DNA of 64,000 bases, from contig CAJQUW010011283.1 in assembly GCA_907163375.1 (NCBI GenBank), positions 124,001-188,000 on the forward strand, read 5' to 3'. The position numbers were made by a program, and so were the translations under genes. Positions 1 to 64,000 of the stretch are shown piece after piece; position 1 is the first letter of the stretch; each line of letters opens with the position of its first letter. This DNA comes from Prostheceraeus crozeri. Its lineage: Eukaryota > Platyhelminthes > Polycladida > Euryleptidae. The notes beneath the pieces are model-generated. The model had not been told where the DNA came from. It worked only from the letters and a program-made list of their open reading frames with translations, and did not search any database.

Positions 1-360
1 TGTAGTCAAATAGGTTTACCGTGACACACGTTTGTGAAAGTAAAGTTTGATCATCGAAGTTTTATTCGTAAGTGTCGTCAGAAAGTGTATCATGGTTTGC
101 AAAAGCAAAGTTTAGTGTAGTCAAATGGATTTACCACGACGCATGTTTGTGAAAGTAAAGTTTTATCATCGAAGTTCTGTTCGTGAGTGTCGTCAGAAAG
201 TATATCATGTTGTACAAAAGTTTTACTGCAACACAGGTTGTATAGTTGCAAAGTTTGATCATGGCGTTTTATGAAACACAAATGTCATAAAATGTAAGCG
301 TTAGTGTAGTCAAATAGTTTTTACCACAACACACGTTTGTGAAAGTAAAGTTTGATCATT
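1..360. repeat. Degenerate tandem units at the arm's outer part
   Basis: The motif TGTAGTCAAAT followed by a TTACC block, an ACACGTTTGTGAAAGTAAAG block and a TCATCGAAG block recurs near positions 1, 116 and 305. Units are about 115-190 bases and diverged. The mirror copies lie at 14,340-14,945 in the right arm. Outer arms of tandem repeats are seen in foldback-type elements, but I cannot assign a family. Confidence 0.7.
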
Positions 361-817
361 GAAGTTTTATGACTGACCGAACTCGTCACAGCACTAAAAA
401 GTTTTATCAAAAAGGTTTTACTGCACAGTGTAGATTGTCTTGTTGCTTACTTTCACACTGTTAGAAAGTTTTATGTTGAGTGGAGACAGTTGCCAAATGT
501 TCCCTTATTAGAAAATTCAAACTTCATGAATGCTAGATTGCTGAATACTTCATCAGGTTTACTAAAAGCAGTTTTCTACTGCAGTAAGACTGAGAGTTTA
601 GAATGTTATATGAAAACAGTGTTCACCACAGCACTAGAAAGTTTTACTGCACTGTGTAGATTGTTTCACAGTGATAAAGGGTCTTATAGTAAGTACTACA
701 GTGTTGAATGTTTTATAAAACCAGGTAAAGTCTTGTTACAGACGTTGAGTGTGTGAGAGCTAGTTCCATGACATTGAATCGCGTGTGGGTCCTAAAGTCC
801 TAAACTCCAAAAACCAA

Positions 818-870
818 GGGTAGGGTTTTCTACGGTTGGATTAAGGGATTTAAGGATTTAGGGTTTTATA
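818..870 (+). repeat. Telomere-like TTTAGGG block, copy 1
   Basis: The block runs GGGTAGGGTT, then TACGGTTGGAT, then degenerate TTTAGGG-like units and a TTTTATAT end, followed by GTTAACCGTT. The same order of motifs recurs at 7078-7124 (plus), and on the minus strand at about 10,985-11,030, 11,431-11,475, 11,577-11,610 and 13,831-13,885. It is a dispersed motif of this large structure, not a true telomere array, because only two or three units are present. Confidence 0.65.
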
Positions 871-1750
871 TCACATGCGTTAACCGTTCGTGTAGAATAC
901 GTGAAGCACATCTTCGCTTAAAAGTCTAAACGCAAACGTTGAAATAAGTTTTGTAAGAAGTCTTTGACATGCTGTTGTGAAACTTAGCGAACGTTGAAAA
1001 AATTTTTATGAAATGTTTCTGCAGTCACACTCGTTAGCGTGCCAGCTTTACTAAATGTGTTGCTTGCCTTTATCAAATTGAATGCCATGAAATTGAACAT
1101 GTGTGAGATAAAAATCAACCTGCTAGATTAAGTGAAACACAAAAGTGTCACAACTATTTTACGGGAAACTTGTAAAGGAGAACTGTGTAGCGAGAACGTT
1201 TACACTCATCATAGACAGATGAACATATATTCTCACTTCAACTTTGTGACATTCAAATGAAATTCGTAAACATGAAGCTCTAGACTCCGTGGTGTAAAAA
1301 ACTTTATGACAACAACTTTATGTTGGTAAAACTTTCATAGATTGCAGTCGTGTTTAAAGCTGATATAAAAACCTGTAGAAACGCTTAAGTCTTAGATGCA
1401 GTTCAACGACTCAACCATTGAACTAACAAAATGAAGAAGTCTGTGTAGAGGTCCATAACACTCTCATCAGTAGGAAACAGCAAAGCATGTCATGTCATTG
1501 AATTATCAAGACTGAGTGACAAGTCTGTGTCAGTGGAATTATTTCATGAGTATGAAACAGCGAACATTACATTAGGACTGTCCATGAGTATTAAAGGCCA
1601 GAATCAAAGTTTGCCATTTCATGTGCTTGACAAATGAATACGTGTCTCATTTCTAAACGAATCGTGGGTTGGTAACAGAATCAACATTCAAAAACCTGCA
1701 TCAAGTGATTTTCTGTGCAGACGATGTGAAAATGGCACACGGATTGACAT

Positions 1751-2116
1751 TTAATATTGCTTGCAATATTCAACATGCTGCCATTCAAAAGCAGCTAAAA
1801 CGTTTATCATAAAACCTATCAGTGAAACAGATGTCATATAACCCTCCTGTGCACACAAAGGTTCACGAGGAGAGACAGCCCACTCTGTCGCCTGTTTGTC
1901 GCGCCGCTCCCTCAGCAGATGGAGTAGAACACAAAGATGAATGATAACACACTCTCTGGCAATCGTTTGTCGCATTAAACGCATTGAATTTTCTATCGCA
2001 TCTGTCCAACGAACAAGGATGCAGGAACTTATCGTCATCTCAGACCTCCCACTTAGCTGATTCCTACACAGCCCATTGCTATCGCACCGGAAGGGAGATT
2101 CACGCCATAAATGCAT
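1751..2116 (-). CDS. Hypothetical open frame in the left arm
   Basis: This frame of about 121 codons is shared with the right arm (12,546-12,833, 95 codons) with only a couple of amino-acid differences over the common part. I see no recognisable domain. It has a hydrophobic stretch near the C-terminus and several Arg/Cys residues. Conservation here mostly reflects the overall similarity of the two arms, so coding status is doubtful. Confidence 0.15.
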   Translation of the reverse strand: MHLWRESPFRCDSNGLCRNQLSGRSEMTISSCILVRWTDAIENSMRLMRQTIARECVIIHLCVLLHLLRERRDKQATEWAVSPREPLCAQEGYMTSVSLIGFMINVLAAFEWQHVEYCKQY

Positions 2117-2440
2117 CTAAGTTTGTTGAGTGGTTGAGGATGGCAGTCAATGAAATTATGTGTTCCCTTTTCTACCTTCAACCATAGGTTTACAGCGATT
2201 TGATTGCGCGAAACAGACATTTGAAAGGCTGTATCATTCTCATATAAAGCAGAGTCTCTTGCATATCACTATCATAGTCATTTCCGAGAAGCCGAGAGCG
2301 TGTGTGATGCCATTTCGCATTGTACACCGCGGAGAAGAATTCCACAGTGATATCTACGCTGAGGATATCACTCTGGAATTTGAGAAGCATTATTCATACT
2401 TCTCTTTGAATGAGGATATGAGCCGTCGACTACGAAAGAG

Positions 2441-2624
2441 ATGGAGACGGCGGAAAGTGAGGCCGAGACGGTGGAAAGTGAGGAGATGATGTGGAGTGTG
2501 GACACGGAAAGTGAGGAAGTGGAAGCGAGTGAAGATGTCATTGTGATATCAGATGATGAAGTAAGAGTTTTGCGCATGCATACGAATGGCTGTCATCTCA
2601 ACTCGTTCATGTTTTTTTCAGTGA
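2441..2624 (+). CDS. Acidic peptide with SUMO-interacting motif, probably a terminal exon
   Basis: The frame is very rich in Glu, Ser, Thr and Val and ends in DVIVISDDE, a textbook SUMO-interacting motif (a hydrophobic V-I-V-I core followed by acidic residues). Directly after the last Glu codon is a good splice donor, GTAAGAG at 2561. A pyrimidine-rich acceptor ends at 2621, and splicing would place a TGA stop at 2622-2624. An overlapping frame, 2310-2489, begins with an ATG and ends in a basic Arg-rich tail. The two frames may be exons of one gene or a frameshifted gene. No family is recognised. The gene lies just inside the left inverted arm. Confidence 0.3.
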
Positions 2625-2924
2625 CGGAGTGAGTGATGGGCGTTCTTTAGTTCATAAAATCATCATGCACACATACAGCACACTGTTTCACCACATTTCC
2701 TCGTGAATGCATCATGAGTTCTTATAAGAACTTCCTTCTAATGCAGCTAAAGCGGTTCCAAGCCCGCCACATATCTTTGGATATAGAATGCAGAGGAGAA
2801 GGATAAATGATGAAATGGAATGGAGGGAAGCCAAACTTGCACCACATGCAGCCACAGACACATTTCTATCCTCATTAAGATGACATTCAATCACTTGAAT
2901 TCTAATGTGACCATCACATCCTTA

Positions 2925-3140
2925 GATCTCAGTACAGTCAACTCTCTAACGTGCTTGTTTAACCTATTATCTCTGACTTTACAAACACTGAAAGGATTAT
3001 AACATGATTTCAAAATTTTCAAACATCAACTTTATTTCTAACTTCACAAATAGTGAAATGCTTGTGACTATCTTTTATACTTTACCTATCTTACAAACAC
3101 TGAAATGCTTGTCACTCTATATATACTTTACCTATAAATT
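2925..3140. repeat. Minisatellite with TTACAAACA-type units
   Basis: Short units built from CTAACTTTACAAACAGTGAAATG and TTTATACTTTACCTATC-like pieces repeat about every 50-60 bases. About 140 bases (2990-3135) recur almost unchanged at 7360-7500, on the other side of the LINE remnant. A third, more diverged copy lies at 10,450-10,600. Confidence 0.65.
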
Positions 3141-3500
3141 GCTAAAGTCCATCGATCTACTAGTCATGCAGGCTGGTTGTATATCTCGCGCTCTCGTGTC
3201 AATTTCTCTTTTGCCGTTGTTCTTTGGTGTTTGACCACCATTTTAGATTTTTTTCACATCATTGGTGTCGTCAACGTCTCAGCTACGTCGCTGTGCTTAG
3301 TGTTTATTCGGTCAGTGGAGGAATATCCCATAATTCGTCGATCTTCGATATTTCCATCCGCGGTAGTGATTTGTGCTTACTTCGACTTCTTTCTGTCTGT
3401 CGTTGAGCGGCTGTGTCAGGCATCATCGACTCAGTCCGTGAAATGCACGTCGATTTCTAATTTCCGGATCAAGACTGAATTCTATTGCTAATTTGCAGGC

Positions 3501-4389
3501 GTGGTTGTAAAGCGCATTGCATTAAGACGCTTGTTCTGGTTGGCATTCTTGGATGGTCCCAGGTTCAATTTTGATAGTGTTTATCCAATCAAATCTTTTA
3601 CCACTACGAAACGAAATGGATGCTGCAAAACAATTTATTTGTTGTCAGACGAAGACCTCATGAAGCGTAAAGCAAGTATCAGCAAAGAAGAACTTATTGA
3701 TGCTTTAATTCTTAGTAAGAGACAATGAAGTCAATCCCAATTATTCAGCTCTGAAAGACGAAATAGTTTCTATGATTCAAGTCAAAATAAATGAAAGTTT
3801 TTTCTTTCACCTCTCGAAGTTCTCAGCACTTTTTGATGCTCATGCTGAATTGCAGCGCAATTTCGATGATTTCAAGAGACAATATAACTATTTTGAGAGT
3901 AATTTTCTAGAGCAAACAAGTAAGACCATGAATGAAGCAGCTAATGAACTCCAGCAACGAATAGACCGGCAAAATAACTTTTTGGTCTTTGGCGTTCCTG
4001 AGTCTGCTCAAGGGAACTTAGCGGAAAGAAAGGAAAGTGATCATGATAGTGTTATCAGTGTGCTTCGTGATATAAATATTACAGACGTGGAGATCGACAA
4101 CGTGCACCGTGTTGGCCGACAAATACTTGGAAAACATCGACCACTAAAGGTCAAGTGTAAATCCAAAAGTTTCCAACGAACTGTGTTGCTAAATGCTAAG
4201 AAGCTGAAAGACTCGCGCACTTACAAACATGTGTTTATTAACCGAGATCTAACGCTGATGCAGCAAGCACTAAGAAAAGCAAACAAAGAGCGACAGAGGC
4301 AAAAGCCTAATAGCAATGACCCACCATCGGATATCTTGACAGGGGTTACAAACTCGTCTTCTTTTACTGGTATGCAGCATTTTGATTGA
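3501..4389 (+). pseudogene. LINE ORF1 protein remnant
   Basis: Two frames (3501-3728 and 3772-4389) together resemble an ORF1 nucleic-acid chaperone. A heptad-like coiled-coil stretch is followed by a region containing NNFLVFGVPE, then a conserved HVFINRDLT motif near the C-terminus. The same order (coiled coil, NVVISGL, HIFVNNDLT) is seen in the open ORF1 at 41,295-42,092. A frame change near 3730-3770 breaks the reading. The known role of such proteins is RNA binding and formation of the retrotransposition particle. Confidence 0.65.
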
Positions 4390-4439
4390 AAATTTTACTC
4401 TACAGGAAAGTGTAATTAATAAGTATCCAACTATTTCAT

Positions 4440-6796
4440 TAGTAAATATCCAATCATTGCTGCCTAATGTAGATGAATTGTACGCTGGCTTCATGAAAAT
4501 ATTGCTGATAATTTAGTGAATTTGCAAGGTTATCATCTCTATAGAGATGATCGCTTGGGACGTAAAGGCGGTGGCACAGCCATTTTTGTCAGTAGTTGTT
4601 TCAGTTCTATTCGCACTATAAATATTGCTCGACCTACAACGGATAAAATTTCAGCCACAATAATAGAACTTCCATTTTTGCATATGTATTATATGTGTAT
4701 TTACATAGCTCCATCTTGTACTTCAAGCGAGCTTAGTGAAGTCTATGATTTTATTTGCATCACTTTTGACTATCTTTTATCAATAAAACCCAAACACAAT
4801 TTTGTCATTGCAGGTGACATGAATCATTTTGATTGTAAAAGACAATGTATTGATTTAGATGCTAATGATATTACTGTCAAACCAACACGTAAGGAGAACA
4901 TTTTGGACCACATCATTATTACAAATGACTTGTTTCAGCACTACACTGCTGATAAAGTTTCTTATGGTTCACCAATTGGCAATGCAGACCATGCATTTCT
5001 TACGTGTCATCCCAAATCTACTACAGATACCAAAGTTGCCAGAACTTATTCGATTCGTAAAATCTATGATCTTCGTGAATCCAATCTCAACAATTTAAAT
5101 AGAGCTGTGAATGATTGTGATTGGCCTCAAATCGAATATTTGAATAACGTCAATGATAAATGGAGCAGTTTTCATAATTCACTCTCTTTGTTGGTTGATC
5201 AATACATTCCCCAGCACTTTGTTGCAATGAATTCTGACAATAAGGAATGACTTACCCCTATAACCAAAAAGCTAATCAATGATAGATGGGCAGCATATAG
5301 AGCTGGGGACTGGACTCGCTATAATCAGCTCAAGATTAAGGTTAAGGAAGAAATTCAAAAATGATAAGTTATTTGGGCCAACAAAATTCAATCCAAATCA
5401 AATGGTCCTTGGAAGCCACTTAGTGCCTTTAATGGGAAAGATTCACAAACACATGCGTTCGCTAACTGCATAAGCGAAAATGGTGGTTTATCTAATACAT
5501 TGTCGAAGATTTCTAATGAATTCAAAATTTCGCAAAACTTTAATTCATCCGTTGGTGTTCCGGAAATTCAAGATGATGGATGGAGCCTTAAAATTCAAGA
5601 CTAACAAATCTTCAGGTGATCAAAGTATACCAGCTAAAATATACAAGCAGTTATCTTATTCAATTTCAAGATCACTTACAACAATTTTCCAAGCGTCTAT
5701 GGATCAACGTGTATTCCCGAAAGATTGAAGTGCAGTATTATTGCTCCCGTGCCTAAAGTGACTCCAGCAATGAGAATTCATAAACTCAGGCCAATAACCC
5801 AAACTACACTACCAGCAAAACTGCTAGAGAAATTTGTTTTATAGCGCATGTATTCCGACTTTTTAAAGTTATATGGACCTGTGCAACATGTTTCAGAAAT
5901 GGTTCTCTTCCACTACAGCCGTCCTTTCCATCGTGAACAAACTGTGTGAAAATTTTGATAACCCTATCTGTTATGGCTCAATTTTGATAACCTTTGATTT
6001 TAAAAGGGCATTTGATCAGTTAAATCATAACACAGTGATGAGAAAATTTTGTGATAAAGGTATGCCCACTGGTTTTCTGTTGTGGCTGCAAAATTATTTA
6101 AGTAGCAGAACTGCTTGTGTTCGTTTATTGAATACTGATTCCACTTTTTTTGATGTTGTGTCTGGCGTTCCTCAGTGAAATGTTCTCGCCCCCTTTATCG
6201 TTGCCTCTATTTTTGGGGACTATAAATCCGACCATGACAATGATGTGTATTGTGTAAAGTATGCCGATGATCTCACATTAATTGTACCAGTATTTGATTC
6301 TGAAGTTTCAAATGTTGAGAGCCTTGTCAAGAATGTCATAATGGATGTAAAGTTTCGGTGCGAAGGGAATGACATGCAAATAAATTTTATGAAATCAAAT
6401 GTAATGCTATGTCTTAAGAGAAAAGTTTTGCGCAATCCCAGTCTGTACAATTTCCCCTTGAATATTATTGTTTCGGTAGCAGTACTATGCATTAATATTG
6501 CAGATGATCTGTCTTGGCATTGTCATGTTGACAAAATTATCAAAGTTGCCAACAAACGATTTCATGTTCTACGTAAATTGCGCCCGTTTGTATCTGATGA
6601 AGAATTGCATATCATCTATACATCTTATGTTAGATCTATTTTGGAGTATGCATGTCCCGTATTTGTGAGCTTGAATAGAAAATTGTCTCTGCGATTAGAA
6701 AGAATAGACAAAAGAGCACATCGCATCATTTATGGAAACAGTGAAAGAAAGTGTGACTGCTCCATTGATGAAATTTCAAAGCGTCGCTTAATCTAG
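4440..6796 (+). pseudogene. LINE ORF2 remnant (endonuclease and reverse transcriptase)
   Basis: The APE-type endonuclease part is visible at 4516-5250, with a GGGTAIFVS motif, AGDMNHFD (catalytic Asp/Asn region) and a late NADHAFL in place of SDH. Reverse-transcriptase motifs follow in other frames: FDFKRAFDQLNHN near 5993, VSGVPQ near 6160 (stop directly after), and YADDLTLIVP near 6261. Frames break near 4500, 5250, 5480, 5730 and 6180. The start of the endonuclease, with its first catalytic residues, is damaged. The element cannot encode an active enzyme as it stands. Confidence 0.8.
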
Positions 6797-7077
6797 TGTT
6801 AGTCATTGTGTTCATCGTTTGATACCTAAACGTCTTGTGTATTCAAATCTTTCATGCATACCTCTTTGTAGAACCGTAAAAATGAAATCAACTTTTTTTC
6901 CTTTTATGGCTTGTCTTTTAAGCAAACTTTCTCAATGAAAAGTTATGAAACCAATCTATGGTGTTCACATGTCTTCTTATGAATGTATTTAACATATATT
7001 TGCATCAATGTTGAATTGTGTATGGTACCTTTTGATTTTTATTTGATTGAATAAAATACTTTTCTATTCTATGTATT

Positions 7078-7124
7078 GGGATAGGGTTACCTACGGTTGG
7101 ATTTAGGGATTTAGGGTTTTATAT
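7078..7124 (+). repeat. Telomere-like TTTAGGG block, copy 2
   Basis: Same motif order as at 818-870, including GGATTTAGGGATTTAGGG, and again followed by TTTTATAT and GTTAACCGTTAG. It sits immediately after the 3' end of the LINE remnant. Confidence 0.65.
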
Positions 7125-7189
7125 AGCACAAGTAAATGTTAACCGTTAGTGAATAGTAGATTTATTGACTTAACCATTTGTGAATGAAA

Positions 7190-7600
7190 TTGTTCCTAAC
7201 ATTGCAAACAACTACTTTATTTCTAACTTTACAAACAGTGAGATGATTCTAACTTTATTCTTCACCTATCTTACAAACATTAAAGTGTCTATAGCATTTT
7301 TTCTAACTTTACAGTGACATGGTTATAACTTTATTTTTACCTTTACAAACAGTGAAAGGATTATAACATGATTTCAAAATTTACAAACATCAACTTTATT
7401 TCTAACTTCAGAAATAGTGAAATGCTTGTGACTATATTTTATACTTTACCTATCTTACAAACACTGAAATGCTTGTCACTCTATTTATACTTTACCTATC
7501 TTACAAACACTGAAATGATTCTGATACTGTTCCTAATTTTACAAACAGTAGAAATGGTTGTAACTTTATTTCCTTAGTCAATCCACTCTATTGAAACGAC
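7190..7600. repeat. Minisatellite, second block
   Basis: The same TTACAAACA/GTGAAATG units as at 2925-3140, here in a longer run. Bases 7360-7500 are a near copy of 2990-3135. From about 7500 to 7920 the sequence matches 10,500-10,790 in direct orientation, with indels. No gene is seen between 7600 and 8205. Confidence 0.6.
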
Positions 7601-8209
7601 AAGAAAACGACACAGCATGTACATGATATGTTATTGATACCCACACAGCTTTTTCTGTTACACTTCAATTCATTTCATGTGTTCTATCATATACACTCAA
7701 AACCTGCAACGACATTTATTATATTACATCCATGAATATGACGTGATAAAATTCACATCATCTCAAAACCTTTTAACAGCGCTTGTCTTCAAACATATGC
7801 TGAATCCCACATAGCTTCTTTGTTACACTACCAATTCATTTCAATGTGAGCTAATCTTGCATCACTCATTTCATGCGACATAACTTTTCACTTTAATTAT
7901 TCCTACAATGTGACTGCAGTGGTCTCAACACAATCCCTATCATGTATTCTAACACTCTAATCACTGCGCAATGACTGTTGTGAATTGTATCGCATTCATG
8001 TACATGACTCAGGCCTGTAAATTCCTGTTACTCAGGTGTGAGAAGGTTATGAGAACCTAAGATGCTTCAGTGTTAATAATTTCAATTTACTCGAGTAACA
8101 TTTGATGCTTTCATGTCTAGTAACATGTATGAGTTACTTCATAACTCTAGTTTAATGGAGGCTTTGATTAATCATTCTTAGCCCGCTGAAGATGAGTGTT
8201 TTAAAATCA

Positions 8210-9555
8210 TCACACTGTGAAGAGAGATTGCAAACTAATAAAGATAGAAATTTGATTTCTGTATATGTTTGGCGTGTGAGTGGCCATCCTTTCATCCCTT
8301 TCATCAATTTTCAACCCATCCTCTGAGTTCAACGGGCTTGGAACCGTTAGAAAGTGAAAACACTTTCCGGCCTCATTATGGGTAGCCTCATAAAGGCTGT
8401 TTGGGACATTCACTAGCCTCATGAAGGCCGTTTGCGGCCTTCTCCGACTTCTCTCTAATTTTGTTCGAAGATGTCTGTAAGAAAGAAAAATGGTGTTAGA
8501 GTTGATTGAAAGGCAATGACGTTCGAGTAACTTACTAGGAATTTTCCTCTTCATTTTTCTCACTAAAAAATCACACAGTCGACCGTCTACCTCCATACTG
8601 ATATGAATGCAGGTGACCCCACGTCACATACTTGGTTTCTGTAGATTGGCAGGTCTACCTCTACGTGTCTTCTCTTCATTTCGTTGTTGATGTATTCAGC
8701 CTGACTAAGTCTCCTCTTCAGGTCATGATTTTCTTCTCTCATCCCTTGACAGTTCCTCTCTATCACACCAAGTCTGTCAACCTCCTGCCTCTGATGATTC
8801 AACTCGGATACTACCTCCTCATAAGCCATCTCCTTCTCCTTCCATTCCCGCCACTCTTTCATTAATGTTTCCTCTCTCTTCTGCAGCTGTAATACTTCCT
8901 CCTGTGAGACTTTCACCGTTCCCACTTTAATTTCTAGTTTGGCTATGTCCTGCACCATATCTTTATTTTGTCTGTTCATGGCCTCATAGCGATCTTTGAG
9001 CAGCATGTAATGGGCTTGCTGTGATGCCTTCGACTTCAACTCATCCCTATCTAGACCTCTTGTTTGTTCGCGTATACCGCCTTTCTTTGGCGTAGAAGTG
9101 TTAAGTGGCTCCTCTACATGTTCAGATGCGTGCTCAGATACATGTTCAGATTCCTGTTTACCACTATTAAAAACGGCTCTCTCCTCCTGTACTTCCCCTT
9201 CCTCCTCACTGCTGCTTGTGTCGCTGAAGAAGAGATCGTTCCCATCATCATCCAAGTCGACAATGTGTCTTACAGCCGCCCTCTCCTCCTGCCTTCGTCT
9301 ATACAAGTCATCAAACCACTTTTTGGAGTGGCAGTTGGAAATAGACGCACTAGGACACTGGTCATGTCTTTTCCTAAATTCGACAAAGTCAGAGTCTGCT
9401 TCTACAGCATGATGGACACATGTCTTTATTTCAAAGACCTTATGCTCCCCAGTGTGTTCCACCTGACTCAACTGCTTTTTGTATTCGGTCCCTCTGTATA
9501 CTTTATCACATGAACATCTTGTGACGCTGTTACGCGAAGACTTTGATAAAACCAT
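8210..9555 (-). CDS. Coiled-coil protein with an acidic Ser/Glu region, two exons
   Basis: Exon 1 (9555 down to 8591) begins at an ATG. Its N-terminal region has CSC and a few further Cys/His residues (a possible small metal site). Next comes an acidic Asp/Ser/Glu stretch around residues 110-165, then a long charged heptad coiled coil (about residues 180-305). The frame runs into a stop, but an AG/GTAGAC donor at 8591/8590 and a strong pyrimidine-rich TTACAG acceptor at 8475 join it in frame to 8474-8210. This gives about 409 residues (intron 8475-8590). A second possible donor, GTAAGT, lies near 8536. No family is recognised. It is the longest open gene inside the large inverted structure and so a candidate cargo or mobility gene; that is inference. 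Confidence 0.6.
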
Positions 9556-11985
9556 GTTGAAACTGCAAGATAAAAGTCAGTTATTTACTACAGTTCTCAC
9601 AAGAAAGCACTGTTTATCAGAAACATGATTGTAATAAATGGCATAGGACAGACAATGAAGAACCTAACCTTAAGACCCTTATGTTAGAAGGTGTATCAGT
9701 GATGCCTGTAAGATCTGACTTTAAATCTGTAACTTAGAACGCTTGATAGCAAACGTCAGATGACTCACCGTTGAAAGGAGGAAACAGGAGTGAAATTGGG
9801 TGAGGAAAAGCGCCTTACATACTTCTCTCTCACAAAGACAGAATATGCCAATGTCCAAATTTGATCATGTCTCCTTCAAACGATTTCATCTGACCATATT
9901 TAGAATGTCAACCGCTGATTTTCATGACTGACGCAGGGAGTCAAGATTACCATAAATGGGCATTCCCGCTTCGTTGTGACGGAAGGGGAATAACGCACGA
10001 CTCACGCTTTGTGATAGCGGTCTCTTTATCCTGAGTGGCAAGTTTGCATGACCCTCAAGTGAACTGAATGTATCCGAAAATGAAAAAGATGAAAAGATTG
10101 AATAGTTCCTAGCGTGTGATAAAATACATGGAATGACAAGCGTACATATGCCCACAAGGATACTTAGAGGCTTCACACCATTTGAATGTTTTCTTATATC
10201 ACTATCATGCTCACTTTCGAAGAGGCTTGATTCAATGTTTCATTCGAAGGATGCTTGTAAAGTTCAACACTGCATTCCCATGACATTTCAATTTTGTGTT
10301 TATACAATTGCATAAGCTTTCACTGGACTCGCATCGTCTTATAAAGTGTTCGTTTACGCAGCGCACGAAGTTATATCTCTCAATAATGTTGAACTCAATC
10401 TCACACACACACGCATTGTCACTTTAAACATGACTGGAATGCAGTTCTCCCACATCAACTTTATTTCTAACGTTACAAATGCTGAAAAGATTCTAGCATT
10501 ATTTTATACTTCACCTATCTTACAAACACTGAAATGATTCTGATATTATTCCTAACTTTACAAACAGTAAAATGGTTGTAATTTTATCACTCAGTCAATC
10601 AACTCTGTTGAACCGACAAGAAAACGACACAGTGTGCACATGTTATTGAAACCCACACACAGCTTTTTGTTACACTAACAATTCAGTTCAATGTGAGCTA
10701 GTCTTGTGTCACTCATTTCAAATGACACAACTTTTCACTTTACTTATTCCTACAATGTTACTACTATGTGTTCTAAACTTTATGAGATCGCTTTCACTTC
10801 TATCTCACACTTTCTTCATCATACAACTAAGTGAATGAAATTTATGATACATTATCTGACTAGACTCATTGAGTCACATTCTACACGAACAGATATTGCT
10901 AAAATGGATGATATAAAACGCTAAGTCTTGTAATAGGGTTGACTATGCTATTGACTTAGTGATTTATCTATGCAACCTACACTTTAAAACGCTAAATCCC
11001 TAAATCTCAACACAGGGACACCTATCCTATAAATTTAGGGATCTAGGAGTTTTGATGTATAATTTAGTAAACTTATGTCTCTGTCAGCATACGACTTTTA
11101 AAATACAACACTGACTGACGAATGATGTTCATATATTTCTAGCTTGGATAACAAGAAACTTTCATGTGTTGACTATTATGTATTTTCCTAATCAACTCTT
11201 TACACACTCATTATTCCAATCACTAAGACACATACAACTCTTTTATTGAAAATGCGTCAATCACTTTTCAGCTGACTGCATCAACTGTAAAGTGTATAAC
11301 ATAATGAGCATGTAACGATATGAAATCTGTCTTTTCATCATGAAATTGAGTCTTGCCTTCAAAGTCATTTTATAAAGCGAACATATGCATCACGTATTCT
11401 ACACTAAAGGAGATCGTTAATTTGTGCTATCCAAAACCCTAAATCCCTAAATCCAACGTTAGGCAACCCTACCCCTTAGATGATGGACTTTGGCAATTTA
11501 GCTATGTCATTCACGAATGGATAAGTTAGTAAATGCATGTATACATTCTACAACAACAGTTATCATTGATGTATGTTATATAAAACGATAAATCTCTAAA
11601 TCCAACCGTGACTGTCATTGCCTGCATTACTATACAACATGTTGCTCTGATAATTCTTCCACCACCCTTACTCTTTCCATTTGAGGGGTGGTGAAGAAAA
11701 AAATTCATGATTTCAGGCCTAATCCTCTCTCTACACACGTTTTTATTTTACACCATGTAACTGCAATAGATCCTTGCTACTTATCATATTGGCTTTAAAC
11801 CTTTAAACATGATGATTTCATTGCAGTTAGACCTTTGAAGATGTGTGTTAGACAAGTTTAACACTTGTCATGAAGTTGCGATCTCATCAGATAAATTTAA
11901 TAAGAGCTTCTTCATTTTCTAGGAAAGATAGAGATCCTTGAAACTAGTGTTTGTGTGTGGCACAGTCTGTAACTTTTCTTTGTTA
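9556..11985. other. AT-rich stretch without a recognisable gene
   Basis: It holds a diverged minisatellite copy (about 10,450-10,790, matching 7500-7920) and three minus-strand telomere-like blocks (about 10,985-11,030, 11,431-11,475 and 11,577-11,610). No open frame longer than about 85 codons shows domain features. Confidence 0.6.
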
Positions 11986-11999
11986 ATAGGGTGGCCTCC

Positions 12000-12260
12000 A
12001 ACGAATTGGCGACCGGGCCCTCGGAAGAACCGATGAAATACTTCGATTAGTCGAAGTATTCCGGACGCTGAGTTCTCAGCAACGCCAGATACTCTAGCGC
12101 CATATCACTAGGCAAAGGGTTTTCCACAAGCTGATTTGGAATGAGGTGGGCGGGGCAGCGAATTGCTTCGCCTTTCTCCGCCTGCTAAGCAGCCAGGAGA
12201 AAGACTTTCCCCATCATCACTCTGCATCCACAGCGGAGCTCAAGGGTTCGGTTCACGTCA
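12000..12260. other. GC-richer patch with three consecutive hairpins
   Basis: This patch stands out from its AT-rich surroundings. Three perfect or near-perfect hairpins are visible: 12,037-12,060 (stem AATACTTCGA, loop TTAG), 12,158-12,171 (stem GCGAA, loop TTGC) and 12,172-12,203 (stem CTTTCTCC with an inner GCTNAGC pairing). It has no coding frame. It could be a structured RNA gene, a processing signal or a decayed element, and it does not resemble any spliceosomal or ribosomal RNA I can recall. Confidence 0.4.
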
Positions 12261-12545
12261 AAGAAAGCTATATCGAACGACATTGCATCAAACAACTTGT
12301 ATTTGATGAATGAGTATGGACGTCTCCCTTATATTTCTCCCACATTTTCTTAACTGGCTAGCAAGGCATTGAAACATTGAACAAATCGGTATTGTCCATG
12401 CTTTAGCAGCAAATAGTTACTTGCGCGCGTGGAGTCTACAGTAACAAGTTGTCAACGTGAGAATCCTTTCAGTCGCTCACGATGATCTCCCTTCCGGTGC
12501 GATAGCAATGGGCTGTGTAGGAATCAGCTAGGTGGGAGGTCTTAG

Positions 12546-12833
12546 ATGACGATAAGTTCCTGCATCCTTGTTCGTTGGACAGATGCGATAGAAAATTCAA
12601 TGTGTTTAATGCGACAAACGATTGCCAGAGAGAGCGTTATCATTCATCTTTGTGTTCTACTCCATCTGCTGAGGGAGCGGCGCGACAAACAGGCGACAGA
12701 GTGGGCTGTCTCTCCTCGTGAACCTTTGTGTGCACAGGAGGGTTATATGACATCTGTTTCACTGATAGGTTTTATGATAAACGTTTTAGCTGCTTTTGAA
12801 TGGCAGCATGTTGAATATTGCAAGCAATATTAA
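12546..12833 (+). CDS. Hypothetical open frame in the right arm
   Basis: This 95-codon frame is the mirror copy of the frame at 1751-2116, with two visible substitutions (Arg to Cys, Cys to Ser). No domain is recognised, and it may be a chance frame preserved by arm similarity. Confidence 0.15.
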   Translation: MTISSCILVRWTDAIENSMCLMRQTIARESVIIHLCVLLHLLRERRDKQATEWAVSPREPLCAQEGYMTSVSLIGFMINVLAAFEWQHVEYCKQY

Positions 12834-13830
12834 ATGTCAATCCGTGTGCCATTTTCACATCGTCTGCACAGAAAATCACTTGATGCAGGTTTTTGAATGT
12901 TGATTCTGTTACCAACGCACAATTCGTTTAGAAATGAGACACGTATTCATTTGTCAAGCACATGAAAAGCAAACTTTGATTCTGGCCTTTAATACTCATG
13001 GACAGTCCTAATGTAATGTTCGCTGTTTCATACTCATGAAATAATTCCACTGACACAGACTTGTCACTCAGTCTTGATAATTCAATGACATGACATGCTT
13101 TGCTGTTTCCTACTGATGAGAGCGTTATGGACCTCTACACAGACTTCTTCATTTTGTTAGTTCAATGGTTGAGTCGTTGAACTGCATCTAAGACTTAAGC
13201 GTTTCTACAGGTTTTTATATCAGCTTTAAACACGACTGCAATCTATGAAAGTTTTACCAACATAGAGTTGTTGTCATAAGGTTTTTTACACCACGGAGTC
13301 TAGAGCTTAATGTTTACGAATTTCATTTGAATGTCACAAAGTTGAAGTGAGAATATATGTTCATCTGTCTATGATGAGTGTAAACGTTCTCGCTACACAG
13401 TTCTCCTTTACAAGTTTCCCGTAAAATAGTTGTGACACTTTTGTGTTTCACTTAATCTAGCAGGTTGATTTTTATCTCACACATGTTTTGAGTGTTTCCT
13501 AACCCATATGCATTCGACTTACAACGTTACAGGTTGTTATGTATATACTTGTATGTTGTCAATGCAGACTGCAAAAACGTTTAACACTGTCGTTATTTTC
13601 AAAACAGTCTACACACGCAATCAATTTGATAAAGGCAAGCAACACATTTAGTAAAGCTGGTACTCTAACGAGTGTGACTGCAGAAACATTTCATAAAACT
13701 TTTTTCAACGTTCGCTAAGTTTCACTACAGCATGTCAAAGACTTCTTACAAAACTTATTTCAACGTTTGCGTTTAGACTTTTAAGCGAAGATGTGCTTCA
13801 CGTATTCTACACGAACGGTTAACGCATGTG

Positions 13831-13885
13831 ATATAAAACCCTAAATCCTTAAATCCCTTAATCCAACCGTAGAAAACCCTACCCT
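13831..13885 (-). repeat. Telomere-like TTTAGGG block, right-arm copy
   Basis: Mirror copy of 818-870, read on the minus strand. Copies at 11,431-11,475 and 11,577-11,610 in the interior share the same orientation. Confidence 0.65.
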
Positions 13886-14339
13886 TGGTTTCTGGAGTTT
13901 AGGACTTTAGGACCCACACGCGATTCAATGTCATGGAACTAGCTCTCACACACTCAACGTCTGTAACAAGACTTTACCTGGTTTTATAAAACATTCAACA
14001 CTGTAGTACTTACTATAAGACCCTTTATCACTGTGAAACAATCTACACAGTGCAGTAAAACTTTCTAGTGCTGTGGTGAACACTGTTTTCATATAACATT
14101 CTAAACTCTCAGTCTTACTGCAGTAGAAAACTGCTTTTAGTAAACCTGATGAAGTATTCAGCAATCTAGCATTCATGAAGTTTGAATTTTCTAATAAGGG
14201 AACATTTGGCAACTGTCTCCACTCAACATAAAACTTTCTAACAGTGTGAAAGTAAGTAACAAGACAATCTACACTGTGCAGTAAAACCTTTTCGATAAAA
14301 CTTTTTAGTGCTGTGATGAGTTCGGTCAATCATAAAACT

Positions 14340-14945
14340 TCAATGATCAAACTTTACTTTCACAAACGTGTGTTGGGGTAAAAACTATTTGACTACACTA
14401 ACGCTTACATTTTATGACATTTGTGTTTCATAAAACGCCATGATCAAACTTAGCAACTATACAACCTGTGTTGCAGTAAAACTTTTGTACAACATGATAT
14501 ACTTTCTGACGACACTCACGAACAGAACTTCGATGATAAAACTTTACTTTCACAAACATGCGTCGTGGTAAATCCATTTGACTACACTAAACTTTGCTTT
14601 TGCAAACCATGATACACTTTCTGACGACACTTACGAATAAAACTTCGATGATCAAACTTTACTTTCACAAACGTGTGTCACGGTAAACCTATTTGACTAC
14701 ACTAAACTTTGCTTATGCAAACCATGATACACTTTCTGACGACACTCATGAATAAAACTTCGATGATCAAACTTTACTTTCTGAAACATGTGTCACGGTA
14801 AAACTATTTGACTACACTAACGCTTAAGTTTTATGGCATTTGTGTTTCATAAGACGTCATGATCAAACTTTCTAACTTTACATCAACCTGTGTTGCAGTA
14901 AAACTTTTGTATAACATGATATACTTTCTGACTACACTCACAAGA
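14340..14945. repeat. Degenerate tandem units of the right arm
   Basis: AAACTTTACTTTCACAAAC followed by GTGTCACGGTAAA and ATTTGACTACACTAA recurs at about 14,345, 14,543, 14,657 and 14,772. The part beyond 14,702 has no partner inside the window. Confidence 0.7.
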
Positions 14946-16200
14946 GCTTGTTCACTAGCGAAGAGAGAAATCTGTGATGTGTTGCGTGTGGCGCAAGGTC
15001 GGCCTCCCGTTTCATCCCTTCATCATTTCGTCTTCGTGATAGAGACCGTTCTTCAAAGAACTTATGGTTCATTCTCGCATGGTTGGCCAACTGTCGGGAA
15101 ACAGGTGCAATGGAGATTTTATGAGGTAACTTGTGGGAGATAGCTAAATGTCGGCGTGGCGGTCAGAGTACAACGTTGAGACGAAAGGCAACCACTTGGA
15201 AACATTAGGCAGAGAGGTTTCACAAAGATTACAATTACCAACGTCCCGTGCAGTACTCATCGCTACGGACTTCACCGCTGTCTCGAAAGAACGCCCACCA
15301 ACAGGAAGTATGACACGGAAAATCTCCGTAGCTTGCACCGGCAATGACTTGATAGCCATACATGAAAACCGGTGGAGTTATTTACAAGAGGTTGGCAGAC
15401 TTTCATCTGCTTGATAGCAAGCCGTTATTTACAAGCGTTTTGCAATGGAGATGTTTAGATGCCACCTATGACAAGATAGCTAAGACTCATCAGATTGGCG
15501 TTCAAAGTGCTACTTTGAGAACTGTGTCAAATGCCCAACATGAGACATGAGTTGCCCCAGCGGTTTCGGTCTAAAATATGACACACTCCCTTGCCACACT
15601 TATCACTACGGCATCATCCGCCGTCCCGAAGGAAAGCACTGTCAGTGGAATATTGCAGCAAAACCCTCCGTGTCTTCCTCGCTTTCAGTAAAAAACTGCT
15701 TGTATCAGAAGAAGACTGGCTCAAACATCATGACAAATCCTTTCGTTGACTTCTGCAGGGTCGAAAACCCAGAAAACCTCCAAAACTAGTGAATTTAAAT
15801 GTTTCAACTTTTTAGCACTACTTACGAAATTTTATAAGTAGTCTGTCAATATAGGTCTGATCAATAGTGATCGAATCTTATTTTAAACAAGTCAAAATGA
15901 CTTGTAGAAGCAAAGTTACAAGCCTTTAAAGTTTTGGAGTCTTTTATGGCCTGGAGACGAAGGCCATCTCCTGGCGAACCTTTAAGTCTGACGCCTTTGC
16001 TGATATCAGCCATGAAATTTTCTAAGTCGTTTTCCTGCGGAAACCTGAAATTTGGAATGTCCGATGCTATCATCAGGGCTTCAGAGAGACGACCTACCTT
16101 CGACAATCGCTCTCGTCTTAATGACAAGCCTCTCTCGGTTCTATATATAGCTTATATAGTTTGTGGCGATCAGCTGATGACGTAATATCCATCATCCAAA
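14946..16200. other. Unassigned region with short open frames
   Basis: The base composition is more balanced than in the arms. The longest plus-strand frame, 15,148-15,414 (88 codons), has no recognisable domain. Other frames at 15,362-15,550 and 15,547-15,789 overlap or follow it in different frames, so a decayed gene is possible. I do not recognise a product. Confidence 0.3.
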
Positions 16201-16640
16201 TCTTTAAACACGTCTATCTCCGGTTTTAGTGCTCCGATTGACTTCAAATTTTGACAGTCACGTTTTTTCGCTCTCACCTTTCATTTAAGACATCCCTCGA
16301 CTCTCTCGATATTAAACATGCTCTCATTTAAAAAACGAAACCTTCCAGGCATCTGAAAAGATAGGATCCTAGAGAACAAAGCGCGGCCTTGCCCGTAAAA
16401 GAAACCCGAGCTCTTCATTCACTTCCAATCCTCCCTCCGCTATTCATCACCAAAGGTGACTACAATTTAACATTTTCAGGAAAAAAATCCCGTGTGGAGA
16501 CCCAGTCTGAAGAAAAATTTTAACTTTTTCTCTCCGATTCACTTGAAACTCACCCTCTAGATGCAGAATGGCACGCTGATTACAAAAATCTGGTCTCTGT
16601 TTTCCCGTCCGAGGCTTTGTTCAACCGCTACAGCCATTTT
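16200..16640. repeat. Diverged satellite monomer(s) at the array edge
   Basis: Order and wording match the satellite consensus only loosely. CTCTCCGATT followed by CTTGAAAC, then CATCCGAGGC-like and CGGCTACAG-like pieces appear at 16,520-16,630, and a weaker copy appears at 16,220-16,330. Edge monomers of satellite arrays are usually the most diverged. Confidence 0.6.
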
Positions 16641-18894
16641 CATATAAATTCTAACTCTGTCGTTTTTCTGCAATTTCCCAAATCTTCAATGGCGTCTCGT
16701 ATCTAAACAAAGGCATATATGAAATAGCCGTTTCTTCCACTGAATTTTTCTTACTCTTAGCTTTCAAATGAGCTATTGCACGACTTTCTACGGTCTCTGG
16801 AACCAAAGTTGGAAGTCTCGTTCCAGAGAGGGGGGAGGTCAGAGCTTTTTCTCTCCGATTGAGCTGGAAACAAGTCCCTAGACTCAAAATTGGCCACAAA
16901 GTTCGAATTTGCCCTCATTTTTCCCATCCGAGCACTCTTTCATGTCGAAAAATGGACTTTCTCATCCCAAAACATCCGAAACCTGCCTTTTCTAACTATG
17001 ACGTTCTCCTGCCATTTTCCTCTCTAAAGCCAGGAAAATAAGACCAAACTCAGCCTTCCACTGCATTTTTCTCACTCTTAGCTTTCAAATGAGCTATTGC
17101 ACGACTTTCTACGATCTCTGGAACCAAAGTTGGAAGTCTCGTTCCAGAGGGGGGGATGTCAATACTTTTTCTCTCCGATTGAGCTGGAAACAAGTCCTCT
17201 AGACCGAAAATTAGCCAAAAAGTACGAATTTGCCCTCCGTTTATCCATCCGAGGCTTCGTTTAGCGGCTACAGACATTTTCATAAAATTCTAACTCTGTT
17301 TTTCGCAAATTTGCCAATGGTTCAATAGCGTCTCACATCTAGAGGAAGGCAGAGATGAGCAAGCCGTGTCTTTCACTGAATTGGTCTTACTCTTAGATTT
17401 CAAATGAGCTATTGCACGACTTTCTACGATCTCTGGAACCAAAGTTGGAAGTCTCGTTCCAGAGAGGGGGGAGGTCAGAACTTTTTCTCTCCGATTGAGC
17501 TGGAAACAAGTCCTCTAGACCGAAAATTAGCCAAAAAGTACGAATTTGCCCTCCGTTTATCCATCCGAGGCTTCGTTTAGCGGCTACAGACATTTTCATA
17601 AAATTCTGACTCTTTGTTTTTCGCAAATTTGCCAAATGTTCAATGATGTCTCACATCTAGAGGAAGGCAGAGATGAGAAAAGCCGTTTCTTCCACTGAAT
17701 TTGTCTCACTCTTAGCTTTCAAATGAGCTATTGCACGACTTTCTACGATCTCTGGAACCGAAGTTGGAAGTCTCGTTCCAGAGAGGGGGGAGGTCAGAGA
17801 TTTTTTCTCTCCGATTGAGCTGGAAACAAGTCCCTAGACCGAAAATTGGCCACAAAGTCCGAATTTGCCCTCCGTTTTCCCATCCGAGCACTCCTTGATG
17901 TCGTAAATTGGACTTTTTCAGCCCAAAACATCCAAAACCGGCCTTTTCTTACTCTGGCGTTTTCCTACCATTTTCCTCTCTAAAGCCAGAAAATAAGACC
18001 AAACTGAGCTGTGCACTGCATTTTTCTCACTCTTAGCTTTCAAATGAGCTATTGCACGACTTTCTACGATCTCTGGAAACAAAGTTGGAAGTCTCGTTCC
18101 AGAGGGGGGGATGTCAGTACTTTTTCTCTCCGATTGAGCTGGAAACAAGTCCTCTAGACCGAAAATTAGCCAAAAAGTCCGAATTTGCCCTCCGCTTTCC
18201 CATCCGAGGCTTCGTTTAGCGGCTACAGACATTTTCATAAAATTCTAACTCTTTGTTTTTCGCAAATTTGCCAATGGTTCAATGGCGTCTCACATCTAGA
18301 GGAAGGCAGAGATGAGCAAGCCGCTTCTTCCACTGAATTTTTGTCACTCTTAGCTTTCAAATGAGCTATTGCACGACTTTCTACGATCTCTGGAACCAAA
18401 GTTGGAAGTCTCGTTCCAGAGAGGGGGGAGGTCAGAACTTTTTCTCTCCGATTGAGCTGGAATCAAGTCCCTAGACTCAAAATTGGCCACAAAGTTCGAA
18501 TTTGCCCTCCGTTTTCCCATCCGAGCACTCCTTCATGTCAAAAAATGGACTTTCTCATCCCAAAACATCCAAAACCGGCCTTTTTTAACTCTGGCGTTTT
18601 CCTGCCATTTTCCTCTCTAAAGCCAGGAAAATGACCAAACTGAGCTTTCCACTGCATTTGTCTCACTCTTAGCTTTCAAATGAGCTATTGCACAACTTTC
18701 TACGATCTCTGGAACCAAAGTTGGAAGTCTCGTTCCAGAGGGGGGGAGGTCAGAGCTTTTTCTCTCCGATTGAGCTGGAAACAAGTCCTCTAGACCAAAA
18801 ATTAGCCAAAAAGTCCGAATTTGCCCTCCGTTTTCCCATCCGAGGCTTCGTTTAGCGGCTACAGACATTTTCATAAAATTCTAACTCTTGTTTT

Positions 18895-20174
18895 TCGCAA
18901 ATTTGCCAATGGTTCAATGGCGTCTCACATCTAGAGGAAGGCAGAGATGAGCAAGCCGTTTCTTCCATTGAATTTGTCTCACTCTTAGCTTTCAAATGAG
19001 CTATTGCACGACTTTCTACGATCTCTGGAACCAAAGTTGGAAGTCTCGTTCCAGAGAGGGGGGAGGTCAGAGCTTTTTCTCTCCGATTGAGCTGGAAACA
19101 AGTCCCTAGACCGAAAATTGGCCACAAAGTCCGAATTTGCCCTCCGTTTTCCCATCCGAGCACTCCTTCATGTCGTAAATTGGACTTTTTCATCCCAAAA
19201 CATCCAAAACCGGACTTTTCTTACTCTGGCGTTTTCCTACCATTATCCTCTCTAAAGCCAGGAAAATAAGACCAAACTGAGCCTTCCACTGCATTTTCTT
19301 ACTCTTAGCTTTCAAATGAGCTATTGCACAACTTTCTACGATCTCCGGAACCAAAGTTGGAAGTCTCGTTCCAGAGAGGGGGGGAGGTCAGAACTTTTTC
19401 TCTCCGATTGAGCTGGAAACAAGTCCCTAGACCGAAAATTGGCCACAAAGTCCGAATTTGCCCTTCGTTTTCCCATCCGAGGCTTCGTTTAGCGGCTACA
19501 GACATTTTCATAAAATTCTGACTCTTTGTTTTTCGCAAATTTGTCAAATGTTCAATGGCGTCTCACATCTAGAGGAAGGCAGAGATGAGCAAGCCGCTTC
19601 TTCCACTGAATTTGTCTCACTCTTAGCTTTCAAATGAGCTATTGCACGACTTTCTACGATCTCCGGAACCAAAGTTGGAAGTCTCGTTCCAGAGAGGGGG
19701 GGAGGTCAGAGCTTTTTCTCTCCGATTGAGCTGGAAACAAGTCCTCTAGACCGAAAATTGGCCACAAAGTCCGAATTTGCCCTCCGCTTTCCCATCCGAG
19801 GCTTCGTTTAGCGGTTACAGACATTTTCATAAAATTCTGACTCTTTGTTTTTCGCAAATTTGTCAAATGTTCAATGGCGTCTCACATCTAGAGGAAGGCA
19901 GAGATGAGCAAGCCGTTTCTTCCACTGAATTTGTCTCACTCTTAGCTTTCAAATGAGCTATTGCACGACTTTCTACGATCTCTGGAACCAAAGTTGGAAG
20001 TCTCGTTCCATCAGAGAGGGGGGGGGGAGGTCAGAGCTTTTTCTCTCCGATTGCGCTGGAAACAAGTCCTCTAGACCGAAAATTAGCCAAAAAGTCCGAA
20101 TTTGCCCTCCATTTATCCATCCGAGGCTTCGGTTAGCGGCTACAGACATTTTCATAAAATTCTAACTCTGTTTT
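18895..20174. repeat. 1280-bp higher-order repeat, copy 1
   Basis: Four monomers (one carrying the type B half) form a block that recurs at +1280 with only a few differences, for example C versus T near 19,349 and 19,789. The match runs on to about 20,255/21,535 before diverging. Confidence 0.9.
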
Positions 20175-21454
20175 TCGCAAATTTGCCAATGGTTCAATGG
20201 CGTCTCACATCTAGAGGAAGGCAGAGATGAGCAAGCCGTTTCTTCCATTGAATTTGTCTCACTCTTAGCTTTCAAATGAGCTATTGCACGACTTTCTACG
20301 ATCTCTGGAACCAAAGTTGGAAGTCTCGTTCCAGAGAGGGGGGAGGTCAGAGCTTTTTCTCTCCGATTGAGCTGGAAACAAGTCCCTAGACCGAAAATTG
20401 GCCACAAAGTCCGAATTTGCCCTCCGTTTTCCCATCCGAGCACTCCTTCATGTCGTAAATTGGACTTTTTCATCCCAAAACATCCAAAACCGGACTTTTC
20501 TTACTCTGGCGTTTTCCTACCATTATCCTCTCTAAAGCCAGGAAAATAAGACCAAACTGAGCCTTCCACTGCATTTTCTTACTCTTAGCTTTCAAATGAG
20601 CTATTGCACAACTTTCTACGATCTCTGGAACCAAAGTTGGAAGTCTCGTTCCAGAGAGGGGGGGAGGTCAGAACTTTTTCTCTCCGATTGAGCTGGAAAC
20701 AAGTCCCTAGACCGAAAATTGGCCACAAAGTCCGAATTTGCCCTTCGTTTTCCCATCCGAGGCTTCGTTTAGCGGCTACAGACATTTTCATAAAATTCTG
20801 ACTCTTTGTTTTTCGCAAATTTGTCAAATGTTCAATGGCGTCTCACATCTAGAGGAAGGCAGAGATGAGCAAGCCGCTTCTTCCACTGAATTTGTCTCAC
20901 TCTTAGCTTTCAAATGAGCTATTGCACGACTTTCTACGATCTCCGGAACCAAAGTTGGAAGTCTCGTTCCAGAGAGGGGGGGAGGTCAGAGCTTTTTCTC
21001 TCCGATTGAGCTGGAAACAAGTCCTCTAGACCGAAAATTGGCCACAAAGTCCGAATTTGCCCTCCGTTTTCCCATCCGAGGCTTCGTTTAGCGGTTACAG
21101 ACATTTTCATAAAATTCTGACTCTTTGTTTTTCGCAAATTTGTCAAATGTTCAATGGCGTCTCACATCTAGAGGAAGGCAGAGATGAGCAAGCCGTTTCT
21201 TCCACTGAATTTGTCTCACTCTTAGCTTTCAAATGAGCTATTGCACGACTTTCTACGATCTCTGGAACCAAAGTTGGAAGTCTCGTTCCATCAGAGAGGG
21301 GGGGGGGAGGTCAGAGCTTTTTCTCTCCGATTGCGCTGGAAACAAGTCCTCTAGACCGAAAATTAGCCAAAAAGTCCGAATTTGCCCTCCATTTATCCAT
21401 CCGAGGCTTCGGTTAGCGGCTACAGACATTTTCATAAAATTCTAACTCTGTTTT
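20175..21454. repeat. 1280-bp higher-order repeat, copy 2
   Basis: Near-identical tandem copy of 18,895-20,174, including the long G run within the last monomer (20,015-20,035 and 21,295-21,315). Confidence 0.9.
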
Positions 21455-24400
21455 TCGCAAATTTGCCAATGGTTCAATGGCGTCTCACATCTAGAGGAAG
21501 GCAGAGATGAGCAAGCCGTTTCTTCCATTGAATTTTTGTCACTCTTAGCTTTCAAATGAGCTATTGCACGACTTTCTACGATCTCTGGAACCAAAGTTGG
21601 AAGTCTCGTTCCAGAAGGAGGGAGGTCAGAACTTTTTCTCTCCGATTGAGCTGGAAACAAGTCCTCTAGACCGAAAATTGGCCACAAAGTCCGAATTTGC
21701 CCTTCGTTTTCCCATCCGAGGCTTCGTTTAGCGGCTACTGACATTTTCATAAAATTCTGACTCTTTGTTTTTCGCAAATTTGTCAAATGTTCAATGGCGT
21801 CTCACATCTAGAGGAAGGCAGAGATGAGCAAGCCGCTTCTTCCACTGAATTTGTGTCACTCTTAGCTTTCAAATGAGCTATTGCACGACTTTCTACGATC
21901 TCCGGAACCAAAGTTGGAAGTCTCGTTCCAGAGAGGGGGGGGAGGTCAGAGCTTTTTCTCTCCGATTGAGCTGGAAACAAGTCCTCTAGACCGAAAATTG
22001 GACACAAAGTCCGAATTTGCCCTCCGTTTTCCCATCCGAGGCTTCGTTTAGCGGCTACAGACATTTTCATAAAATTCTAACTCTGTTTTCGCAAATTTGC
22101 CAAATTTTCAATGATGTCTCACATCTAGAGGAAGGCAGAGATGAGCAAGCCGTTTCTTCCACTGAATTTGTCTCACTCTTAGCTTTAAAATGAGCTATTG
22201 CACGACTTTCTACGATCTCTGGAACCAAAGTTGGAAGTCTCGTTCCAGAGGGGGGGATGTCAATACTTTTCTCTCCGATTGCGCTGGAAACAAGTCCTCT
22301 AGAACAAAAATTAGCCAAAAAGTCCGAATTTGCCCTCCGTTTATCCATCCGAGGCTTCGTTTAGCGGCTACAGACATTTTCATAAAATTCTAACTCTGTT
22401 TTTCGCAAATTTGCCAATGGTTCAATGGCGTCTCACATCTAGAGGAAGGTAGAGATGAGCAAGCCGTTTCTTCCACTGAATTTTTGTCACTCTTAGCTTT
22501 CAAATGAGCTATTGCACGACTTTCTACGATCTCTGGAACCAAAGTTGGAAGTCTCGTTCCAGAAGGAGGGAGGTCAGAACTTTTTCCCTCCGATTGAGCT
22601 GGAAACAAGTCCTCTAGACCGAAAATTGGCCACAAAGTCCGAATTTGCCCTCCGTTTTCCCATCCGAGGCTTCGTTTAGCGGCTACAGACATTTTCATAA
22701 AATTCTGACTCTTTGTTTTTCGCAAATTTGTCAAATGTTCAATGGCGTCTCACATCTAGAGGAAGGCAGAGATGAGCAAGCCAATTCTTCCACTGAATTT
22801 GTGTCACTCTTAGCTTTCAAATGAGCTATTGCACGACTTTCTACGATCTCTGGAACCAAAGTTGGAAGTCTCGTTCCAGAGAGGGGGGGAGGTCAGAGCT
22901 TTTTCTCTCCGATTGAGCTGGAAACAAGTCCTCTAGACCGAAAATTTGCCAAAAAGTCCGAATTTGCCCTCCGTTTTCCCATCCGAGGCTTCGTTTAGCG
23001 GCTACAGACATTTTCATAAAATTCTGACTCTTTGTTTTTCGCAAATTTGTCAAATGTTCAATGATGTCTCACATCTAGAGGAAGGCAGAGATGAGCAAGC
23101 CAATTCTTCCACTGAATTTGTGTCACTCTTAGCTTTCAAATGAGCTATTGCACGACTTTCTACGATCTCTGGAACCAAAGTTGGAAGTCTCGTTCCAGAG
23201 GGGGGGATGTCAATACTTTTTCTCTCCGATTGAGCTGGAAACAAGTCCTCTAGACCAAAAATTAGCCAAAAAGTCCGAATTTGCCCTCCGTTTATCCATC
23301 CGAGGCTTCGTTTAGCGGCTACAGACATTTTCATAAAATTCTAACTCTGTTTTTCGCAAATTTGCCAATGGTTCAATGGCGTCTCACATCTAGAGGAAGG
23401 CAGAGATGAGCAAGGCAATTCTTCCATTGAATTTGTCTCACTCTTAGCTTTCAAATGAGCTATTGCACGACTTTCTACGATCTCTGGAACCAAAGTTGGA
23501 AGTCTCGTTCCAGAGAGGGGGGGAGGTCAGAGCTTTTTCTCTCCGATTGAGCTGGAAACAAGTCCTCTAGACCGAAAATTTGCCAAAAAGTCCGAATTTG
23601 CCCTCCGTTTTTCCCCTCCGAGGCTTCGTTTAGCGGCTACAGACATTTTCATAAAATTCTGACTCTTTGTTTTTCGCAAATTTGCCAAATGTTCAATGAT
23701 GTCTCACATCTAGAGGAAGGCAGAGATGAGCAAGCCAATTCTTCCACTGAATTTGTCTCACTCTTAGCTTTCAAATGAGCTATTGCACGACTTTCTACGA
23801 TCTCTGGAACCAAAGTTGGAAGTCTCGTTCCAGAGGGGGGGATGTCAATATTTTTTCTCTCCGATTGAGCTGGAAACAAGTCCTTTAGACCAAAAATTAG
23901 CCAAAAAGTCCGAATTTGCCCTCCGTTTTCCCATCCGAGGCTTCGTTTAGCGGCGACGGACATTTTCATAAAATTCTGACTCTTTGTTTTTCGCAAATTT
24001 GCCAAATGTTCAATGATGTCTCACATCTAGAGGAAGGCAGAGATGAGCAAGCCAATTCTTCCACTGAATTTGTCTCACTCTTAGCTTTCAAATGAGCTAT
24101 TGCACGACTTTCTACGATCTCTGGAACCAAAGTTGGAAGTCTCGTTCCAGAGGGGGGGATGTCAATATTTTTTCTCTCCGATTGAGCTGGAAACAAGTCC
24201 TTTAGACCAAAAATTAGCCAAAAAGTCCGAATTTGCCCTCCGTTTTACCATCCGAGCACTCCTTCATGTCGTAAATTGGACTTTTTCATCCCAAAACATC
24301 CAAAACCGGCCTTTTCCTACTCTGGCGTTTTCCTACCATTTTCCTCTCTAAAGCCAGAAAATAAGACCAAACTGAGCTGTGCACTGCATTTTTCTCACTC

Positions 24401-24773
24401 TTAGCTTTCAAATGAGCTATTGCACGACTTTCTACGATCTCTGGAACCAAAGTTGGAAGTCTCGTTCCAGAGGGGGGGATGTCAATACTTTTCTCTCCGA
24501 TTGAGCTGGAAACAAGTCCTCTAGACCAAAAATTAGCCAAAAAGTCCGAATTTGCCCTCCGTTTATCCATCCGAGGCTTCGTTTAGCGGCTACAGACATT
24601 TTCATAAAATTCTAACTCTGTTTTTCGCAAATTTGCCAATGGTTCAATGGCGTCTCACATCTAGAGGAAGGCAGAGATGAGCAAGCCGTTTCTACCATTG
24701 AATTTGTGTCACTCTTAGCTTTCAAATGAGCTATTGCACGACTTTCTACGATCTCTGGAACCAAAGTTGGAAG

Positions 24774-26092
24774 TTGGAAAGAGCTCTTTTTCTTTGGTCC
24801 GATGGTCGATCATACTTAGGAATACTGCCTTCATTCTTATGCCCAGTTATAGTGCACACATCAGAGTTTGACAACCCTTTGGATTTCGCTGTTGTAACAG
24901 TGGTGCACCGTATGCAGTGATTGGTGTATATTTTAGAAAGTCCCAAAGATTCTGACAATTTTTTCATAAAATTTCCAAGATAGTGTTCACCACGAACCTG
25001 AATATCACAATACATTTTTCTTGCTTTTCTCCCATGCATTGGTCTGGGAAATAGGACATCAGAATTTGGGCATTCTCTTCGCAGAATTGACAAGTACAGC
25101 TCAATGGCTTCAATGGCTCTTTTGTTGTAAATCCGACCTAAGCGGTTGGATGTGTAATCTTTTTCTGACATGCTTGGTTTGACATTTTTCCGAATGTTGT
25201 TGGGTGTACATGCAATCGAATCCCTTGTAGATGTACATGAAGTTGGTATGTAAGCGTATCTCTCAGTGTTTGAGTCAATATCAAATGCTATGTCATTTCT
25301 TCGAAGCTTCCGCAATTCTTCTCTGCCACGAGCTCCTAGGTAATACAAAAGAGAGAAGATAACTTCATTTTGTAGAACCTCTCCTGTTGATCGATCGAAT
25401 GAACCGGTTATCTTGTTCAAGTCAGACTGTTCAATTGCATTATACTGTGTTGACTGGCCTCCATTTGACAGTCATAGCCCAGTCATAACTTTTAGCATGC
25501 AATTTGCAGAGGAAAACAGTTTCCCTTCAATTATATCAACCTCTGGTCTGTTCAAAACTTGCGTAATGTGCCTGTTAATGGCCGCTCTGATACATTTCAG
25601 GCTGGTTGGGCTGAAAAATCCTCCGTCCTTCTTGCGCAATTCGTGGTAAAACCAACGAAGAACATCATTTAGTGACGATTCGCTTACAGTCATCAAATTG
25701 CAGTTCAAGCTCTTATCCTTTATGAACTTTTTCAATTTGGCAGTGTGCTGCTTCTGTTGATCAGCTGTACTTTTTAGCTTCATGCTACTTTCTGTCACAT
25801 CAAGATCCTCAACAACATTTTTTGGAATAATAGCTGATTTTGCATTCTCTGTATTCACTTCATCACAGAGCAAGTCATCAACTAACTGCATATCAAAATT
25901 GCATTCAGCTTCTAGTCTGTTCATTTCTTCCAAAGACAGTAATGGCACATCAATTCTCGCATCCAGGTCTACCTCTGATTATGCATGCTGCTTAATTTCA
26001 TCAAGAGTTAAGCCAGTGATCATATTGTTTTCAAATTTGGAGAGATCAATTAGCTGTAATGGCCACACGTCAGGATCACTGCTTGACATCAT
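24774..26092 (-). pseudogene. Crypton-type tyrosine recombinase pseudogene
   Basis: One frame runs from an ATG at 26,092 to the satellite junction and is interrupted by TAA near 25,978 and TGA at 25,472. The N-terminal half (about 25,490-25,800) has a helical SAM-like domain rich in Leu, Lys and aromatic residues. The C-terminal half has the catalytic set of tyrosine recombinases: Arg in GARGREELRKL, the H-x-x-R in NHCIRCTT, GH in ITGHKN, and a Tyr in IPKYDRP. No reverse transcriptase is present, which argues for Crypton rather than DIRS. After the Tyr region the frame passes directly into satellite sequence at 24,773, so the true C-terminus is lost. Such enzymes cut and rejoin circular or linear element DNA by a Tyr intermediate. 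Confidence 0.85.
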
Positions 26093-26256
26093 TGAAAATG
26101 AATGGTTCATAAATAAATTTGAATTGATCAATTACTGTCCAGCAATGAAAGCAATAGAAATCCTTACAGGATTTTTGAACTTAGCTTGATTGAAGCCGTA
26201 GACTTTTGTGATTGAAGCATTGACCATAGAAGTCTATGCATTGACCTTTCACAGAT

Positions 26257-26594
26257 TGTCGCGGGACGAATATGGAGTGAGGACATTTGACTGACGGAGC
26301 AGCTGAACGACTTATCTCCTAACTCTGGCGGTAGCTTGTTACATGTAGCTGTCAGAGTAATGAGGAGAATCAGTGATTGATGTGAAGGAGTGGCAGGAGC
26401 CGATAATTCTCGGGCTCTGCCAACAATCAACACTTCTCTCTGCACACCTCTAGCGGAAGGGAAGTGATTTAACTTACGCTTATTTGTGTACGGAACTACT
26501 ATTAAGAGAAATCGTGGAATCGATGTTTTTATTACGAGTATAAAAATTTACTACAATATCACGAAATACGTTTGTTTTTGGCGAATACGCTACA
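26257..26594 (+). repeat. 5' LTR of the BEL/Pao element
   Basis: Begins TGTCGCGGGACG and ends ACGCTACA. It matches 34,294-34,631 with about three substitutions. It is preceded by CAGAT, the left target-site copy. Confidence 0.95.
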
Positions 26595-26612
26595 TGGTGC
26601 CGCGACCCGGGA
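26595..26612 (+). other. Primer-binding site
   Basis: TGGTGCCGCGACCCGGGA lies directly after the LTR. The initial TGG pairs with a tRNA 3' CCA end. I do not assign the tRNA species. Confidence 0.8.
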
Positions 26613-26618
26613 CGAACA

Positions 26619-27882
26619 ATGTCTACGATCAAGGAATTACGACAATTACGTACTATTCATCGATCTTGTTCAACGAAACTGATTAATCGATTCCACGAAT
26701 TTCGCCGAGAATCTTCGAATGATCCTCCAGCGATCAATAACTATCACTCACACAGTTGGAGTTAAAGCAAAGACTTCTCGCCGATATTGACGCTCAAATA
26801 CTGTCGCTTCTTGCCGCTGAGATTGACACTGATGACCAATACGCAATGTCCGACGATGACGAATTACCTCAATCTATTGCTGCTGAAGTCGAAGACGCCG
26901 AGGCCAGACAATTATCAATCGCTTCCTGTCTGAGTGAGTTGAAATGTGTTATTGGGATTTCGGAGGGTACTGACCGTTCTAATAATTCTGCTAGCCATGA
27001 CAGCGAAATCTCAGAATTACATGACGCTATTAAGGAGCTTAAGATAGATGAGCCAAGGACGGCAAGGACTGTAAGATTACCGGAAATAAAGTTACCAAGG
27101 TTTGACGGGGACCCCATGTCTTTTTGGGAATCTTTTAACGCGACGGTTCACAAGCAGTCAGACTTAGAGCCATGTGTAAAATTAACTCACCTTTTTAGTT
27201 TGCTTGATGGACAGGCTAAGGCTACATTTGAGGGTACAATTCCCACAAACGAACTGTATTCTGATATCAGAGATCAATTACAGGTAAGATTTGGTAGAGA
27301 GCAACTCGTAACATTGACTCATCTCAGATCATTAATCCACATGCCTCGATCTTCCGATTCTTCATGTAAATTGAGAAACATGATGAATAATTTTCAGACT
27401 CACGTACGATATCTTTCGAATATTAAGATAAGTGACTGGAAGGACATGGTATTTGTTGCTCTGCTATTGGACAAAATTCCCACAGATGTAGAAGCCAACA
27501 TAACGCGTCAGCAAGGAAATCAGGATTGGAATTTCAAAACGCTATGTAAAATGCTCGAAATTGAAATAATGGCTCGTGAACAGCCGAGGAAGTTAGACGA
27601 ATCTGAGAAACGACCCTACACGTATGTACAAAGAAACGCAACAGTGGCTCTAGCTACGAGGAGCTCAGACGAAAACAAACACAATTGTGTGTTTTCCCAT
27701 TTAAGCAACCACACTGCTGAGAAATGCAGAAAATACGCCAAAGCAGATGTAAGAAAGGACATTTTGAAAAGAGATAATCGATGATACATTTGCTTAAGCC
27801 GAGGTCATTCTGTAAAGTTCTGTGGAAACCGCACACCTTGTACTCATTGCAATCTCTCACATCATCACGCCAGTATTTGCTA
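26619..27882 (+). pseudogene. gag: BEL/Pao gag with frameshift and stop
   Basis: Translation would start at ATG 26,619, but that frame stops near 26,760. The main gag frame (26,756-27,784) is offset, so an indel lies between. The body carries the DUF1759-type signature LPEIKLPRFDGDPMSFWESF, a capsid-like helical region, and a C-terminal CxxH-type motif. TGA at 27,781-27,783 interrupts the frame. Past it the same frame continues with two further zinc-knuckle-like motifs (CLSRGHSVKFC and CTHCNLSHHHASIC) until 27,882. Gag packages element RNA in the particle. Sequence after the knuckles, where protease would begin, is replaced by the minisatellite. Confidence 0.85.
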
Positions 27883-27918
27883 TTAATTATTTGCTTTACG
27901 CCAGTATTCGCCAGTAGT

Positions 27919-28864
27919 AGATCAATTCGGGGCTTGTTTTGTCTGGTTTTGAGAGAGAATTTCATTGAAAACCGCGGACAACGTCACTCAGAAGAAATTG
28001 CGTAATGAGGCTTGTGAGGCGGGTCAACCTGTGTTATACTTGCAGAGAACAAGTTTAGATCAATTCGGGGCTTGTTTTGTCTGGTTTTGAGAGAGAATTT
28101 CATTGAAAACCGCGGACATCGTCACTCAGAAGAAATTGCGTAATGAGGCTTGTGAGACGGGTCAACCTGTGTGATACTTGCAGAGAACAAGTTTAGATCA
28201 ATTCGGGGCTTGTTTTGTCTGGTTTTGAGAGAGAATTTCATTGAAAACCGCGGACAACGTCACTCAGAAGAAATTGCGTAATGAGGCTTGTGAGGCGGGT
28301 CAACCTGTGTTATACTTGCAGAGAACAAGTTTAGATCAATTCGGGGCTTGTTTTGTCTGGTTTTGAGAGAGAATTTCATTGAAAACCGCGGACATCGTCT
28401 CTCTGAAGAAATTGCGTAATGAGGCTTGCGAGACGGGTCAACCTGTGTGATACTTGCAGAGAACAATTTTAGATCAATTCGGGGCTTGTTTTGTCTGGTT
28501 TTGAGAGAGAATTTCATTGAAAACCGCGGACATCGTCTCTCACAAGAAATTGCGTAATGAGGCTTGTGAGGCGGGTCAACCTGTGTGATACTTGCAGAGA
28601 ACAATTTTAGATCAATTCGGGGCTTGTTTTGTCTGGTTTTGAGAGAGAATTTCATTGAAAACCGCGGACATCGTCTCTAAGAAGAAATTGCGTAATGAGG
28701 TTTGTGAGACGGGTCAAACTGTGTGATACTTGCAGAGAACAATTTTAGATCAATTCGGGCTTGTTTTGTCTGGTTTTGAGAGAGAATTTCATTGAAAACC
28801 GCGGACATCGTCTCTCACAAGAAATTGCGTAATGAGGCTTGTGAGGCGGGTCAACCTGTGTGAT
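27919..28864. repeat. 138-bp minisatellite array 1 inside BEL/Pao
   Basis: Six full units start at 27,919, 28,057, 28,195, 28,333, 28,471 and 28,609, and a partial one starts at 28,747. The landmark is AGATCAATTCGGGGCTTG. The last unit breaks off after GTGTGATA and joins pol segment A at the microhomology GATAACG. The unit is exactly 46 codons long, so minus-strand frames stay open across units. Confidence 0.95.
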
Positions 28865-30130
28865 AACGATAACGTCGATAACGTAATTATCGGAAAGGAT
28901 AATAATGAAGACGCTCTTCAATTTTATGATGAAGCCAAATCATTGCTCGATAATGCAGGCATGAATTTAAGAGAATGGGGATCGATCTCACTGCAGTTCA
29001 TGAACGGCATTCCAGTGAATGATAGATCGACAGAAGAGAAGTTAAAGGTTCTTGGAATTGCATGGGATACAAGGCAAGACGAAATTCATATTCCGCAAAT
29101 TGATTTTATGATCTCTAGTTCTCTTACCAAACGAGCTCTTCTACAAGCTACAGGAAATGTTTTCGACCCTTTAGGCCTCTTCGCTCCCATAACAATCAAA
29201 GGCAAAATCATTTTCCGACAGGCGAATGATAACGTAAATGACTGGGATGACAATCTTCCAGATGTTATTCAAAGTGAATGGAATAAACATGTTCATGAAT
29301 TACAATTGATTCCAAGCATTAAATTACAGAGATTCATCGGGTTAAGCAATTATGAATCAGCACAGCTAAACTGCTTTTGTGACGCCTCAGGACACGTTTA
29401 CGCAGCGAGTGCCTATATTCGTTTCGAATCAAGTGAATGTGTAAAAACGAATTTGATATATTCAAAAAACCGCTTGGCACCTTGCAAATCTATCACAATT
29501 CCTCGCCTTGAACTTCTAGGAGTTCTAATTGGAGCAAGAATGATCAAGTTTCTCACAAGGCAACTGCCTTACACTTTCTCTCGCATAGTCTTATGGTCAG
29601 ATTCGCAATATGTCTTGCATTGGCTTCGAAGTAATAAACTTCACACAATATTTGTGGAAAATCGCCTAAAAGAAATAAGAAATGTCCCGAAAATTGAATT
29701 TCGTTATGTAAGAACACACGACAATCCGGCTGATCTCCCAACTCGAGGTGCCACATTTTCCGAGTTACGTAATGCCGAAATGTGGTGGAATGGACCCGCT
29801 TGGATTATAAAGGATGAATCGGAATGGCCAGCATTATGGCTTGAGAACAACGAACGAGAGCACGAACTAAAAGAAACTTCAGAGAAAACTGCTACGTCTC
29901 TTACTACTCATGTCTCAGAGCATCCTTTCGATATTGATCTCGGAAACTTTTCTTCGTTAGGAGATGTCCTGAAGGAGACGGCAACTCGACTGACTAACAA
30001 TAGCGACCCATCGGCAAATGAGTTAGAAAGGGCTCGACAGGCATGGGAGCTGGCAGTTCAGAAGATGAGTTTACAAGAATTGAGAATAGCAACGCTCAAC
30101 CACAAATCACGAAATGATAACGAAATAAAT
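28865..30130 (+). pseudogene. pol: pol segment A (reverse transcriptase C-terminal part, RNase H)
   Basis: The segment begins within the reverse-transcriptase active-site motif (VDNVIIG) and includes the whole RNase H domain with CDASGH, ELLG, SDSQ and NPAD carrying the acidic residues. It ends in the linker before integrase. It is a near-identical copy of about 31,895-33,153 at an offset of 3030, with about four differences seen in 1.26 kb. It ends at GATAACG and passes into array 2. It has no start of its own and cannot make a full enzyme. Confidence 0.9.
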
Positions 30131-30133
30131 TTT

Positions 30134-31513
30134 AGATCAATTCGGAGCTTGTTTTGTCTGATTTTGAGAGAGAATTTCATTGAAAACCGCGGACATCGTC
30201 TCTCACAAGAAATTGCGTAATGAGGCTTGTGAGACGGGTCAACCTGTGTGGTACTTGCAGAGAACAAGTTTAGATCAATTCGGGGCTTGTTTTGTCTGGT
30301 TTTGAGAGAGAATTTCATTGAAAACCGCGGACATCGTCTCTCAGAAGAAATTGCGTAATGAGGTTTGTGAGACGGGTCAAACTGTGTGATACTTGCAGAG
30401 AACAATTTTAGATCAATTCGGGCTTGTTTTGTCTGGTTTTGAGAATTTCATTGAAAACCGCGGACATCGTCTCTCACAAGAAATTGCGGAATGAGGTTTG
30501 TGAGACGGGTCAACCTGTGTGGTACTTGCAGAGAACAATTTTAGATCAATTCGGAGCTTGTTTTGTCTGATTTTGAGAGAGAATTTCATTGAAAACCGCG
30601 GACATCGTCTCTCACAAGAAATTGCGTAATGAGGCTTGTGAGACGGGTCAACCTGTGTGGTACTTGCAGAGAACAATTTTAGATCAATTCGGGGCTTGTT
30701 TTGTCTGGTTTTGAGAGAGAATTTCATTGAAAACCGCGGACATCGTCTCTCACAAGAAATTGCGTAATGAGGTTTGTGAGACGGGTCAACCTGTGTGGTA
30801 CTTGCAGAGAACAATTTTAGATCAATTCGGGGCTTGTTTTGTCTGGTTTTGAGAGAGAATTTCATTGAAAACCGCGGACATCGTCTCTCGCAAGAAATTG
30901 CGTAATGAGGCTTGTGAGGCGGGTCAACCTGTGTGATACTTGCAGAGAACAATTTTAGATCAATTCGGGGCTTGTTTTGTCTGGTTTTGAGAGAGAATTT
31001 CATTGAAAACCGCGGACATCGTCTCTCGCAAGAAATTGCGTAATGAGGCTTGTGAGGCGGGTCAACCTGTGTGATACTTGCAGAGAACAATTTTAGATCA
31101 ATTCGGGGCTTGTTTTGTCTGGTTTTGAGAGAGAATTTCATTGAAAACCGCGGACATCGTCTCTCGCAAGAAATTGCGTAATGAGGCTTGTGAGGCGGGT
31201 CAACCTGTGTGATACTTGCAGAGAACAATTTTAGATCAATTCGGGGCTTGTTTTGTCTGGTTTTGAGAGAGAATTTCATTGAAAACCGCGGACATCGTCT
31301 CTCAGAAGAAATTGCGTAATGAGGCTTGCGAGACGGGTCAACCTGTGTGGTACTTACAGAGAACAAGTTTAGATCAATTCGGGGCTTGTTTTGTCTGGTT
31401 TTGAGAGAGAATTTCATTGAAAACCGCGGACATCGTCTCTCACAAGAAATTGCGTAATGAGGCTTGTGAGGCGGGTCAACCTGTGTGATACTTGCAGAGA
31501 ACAATTTTAGATC
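30134..31513. repeat. 138-bp minisatellite array 2 inside BEL/Pao
   Basis: Ten units start at 30,134, 30,272, 30,410, 30,543, 30,681, 30,819, 30,957, 31,095, 31,233 and 31,371. An eleventh fragment at 31,509 leads into reverse transcriptase. One unit is 133 bases (deletion near 30,430). The minus-strand frame 30,413-31,504 (363 codons) is simply the 46-residue translation of the unit repeated. Confidence 0.95.
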
Positions 31514-33421
31514 AAAGAATCTGGTACGACAAGGGTACGAATTGTGTACGACGCCTCAGCAAAGACAAGGCGAACAAATCCTTCATTAAACGACGCCCTT
31601 TATCCAGGGACGGTATTATTGCAAGATATGTGTGGGATATTATTGAGATTTCGTATGTCGCCAATAGCAGTCGTCAGTGACATTGAAAAGGCTTTCTTGG
31701 CCATTAGACTTCAATTACCTGATCGAGATGCAGCACGATTTTTATGGATGAAGGATCCCACAAACGACAATTTACGAATAATGAGATTTACACGAATTCC
31801 CTTCGGTACCATTGCCAGCCCGTTTTTACTGAGCGCGACACTATTACTTCATTTGAGACAGTCGAGCACGGAAACTGCACAACTCATTCAAGACAATGTT
31901 TACGTCGATAACGTAATTATCGGAAAGGATAATAATGAAGACGCTCTTCAATTTTATGATGAAGCCAAATCATTGCTCGATAATGCAGGCATGAATTTAA
32001 GAGAATGGGGATCGAACTCACTGCAGTTCATGAACGGCATTCCAGTGAATGATAGATCGACAGAAGAGAAGTTAAAGGTTCTTGGAATTGCATGGGATAC
32101 AAGGCAAGACGAAATTCATATTCCGCAAATTGATTTTATGATCTCTAGTTCTCTTACCAAACGAGCTCTTCTACAAGCTACAGGAAATGTTTTCGACCCT
32201 TTAGGCCTCTTCGCTCCCATAACAATCAAAGGCAAAATCATTTTCCGACAGGCGAATGATAACGTAAATGACTGGGATGACAATCTTCCAGATGTTATTC
32301 AAAGTGAATGGAATAAACATGTTCATGAATTACAATTGATTCCAAGCATTAAATTACAGAGATTCATCGGGTTAAGCAATTATGAATCAGTACAGCTAAA
32401 CTGCTTTTGTGACGCCTCAGGACACGTTTACGCAGCGAGTGCCTATATTCGTTTCGAATCAAGTGAATGTGTAAAAACGAATTTGATATATTCAAAAAAC
32501 CGCTTGGCACCTTGCAAATCTATCACAATTCCTCGCCTTGAACTTCTAGGAGTTCTAATTGGAGCAAGAATGATCAAGTTTCTCACAAGGCAACTGCCTT
32601 ACACTTTCTCTCGCATAGTCTTATGGTCAGATTCGCAATGTGTCTTGCATTGGCTTCGAAGTAATAAACTTCACACAATATTTGTGGAAAATCGCCTAAA
32701 AGAAATAAGAAATGTCCCGAAAATTGAATTTCGTTATGTAAGAACACACGACAATCCGGCTGATCTCCCAACTCGAGGTGCCACATTTTCCGAGTTACGT
32801 AATGCCGAAATGTGGTGGAATGGACCCGCTTGGATTATAAAGGATGAATCGGAATGGCCAGCATTATGGCTTGAGAACAACGAACGAGAGCACGAACTAA
32901 AAGAAACTTCAGAGAAAACTGCTACGTCTCTTACTACTCATGTCTCAGAGCATCCTTTCGATATTGATCTCGGAAACTTTTCTTCGTTAGGAGATGTCCT
33001 GAAGGAGACGGCAACTCGACTGACTAACAATAGCGACCCATCGGCAAATGAGTTAGAAAGGGCTCGACAGGCATGGGAGCTGGCAGTTCAGAAGATGAGT
33101 TTACAAGAATTGAGAATAGCAACGCTCAACCACGAATCACGAAATGATAACGTCTCAAAACTTCGACTTTATATTGACGAAAACGATATACTTCGTTCAC
33201 GAGGTCGCATAGACAATGCTGAAGACATTCCGTATAACGCTACGTATCCGATCCTCCTACCAACTAATCATCCCTTCAAAAGATTAGTTATCAGTGATTG
33301 TCATGTCAAGTGTGGTCACTCAGGAGTAAGTCATACTCTGGCTGAACTCCGTCAACGTTATTGGGTAGTTTCTGGACGAAGGCAGGTCTCTAATATTTTG
33401 AGTAAATGTAAAAACGTTTAA
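31514..33421 (+). pseudogene. pol: pol segment B (reverse transcriptase, RNase H, start of integrase)
   Basis: The frame is open for about 630 codons. Reverse-transcriptase features are IVYDASAKT, VVSDIEKAFLAIRL (first catalytic Asp), RIPFGTIASPF and YVDNVIIG, where the usual second Asp of YVDD is Asn. RNase H follows (CDASGH, ELLG, SDSQ, NPAD). Next comes the integrase zinc-binding region (HxxxCGHSGVSHTLAELRQRYW, then a single CK). The frame stops at 33,421 before the second Cys and the catalytic core. The family role is DNA synthesis and integration of the element; this copy lacks protease and the integrase DDE core. Confidence 0.9.
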
Positions 33422-34317
33422 GCTCAGTAATCAGACACAAATTGAATTATGGAATGCAGATAAAATTGCTAAAGGTGAAGTCGCTGAGAAGGGCATTGAA
33501 TGGAAGTTTATAACGGAACGAGGTCCATGGATGGGAGGTTTCCATGAGAGGATGGTGAAAAGTGTGAAAATGGGACTTAGGAAAATGACGAACGGTTCTT
33601 TTCTAAGTAAGCGTCAGTTAGATGTTTTAATCTCCTGAGATTGAAGGAATACTTAATAACAGGCCATTGACTTACGTAGGGGTAGATATTAAGGACGGTC
33701 ACCCTCTAACTCCTAATAACCTGCTCGGCATTCGACATGATACAGCTCTCCCACAATCGCACCACGAGAACGACCCAGACTTTGAACCAGGAGGGCGATC
33801 GTCATCATCAAAGACTTTGATTAGTGTTTGGAGACGAGGAAAACATCTTCTGCAGCAATTTTGGTCTCGCTGGCGGCGAGATTACCTCAGTGGCCTACGA
33901 GAACGCAATGACTCTCACCATCACACTCGTGGGTGCATCAGGACCGTGCCATCTATCGGAAATACAGTTTTGATCATGGACAATAACCTTCCGCGAGGTC
34001 AATGGCGTATCGGCATGGTCGATAGCTTAATTCGATCACAAGGAGAGGCGGTTCGATCTGCCACGGTACAATTGGAGAATGGAAGAATCCTACATCGTCC
34101 AATCAAGCTGCTTGTGCCATTAGAATTCACGGAGGAGAAGCCGCGCGCGCACGAAATCCACGGCCCAACACATGACAAACGGGAGCCGCAATCCGATGCT
34201 CACGTAATGGAAGAAGAGGAGAAGATCTCTCGCCCTGTACGAAGGGCGGCGGCTATCGCTAATCTTCGAAATCGACAACTCCCTCGTCGGGAGTGTCGCG
34301 GGGCGAATATGGAGTGA
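33422..34317 (+). pseudogene. BEL/Pao integrase C-terminal part
   Basis: Fragments in two frames resume after the core deletion. First is a piece with ERGPWMGGFHERMVKSVK, typical of the end of the core, then NNRPLTY. From 33,667 comes the C-terminal region with PNNLL, W..DYL and a DUF5641-like GQWRIGMVDSL. The frame runs into the 3' LTR and stops at 34,315-34,317. A break near 33,640 separates the two pieces. The first two catalytic acidic residues are not present. Confidence 0.8.
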
Positions 34318-34631
34318 GGACATTTGACTGACGGAGCAGCTGAACTACTTATCTCCTAACTCTGGCGGTAGCTTGTTACATGTAGCTGTCAGAGTAATGA
34401 GGAGAATCAGTGATTGATGTGAAGGAGTGGCAGGAGCTGATAATTCTCGGGCTCTGCCAACAATCAACACTTCTCTCTGCACACCTCTAGCGGAAGGGAA
34501 GTGATTTAACTTACGCTTATTTGTGTACGGAACTACTATTAAGAGAAATCGTGGAATCGATGTTTTTATTACGAGTATAAAAATTTACTACAATATCACG
34601 AAATACGTTTGTTTTTGGCGAATACGCTACA
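34294..34631 (+). repeat. 3' LTR of the BEL/Pao element
   Basis: Matches 26,257-26,594. It is followed directly by CAGAT at 34,632-34,636. A short purine run (GGGAG) precedes it as a minimal polypurine tract. Confidence 0.95.
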
Positions 34632-34664
34632 CAGATGCCACATCATAGCAATGAATAACAATGG

Positions 34665-34744
34665 GTTGTTGTACTCAAAATTCTCACAGCAATCTCGTCC
34701 GCTGACGCGGACTCGATTGCTGTGCTCATTTTTCGTACAACAAC
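34665..34744. other. 80-base imperfect hairpin
   Basis: The arms GTTGTTGTAC..AAAAT and CACAGCAATC and GTCCGC pair with their complements across a four-base loop (TGAC), with a few internal mismatches. It could be a miniature inverted-repeat element or a foldback RNA. No flanking duplication is clear. Confidence 0.65.
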
Positions 34745-36795
34745 TCTACATTATTGTAGACTTAAGTGTCCAGCAATGACATTTTATCTAACCTAGAAAT
34801 TGTCTTCCCATTATTTTTAATATCAGAAATCAGTGATATTTGATGTTTACTGTGTCAGCAATGGAGATAATTTTACTAAATCCCATAGCATTTGAACCAG
34901 AGGAAAAAGTAGTTCCGAGTACTCTGGTATAGTGCTAATTAATGTAATAAACAGTATATACACAATGTACATAAATAATACAAATTTCTCCTCACAGCAG
35001 AGATATGCAAAGTAGCACCAAATAAGTTCAACAGTATAGGCCATAGATGGCAAACATTGAGTAGTAGATGCACTCAGTAATTTAGCAATTAAGAGATGCA
35101 CTAAATAAAGTGGGAAAAACTACTATTAGCATGACAAATGTTCAAATTCACAATCGCTGATGGTGTCAATAAGTTCATACTGATGCGCGTCATATCAGAT
35201 TAGATGCGATTGCATCAAGAAAGTTATACATTTTTATCATGATCGCAAAACCTGTGGATGAGTTCTTTCAACGTCCAAAGGGTCTGAACAATACTGAAGC
35301 AACCAATTGCAAGGTTCCAATTTGCCATTGACATCAGTTTCAAAAAATTGCTTGCATTTTTACTCTCTTACGAAATAACGAGGTGTTGAAATATTGAAGA
35401 ATGGTTGATTGAACACCATTGACGAGTTGGTGCGGAAATATATATTTCTCTGTTTGATAGAAGTCTAGAAGCAAATAAGTCGTTGGTCACTTTTGACTAA
35501 CCTTTCTCATCTCTGAGCCGATAAAATAATATCAAAACCCTTTCACAAAAATTCATTATATGCTGTTGAATGCAGAATTGTGGATTTGCCAAATGTATCC
35601 GTTATGCAACTTGAACGCTCAATTTTATCCTAAATATGCTCGAGACATCAGTATTCATATTTCAGTTTGTTGTTTGTTTCATAGAACATTTTTAGGGAAT
35701 TATGTATGAAAATTTGCATTGAATCTCTCCAAATCAATTTTCACTTGCACGATGTGCGCATTCTATAAGAAATGAAGAAATAAATGAAACTATGGAAAAC
35801 TAAAATTTGAATTGGCTAACCGTCCGGCAATGAAACAGTCATAGCTTCTGAGAGAAGTCTACAACAGTGACACTGCGACACCTGCATATGTCCATCAACG
35901 TCATATTGCTATTGATAAACTAGTCTACGTGTCGTAGCTATTCATTGCTGCCCGGATTCAAACATGCTCACAGTTGTATTGTAATATGATTCTATGGTAA
36001 AATCATTGCGATTAGGATTACATGATGCATGGAGTGTTTACAATACACATATATCATATTACAATGACAATGTAAAAATGTGAGTGTGCTAAATTCGTCA
36101 AACGATATTCGTTATGCGATATTCAGTCAGTACATGTAGTATTGAATTGTAGCCAAGAGGTTAACTTTTGCCAGAAAATGCCGGTCCAAAATTACCGCTA
36201 GGGAAGTCACTATTTACATCACTTATATGCATAGGTTGCTGTTATTCCTGCTATCAGATGACTGTATCTGAAATTACACATTTGTTATTCTGAATAATGC
36301 TTGGTACATAAATATCCTATGAGAAGACTTATATCCTTTTGTAAACAGGTTCAATTTTGTCTCAAGTAAGTTATGTATTTAATATGCTGAAGTTCCGCTT
36401 CTTTCTTCAACAGGAACCACTGCGTATTGGAAGAACCGTCGCGAATCCAGCCCTATGTGGTAATACAGGACATTATCATCGAGACCGATGGAGTGGCGGG
36501 CGAAGACCGCTTGGCTATGACTTTTATTATTTTTTTGCTAGCTTCAATTTCAAAGACAGACCAGTATCATCTGATGACATGTGATCGTTTGTAATCAAGC
36601 TTTTTCCATTCTGAATTATATCGGCATTTAACGAGATAAATGTTATTTCTCGTATTTGTTTTATTTTAATAAGCTGACTCAAAATTCATGGTTGTTCTTC
36701 AAATATCTCGGGAATTAATTACAATGAAGGAAATGAAAACACGCACAGACGCACACACAATACACCTCGGACAGAGAGAGAGAGAAAAATGGGAT
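34745..36795. other. No gene recognised
   Basis: An AT-rich stretch with no open frame showing domain features. A short frame at 36,357-36,584 follows a possible acceptor (TTCTTCAACAG near 36,412) but is not recognisable. A short AG-rich microsatellite lies at 36,772-36,786. Confidence 0.5.
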
Positions 36796-36846
36796 TTAAC
36801 CCTTTCACAACGGCTAATGTACTGAAAATTATTCTTTCACATGCGG

Positions 36847-36912
36847 ATGGCTCGCTGTGCGAGTCATAAGAAGTTTTCCTCTCAGTGCGGCATGGCCTGC
36901 TCTACGAGCCAT
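36847..36912. promoter_or_regulatory. Two palindromic motifs near the left end of piggyBac 1
   Basis: ATGGCTCGC-TGT-GCGAGTCAT (36,847-36,867) and ATGGCCTGC-TCT-ACGAGCCAT (36,892-36,912), each preceded by a TGCGG-like piece. The right end has the same motif at 47,001-47,019. They are likely transposase-binding sites; that is inference from position and symmetry. Confidence 0.5.
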
Positions 36913-37158
36913 AAAATTCAGCGGGAAAACACGTGTTAAAGTGATAAGATAATGAAGGACGAAATGTTGATAACTTTGGAGAACATTTTTTTACTTGGGG
37001 GCGTATCGGTATCTCTTATCGTAAAACATGTCATTATCATCCAAACGATGACGCGGAAACCCTTTTATCTCAAACAGTGCATTTGCTAATATTTGGCTAA
37101 TAAACCTGATTTTTTCAGAACTGATTTTTTCCAACTGAGATTGTGAACACTAACTATT

Positions 37159-38543
37159 ATGTACCGCAAACGATATTCACTGGATCATACTGTAGAATTG
37201 ATCTGCCTAAACAGTGACGACGAAATGGGTAATGTTAGTGAAAGCGACTCTGATGATTCAGATCAGTTTTCTGATCTTGATGACTCCGTCCTACCGCAGT
37301 TGACTATGTTGCCGCCCGATCCATCACCTGTTAATTTTACGTCATTCGCCAAAGCTGATTCTCCACCTATTCTCAGGGATTCCTTCGTGTCCTCCGCTTC
37401 CGGCTCCGCTGCCGTTTCTCGCCCGACTTCTGCTCAAATTGCCAGTCCGTGGAAATTTGTCGAAGAGGCGAACGATAGTCGCTCGGAGCTCCCACCTTTT
37501 CTCGGTGCCGCAGGTCTTCGAACAACATACGAAGAAGCAATGCTGTCAAACACAAGTGATGTTGACATTTGCAGAAGTGCTCTCAGTTTTTTATTACGGA
37601 TGAGTTAATCGAAACACTTGTGCAATTTACAAATAATCGTGCTTCGATCTATCTTCAAACAGAAGCTCTAAAGCCCCATTCTCGCTTTAGAAATTGGACT
37701 AATTGCTCTTTCGCCGAAATGAAGAAATTCATCGGTATTGTACTGCTGATGGGCGTCGTGAGGAAGCCTCAACTCACTGACTACTGGAGTACTGATGATT
37801 TAGTTTGTACTCCCTTCCTTCACTCCGAATTTTCTCTTACACGAGATCGTTTTCTCTTGATTTTACATTTCATTCGATTCGCAAATTATGAAAATCTCGG
37901 TGGCGAAGAGAATTGTCTTGGTAAGATTCAGCCATTTGTTAACTTGATTCGTTCGATTTGTAGGGATGTGTACAGGCCATCTCAGAATGTGACTGTGGAC
38001 GAGTCTTTACTTTTATATAAAGGTCGGCTGTATTTTAAACAGTACATACCGGCGAAGAGAAGGCGCTTCGGAATCAAAATTTATTTTTTATGCGAAAGTG
38101 ACTCTGGTTTTACATTGAACTTTTCATTTCACAATGTAAAAGCAGATCATGATCAGTTTGCCTCCGCTTGTTCTAGTCTCAGTGTATCGGAGCGAATCGT
38201 TGTTCATATTTGTGATGAACTTTTGGATTTAGGATACACTGTTTGGTGTGATAATTGGTTCAACAGTGTCAGGTTGGCCAATTATTTACTATCAAGAAGA
38301 ACGCTTTTAGTCGGCACTATTCGTCCGAACCGTGGTGTCCCGCCCATGCTTCAGGAGGCCGTGGTAAATGTAAGAGAGACAAAGTTTTTGCGCTCGGAAG
38401 ACTTGCTTCTATCTAAATTTTGTGATAGAAAGTCGTTTGGACAGAAAATTGTTTTTATGATTGATACAAAAAACAAAGTTGCTCTTTCCGATTGTCAGCG
38501 TGTTATAAAAGGTGGAAAGAGAATAATTTTTAGAAAGAGTACT
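37159..38543 (+). pseudogene. piggyBac transposase, N-terminal and central part
   Basis: The frame from ATG 37,159 encodes an acidic Ser/Asp N-terminus and a Pro/Ser region, then shifts frame near 37,590. The frame 37,569-38,543 holds the DDE core: AEMKKFIGIVLLMG, LTRDRFLLILHFIRFA, TVDESLLLYKGR (first Asp) and YTVWCDNWFNSVRLANYL (second Asp). It is cut at 38,543 by the LINE insertion, and the third Asp lies in the downstream part at 42,324. Transposases of this family excise and insert precisely at TTAA. Confidence 0.9.
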
Positions 38544-38673
38544 AGTAGTAGTAGTAGTAGTATGTGTTTATTCATTTGAAATGGAAATCATGCATTGCAG
38601 ATACACAGATGAAAATTACAGGGCTTGTACAGTATACAGAAGACATGCACAGTAGCTGTAGGAAATACATTAG

Positions 38674-41220
38674 TTAGCATATTTCTGCTAGGTTATGCAA
38701 AATAGAGCATCTGGGAATAAATGACAATTGGCGTTGTTGGGTTCTTGAAAAGGGGATAGAGACAGCGAGGGAATGTCGGGATCTTGAAAGTTTGGGGGGC
38801 ATGATTTTATGCAATAAATGTTTTGGTTCTAACATTTTTCTGAAAACTGTTAGGGCAGATCTTTCCCTTCTTAGGGATAGGGGGGTGAAGCTATCACAAC
38901 TGCACTTTGGTCCGCAAATAATTTTGTGAGAGCGTCGCCGAACCTTTTCCAATTTTTCAACATTAAGCTGGTTCAGTCCAACGAGGAGGGCAGCATTGTA
39001 TTCCAGCGTTGAAAGGACAGTAGCAATATAAATCTGAATGAGTTGGGACACAGAAAGGCATTGTTTTAATCGCTTTATGACATAAAGACGCTGGTTGGCA
39101 CGTTTGCATAAATTGTCTACAAAAGTATTCCAAGATAGATTTGAGTCATAAATGACTCCAAGAATCTTTATACTATTTACAAAATGAATATCACGAGGCA
39201 CTAAAGAATTCTGACTTTTAGCGATAAACATGCATTGGGTTTTTTCACAATTTAGTACTAGTCCATGTGAGTTACACCAGTCTTTTAAATGATTGATTTC
39301 GTCTCGAATTTGGAGTTCGATATCAATTGAACGGAAGGCAGGTAGAACAATCACAATGTCGTCAGCATATTTAGAAGTCAAGGCATGTGGGTGTAGAGCT
39401 TTGAATGATCTCATATGGGTGCAGAAAAGAAAGGGAGAAAGTTTTCCTCCTTGCGGAATACCTGAAGTAACTGGGGTGGTAGAGCTCGTACAATGTCCTA
39501 GCTTCACATATTGATGCCGGTTCACGAGAAGATCACTGCACCATAAAATAAAATCCTTGGGAAGATCAGCCTCGATTAAGGAGTTGATAAGACTCCCATG
39601 ATTAAGACGGTCAAATGCTTTGGACATGTCGAATGAAAGTAAAGCGACACCAGTACAATACAACTCGTCCAATGATAATGTTGTGAAGTCGTGAATGCGG
39701 ATGTTTGCGTGAAGCGTTGAGTAGGACGGTCTAAAACCAAATTGGTCGGTACCGTATGCGTCAATGAGAGATGGCTTGATCGAATCAATTACATATTGTT
39801 CGAGGACTTTTGAGAATGCAGGTAAGACCGATATAGGCCGGAAGTCATTATGTTTCTTTTTGGGGATTGGATTTACTCTAGCAATTTTCCAGGCATCGGG
39901 CACTGACTTGGATTCGAAGGATAGGGCGATAAGATGGGTGAGCGGAGCAGCTAAGACATCGCAGGCAGCTTTTACTAGGAATGGCGGGATGTCATCACTA
40001 CCGGAGGACTGGTTTGCTTTCAATTTTTGGAGTAAGGCATAGGTTCTTTCAACAGAGATATCAGTTTTCCATTCCTTTGCTTCAGCCTTTTCTTCAACTC
40101 CTCGCAAAATATCAGGCCAGTTAGGAGGAGGGGAGAAGTTCGATGCAAAACTAGCATTGATAGTCTCTGCTGCATCATTTGAAATTGAAAGACTATTTGA
40201 TTTGATATTATTCGTTGCACTGAGTACTTTCCATAATCCATTTGGTTTACCGTTTAGGCTTTCAATCCATTTCCTTTTTGCGCACTTCATTTCGCTTGTG
40301 ACTTTCTCTTTATAGTGATAATACAAATCAAAATTGCCTTTCCTGTAGGCATCATAGCGGAGGTTTATCATCATTTTCAATCTAGGTGTGATCCATGGTT
40401 TCTCTCGACCGGACATTCTTACAGTTTGTTGTGGGATGTTTTCCATAGCATTGTGCAAAATGCTGTAAAAAATATTACATTTTTCTTTGAAGGGAACATC
40501 CATTCCATAGAATCTTTGCCAAGGAAAGGCATCTAATGAATGACAAAATTTGGCAACATGACTATCACGAAAATCATAGACTTTAGCAAAATAAAACTTT
40601 TCCTTAGCTTTCTGCATGACATTATTGCAAGGTCTCAACGTAACAGTACCGTGATCAGAACCTCCAATTGGGGGTCCTACTTTGATAGGGGAGTTGAGAC
40701 ATACAGGACATGCTTTACAATAGTAGGATGAAAGGACAGAGTCAGACAGAAGGATTTTATCAAGAATATTACCTTTCCGTGTAGGACAGTTGACTACTTG
40801 CTTAAGATTCAAACTTCTCTCAATACAGTTTGTAGGGAATCTATTTAGGTCTCCAACAATCATGAGTTCAAAAGATGACAATGAATCGCAAACATAGATG
40901 ATAAAATCATTCACTTGCTGATAATTGGAGCTATTCAAATTCGGAGGAATGTATATGACCAGTAAAGCAATACTTATTGAATTAAACTTTATACAAAGAC
41001 ATTCAATAAAATCCAGATTATCAACTAAAGGTTCAACAGTATGAGGAATGTTGTTTCGTACGTAAGCACAAACGCCACCGCCTCTTCTGCCATCATGTCT
41101 GTCTTGTCTATGAAGACTGTATCCTGGAATTATTAGCTCGTCATCAGAAATATTTTCATGTAACCAGGTTTCACAGAGAGCAATAACATCGGGTACTCTA
41201 GCAGAAGAAATTACACACAA
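38674..41220 (-). CDS. LINE ORF2: endonuclease and reverse transcriptase
   Basis: About 848 codons. The N-terminal APE-type endonuclease has ALCETWLHE, GGGVCAYVRN, IVGDLNRFPT and GGSDHGTVTL. The reverse transcriptase has SFDMSKAFDRLNH, TSGIPQGGKLSPFLF and KYADDIVIVLP. A C-terminal Cys-containing region includes CGPKCSCDSF. The open frame extends upstream of 41,220 (NIQSL region) to overlap the end of ORF1 in another frame without an ATG, so translation may depend on reinitiation or frameshifting. The enzyme nicks target DNA and primes reverse transcription there. No stop or frameshift is seen, so this copy may be functional. Confidence 0.92.
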   Translation of the reverse strand: MCVISSARVPDVIALCETWLHENISDDELIIPGYSLHRQDRHDGRRGGGVCAYVRNNIPHTVEPLVDNLDFIECLCIKFNSISIALLVIYIPPNLNSSNYQQVNDFIIYVCDSLSSFELMIVGDLNRFPTNCIERSLNLKQVVNCPTRKGNILDKILLSDSVLSSYYCKACPVCLNSPIKVGPPIGGSDHGTVTLRPCNNVMQKAKEKFYFAKVYDFRDSHVAKFCHSLDAFPWQRFYGMDVPFKEKCNIFYSILHNAMENIPQQTVRMSGREKPWITPRLKMMINLRYDAYRKGNFDLYYHYKEKVTSEMKCAKRKWIESLNGKPNGLWKVLSATNNIKSNSLSISNDAAETINASFASNFSPPPNWPDILRGVEEKAEAKEWKTDISVERTYALLQKLKANQSSGSDDIPPFLVKAACDVLAAPLTHLIALSFESKSVPDAWKIARVNPIPKKKHNDFRPISVLPAFSKVLEQYVIDSIKPSLIDAYGTDQFGFRPSYSTLHANIRIHDFTTLSLDELYCTGVALLSFDMSKAFDRLNHGSLINSLIEADLPKDFILWCSDLLVNRHQYVKLGHCTSSTTPVTSGIPQGGKLSPFLFCTHMRSFKALHPHALTSKYADDIVIVLPAFRSIDIELQIRDEINHLKDWCNSHGLVLNCEKTQCMFIAKSQNSLVPRDIHFVNSIKILGVIYDSNLSWNTFVDNLCKRANQRLYVIKRLKQCLSVSQLIQIYIATVLSTLEYNAALLVGLNQLNVEKLEKVRRRSHKIICGPKCSCDSFTPLSLRRERSALTVFRKMLEPKHLLHKIMPPKLSRSRHSLAVSIPFSRTQQRQLSFIPRCSILHNLAEIC

Positions 41221-41294
41221 TTCGTCGTGCTTTGGACGTAGGGATTGTATGTTGGATAAAAGGATATAGGGGGGTACACAACATGAAAAACAAT

Positions 41295-42092
41295 TTATTG
41301 AAAATTCTTGATATCATCTTTCCTTGTAATTTTGTTTTTGTAGATGACGACGTCTTCCCCATTTCCTCTTCTGGTTTTCAATTCGTCACGAAGAGCCTTT
41401 TGTTCCTCCCTTTGTTTAAATGTCAGGTCATTATTTACAAATATGTGACGATATGAGTTCGAACTTCTGAGGGACTTAGAATTTTTCAAAATCGACATTT
41501 TCATTTCAGAGTCAGACAAAGTCACCCGCACAAGTCTTGATCTTTTGGAACTAGGCTTCCCGATTCTTGCTACAGAGATCACAACTGCAGAATGGTTGCC
41601 GAGCTCGCGAAAAATGTCTTTAACTTTCGTTTCATCGCTTTGTTTCCTCTCGTCGACAGATCCACCTTGGTTCTCTGCTAATCCAGATATAACCACATTC
41701 GATCGTCGATTCATCCGTTGCTCTAACTCATTTACAATGTCATCAGAGTCAAAGCTGATAGACTTGGTGGATTTAGATTTCTCCTTCAACTCATTGATTT
41801 GGATTTGGAGAGAATCGCACGTGGAGCGTACATTCTTGAGACTCTCCATGGTTTGGGATAACATTTCTTCAATTAATTTGAAATGACTATTCAGTTTGTT
41901 GTCCATAATCTCAACGATGACATCCTTAGTAGCATATGGAGTGGCCGTTTGTCCCGCTTCTGGGGCATTGCAATTATTAATAGCCTCTCTCAGGACTGAA
42001 ATCAATTGGTCTTTCGACAGCTTGGACATTTGGGCATTTGACATGCGTTTGACTAGTCCAAAATCAGGATGCGCCTTTTCTTTCTCACTCAT
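41295..42092 (-). CDS. LINE ORF1 protein
   Basis: 265 residues from an ATG, all open. The N-terminal half is a heptad-rich coiled coil (about residues 75-135). The second half begins NRRSNVVISGL, an RRM-like beta strand typical of ORF1 proteins, and continues through VVISVARIG to HIFVNNDLTFKQRE and GEDVVIYKNK. Related but broken versions lie at 3501-4389 and 61,291-61,905. The known role of such proteins is RNA binding and assembly of the retrotransposition complex. Confidence 0.85.
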   Translation of the reverse strand: MSEKEKAHPDFGLVKRMSNAQMSKLSKDQLISVLREAINNCNAPEAGQTATPYATKDVIVEIMDNKLNSHFKLIEEMLSQTMESLKNVRSTCDSLQIQINELKEKSKSTKSISFDSDDIVNELEQRMNRRSNVVISGLAENQGGSVDERKQSDETKVKDIFRELGNHSAVVISVARIGKPSSKRSRLVRVTLSDSEMKMSILKNSKSLRSSNSYRHIFVNNDLTFKQREEQKALRDELKTRRGNGEDVVIYKNKITRKDDIKNFQ

Positions 42093-42315
42093 GTTGTATA
42101 AAAGAAAAGTGACAAACTAGGACTTGCTGATGCGAATGACTAGGGGCTCGAACCAGAGTTGTTTAAAAAGTAACCAGCGATTGGATCCACACGACTATCA
42201 TCACACAGTTCAAGCGAGAAGGAAGTGATGCATAAATCGCGAGTCTTTGGGAAAAACGCGCGTAGGAGGGGCGCATGTCCGTGATGATCGAACAGCTGAT
42301 GGCAGCAGCAATACG

Positions 42316-42769
42316 GTACTACCATGTCGGAGTATAACAAATTTATAGGAGGAGTTGATCGTGCTGATCAAATTTTACATACTTATGACGCAACTCGAAA
42401 ATCATACCGCTGGTTCCATAAAGTGTGCATACATCTTATTCAACGAATGTGCCTCAATGCCCACATTGTTTATTCCATTTACGGGGCAAGGAAAATTTTC
42501 AAAATTTCTTAATGTCATGTGTTCGTCTCTTTCTGTGTGAAACAGGGGTAGGGAGGCAACCTCTTATACCTCGAAATGCGTCGTGTGCTTCAAACTCGCA
42601 TTTTCCATCTAAGTTTCAACCAAGAGGAAATAACATTCATCCGACTAAAAGATGCCGTGTGTGTTACTCACTTGGTAGGATTAAAAAAACTACCGTATTT
42701 TGTGATGCCTGTCCAGGAAAACCGGGACTTTGCATTAGTCCATGTTTTGGTAATTACCACTCAAAATAA
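42316..42769 (+). pseudogene. piggyBac transposase, C-terminal part
   Basis: Continues the gene split at 38,543. The frame from 42,324 has EYNKFIGGVDRADQ with the third catalytic Asp, then RKSYRWFHKV. The frame changes near 42,480-42,510, and the second frame ends in a Cys-rich zinc-binding domain (RCRVCYSLGR, VFCDACPGKPGLC, CFGNYHSK), stopping at 42,769. The C-terminal domain binds the element ends in the known family. Confidence 0.88.
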
Positions 42770-44160
42770 ATTTCTTTTCACTTCGTATTTTTACTTTTAT
42801 GGGGTTTATTGGAATATTTAATCGTGTGAATGACGACATGTCAACCATTCAGACGATACATAGAAGCTCAAGAATAACGCGTGCTCCATCATGACTTAAA
42901 TGTAGCCCTGTTTGATTGAATTAAGAGTATTAGGCGTTTGATTGAATTAAGAGTATTAGGCGTATGATTAAATTTAGAGTTTAAACGTACTTGTAAAATT
43001 TGTAATCAATGTGATATAACGTTCAATTCATTATACGATTTCGATGGTTTTGGAAATACGATGAACATGTACTAAGAGTACTGAGACATAATCAAATTTC
43101 TTTATTCATACAAATATAATAACCAAATAATAAACTTCTGAAGCTCAATCCAGATAAATATCTATGTTCAATAATTATTTAATGAATTAAACCCAATGAC
43201 AAAAATGAAAAATTCAGAAATTTCTTGTATCTCTGTCCGCCTTGTTTTCTATGTTTAGTTTTAAAATTAAGTACGTATGTTGACTACTTGCATATTCGCA
43301 GTGGATTACATGCAATAATTTAATAAATGAAACATTATAATTCAATTATAATCATAATCAACTTTCGTAGTTCAGATATATTCAGCCACATCAAAATTAT
43401 TAGTCAACTATAGCTGACCGCCCACTCGGAAAATTCAAGAATATATATATATATATATATATACATTCAAGACATGAATATAGATATATTGAGAAATAAC
43501 TTGGAGAGGAAATAACATTCATCCGACTAAAAGATGCCGTGCGTGTTATTCACTTGGTAGGATTAAAAAAACTACCGTATTTTGTGATGCCCTTCCAGGA
43601 AAACCGGGACTTTGCATTAGTCCATGTTTTGGCAATTACCACTACATATTGCATCCATCCATTAGCTTTCTTCGTTATTGCATGATCAATCTTGAAGATA
43701 GTAAAAGTCAAATATGTGGATTATATATTAAAATTATGTATTTAAAGAAGCTCAGTTGCACGAATATTCTCATTTGGGGATTGGAGGGTAGACCTTCAAT
43801 GTTTGCTATTTAAAAAGAAAAACTCCGATTTTCTATAACTGAGCAGGAAAGGTGCTGAAATGCATCGTTCGATCTTAAAATATCGGAGTTATTCTATCTA
43901 AATGACAAACAGTGAACTAGCGGAGGCCTACACTCCAATGCCCTGAATAAAAATATTGCAATTACAATTTGAATTTATCAGCGGCGTAGGGTGCCGTTTT
44001 GAAAAAGGAATTCGAGGAAAATCTGAATATAGGGTGATCCACATACATTATTTCAATCTATTCATATGCAAGCGCTTACATGCAAGACAAGTAATTACTA
44101 CTGTACACGGATATGTGCAAAACTTCGCCTTAAATCAAACTATGCTCCGCATACATTTTG
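42770..44160. other. Non-coding stretch with a duplicated piggyBac C-terminus
   Basis: Bases 43,504-43,648 repeat 42,623-42,764 (the Cys-rich domain) with few differences and no longer lead to the normal stop. A 25-base (AT)n run lies at 43,438-43,463, and a short tandem GTTTGATTGAATTAAGAGTA pair lies near 42,910-42,960. No other gene is seen. Confidence 0.7.
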
Positions 44161-44168
44161 CATTGATG

Positions 44169-45072
44169 CAGGGGTCTTCAAAAATTAATTGAATCTCAAT
44201 TAATTGATGTCAATTAATTGATTGCGCTGAATTTCATTTATCAATTAATTTATTGTATTCAACTCAATATCAATTAATTGATTGTTTTCATTTCCAATTA
44301 TCAATCAATTGATTGCTGCATGTCCCAATATCAATTGATTGATTGATTCATAATCAATTAATTGGTTCAATTATTTTATCAAGTTTCACTCCATTGTAAT
44401 ATATAGCATTACAATTCACCTAAGGTTTTTCACTTCTTCCTGCGCATCCACTATACAAATTCATTCTGCTGACTCAATCTGACACCTCTCAACTCTCTGA
44501 TCTACTGCATATTCTTCAACATGATTGCCCTTACTTGTCAAGCTTCGAAAGTCATTATCCATGGACAACTAGATAATATAGGGGGAGGGTCAAAGCTGAG
44601 AGTTCATAAAACGATGATAATTATTGAAATCTGAATCAATAAAATCAGTGAACATCAAAACTATGGGGATGCAAAATGATCATACAATATTAATACCGGC
44701 ATTTTAACTGATTGAATCGAGTTCCAATATGAATACAATTATTCTAGACTAACTCTATTTTATGAAATATAGGCCTACATGTTTTTCCATTGACTAATTA
44801 CTAATTATCGATTCAGTTAATTAATAAATTCTATTATCAATTAATTGATTGGGTACATTTCAATATCAATTAATTGATTGTCTGTAATTCCAATTACCAA
44901 TTAATTGATTGCCCAGGAGTTCAATGCCAATTAATTGATTAGTCAAACTTTCAATTAAAATTAATTGATTGGTAAAAATATCAATTACAATTAATTGATT
45001 GGTAAAAATATCAGTTACAATTAATTGATTGGACAGAGCAATTTAATTGCAATCAATTTTTGATGACCCCTG
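44169..45072. mobile_element. Non-autonomous hAT-type element (MITE)
   Basis: The ends are CAGGGGTCTTCAAAAATT and, inverted, CAGGGGTCATCAAAAATT. Both are flanked by the 8-bp duplication CATTGATG (44,161-44,168 and 45,073-45,080). An 8-bp duplication with CAGGGGTC ends is the hAT hallmark. The 904-bp interior has no transposase. Near both ends it carries clusters of a palindromic CAATTAATTGATTG motif about every 30-60 bases (44,190-44,370 and 44,830-45,050). Confidence 0.9.
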
Positions 45073-45080
45073 CATTGATG

Positions 45081-47000
45081 TAGGCCCGCTATATGCATGC
45101 ACAGTTTCACATATCAAAAACACTACACATCAACAAATTGAAAAAATTAAATGATAGCTTGCTTGTGAAGAATTCCATAATTATAATCCAAACATTGAAC
45201 ACATACAAACGTAGATCACGACAACGCTTCTTTACTCTACAAAATTCATCAAAATCATAGGAATTTTGTTTTGATGAAAGTTCGAAAAACATATTTTTTC
45301 AATTACTTCCGAATAACATTTCATATCAATTTCTTGTTTGTTTTCAAGTGCTCCAAACGATCTGAGATTTCACACCAAAAGTTGTCAAAGTGCATCTGAA
45401 TCAACTGAAAGTTGCCCTATTTCAACAACACCATTCAAATTCCTTGGTTGAACAGTGGATATGATAAAGCATCCTCAGCGGTTCTGCATTTGTCTCTGTA
45501 TAACTGCGTATGATTCCATGATTACACGAATGATGGCAAAAACAGCTGCTTCCCAATTGCCCAGCATTCTCTATCCCGACAATGTTCTTCAGTCCGCCAG
45601 GTTGAATAGTAGCCTCATGCTTGTAGCATTGAAGCTGATAGTATAAGCGTCGACACGGTGTCTTAATTAAGGAGTCTTGCGATAACGCACCTAATATAAG
45701 TGCTATTGTTGCTAAATCTTAGAGGAGACGTCCAAGAAACAAGAAGTGGAATCAAAATTAACGCTGATTGATATCGTTGCTTTTTACAATAGCTACTTTG
45801 GAATCAAACCGAATCACTAAGCCGTAAAACAGTTTGCTAATCATCATTAAAAATCGATGGAATCAATTCACAACTTAACACAGAAAATAAATAGATATTC
45901 AGGGAATGCTGTGAATACTATACCCGCCACGCCACTGGAATTTATTCTTATTATAAAAATGTCTATGCAATAAATCCTCTTAGTGAACATTTTAATTTGA
46001 GCCTATACAGCCCTACGTATATTCTCACTTTCAAGAGGCTATGCATCTTAAATGTACAGGACCGCACTTGGTCGGGTTTGAGCGTCCAGGATTAAGCGGT
46101 CGAAACGCGATCGTCCTGACCAAGTTCCTGTTGATGACCTCATTAAAAATAGTCAAATAATTTGTATGCATATTTTGTACAATCCTATTTCACGTTTTAA
46201 CTTAAGGAACTAATATTAATTCTCTTACACACTTGATAGACTTTAGATAGCGTAATCCCGCTGTGTTATTAGCTAGATCTGGTATTTTGATTGGAAACAG
46301 ACCTGTCCTCTTATCATCTGAATGGGCAGACTGTTAAATAGGATCTTTTCAATATATAAGGGATAAACATAATTTTGAACAGAACGACTTACTCACCAAT
46401 TCATTACACATGAGGAGAGGAGAAGCGTTGTTTGTCCTTCTAGTAAGCATTTTTTAAATTTTTAGACATTTTAGGATATAAAAATTTTCTTTTAAATCAT
46501 ATTTTGTACCTATTGAAAAGTAACTAGTCATTAGCTTGTTTTTTTAAACTTTGTTACCTTGACGCACTTTGCTACGTTGAATTTACAGTATGGTGACTTT
46601 TTTTGAGCACTCTGTACATTTTATTTCTGTGCATATTGGCATAATATATTTTCGGCCATCCTCGCAGTTGACTTCTTCCTAGATTATATTTTAGAAGCGA
46701 AGGCGATAATGTTGTTGTCATCGACCACGTTTATCCTTCATTCACACATTCTAACGTTTTGATCACTCATTTGTTACTTTGAAATTACAATCGGCAAACA
46801 TCAGAAAACAGGTAAATTCATTAGCGGGAACCTGGTGTACGACGTGGCTTATCGGTGTCTGAGCCGCCGATCAGGCGATATGTGATTAGGACCGAAGGAG
46901 ATAAAGAGATAAGAACGCCTCTGTCGTCAGCCCCTCAATACTGCCGCATAGGACAGAATTTTAAGAAATATGATCGCCGCAAACACAGAGAAAGTTTTCG
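45081..47000. other. No gene recognised
   Basis: An AT-rich stretch. An imperfect inverted repeat (GACCGCACTTGGTCGGG with CCTGACCAAGTTCC) lies near 46,070-46,130. No domain-bearing frame is seen. The segment ends at the piggyBac right-end motif. Confidence 0.5.
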
Positions 47001-47019
47001 TGGCTCGCTCTGCGAGCCA
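47001..47019. promoter_or_regulatory. Palindromic motif at the right end of piggyBac 1
   Basis: TGGCTCGC-TCT-GCGAGCCA, followed by TGCCGCAGTGAAGGGG and TTAA. It is the counterpart of the motifs at 36,847-36,912. Confidence 0.5.
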
Positions 47020-47340
47020 TGCCGCAGTGAAGGGGTTAACTGCATTGAATTTTAGGTTTCAATGAGCTTATGGAAATCTACCTATATTTGTTTACAAGAA
47101 GTGTATAAAGATAGAAGAATAATTAATCGGGGACGCTCATTGACCGCAACCAAAGCCTCGCTAGGGAAATCAAAATTAACCAATATAGAACTGACTCCGC
47201 TCTGCGCCAACAGGAAGCGGATATCGCTTTCGTACGTGCACGTACGAAAGCAAGATGCACTGGTACATTTTGTTATTCTCGATTTGTACATACGCTTTTG
47301 TAGGGAAAATCTCTTCGCTTTCGTATCGTACAGTTTACAG

Positions 47341-48362
47341 TGTACCTTCACCACATAGAAACCAAAGCCCTTAGCAAATTATCTTGGAAACCTGAATTAT
47401 ATAAAAGATACATCGACGATGTCATCATAGGTCCTGTAGAATATGATGACCAAATTATTTCACAAATTGAAAATGAATTCAATAAAGTTACGCCTGCCAT
47501 TAAATTTACCACTGAAATAAACCCACCAGAACGCGGTTTAAATTTTCTAGATCTTACGATCTATACTGACAAACAAACCATTTCTTTCTCGTGGTTTCAG
47601 AAAACCTGTTATTCGAGGATAAATATGCAGAGTGACTCGTATGTCCCAGAACATATCAAAAATAATTTCGTTCAGTCTCGTCTAAAAGATATACAGAGTC
47701 TTTGTTCTACTGAGGAACACTACGTAAAATCACGCAATAAATTTCTAAATCAAATAGAAAAAATGGCCACAAAAAGAAAACTTTCAGGCAACCAAAAAAC
47801 AAAAAAAAAGAAAATAGACGATAAAATACAACCGAATTTGATACTTCCTTTTATTAATAATCAGTGCCATAGGAAATTAAGAAAACTTATGAATAAACAC
47901 AAGTTGAGAGGAAATCTAGTTAGTCAACCCAATAAAACGATTGCCAGTTACCTCAAACCAAAAAATGATAACCGCAACACATGTGACTGCGAAATTTGTA
48001 GAAAAATTGGCCCAAAATATATGTGCACAGATAAATATGTTGTATATCAATATACGTGTAAAACATGTAGAGAAAGTTATATTGGAAAGACTGCGAGACC
48101 GTTTAAAATCAGACACCGTGAGCACACATATGCGGTTAGGAATAAGAGTCTAAATAATGCTATAAGCCTGCACGCAAATCTTCATCAAATGTACGACATA
48201 GACAATTTTGATATCGAAATCCTCAGCAGAAAAACTAACAGCCGTGATATTACTATTGAAGAATGTAGAAGCATCAAATTAAATAAACCCAAGATCAATC
48301 GCAAGCAAGAAGTTATTGATTATCCGCTGATTAGCGGCACTCAAACCCGTGTTCAGTTTTGA
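47341..48362 (+). pseudogene. Truncated Penelope-like polyprotein (reverse transcriptase end, GIY-YIG)
   Basis: An open frame of about 340 codons with no proper start. It contains KRYIDDVIIGP (reverse-transcriptase YxDD motif), a basic linker and a C-terminal GIY-YIG endonuclease (VVYQYTCKTC, ESYIGKTARPFKIRHREH). One A fewer near 47,763 and one A more near 47,808, compared with the full copy, shift about 17 codons into another frame and back. It is part of the upstream pLTR, so probably not a protein source. Confidence 0.85.
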
Positions 48363-48589
48363 TTAATATTCTCCACACAACTGCACTGCACGTACAGCAG
48401 TCATGCATTTAAGTGAGAGACGCAGCGACTGGCGGTTTATTCCAACACACCGTGAAGAAGGCTGAAGGCCGAAAGATCTTGTGTGACCTGAACTATTTTA
48501 TTTTTTAACCTCTCACCAGAAAAATATACGGAGCCGCACTGAAAAGTGTTTTTTGTTCCTCTTTTATTTTAAAAAAGGGATAAAATCAT
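47341..48589 (+). repeat. Upstream pLTR of the Penelope-like element (5'-truncated copy)
   Basis: Matches 57,063-58,309 almost base for base, including the untranslated tail ending GGGATAAAATCA. It starts inside the reverse-transcriptase region. A partial copy placed directly upstream of a full copy is the pLTR arrangement of Penelope-like elements, where it supplies the promoter and 5' leader. Confidence 0.9.
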
Positions 48590-48591
48590 CA

Positions 48592-48796
48592 ATGCTCCCG
48601 ACAAAATTGGTGAAATACATACGTGATGCCACGGGAATCTCAGAAATTCATCGTGCGAACTCAACTCGGTTTGTCAACACACAACTGAAATATGCAAGAG
48701 TATTCTGCCACATACTATTCATCGGAAGCTGCTTGCAATCATACTGCATCCCTAAGTACATCAAGGGGAAGATCAACTTGGATGGATATATGGACA
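48592..48796 (+). CDS. Penelope-like polyprotein, N-terminal part
   Basis: From ATG 48,592, this segment encodes a short basic N-terminus, then a region with RFVNTQLKYARVFCHILF and LQSYCIPKYIKGK, as is usual upstream of reverse transcriptase in this family. It runs in frame to ATGGACA at 48,790-48,796, where the long-TIR transposon enters. The same frame resumes at ATGGACA 55,612-55,618. Confidence 0.8.
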
Positions 48797-49428
48797 TAGG
48801 GTGGAGCGAAAAAAACTTTTTTTCGAATTTGAAGATGCTTGGGGTCTCAATCTACGTGAACGGGTAATTTAGGGTGCCACACCAAATTTCATGGATGGTT
48901 AGAGGTCCCACACTGAGCTTGAAAATGATTAGGTAGGCCTAAAAATCGATTTTTTTCGATTTTTTTTAATTCAAAATTCAAAGTAGCTTGGGTCTAGAAT
49001 GATTCTGTTGGGTTATATGAACAACATATTCAAATTTGAGACGATTTGAAGAAGGTCTTCAGGTCCTACACTGAGGTCAAAAAGTCCCAAAATTGACAAA
49101 AAAATCAAAAATTTTCCAGTTTTTTAGATCAAGTGATACATAAGATACAATTGCGACGTAGCTTGGGGTTTGAAAACACTTATTGGGTCTGAAGCAACAA
49201 CATACTAAAATTTGAGACGATTTGAACAAGTTCTTCAGGTCCCACATTGAGATCAAAAAAAGTCCCAAAAATTACAAAAAAGCAAAAAAATTACAACATT
49301 TTAGAAATGATTTTGCTTAACGTCAAAATATGATGTAGCCTGGCGTTTGAAAACATACCTAAGGACTGAAGAAACAATATGGTAAAATTTGAGACGATTT
49401 GGGCATTTTCTTCTGGTTCAACAACGAT
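48797..49428. repeat. Left terminal inverted arm
   Basis: Pairs with 52,011-52,640 almost completely. Both arms contain A/T homopolymer-rich runs and a recurring GGTCCCACA/CTGAGG...GAGACGATTTGAA pattern about every 110 bases, so each arm is itself a degenerate tandem repeat. Confidence 0.9.
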
Positions 49429-49899
49429 TTCTAAATCAGAGAAGAAAATTAAAATATTTTGTTTATGTTTGCATTTTTTGAATTTGCGGGACTTTCATCT
49501 TTCCTTCAGCGGGATATCGATTTCTCGTGTTTTGATTTGTTATCTGGTGAGTATCGAAAATTCATACGTACAGTACAAGTGAATAGAGCTGAATTAATGA
49601 GAGTATAACTACCAATTGATGAAATGTTTACCGAGTAGAACAAGAAACTTATTAATGAGACTAATAAGAAGGTAATGCCGTATTATAGCTAGTTACTTGT
49701 ACAGTACGTGTAATCTCTGTGGCAATATATGGCGCTGCCATGTTTAGAAGATATTCAATACAAAGGCATACAGCCTTGTAGGTGCTGTCGCATGGCTGGT
49801 ACTCGTATGGCTAAACAACTGGAATGGCTTAGCATAAATTGAATGATCAACAGTGATTAGGCTACAACTCTTCTGTCCATGAATGATTCAGCAAAAAAA

Positions 49900-49979
49900 G
49901 CAGCGGGTGGGAATCGACCATAGGTCCAGTGGCGCTCGCTGATCAGTGACTTAGTGCACTCAGCTACCCACTCATCGCC
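49900..49979 (-). other. tRNA-like sequence (possible SINE head or tRNA relic)
   Basis: Read on the minus strand it has GGCGATGAGTGGG, then TAGCTGAGTGC (like an A box) and, about 45 bases on, GGTCGATTCCC (like a B box one base short). It then closes with CCCGCTGC. A folded tRNA is imperfect and the anticodon arm is not convincing. It may be a decayed tRNA gene or a tRNA-derived SINE piece inside the transposon. Confidence 0.35.
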
Positions 49980-50150
49980 AAGGTAGATGTAGTTTTTGGG
50001 ATCTTTTGGTTTTGGCTTTCTACTTCATCAAATATCAGTAATGTCTATCTTCTCTAAAAAATTACATCAGAATGAATTTTAATGTCATCATGCTATGATT
50101 GCTGATGTATGTATACAAATTGTGTGCAGTGTGCTTCACGCTCGCAGGTA

Positions 50151-51595
50151 ATGGCAAGTTCGTCGTCGGGGAACCTGCTCAGTACTCGAAGTGCACCGGC
50201 TACCGACAAAGGGTGATGTTCTCTTACATTATCAATGCGTTCGCTTTGACCTCAGAAAAGATGAAGGCTCGAAAAATGAACCGCAGGTCCAGGATATTCT
50301 ACCAATTTGTTGTTTGGATATCAAGAAGATATGGAATTGTGCTACCATTCCAGTTATTACAGAAGAAAGGATTATGTTCAAGTTGCGAGAGCTTCACAAG
50401 GAATACAATACTATTATAAAGCAGCCAACAGGACGAAAGGAATCCCCAGCTTACTTGAAGAGGTTGACACTATTCAAAAATGACTGCTCAAACTTGTTTG
50501 ACATTGCTGCTTGCAAGTGTTACATCAAAGATTCAAGCAATAAATGTCATTGTGATCTATCTCGAACGGCAAACCATGAAAAGCTTGTGCTAAATACGAA
50601 AATATCTCTCCTCTAGCGTTTTATTTTATTCCTTGCAGGTTCCAACAGAAGAAAAGGCCTTTTTACATGATCAGGGGACAACCCGGCAGATGGTGATTGG
50701 CGCACTGGACCGATCCACAACGAGAAGGAGGAACCTACGATCTAAAAGAAACGCGTATGAGAAAAGTCTAAGGTCACAGCCACAGTCTTCAAAGGATTCT
50801 ATCATGGATCTAGATATGGACTTGGACATTGATATGTCACTATCGGCTTATAATTCTGCTGATGAGGATGAAGCTGACATCTTGTGACATCCACGTTACG
50901 CATCGAGCCCTAAGTCGAATTCTGAACAATTCCGATTGCATCTTCCAACAGTGGCTTTATGTGCTGATCGCTATAGCGTACCGGATCGCCAGACAGCTGC
51001 TCTTGTTAGTGCTACTCTGCAAGATGTGAGCCAAGGCGATTCAGATACTTCCTCTGTTATTGACAGATCAAAGATAAGAAGAGAACGGAGTATGCTGAGA
51101 ACCAATCCGATTTCCAATACTTTTCATCAGCTGCGACAGAGAAGTTTAAGAGGTCTCTTCTTTGATGGAAGGAAGGATAAAACTTTATCCTGGGTAAAAG
51201 TTCAGGGCATTTCAAAGAAGGTCGTGTCAGTCGATGAGCACATCACACTACTTAAAGAACCAGGATCTCATTATCTCGGCCACTTTACGGCAGAAAGCGG
51301 AAGCGCGATCTCAATCAAGTCAGGAATTTTCGAATTTTTGACTGATGAAAATGATTGATCCATGGTGCCTGACGTCACGATCCGTGAACTCGCGAAGGAG
51401 AGCTCTCCAGAGGATCTCGCAGAACACATGCAATACCTTTGCCACTCACAGTCTGTTGAGCGTGGAGTCAAAATGACGACAGAGGCGGCTGCTTCCGTAT
51501 GTGGAGGTGATCGTCGATATGCGGTGATACAAACAAAGATTTTGTCTCGAAAGAAGATGGACAGGTTCAATACGAAGAAAGAGTTTAGACAGTAG
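50151..51595 (+). pseudogene. Uncharacterised transposon gene in the long-TIR element
   Basis: From ATG 50,151 a Ser-rich start runs into a frameshift near 50,210. The next part (50,191-50,616) has LRELHKEYNTIIKQ, LFDIAACKCYIKD and Cys pairs. After an acceptor-like TTCCTTGCAG near 50,638, one frame runs 50,639-51,595 with two TGA stops (50,885-50,887 and 51,356-51,358). It includes EEKAFLHDQGTTRQMVIG, ALCADRYSVPDRQTAALV, RGLFFDGRKDKTL and HMQYLCHSQSVERGVKMT. I recall similar sequences as a recurring uncharacterised family in invertebrate genomes but cannot name it. The middle seems deleted between KSGIFEFLT and PDVTIRELA. Confidence 0.6.
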
Positions 51596-52010
51596 CCAAT
51601 TGAGGCAGTGTTTTGGATTTTTCTGAACTGTACATAGTAGAAAATTGTCTCTAGTCTACGTGAAGTCAGGCCCACTGATTTCACGAGCATTGTCAGATAT
51701 GCATTGTTACGAGAAATTGTACATGTATTCAAAAGTTTTGATTTGGTACTATTGCAAAACAGATGATAATACTTGTTTTTTTACAATGGGCTTGGAAATG
51801 ATATTTTATGAATACTGAAAATGCAAATGAGTATGCAGGTACTTGTATGTTAGAAAATCGGTAATAGGCTAGTCCTTGTGCTGCATCATGGGTGTCTTCC
51901 AAGACAAGATAGATCCACATGCAATTTCTTATCTTACACAAGGCAGCTCAATTAATCAAAATATAATTAATTTATTCCTTTCAGATATCGATTTCTTGTC
52001 TAACTTTGAC

Positions 52011-52640
52011 ATCGTTGTTGAACCAGAAGAAAATGTCCAAATCGTCTCAAATTTTACCGTATTGTTTCTTCAGACCTTGGGTATGTTTTCAAACGCCAGG
52101 CTACATCATATTTTGACGTTAAGCAAAATCATTTCTAAAATGTTGTAATTTTTTTGCTTTTTTGTAATTTTTGGGACTTTTTTTGATCTCAATGTGGGAC
52201 CTGAAGAACTTGTTCAAATCGTCTCAAATTTTAGTATGTTGTTGCTTCAGACCCAATAAGTGTTTTCAAACCCCAAGCTACGTCGCAATTGTATCTTATG
52301 TATCACTTGATCTAAAAAACTGCAAAATTTTTGATTTTTTTGTCAATTTTGGGACTTTTTGACCTCAGTGTGGGACCTGAAGACCTTCTTCAAATCGTCT
52401 CAAATTTGAATATGTTGTTCATATAACCCAACAGAATCATTCTAGACCCAAGCTACTTTGAATTTTGAATTTAAAAAAAATCGAAAAAAATCGATTTTTA
52501 GGCCTACCTAATCATTTTCAAGCTCAGTGTGGGACCTCTAACCATCCATGAAATTTGGTGTGGCACCCTAAATTACCCGTTCACGTAGATTGAGACCCCA
52601 AGCATCTTCAAATTCGAAAAAAAGTTTTTTTCGCTCCACC
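52011..52640. repeat. Right terminal inverted arm
   Basis: Reverse complement of 48,797-49,428, ending CGCTCCACC at the piggyBac 2 junction. The missing outer bases CTA are found after piggyBac 2 at 55,609-55,611. Confidence 0.9.
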
Positions 52641-52659
52641 TTAACCCATTACCGCCCAA

Positions 52660-53056
52660 TGTTCCACATATGGAACAATTTTTTGAATCACAATTATAAG
52701 CATAAGAAATATTTTTAAGTATCATTTGAGCATGCAGATATTAGAAGCATGATGCAAATAAATTCAACAATGCCTGGTAAAGCATTTTGTTTCAATTGCG
52801 TTCTGTCCAAAGAAATTTGAAATTTCGGAAATTTTCAAAATTTATCACTGAAACTTGTTTTCCCACTTCTGTCCATAAAAAAATAAGGTAAGTCAAACTT
52901 TTCTCGGATTACAATTTCTACATTAGTCTGGTGACGTACAATACAATTATTTCATTTATCGTTGCTTTTCTGCGTTCATATTGAGTTTTAGATATGTTGT
53001 TCCATTTCTGGAACATTGGACACTGCATGTATTTTCAAAGTTCCAGTAATGGAACA
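52660..53056. promoter_or_regulatory. Iterated GTTCC-N6-GGAAC palindromes, left side of piggyBac 2
   Basis: TGTTCC-ACATAT-GGAACA (52,660-52,677), TGTTCC-ATTTCT-GGAACA (52,998-53,015) and AGTTCC-AGTAAT-GGAACA (53,039-53,056). The last two are followed by TTGGACAC. The matching right-end copy is at 55,459-55,476. These are candidate transposase sites. Confidence 0.6.
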
Positions 53057-53562
53057 TTGGACACTTAGGGTGTTACATTTTACATAATGCGCTAAATAGT
53101 CAATGTCAAATCTGGATGCTTATCATAGTAAGTTATGCAACACATTCGTGTAGTAGTTGTATAACTTGTAATTTTAACTTACAAGCAGGAACGGATCGCT
53201 CAGATGGTATTTACACAAAAAGGGCTACGCTAAGTAGACTTTCTAAACTGATACTAATCAATTGTTTCATATTGCATTTTCATTGAATCCTATTGTATTA
53301 TCATCTTCATTTGGGGTTACTACAGCTAATTTGTCTTTGCTTACTATAGCAAAAAAAGTTCACCACTGCATCCTGGCCCTGAGGTAGAGATGTTTGCACC
53401 TCTAACTACTGCGCTAAGGTACTTTACTAACACGAGCACAGTAGGAACTTACTTAATTGGAACCAATTTCACCCTCGTCTTACTTATCAATTGTTAGTAC
53501 TTACTCATTTTCTTAATTAATTGAGTACTGATTTAATTCCTGTCTATCTTTTTTTCAGACGG

Positions 53563-55433
53563 ATGCCAAAGAAACTATTTTCAGTCGAAGAAGCTGCGCA
53601 GCTATTGATCGAAAATTCTGACGAAGAATCTGATATTGATTTGGTAATTTTGCCACCTGAGTCCTCACAATATATCTCCGATGAAGATGACATAGCAGAG
53701 GATGATTTATTACCATCTAACATCAAAGATGTGCCAGGTTTGGTTGAAATCCATCAACGGTGGAGAATGCTCATTGCTCAATGCCACAACCAAAGCGTAG
53801 GAAAGTATCGCATCATTGGGAGAAAAGCTCTGCTTTTCGTAATTCGTTACCAGAAGCTGAAGTGACACCCATTGACGAAAGTTTCCCACTACTGGTGGAT
53901 AAAGATGCAATTGAATTATTTAGATTATTCTTTGATCCGACCGTTATAGATCTCTGCTGCACACAGACGAATTTGTATGCCCACCAACACTTAGAACATG
54001 GATTTCATATAAGTGAAAATGAAATTTTTCTCTCCTCAGTGGCTATCACAGTTTACCACAAGAACATCTATACTGGAGTACGAACGAAGATGTAGGAACA
54101 TCATTTGTCTCCGAAAAAATGTCAAAAAACGCTTTAAAGAGATCAAGCGTTTTTTTCATTTAGCCAACAACGCGTCCCTTGGCAATGATGACAAGATGGC
54201 AAAATTAAGGCCAATTTTAGAGATATTTCGAAAAAATATTCAGCAATTTGTATTCTTTTCAAGCAAATTGAGTCTGGATGAACAGATGATACCATATTAT
54301 GGTAGAAATAATGCAAAAATGTGCGTCAAAGGCAAACCGGTGAAATTTGGATATAAGGTCCTGGCTTCGTCATGCGCTTATCCGTTCGATTTCGAAGTCT
54401 CTACTGGGAAGAAAATTGATTCCGAATTACCACTTGGAGAGTCTGTCGTTCAAACATTGACACAGTGTCTTCCAAATAAAAGTGAACATATAATCTACAT
54501 GGACAGATTCTTTTGTTCAACGAAAACGTTCAGACAATGTAGAGAAGACGGATTGCGTTGTACAGGCATTGTAATGGAATCTCGAATTGAAAAATGCCCA
54601 ATTATGTCTAAAGCGGCAATGAAGAAGCTTCCTCGAGGTAGTCACATTGAATTTTCAAGCGATGAAGTTGTTGTTTGCCAGTGGAACGACAGTCGTCCAG
54701 TAGTTGCCATCAGCAATTTCGAATCTGTGAATCCCGTTCACAGTGGTAGTCGTTGGAGTAGAGCCGATCGAAAACGCATACCAGTGCCCATCCCCCATTT
54801 GATTCATAATTACAATCAATGTATGGGCGGCGTGGATCTTCTTGATCGACTCTTGAGCGATTATCGGCCTAAGCTAAGAAATAAGAAATGGTGGTGGAAT
54901 ATTTTTGCCAACTTTTTGAATATGGCCGTCGTCGCTGCATGGCGACTTCATCGTAGCTTGAAAGGAGAAATGAGTCACCTTCAATTTCGGAGGTAAGAAT
55001 AAATAGAATAACAAACAATACATTTAGGCCTACATGTGTTGTGACTACGTAGGGGGTGAATAGTCACACGTTGATAACATATACATGTATAGGCCTAAGC
55101 CTGGAAGGATTTTCTTCTATAAAAGGCCTGGTTTAATTAATAGGGATCAACATAACTAGATAAACGTGCAATGACCAATAGTAAAAACTACATTTGTCTT
55201 ACAGGGCGATTGTTCGATCACTCATGGCAAAGACACCGAGTAAGCTACAACATCCAGGACCCAGCAGGACCCCTTCTCAAACTGAAAGAACAAGCAATTT
55301 TCACTCTGATAAACAATTATCTCATCTGATAAACAAGGACATTGTAAAGTATGCAAAAAAGAACACAAAACGAAAGTGCTCCACTTGTGGTGTCCTTCTT
55401 CATATTGACAGTTTCTCAAATTTTCATTCTTAA
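53563..55433 (+). pseudogene. piggyBac transposase 2, frameshifted, with an intron
   Basis: From ATG 53,563 (after a pyrimidine-rich CAG that could be an acceptor) an acidic N-terminus runs to about 53,760. The reading then changes frame there and again near 54,030. The core frame, 54,013-54,992, has LSLDEQMIPYYGR (first Asp), IIYMDRFFCSTKTF (second Asp) and NYNQCMGGVDLLDRLLSDYRP (third Asp). A donor AG/GTAAGA at 54,992 and an acceptor TTACAG at 55,204 join it in frame to 55,205-55,433. That part ends in a short Cys tail (KCSTCGVLLHIDSF) smaller than a full Cys-rich domain. All catalytic Asp residues are present, but the frame breaks make this copy probably inactive unless they are unrecognised introns. 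Confidence 0.85.
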
Positions 55434-55458
55434 GCATTATATAGTCAGAAGTGTCCAA

Positions 55459-55476
55459 TGTTCCACTTACGGAACA
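55459..55476. promoter_or_regulatory. GTTCC-N6-GGAAC palindrome, right side of piggyBac 2
   Basis: TGTTCC-ACTTAC-GGAACA, preceded by GTGTCCAA (the inverse of the TTGGACAC that follows the left copies). Same motif as at 52,660-53,056. Confidence 0.6.
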
Positions 55477-55611
55477 TCAATGTTTATGATACAGAATTTA
55501 TTTTTTTTCTAATCGTCATTAGTTTGTAGTTGCTTCAGACGGTAGAAGTTTTTGTATCAAAGAAAATTTTAAAAAATAATTGTTTTTCTATTCATGGGCA
55601 GTAATGGGCTA

Positions 55612-58083
55612 ATGGACAACCCAAACATCCAAAGAAAATCGACATCACTGATGATGGAAATGATGAGGTATGATCTGCAAGAACTCCACAAACGAAGATT
55701 CCAGCTAAACATGGAACGGGGATACGAATGGCTCAATCTTCTAAGAATGGAAGACCAACAACTATCCAAGTATATCCTATTGAACACAAAGACGGTGGTA
55801 CACAAGGAAGAAAAAAACATCTTCGAACGACACCGGAAAAAATGGTGGAATCTGTGTGAGTTTGAATATCCAGTTAAGCAACATGACTATACGTGCAAAT
55901 ATGAACCTAATTTTCCTCATTATAAAACTTCGAAACTGAACACGGACATAAGTAACTTAGAACATAACCAAAATGCGATTGAACTAGGGTCTGACGGTGT
56001 TCCTAAGAACATCCAATCTTTTCTTGATAAAGGTCCGACTTATCATTTACCATATCTAATTGATAAGAAATTCTGGAATAAAGTTGATGAAGATTTTGAG
56101 GCTTATTTTTACAAGTTAAGGTGGAGCATTAACTTAGAAAATAAGAACCAAAATAATTTGCATATCCCGTTTGACAGACATACGTGTAAATTACCAAATA
56201 AATTAACGGAAAGCCACGAATTTCAATTAAAACAATTTTATGTTGAAGCGAAAGAAATTATTACCGCTGAAGCCAAAAGCTTGAAATCTAATGAACACAG
56301 TAAAATGATTCGTAACATGTGCAATACTGCAAAAAACTATTTGGAAAATAATGACCTGGTTTGTATGAAAACCGACAAAACCAATAGGCTGATAATTTGT
56401 AAGCAGGATAATATAAAAGAACAAACTAAAAAGATCTTGTCAGATGAAAATACTTACCAATTAGTAAAGAAAAGCAAAAATAACAGTTTAGAAACTCAAG
56501 CGAATAAAATAATCAGAACTACTCTGAAACACAGTACTCTGACCAACTCAAAATACCAAAACGAAAAGCTATTAACTAGTGGTAGCCATCCAGCAAAATT
56601 TTTTACTTTGGTGAAAGACCACAAGGAGACCATAGACGGTCAGCTCCCGCTAAGACCGATAGCTTCTGTTCACGGTACTCCAGTGGACAAGATAGACTGG
56701 GTGATTTCAAAAATTCTGGGCCAAATCTTGCAATTCATACCGGCACATCTTGATAGTGCGAAAACACTAACTCAATATTTGCGAGACATTGACATTTCCA
56801 AAATGAGTAAGCCTACATTCATCAGCCTAGATGTTCAACAACTGTACCCCAGTATACCTATCGATGAAGGTATTGAGTTAGTTATGAAAACTGTTACTGA
56901 GTTTTATACTAAAATAGATAACTTCAGTATAACTCTAAACCAAATTGAAACGATGATGAAATTCATGTGCTATAACTACGAAATCTCTTATGACAACAAT
57001 ATCTATCGTCAAATTAAAGGAGTACCTATGGGATGCAGGTTTGCCCCTACGTTTGCGATAATCTACCTTCACCACATAGAAACCAAAGCCCTTAGCAAAT
57101 TATCTTGGAAACCTGAATTATATAAAAGATACATCGACGATGTCATCATAGGTCCTGTAGAATATGATGACCACATTATTTCACAAATTGAAAATGAATT
57201 CAATAAAGTTACGCCTGCCATTAAATTTACCACTGAAATAAACCCACCAGAACGCGGTTTAAATTTTCTAGATCTTACGATCTATACTGACAAACAAACC
57301 ATTTCTTTCTCGTGGTTTCAGAAAACCTGTTATTCGAGGATAACTATGCAGAGTGACTCGTATGTCCCAGAACATATCAAAAATAATTTCGTTCAGTCTC
57401 GTCTAAAAGATATACAGAGTCTTTGTTCTACTGAGGAACACTACGTAAAATCACGCAATAAATTTCTAAATCAAATAGAAAAAAATGGCCACAAAAAGAA
57501 AACTTTCAGGCAACCAAAAAACAAAAAAAAGAAAATAGATGATAAAATACAACCGAATTTGATACTTCCTTTTATTAATAATCAGTGCCATAGGAAATTA
57601 AGAAAACTTATGAATAAACACAAGTTGAGAGGAAATCTAGTTAGTCAACCCAATAAAACGATTGCCAGTTACCTCAAACCAAAAAATGATAACCGCAACA
57701 CATGTGACTGCGAAATTTGTAGAAAAATTGGCCCAAAATATATGTGCACAGATAAATATGTTGTATATCAATATACGTGTAAAACATGTAGAGAAAGTTA
57801 TATTGGAAAGACTGCGAGACCGTTTAAAATCAGACACCGTGAGCACACATATGCGGTTAGGAATAAGAGTCTAAATAATGCTATAAGCCTGCACGCAAAT
57901 CTTCATCAAATGTACGACATAGACAATTTTGATATCGAAATCCTCAGCAGAAAAACTAACAGCCGTGATATTACTATTGAAGAATGTAGAAGCATCAAAT
58001 TAAATAAACCCAAGATCAATCGCAAGCAAGAAGTTATTGATTATCCGCTGATTAGCGGCACTCAAACCCGTGTTCAGTTTTGA
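55612..58083 (+). CDS. Penelope-like polyprotein: reverse transcriptase and GIY-YIG endonuclease
   Basis: Resumes the frame left at 48,796. Without the nested insertion the whole frame would be about 889 codons with no stop. Reverse-transcriptase motifs: AKFFTLVKDHK, LRPIASVHGTP, FISLDVQQLYPSIP (first Asp), KGVPMGCRFAPTFA and KRYIDDVIIGP (YxDD), then GLNFLDLTIY. A basic Lys-rich linker follows, then Cys pairs (CDCEIC, CKTC) and the GIY-YIG endonuclease VVYQYTC...ESYIGKTARPFK...REH with a late Glu region (TIEECRSIKL). The 3' half (from 57,063) is the downstream pLTR. In the known family the endonuclease and reverse transcriptase act together in target-primed copying. Confidence 0.93.
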   Translation: MDNPNIQRKSTSLMMEMMRYDLQELHKRRFQLNMERGYEWLNLLRMEDQQLSKYILLNTKTVVHKEEKNIFERHRKKWWNLCEFEYPVKQHDYTCKYEPNFPHYKTSKLNTDISNLEHNQNAIELGSDGVPKNIQSFLDKGPTYHLPYLIDKKFWNKVDEDFEAYFYKLRWSINLENKNQNNLHIPFDRHTCKLPNKLTESHEFQLKQFYVEAKEIITAEAKSLKSNEHSKMIRNMCNTAKNYLENNDLVCMKTDKTNRLIICKQDNIKEQTKKILSDENTYQLVKKSKNNSLETQANKIIRTTLKHSTLTNSKYQNEKLLTSGSHPAKFFTLVKDHKETIDGQLPLRPIASVHGTPVDKIDWVISKILGQILQFIPAHLDSAKTLTQYLRDIDISKMSKPTFISLDVQQLYPSIPIDEGIELVMKTVTEFYTKIDNFSITLNQIETMMKFMCYNYEISYDNNIYRQIKGVPMGCRFAPTFAIIYLHHIETKALSKLSWKPELYKRYIDDVIIGPVEYDDHIISQIENEFNKVTPAIKFTTEINPPERGLNFLDLTIYTDKQTISFSWFQKTCYSRITMQSDSYVPEHIKNNFVQSRLKDIQSLCSTEEHYVKSRNKFLNQIEKNGHKKKTFRQPKNKKKKIDDKIQPNLILPFINNQCHRKLRKLMNKHKLRGNLVSQPNKTIASYLKPKNDNRNTCDCEICRKIGPKYMCTDKYVVYQYTCKTCRESYIGKTARPFKIRHREHTYAVRNKSLNNAISLHANLHQMYDIDNFDIEILSRKTNSRDITIEECRSIKLNKPKINRKQEVIDYPLISGTQTRVQF

Positions 58084-58309
58084 TTAATATTCTCCACACA
58101 ACTGCACTGCACGTACAGCAGTCATGCATTTAAGTGAGAGACGCAGCGACTGGCGGTTTATTCCAACACACCGTGAAGAAGGCTGAAGGCCGAAAGATCT
58201 TGTGTGACCTGAACTATTTTATTTTTTAACCTCTCACCAGAAAAATATACGGAGCCGCACTGAAAAGTGTTTTTTGTTCCTCTTTTATTTTAAAAAAGGG
58301 ATAAAATCA
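57063..58309 (+). repeat. Downstream pLTR of the Penelope-like element
   Basis: Nearly identical to 47,341-48,589. It includes the last 340 codons of the polyprotein and about 226 bases of 3' tail. Sequence after GGGATAAAATCA differs between the two copies, which fixes the element end. Confidence 0.9.
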
Positions 58310-58905
58310 GCGTTTCGAGAGTTGCTATATTTCATATTGTATATAAAGAATAACACCAAGGTATTCATGATGACCCGATATATTTCGCCGGTTCTAGACG
58401 TGGGACACACCGGAATGAATGCTGACAGAAGCGTAGTGAACATCGTTATAGGCTAACACGTGACAAGAAGTAAAAATGAATTCTAAGGTAGAAAATAAAG
58501 GTAATGCGGATAATACTGATAGACAGAGTGCAGAGTAATACATATAAAAGCACAAAAAAGGAGGAAGAAGCTAAAGAAGTTATTAGATATTTCATGATTA
58601 TCGTAGATTTGTGATTTTCAGAAGTTAATGTAAATGCATGATGTTTCTTTTAAGCAACATGCTCAATAACCAATTAGTCAGAAGATTGTTTTCATTGATA
58701 TGGCGTATTATTAGGACCATAAAGAATTACATAATGCATTTAAATAAGTTAAAGTAGATTTTAATAGGTAGCCATGCATATATGGGTTTCGTCAATACAC
58801 GTCCTGTCATACACGATGAACGCTAGGCAATGCCCCATTGTCATGCGTGTTGAATACTGACAATGTTCCGTTGTCATACATGATACACGCTAAGCGAATT
58901 ACAAT
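58310..58905. other. No gene recognised
   Basis: Flanking sequence of the Penelope-like element, with a repeated GACAATG/TTGTCAT motif near 58,840-58,880. If the lectin gene continues to the left, this is its intron. Confidence 0.5.
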
Positions 58906-58911
58906 ACTTAC

Positions 58912-59367
58912 CGGCTTGGTAGACTTCAACTTCGCAGATGACCAGTTCCGTAGACGCTTTGATTATCGAAATGAAGCGTCCTGGTCTGCTTTTGAATTTC
59001 ATTTGAAATGATTTATGTGTTTCAGGAATTTGACCTCCATGTTGATGAATGTGCATACCTGGTGGAAACCACCCACTGCGAGCGGAAACACTCAAAATGA
59101 CAACAGCACCTGTTAGTTTGTCTCCACAGCAGTCAACTCGATTGTAAATAATAATCCTATCGATGAAGTATACTTTTCCCAAGTCAATATTAAAATAATT
59201 TCTTCCTTCGGCCTTAGTGCGACTGCAAGAGTTGCCGTTGAAATTTCCGTCTGTGTTACCATCCACAGCACGTTCAGGAACTCCGCCAGATGCAACTGAA
59301 CTTTGATATACTTGTTTTCCGAAGGCAATATTTTGTTCCAAGGGAGGTGCAGGCAGGCTTTCTTTTT
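58912..59367 (-). CDS. Exon for a fucolectin-type (F-type lectin) domain
   Basis: A 456-base exon with a clean acceptor (CTCTTTTACAG ending at 59,368) and a clean donor (G/GTAAGT at 58,912/58,911). It encodes an almost complete F-type lectin domain: NIAFGKQVYQSS at the start, AVDGNTDGNF with SCSRT, NYFNIDLGKVYFIDRIIIYNR with the paired Cys of DCCGDKL, then FISIIKASTELVICEVEVY at the end. Such domains bind fucose, usually outside the cell in immunity or adhesion. The exon starts with two bases and ends with one base of split codons, so it is a symmetric phase 1-1 module. I see no signal peptide, so other exons lie elsewhere. It is the clearest host gene in the window. Confidence 0.88.
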
Positions 59368-60228
59368 CTGTAAAAGAGTGGGAGAAATCATTGTCAGAAT
59401 CAAATAATTGCCTTAACCCTTTAGCTGATGTGTTTATCTCATAAACATACCGACTTTCACTGAGCCTGAATTAACTCGAATTGTCACAGTAAGACAACAT
59501 CAAGTCACAGCAGGTGGTAATACATGTACAATGAAATCAAAGCCCATGTCAACTCGTCGTATTGATTTATGCGCAGTAGATGATCTAATTTAGACAGCTG
59601 TCTCTCTCTCTCTCTCTCACACACACATACATACATGCAGTTTGACAATTTTGACGAATATTACAAATTGAAACATACGTCCTCCAGCCACGACTTTTTC
59701 ATTCAATCCTTTACCACAACTGTAGATGCTTCTCCACACCATATGTGCGAGTGGCACTACACGGAAAGCCCTTCTCTCCTCGTTCTCCCTCTCTCTCTCT
59801 CTTTCGGTCTCTGGAGAGTTTTTCGGTCAAAACTGAATTATCCACAACTTTTGCGAAAACTGCTTTTCAGAAAAATTTGATGAAACGTGAACGCGAGGCA
59901 TTTCGACCGGTTCTTTCTCAGGCATTACACAGATTTGAAACAGATGCGCTAGCATTAGATGTGCTGTGCACTCTGGAAATAATAAATCACATATGTTTAA
60001 AAAAAAGAAAATAAATAAATAAAAAGATGATTAAAGTTAATTACCAAGATAAAGCTGGAGGCAAAGCGTTTTCTTCTTGAACACACAAATTCGGCCAGAG
60101 GCGTTTGATACACAATGCCTCCGGAATGCGCATGCATAGCAGACTGCTGCGCCTCACATGAAATGACACACGAAAAACCATTTCTGCATGTTGACATTTT
60201 TCCTTAAATACATGGAAATAAATACAAA
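59368..60228. other. No gene recognised; microsatellites
   Basis: Contains (TC)n/(AC)n runs at about 59,601-59,635 and a (CT)n run at 59,785-59,802. It is probably intron or upstream sequence of the lectin gene. No domain-bearing frame is seen. Confidence 0.5.
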
Positions 60229-60435
60229 TCATCCGCGCCGTCGCCGGTTGCGCTTTGTCTGCTCTCGCACACTGTGTTTTCTTGTTGGTTTCCTGTAAGA
60301 TTTGGCTGGTCTTACAGTTGATTTTTGGTATCTTTTTGATCGTCCTGCTCTTGGGAGTGTTGCTGTTGATTTGGATTTTGGAGCTCCATCGTTGCTTTTG
60401 AGATATTCTGAATTCTGTGAGTTCTTGGTCCTCAT
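60229..60435 (-). CDS. Small basic open frame, possible first exon
   Basis: 68 codons from ATG 60,435, very rich in Lys, Arg, Ser and Thr, ending in an Arg run (NRRRRG) like a nuclear-localisation tail. A GTAAGA donor near 60,315 could end the exon after about 40 codons. A palindromic TGCGCATGCGCA, matching the NRF-1 consensus, lies 18 bases upstream. No family is recognised. It might be the first exon of a housekeeping-type gene or a chance frame. Confidence 0.3.
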   Translation of the reverse strand: MRTKNSQNSEYLKSNDGAPKSKSTATLPRAGRSKRYQKSTVRPAKSYRKPTRKHSVREQTKRNRRRRG

Positions 60436-60452
60436 TTATAGTTCTGTCTCTG

Positions 60453-60464
60453 TGCGCATGCGCA
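60453..60464. promoter_or_regulatory. NRF-1-like palindrome
   Basis: TGCGCATGCGCA, a full match to the vertebrate and invertebrate NRF-1/Ewg consensus, just upstream of the small minus-strand frame. Binding is inferred only from the motif. Confidence 0.45.
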
Positions 60465-60499
60465 GATCAGCGTTAAAAGCTTATCGTGGTCAATAGTAT

Positions 60500-61245
60500 C
60501 TTCTTGGCTACGTCACCTGGTTTATCTACTCTACGAAATATTCACACAGACATCTGAGTGCGTTAGTGGCGTGTTGCACACAGCTGGGATCATCAGCTGC
60601 TTCAACAAATCAGCTGTTAATCAAAGGTCATCGTAAACCTGTCTCGTCGCTTTGATATCAAAATATCGATTTTTGGTCACGTAATGGATGTCGTCATTAT
60701 TACGTTGTTGATAAAATAGCATTTCACGTCATTGATAGTGTTACTTCGGCTCTGGTGTAAATTCCCCGCATTTTTGTCGGTGGATCTACTTTTTCTGATT
60801 CATCAATCTGTCGTAAATTCTTCCTATTATTCCAAAGCAACAATAAGTCCTGACTGGTTTCGATAGAGTGAATCACTGGGTTAATGTCTGTAGCATAGAA
60901 ATTGATAACAATAAAACCTCTAGAATGGAAGTAAAGCTTTATGCGATACACAGTAGTGGCACAAAAATCGCACGCATTTTCACTTAGATACAATTGTCAA
61001 CGACTGTTTCATTGGGTTAGAATCAGTCACATGTGCAATTCTAAGCTTTTCATTGGTGATCCATGCCCCAACGTAGTTCCCCCGGATGTGCCGCGACCTT
61101 GAGTCAATTTCCATTCTAGTCAACTTCAGATAAACAATCTACTTCTATGGTCTGTAGAGACTACTCGAATATTTTGCAAATTAGTTTGTCGGTTTAATTT
61201 TTGCACACAATGACGAGATCTACACGAGCTCGTTCGTGTGAAGTA
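60500..61245. other. No gene recognised
   Basis: Mixed-composition sequence between the possible promoter and the LINE fragment. The minus frame 60,724-60,993 (89 codons) shows no domain features. Confidence 0.5.
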
Positions 61246-61249
61246 AATA

Positions 61250-62300
61250 TGTAGTCCATCAAATCACTCCTAGATGAGAATAAGAATGAAATGAAGTCTA
61301 TGTTATGCGATCTAAAAAGTGAACTTGAGAATTTCCTATCCACTAAAATTGATAAGATAAATGAAACCATTGCTCATGTCTTGAATCGAGTTAATCAGTT
61401 TGAAGATTCAGTAATTCAACTACAAAATGTCCAGTTATCGCAACACAGAGAGATTACCTCTCTGTACAGCAAATGTCGACCAACAACCTACTTACGGAGG
61501 AGATAATTGCCGAGCTTGAACAGAGATATAAAAAAATCGAATATCATTATTTTTGGTATACCTTAGAGAGGAACAGGAACAATCGAGGAGAACAAGAAAC
61601 ATGTCATTAAGGAGGTGAAAGACCTTGTAGAATTCCTCGGTATTTACAGAGACAAGGTTGTTTCTTCTTTCCGCATGGGCAGACCAGGAGTAAAGGGGCC
61701 GCGTGTTTTGAAAGTGTAGACTGACAGTGTAAGCTCAAAGACAGAGATTCTCAAGAGATCAAAAACTCTGAGGAATTCTGCTTTTGACAAAGTATTTATC
61801 AGACCTGACTTAACACCATCACAACAACAACGTCGAAGACAACTTCAAAATGATTTGAGGCAGCGCAAAGCTAATGGAGAGGATGTGGTAGTTTATCGAG
61901 GATAAGTTCAACCAATTGCCACAGCTTAATTTAAATTTTCAAAATTGACTTTACCACGTTTACAGACATTTCCGACATTTATTTCTGCTGATGTTTGTCG
62001 CACTCTTGCAAAGATGGATCATGTTCGGTCTCTTCAAAATCTGCAACTGCTTTTGCAGAAACGGAGACATGGCTTTCCAGTGATCATCCTGATGATATTC
62101 TTGCTATTGACAATTCTGTACTTTTTCGTGACGATTGAAATGATGGTTGTTTAGGAGGTGGTGCAGCTATCTGGGAATTAGTAGCGATTTGCAACAGTGT
62201 CTCTTGCACCGCAAGGGAATTCAAGTGGAAATAATAGTGTTTGGCTGTTATTTCACAAGGTTCGCTTCTGTTTCGTCTGTATTTATATCCCTCCATTCTC
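61250..62300 (+). pseudogene. Decayed LINE fragment (ORF1 and start of ORF2)
   Basis: The ORF1 part (about 61,291-61,905) has a coiled-coil start, an ELEQR piece, then VFIRPDLTPSQQQRR and GEDVVVYRG. These match the order in the open ORF1 at 41,295-42,092 but are broken by stops. From about 62,050 comes the start of an endonuclease (ETWLSS, LFRDDR, GGGAAIW, frame-shifted), which ends near 62,300. It is a 3'-truncated or rearranged third member of the same LINE group. Confidence 0.7.
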
Positions 62301-62940
62301 TGTCATTCAATCTGCTACACTGTAAAAAAAGTTCTGTAATTTGACGGACTCGGCTATGTAGTCTTACCGTACAACTTTTTGGTCACGTAAAATCACGTGC
62401 TATTCTATGTAAAGCAACATTATGAAAAGATGTCTGTAATTTAACATAGCTGAGTCTGTAAAATAACGACCACTGCTAATGTTCACGTAAAATTACGTAA
62501 AATTTACTGTAAAGTCAAATTGTGCTCTGGAACTTGCTTTTGACATAACCGTGACATAACCGTGCGTGCCATCAAATATTTTTCATAGCTAATACAGTGC
62601 TGTAGGTTAGTCAACGTCATTTCTATTGCCTTGTATAAAATTGCTATTGCCTTGTATACTGAGGGTCTACCCTGTGATGGGTCTTTGAATTTTGTAATAA
62701 CATTAAAAACACCTCAGTGTAAAATGACTTGGCGTCACGCTGGCCAAATATACGCGATATAAAATTTTTAACTGCTTGATAGCATCTTGACATCCGTTTT
62801 ATGTGTGAAGACGAAGCTATGATGAAGTAAAAGCGGCTCTTCTGCTGGTAGAACCCATAATGTTCCGCAAAGCAATGGCAGCTTTTCTAAGGCGTTCGTC
62901 GCGGCGTCTCCGCCGCACTTCTACGCCACCTATGTTCGCA

Positions 62941-63138
62941 TCATAGAAATCCGATTAATATTATTGCGCGTTAGTTAGACTAGAACGGCCACAACAATAT
63001 CGCAGAACACTACGCCGTGGTTAAGTCGTGACTATAGCAACGGTACACTTATGAGTCATTTCTTAACCGTCAACAAACCCCAGCTGTCCGTTCTAGTAGT
63101 ATTACTTAAACAAATGAAATAAATCGGATTTCTATGAA
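62941..63138. mobile_element. Hairpin MITE-like element
   Basis: The ends are 16-base perfect inverted repeats TCATAGAAATCCGATT (62,941-62,956 and, inverted, 63,123-63,138). A second inner match (CTAGAACGG with CCGTTCTAG) extends the palindrome. No coding frame. No clear target duplication, so the family is not assigned. Confidence 0.6.
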
Positions 63139-63594
63139 TTCACTATATGAAATAGTTTCCCCGTCGCTCGCCGCTGAACCGACCTTCATTTCATGAGTCA
63201 CATGACAAAAAGGATGCGAGCCGGTAATGTTTATCAAGCAGGCGTCATTCATTCGCTAGTCGACTCTCACCTCATCGTGATATGTGGCTGTATGCATATC
63301 AGTCAGCAAACTCACCGGCATCAATATATTGTGAGTCTCAAACTTGCGAATTTATCAAACTTTTAAAGCCGCTTCAAGTCAGTAATTTGTGTGTTGGACA
63401 TTCAGAGGAATTCTGTCGTAATTCGATTATGCCTACATTTTGGAAATAATTTCTGATATATCTTCATCTATTGTACACGTCTTGATTCGCATTTAATTGC
63501 AGACTCAGTGAAGTACGTACTACACTGTCTCTATATTTTCGCTGAGAACCATCAAATTCATGTGATATTGATTATTGCTGTAAAGTCAAAAAGA
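63139..63594. other. No gene recognised
   Basis: Possibly the 5' leader region of the candidate exon that follows. No other structure is seen. Confidence 0.4.
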
Positions 63595-63630
63595 ATGCAG
63601 AATTTGATCAAAGATTTGGACCCACTACAG
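63595..63630 (+). CDS. Possible short first coding exon
   Basis: ATG at 63,595 opens twelve codons ending exactly at CAG/GTGAGA, a strong splice donor (63,631). Such short first exons are common in animals, but nothing else supports it and the gene would continue beyond the window. Product unknown. Confidence 0.25.
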
Positions 63631-64000
63631 GTGAGATTTTTATTTTGATGATTGCAACAGTCATTGCATGAGCTTATTATTGCTAAATAAAGTTTCATTA
63701 GGGTGAAGATGTCTTGGTTTGACATGTAGGTATGTTGTGGGTAGAAACTGATGTTCCGTTTAAGGTTAGAATATTTTTCTTTTTCTAATATATTTCGAGA
63801 TCATCGTCAAACAAGTGAATCGCAGTTAAGGTAAACAATAAATTCAAACAAGCAAACTGATAAGTAACATGAGAGCTTGAAACAAGCACTTTGGCATGGT
63901 TATTCACTGACTTCCTTTACATTTAAATTTGTTAAGTTTGATAACTGTCCTGTCAGACTGGAGTTTATGGTCTAACTATCGGTAAATTGTAATCCTATTA
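63631..64000. other. No gene recognised
   Basis: Sequence to the window end. It would be intron if the preceding exon is real. Confidence 0.4.

Follow-up and report, generated by a model that had tools for sequence, protein, structure and literature searches.

The window, by which we mean the whole 64,000-nucleotide stretch of Prostheceraeus crozeri DNA analyzed here, contains a decayed gene framed by long inverted repeats, and the question that it raises is whether this element represents a new kind of transposon or a damaged member of a known one. We conclude that it is very likely an internally deleted, non-autonomous copy of an hATm-type DNA transposon; that it represents a novel type is improbable. 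The features of the locus are collected in Table 1.

Table 1. Features of the transposon copy, its insertion site and the neighboring mobile elements (window coordinates).
Feature	Positions	Strand	Remarks
5' part of interrupted Penelope-like ORF	48589..48796	+	Left limit set by the end of the direct repeat (predicted)
Left target-site duplication ATGGACA	48790..48796	.	Eighth base absent, compared with 8 bp in relatives
Left terminal inverted repeat	48797..49447	+	Tip TAGGGTGGAGCG; four internal units of ~150-177 bp
Exon 1 of decayed transposase gene	50152..50586	+	0 stops in 144 codons; predicted extent
Predicted intron GTGCTAAAT...TTGCAG	50587..50638	+	Splice joint predicted from the frame
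Exon 2	50639..51595	+	In-frame TGA at 50885-50887 and 51356-51358
Internal deletion joint	51355..51358	+	Site of the second in-frame TGA; ~877 bp lost compared with L137
Right terminal inverted repeat, as far as piggyBac	51992..52640	-	Last three bases TTA (52641-52643) or CTA (55609-55611)
piggyBac element	52641..55612	+	TTAA left, CTAA right; DDE_Tnp_1_7 match in ORF 54013-54996
Right target-site duplication ATGGACA(A)	55612..55619	.	Identical seven bases, beyond piggyBac
Remainder of interrupted Penelope-like ORF	55619..58083	+	Reverse transcriptase and GIY-YIG motifs recognized by eye

The two arms, 48797-49447 (651 bp) and 51992-52643 (652 bp), are identical at 639 of 652 positions (98%) and surround a stop-bearing gene. 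This bears out the long-armed, decayed DNA transposon of the initial annotation, although the arm length given there, 632 bp, was too short. Counted by eye from the alignment, the arms differ by 12 substitutions and one gap, and nine of the substitutions fall within the innermost ~90 bases. The left tip reads TAGGGTGG. The internal periodicity first noticed by inspection was also found with Tandem Repeats Finder (177-bp period, 2.2 copies), and a unit-start motif recurs in the left arm at 48837, 48986, 49161 and 49338, giving four units.

Because a piggyBac element occupies the exact right tip, the right-hand copy of the target duplication is shifted ~3 kb further on, to 55612 (7-bp copy 55612-55618). 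When piggyBac is skipped, the seven bases that follow CTA (55609-55611) are ATGGACA, matching the bases to the left of the first tip; the right-side duplication reads ATGGACAA, and the left side is without the final A. Joining the flanks gives GGATATATGGACAACCCAAAC, and the surrounding frame stays open across 924 codons. A 111-nt query across this join recovered the uninterrupted target site from the same genome in four matches on three other contigs, three of them at 100% and one at 99%; the window itself gave two partial matches, which have seven query bases in common. The four uninterrupted sites, together with this overlap, show that the window element is a true insertion and that piggyBac arrived later.

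The transposon interrupts the ORF of a Penelope-like host, where it duplicated its target. The host appears to be Penelope-like from by-eye reverse transcriptase and GIY-YIG motifs and from a tandem partial copy; a Pfam search of its ORF returned only GIY-YIG, under its cut-off (E 0.92). The partial copy, truncated and lying upstream (47343-48588), is 99.6% identical to the 3' part of the element itself (57064-58309), with three substitutions and two gaps in 1247 positions. If both copies arose in one event, the Penelope-like insertion would be recent, with the transposon and then piggyBac younger still. The locus is thus a nested example, in which a copy of the hAT kind lies inside one mobile element and was struck by a third.

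The ORF within the tip piggyBac matches DDE_Tnp_1_7 in Pfam (E 2.5e-48), and the ends of the element read TTAACCCATTACCGCCC and GGGCAGTAATGGGCTAA. Its flanks are TTAA (52641-52644) and CTAA (55609-55612). The transposon tip followed by the duplication would be expected to read CTAA, so piggyBac may have entered at CTAA, a non-standard site; a single substitution before or after insertion explains the mismatch equally well. Four GTTCC...GGAAC palindromes (52661, 52999, 53040 and 55460), within ~500 bp of the piggyBac ends, are possibly transposase-binding repeats of that element. Elsewhere in the window, 37566-38576 and 38677-42116 (- strand) hold a second piggyBac-type transposase (DDE_Tnp_1_7, 3.8e-55) adjoining a LINE-like ORF with endonuclease and reverse transcriptase.

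Related copies were collected from the best-scoring arm matches (best 41 of 178 candidates). Among the 33 loci examined, 25 had paired tips; of the remaining eight, six had a single tip and two had neither. At the unpaired loci some stretches were cut, and some locus pairs share one contig around the same element. Four paired copies have an incomplete tip, and in the other 21 both tips are complete. Both tips are TAGGGTG in 19 of the 25 paired copies. Perfect 8-bp duplications flank 18 of the 25, that is, 18 of the 21 with complete tips, and every one of these 18 carries T at position 2 and A at position 7 (nTnnnnAn). The three remaining complete-tip copies have imperfect duplications (L149 and L150, 6/8; L159, 3/8). 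The ATGGACA(A) of the window fits nTnnnnAn with one base absent on the left. The 7-bp duplication initially proposed is therefore literally present in the window copy, its right half displaced by piggyBac, but it is not the rule among relatives.

The seven bases of the window copy would also be accounted for if the element belonged to a hAT7-like lineage in which duplications of 7 bp are the norm; fungal hAT7 families are described in PMC12730594. Given the 8-bp duplications of the complete-tip relatives and a base after the right copy that fits the lost eighth base, this is almost certainly not the explanation: for the family the hAT7 reading is refuted, although the window copy alone may have had a single 7-bp event.

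The gene of the window copy extends from ~50152 to 51595. Its first part is stop-free over 50152-50585 (144 codons), a result reached by 1 of 2000 shuffles, and exon 1 is 70-89% identical to other copies over the longest matching stretches. Across 50640-51592 the best frame has two stops in 317 codons, and none of 2000 dinucleotide shuffles was as good. Exon 2 has kept the FFDGRKD aspartate motif and has lost the GCDST motif. The initial annotation had predicted a complete gene containing a missing middle portion, and such a gene was found: in an alignment the full-length relative L137 has ~877 bp more than the window gene, and this middle carries the GCDST, CMLHINELPL and SRWLT motifs. Since the window's own deletion is absent from the other 24 copies mapped on L137, it may have arisen in place.

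Of these 24 copies, L136, L138, L151 and L162 align whole as one piece, and eight copies of ~2.7-3.0 kb (L140-L143, L152, L158, L163 and L168) form a deletion class with a gap from ~1613 to 3499-3505 (L137 positions) and a nearly identical joint. Seven of the eight have perfect 8-bp duplications, all different in sequence, and the eighth has a truncated tip. The different targets indicate that this class has moved, presumably mobilized with the enzyme of intact relatives. An unbroken exon-2 frame of 619-626 amino acids is found in 4 of the 20 loci kept from a genome search with the C-terminal half of the window protein; a rough pN/pS among six copies ranges from 0.55 to 0.94, too mixed for use.

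The protein belongs to a wider family, as the initial annotation had supposed, and this family has many copies in its own genome. In a search with the C-terminal half of the window protein the best 150 of 480 candidates were scored, several of them per copy, and these include identity groups of ~58, 46, 42 and 34%. The lineage at 34% protein identity is represented by L189, which has an intact ORF of 753 amino acids between internally repeated arms that are 98% identical. Its 8-bp duplication, read by eye, is TTGTACAG, and it lies beside tips that are TAGCGTAGG rather than TAGGGTG. In L190, which represents a third lineage, inverted arms were found along with an interrupted gene, but no tips were seen. 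A three-way alignment, in which one row was assembled from exons of two copies and another is L190 joined by hand, shows common blocks FxxRKDxTL, VGCDxTxVNT, CxLHxNELPLxHL, RWLT and HxENIL. Two aspartate motifs ~75 residues apart and candidate glutamates are common to the three lineages; the first D is H in L173.

PMC6004678 puts forward hATm, with >74 Repbase entries, as the fourth hAT family; its termini are TAGGGTG/CACCCTA, its duplications 8 or 9 bp long, and two of its elements have arms of 417 and 575 bp. The hAT-hATm class is also used for annotation in the Hydra genome paper and, apparently, in those on the giant isopod, Daphnia and other invertebrates. The tips, 8-bp duplications and inverted repeats of several hundred base pairs reported for hATm are shared by the lineage of the window copy. 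We therefore filed the DNA element as hATm-type from its ends, duplications and arms. On the same grounds, with the nTnnnnAn pattern of the 8-bp duplications, we find no support for the undescribed superfamily proposed in the initial annotation.

Hermes, a hAT element of the house fly, likewise prefers 8-bp nTnnnnAn targets and has repeated subterminal sites (PMC10368747). It differs in its 17-bp inverted repeats and BED domain: the arms here are 651 bp long, and no Pfam match to a BED zinc finger was found in the proteins scanned, the 753-residue ORF of L189 among them, the N terminus of the window lineage being uncertain. Long arms with internal repeats and a literal 7-bp duplication could also point to Galileo of Drosophila, a P-superfamily element for which long arms (internally repeated in some copies), 7-8 bp duplications and many incomplete copies are described in PMC4168063. 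Galileo, however, has a THAP domain, and its consensus target in D. willistoni is given as GTATTAC; the relatives here show 8 bp with the T2/A7 rule, and the proteins scanned gave no THAP or P-transposase match in Pfam. We consider a Galileo-like origin very improbable.

A further alternative is a separate, undescribed superfamily whose ends came to resemble those of hAT by convergence. Proteins of 471, 264, 753 and 619 amino acids were compared with Pfam by hmmscan (E up to 10 requested; the HMMER filters discard most matches above E ~0.1). Within that limit, none of the four gave a match to PF05699, the hAT dimerization domain, and there was no credible match at all, the best being DUF4423 (E 0.048) and Androgen_recep (E 0.3), both under cut-off. 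Four window fragments gave only SduA_N, also under cut-off (E 0.061). The PDB yielded no credible relative to single queries (best E 0.09) or to a profile, and NCBIfam, whose models are prokaryotic, no match. PF05699 is frequent in the genome itself: among 12096 candidates the best 150 were scored and pass the cut-off, and by eye none of these 150 places is a copy examined here. Since they are only the best 150 of 12096, the direct protein scans carry the argument.

These results favor a separate superfamily, but duplication length, the T2/A7 rule, the seven-base tips and the arm length all agree with hATm. There are also resemblances to hAT in the RW motif and in a CxxH located after the second D. 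A separate superfamily with convergent ends seems to us quite unlikely.

Compared with hATm, the family departs in one respect: PF05699 is reported in hATm-6 (PMC6004678) and was not detected here. Either the C terminus has drifted past the Pfam profile, or this is a different branch that shares the same ends. Along the second line, the transposase may come from an extensive animal family of several lineages that the Pfam hAT profiles do not cover, although the ends and duplications are of the hAT type. Such a family could be a deeply diverging sister of hAT or a superfamily of its own; this broader reading we regard as unlikely, and the hATm-type assignment of the DNA element is preferred.

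Wider searches were made as well. In viral contigs no true relative was found, whether the query was a fragment from the window, one of two motif patterns, one of three further sequences or a three-lineage profile; an 18-residue match at L127, in phage-like DNA, was taken as chance. The same was concluded for a GTDB scan with at least 119 pattern loci and a best tblastn E of 0.012. Literature searches by the motifs of the protein family, which could not target protein sequence and left most journals outside their coverage, found no paper on it.

For the hATm-type element a mechanism may be proposed, in which the ends and duplications are observed and the other steps (binding, catalysis, a function for the arm units) follow the example of hAT enzymes. 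We picture the full-length protein as a DD(E) transposase with an RNase H fold, for which the repeats of the long arms may serve as binding sites; cleavage would take place at the TAGGG tips, which would then be joined to target DNA 8 bp apart. Copies like that of the window would be mobile only if an intact relative supplied the enzyme.

Other repeats occupy the rest of the window. A very large inverted repeat (1-2099 and 12485-14701) has arms of ~2.1 kb that are 99% identical and ~10.4 kb apart. An array of ~26 units of roughly 318 bp spans 16661-24918; beside it, ORF 24749-25471 (- strand) has weak similarity to tyrosine recombinases (Phage_integrase, E 0.00038, under cut-off), and ORF and array together are perhaps Crypton-like. 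A BEL/Pao-type retrotransposon with direct terminal repeats and Peptidase_A17 (26254-34590) is interrupted by 138-bp tandem repeats at ~27780-28907 and 29995-31531.

The window copy illustrates that one nested copy, taken alone, may be misleading, as one lost base makes a hAT-type 8-bp duplication look like one of 7 bp. More generally, a family of proteins in which no Pfam model was detected is linked to a type of transposon through its ends and its target rule, which allows members of the family in this genome to be labeled transposase. The intact 753-residue ORF of L189 offers a concrete protein with which to ask whether such enzymes are true hAT transposases.
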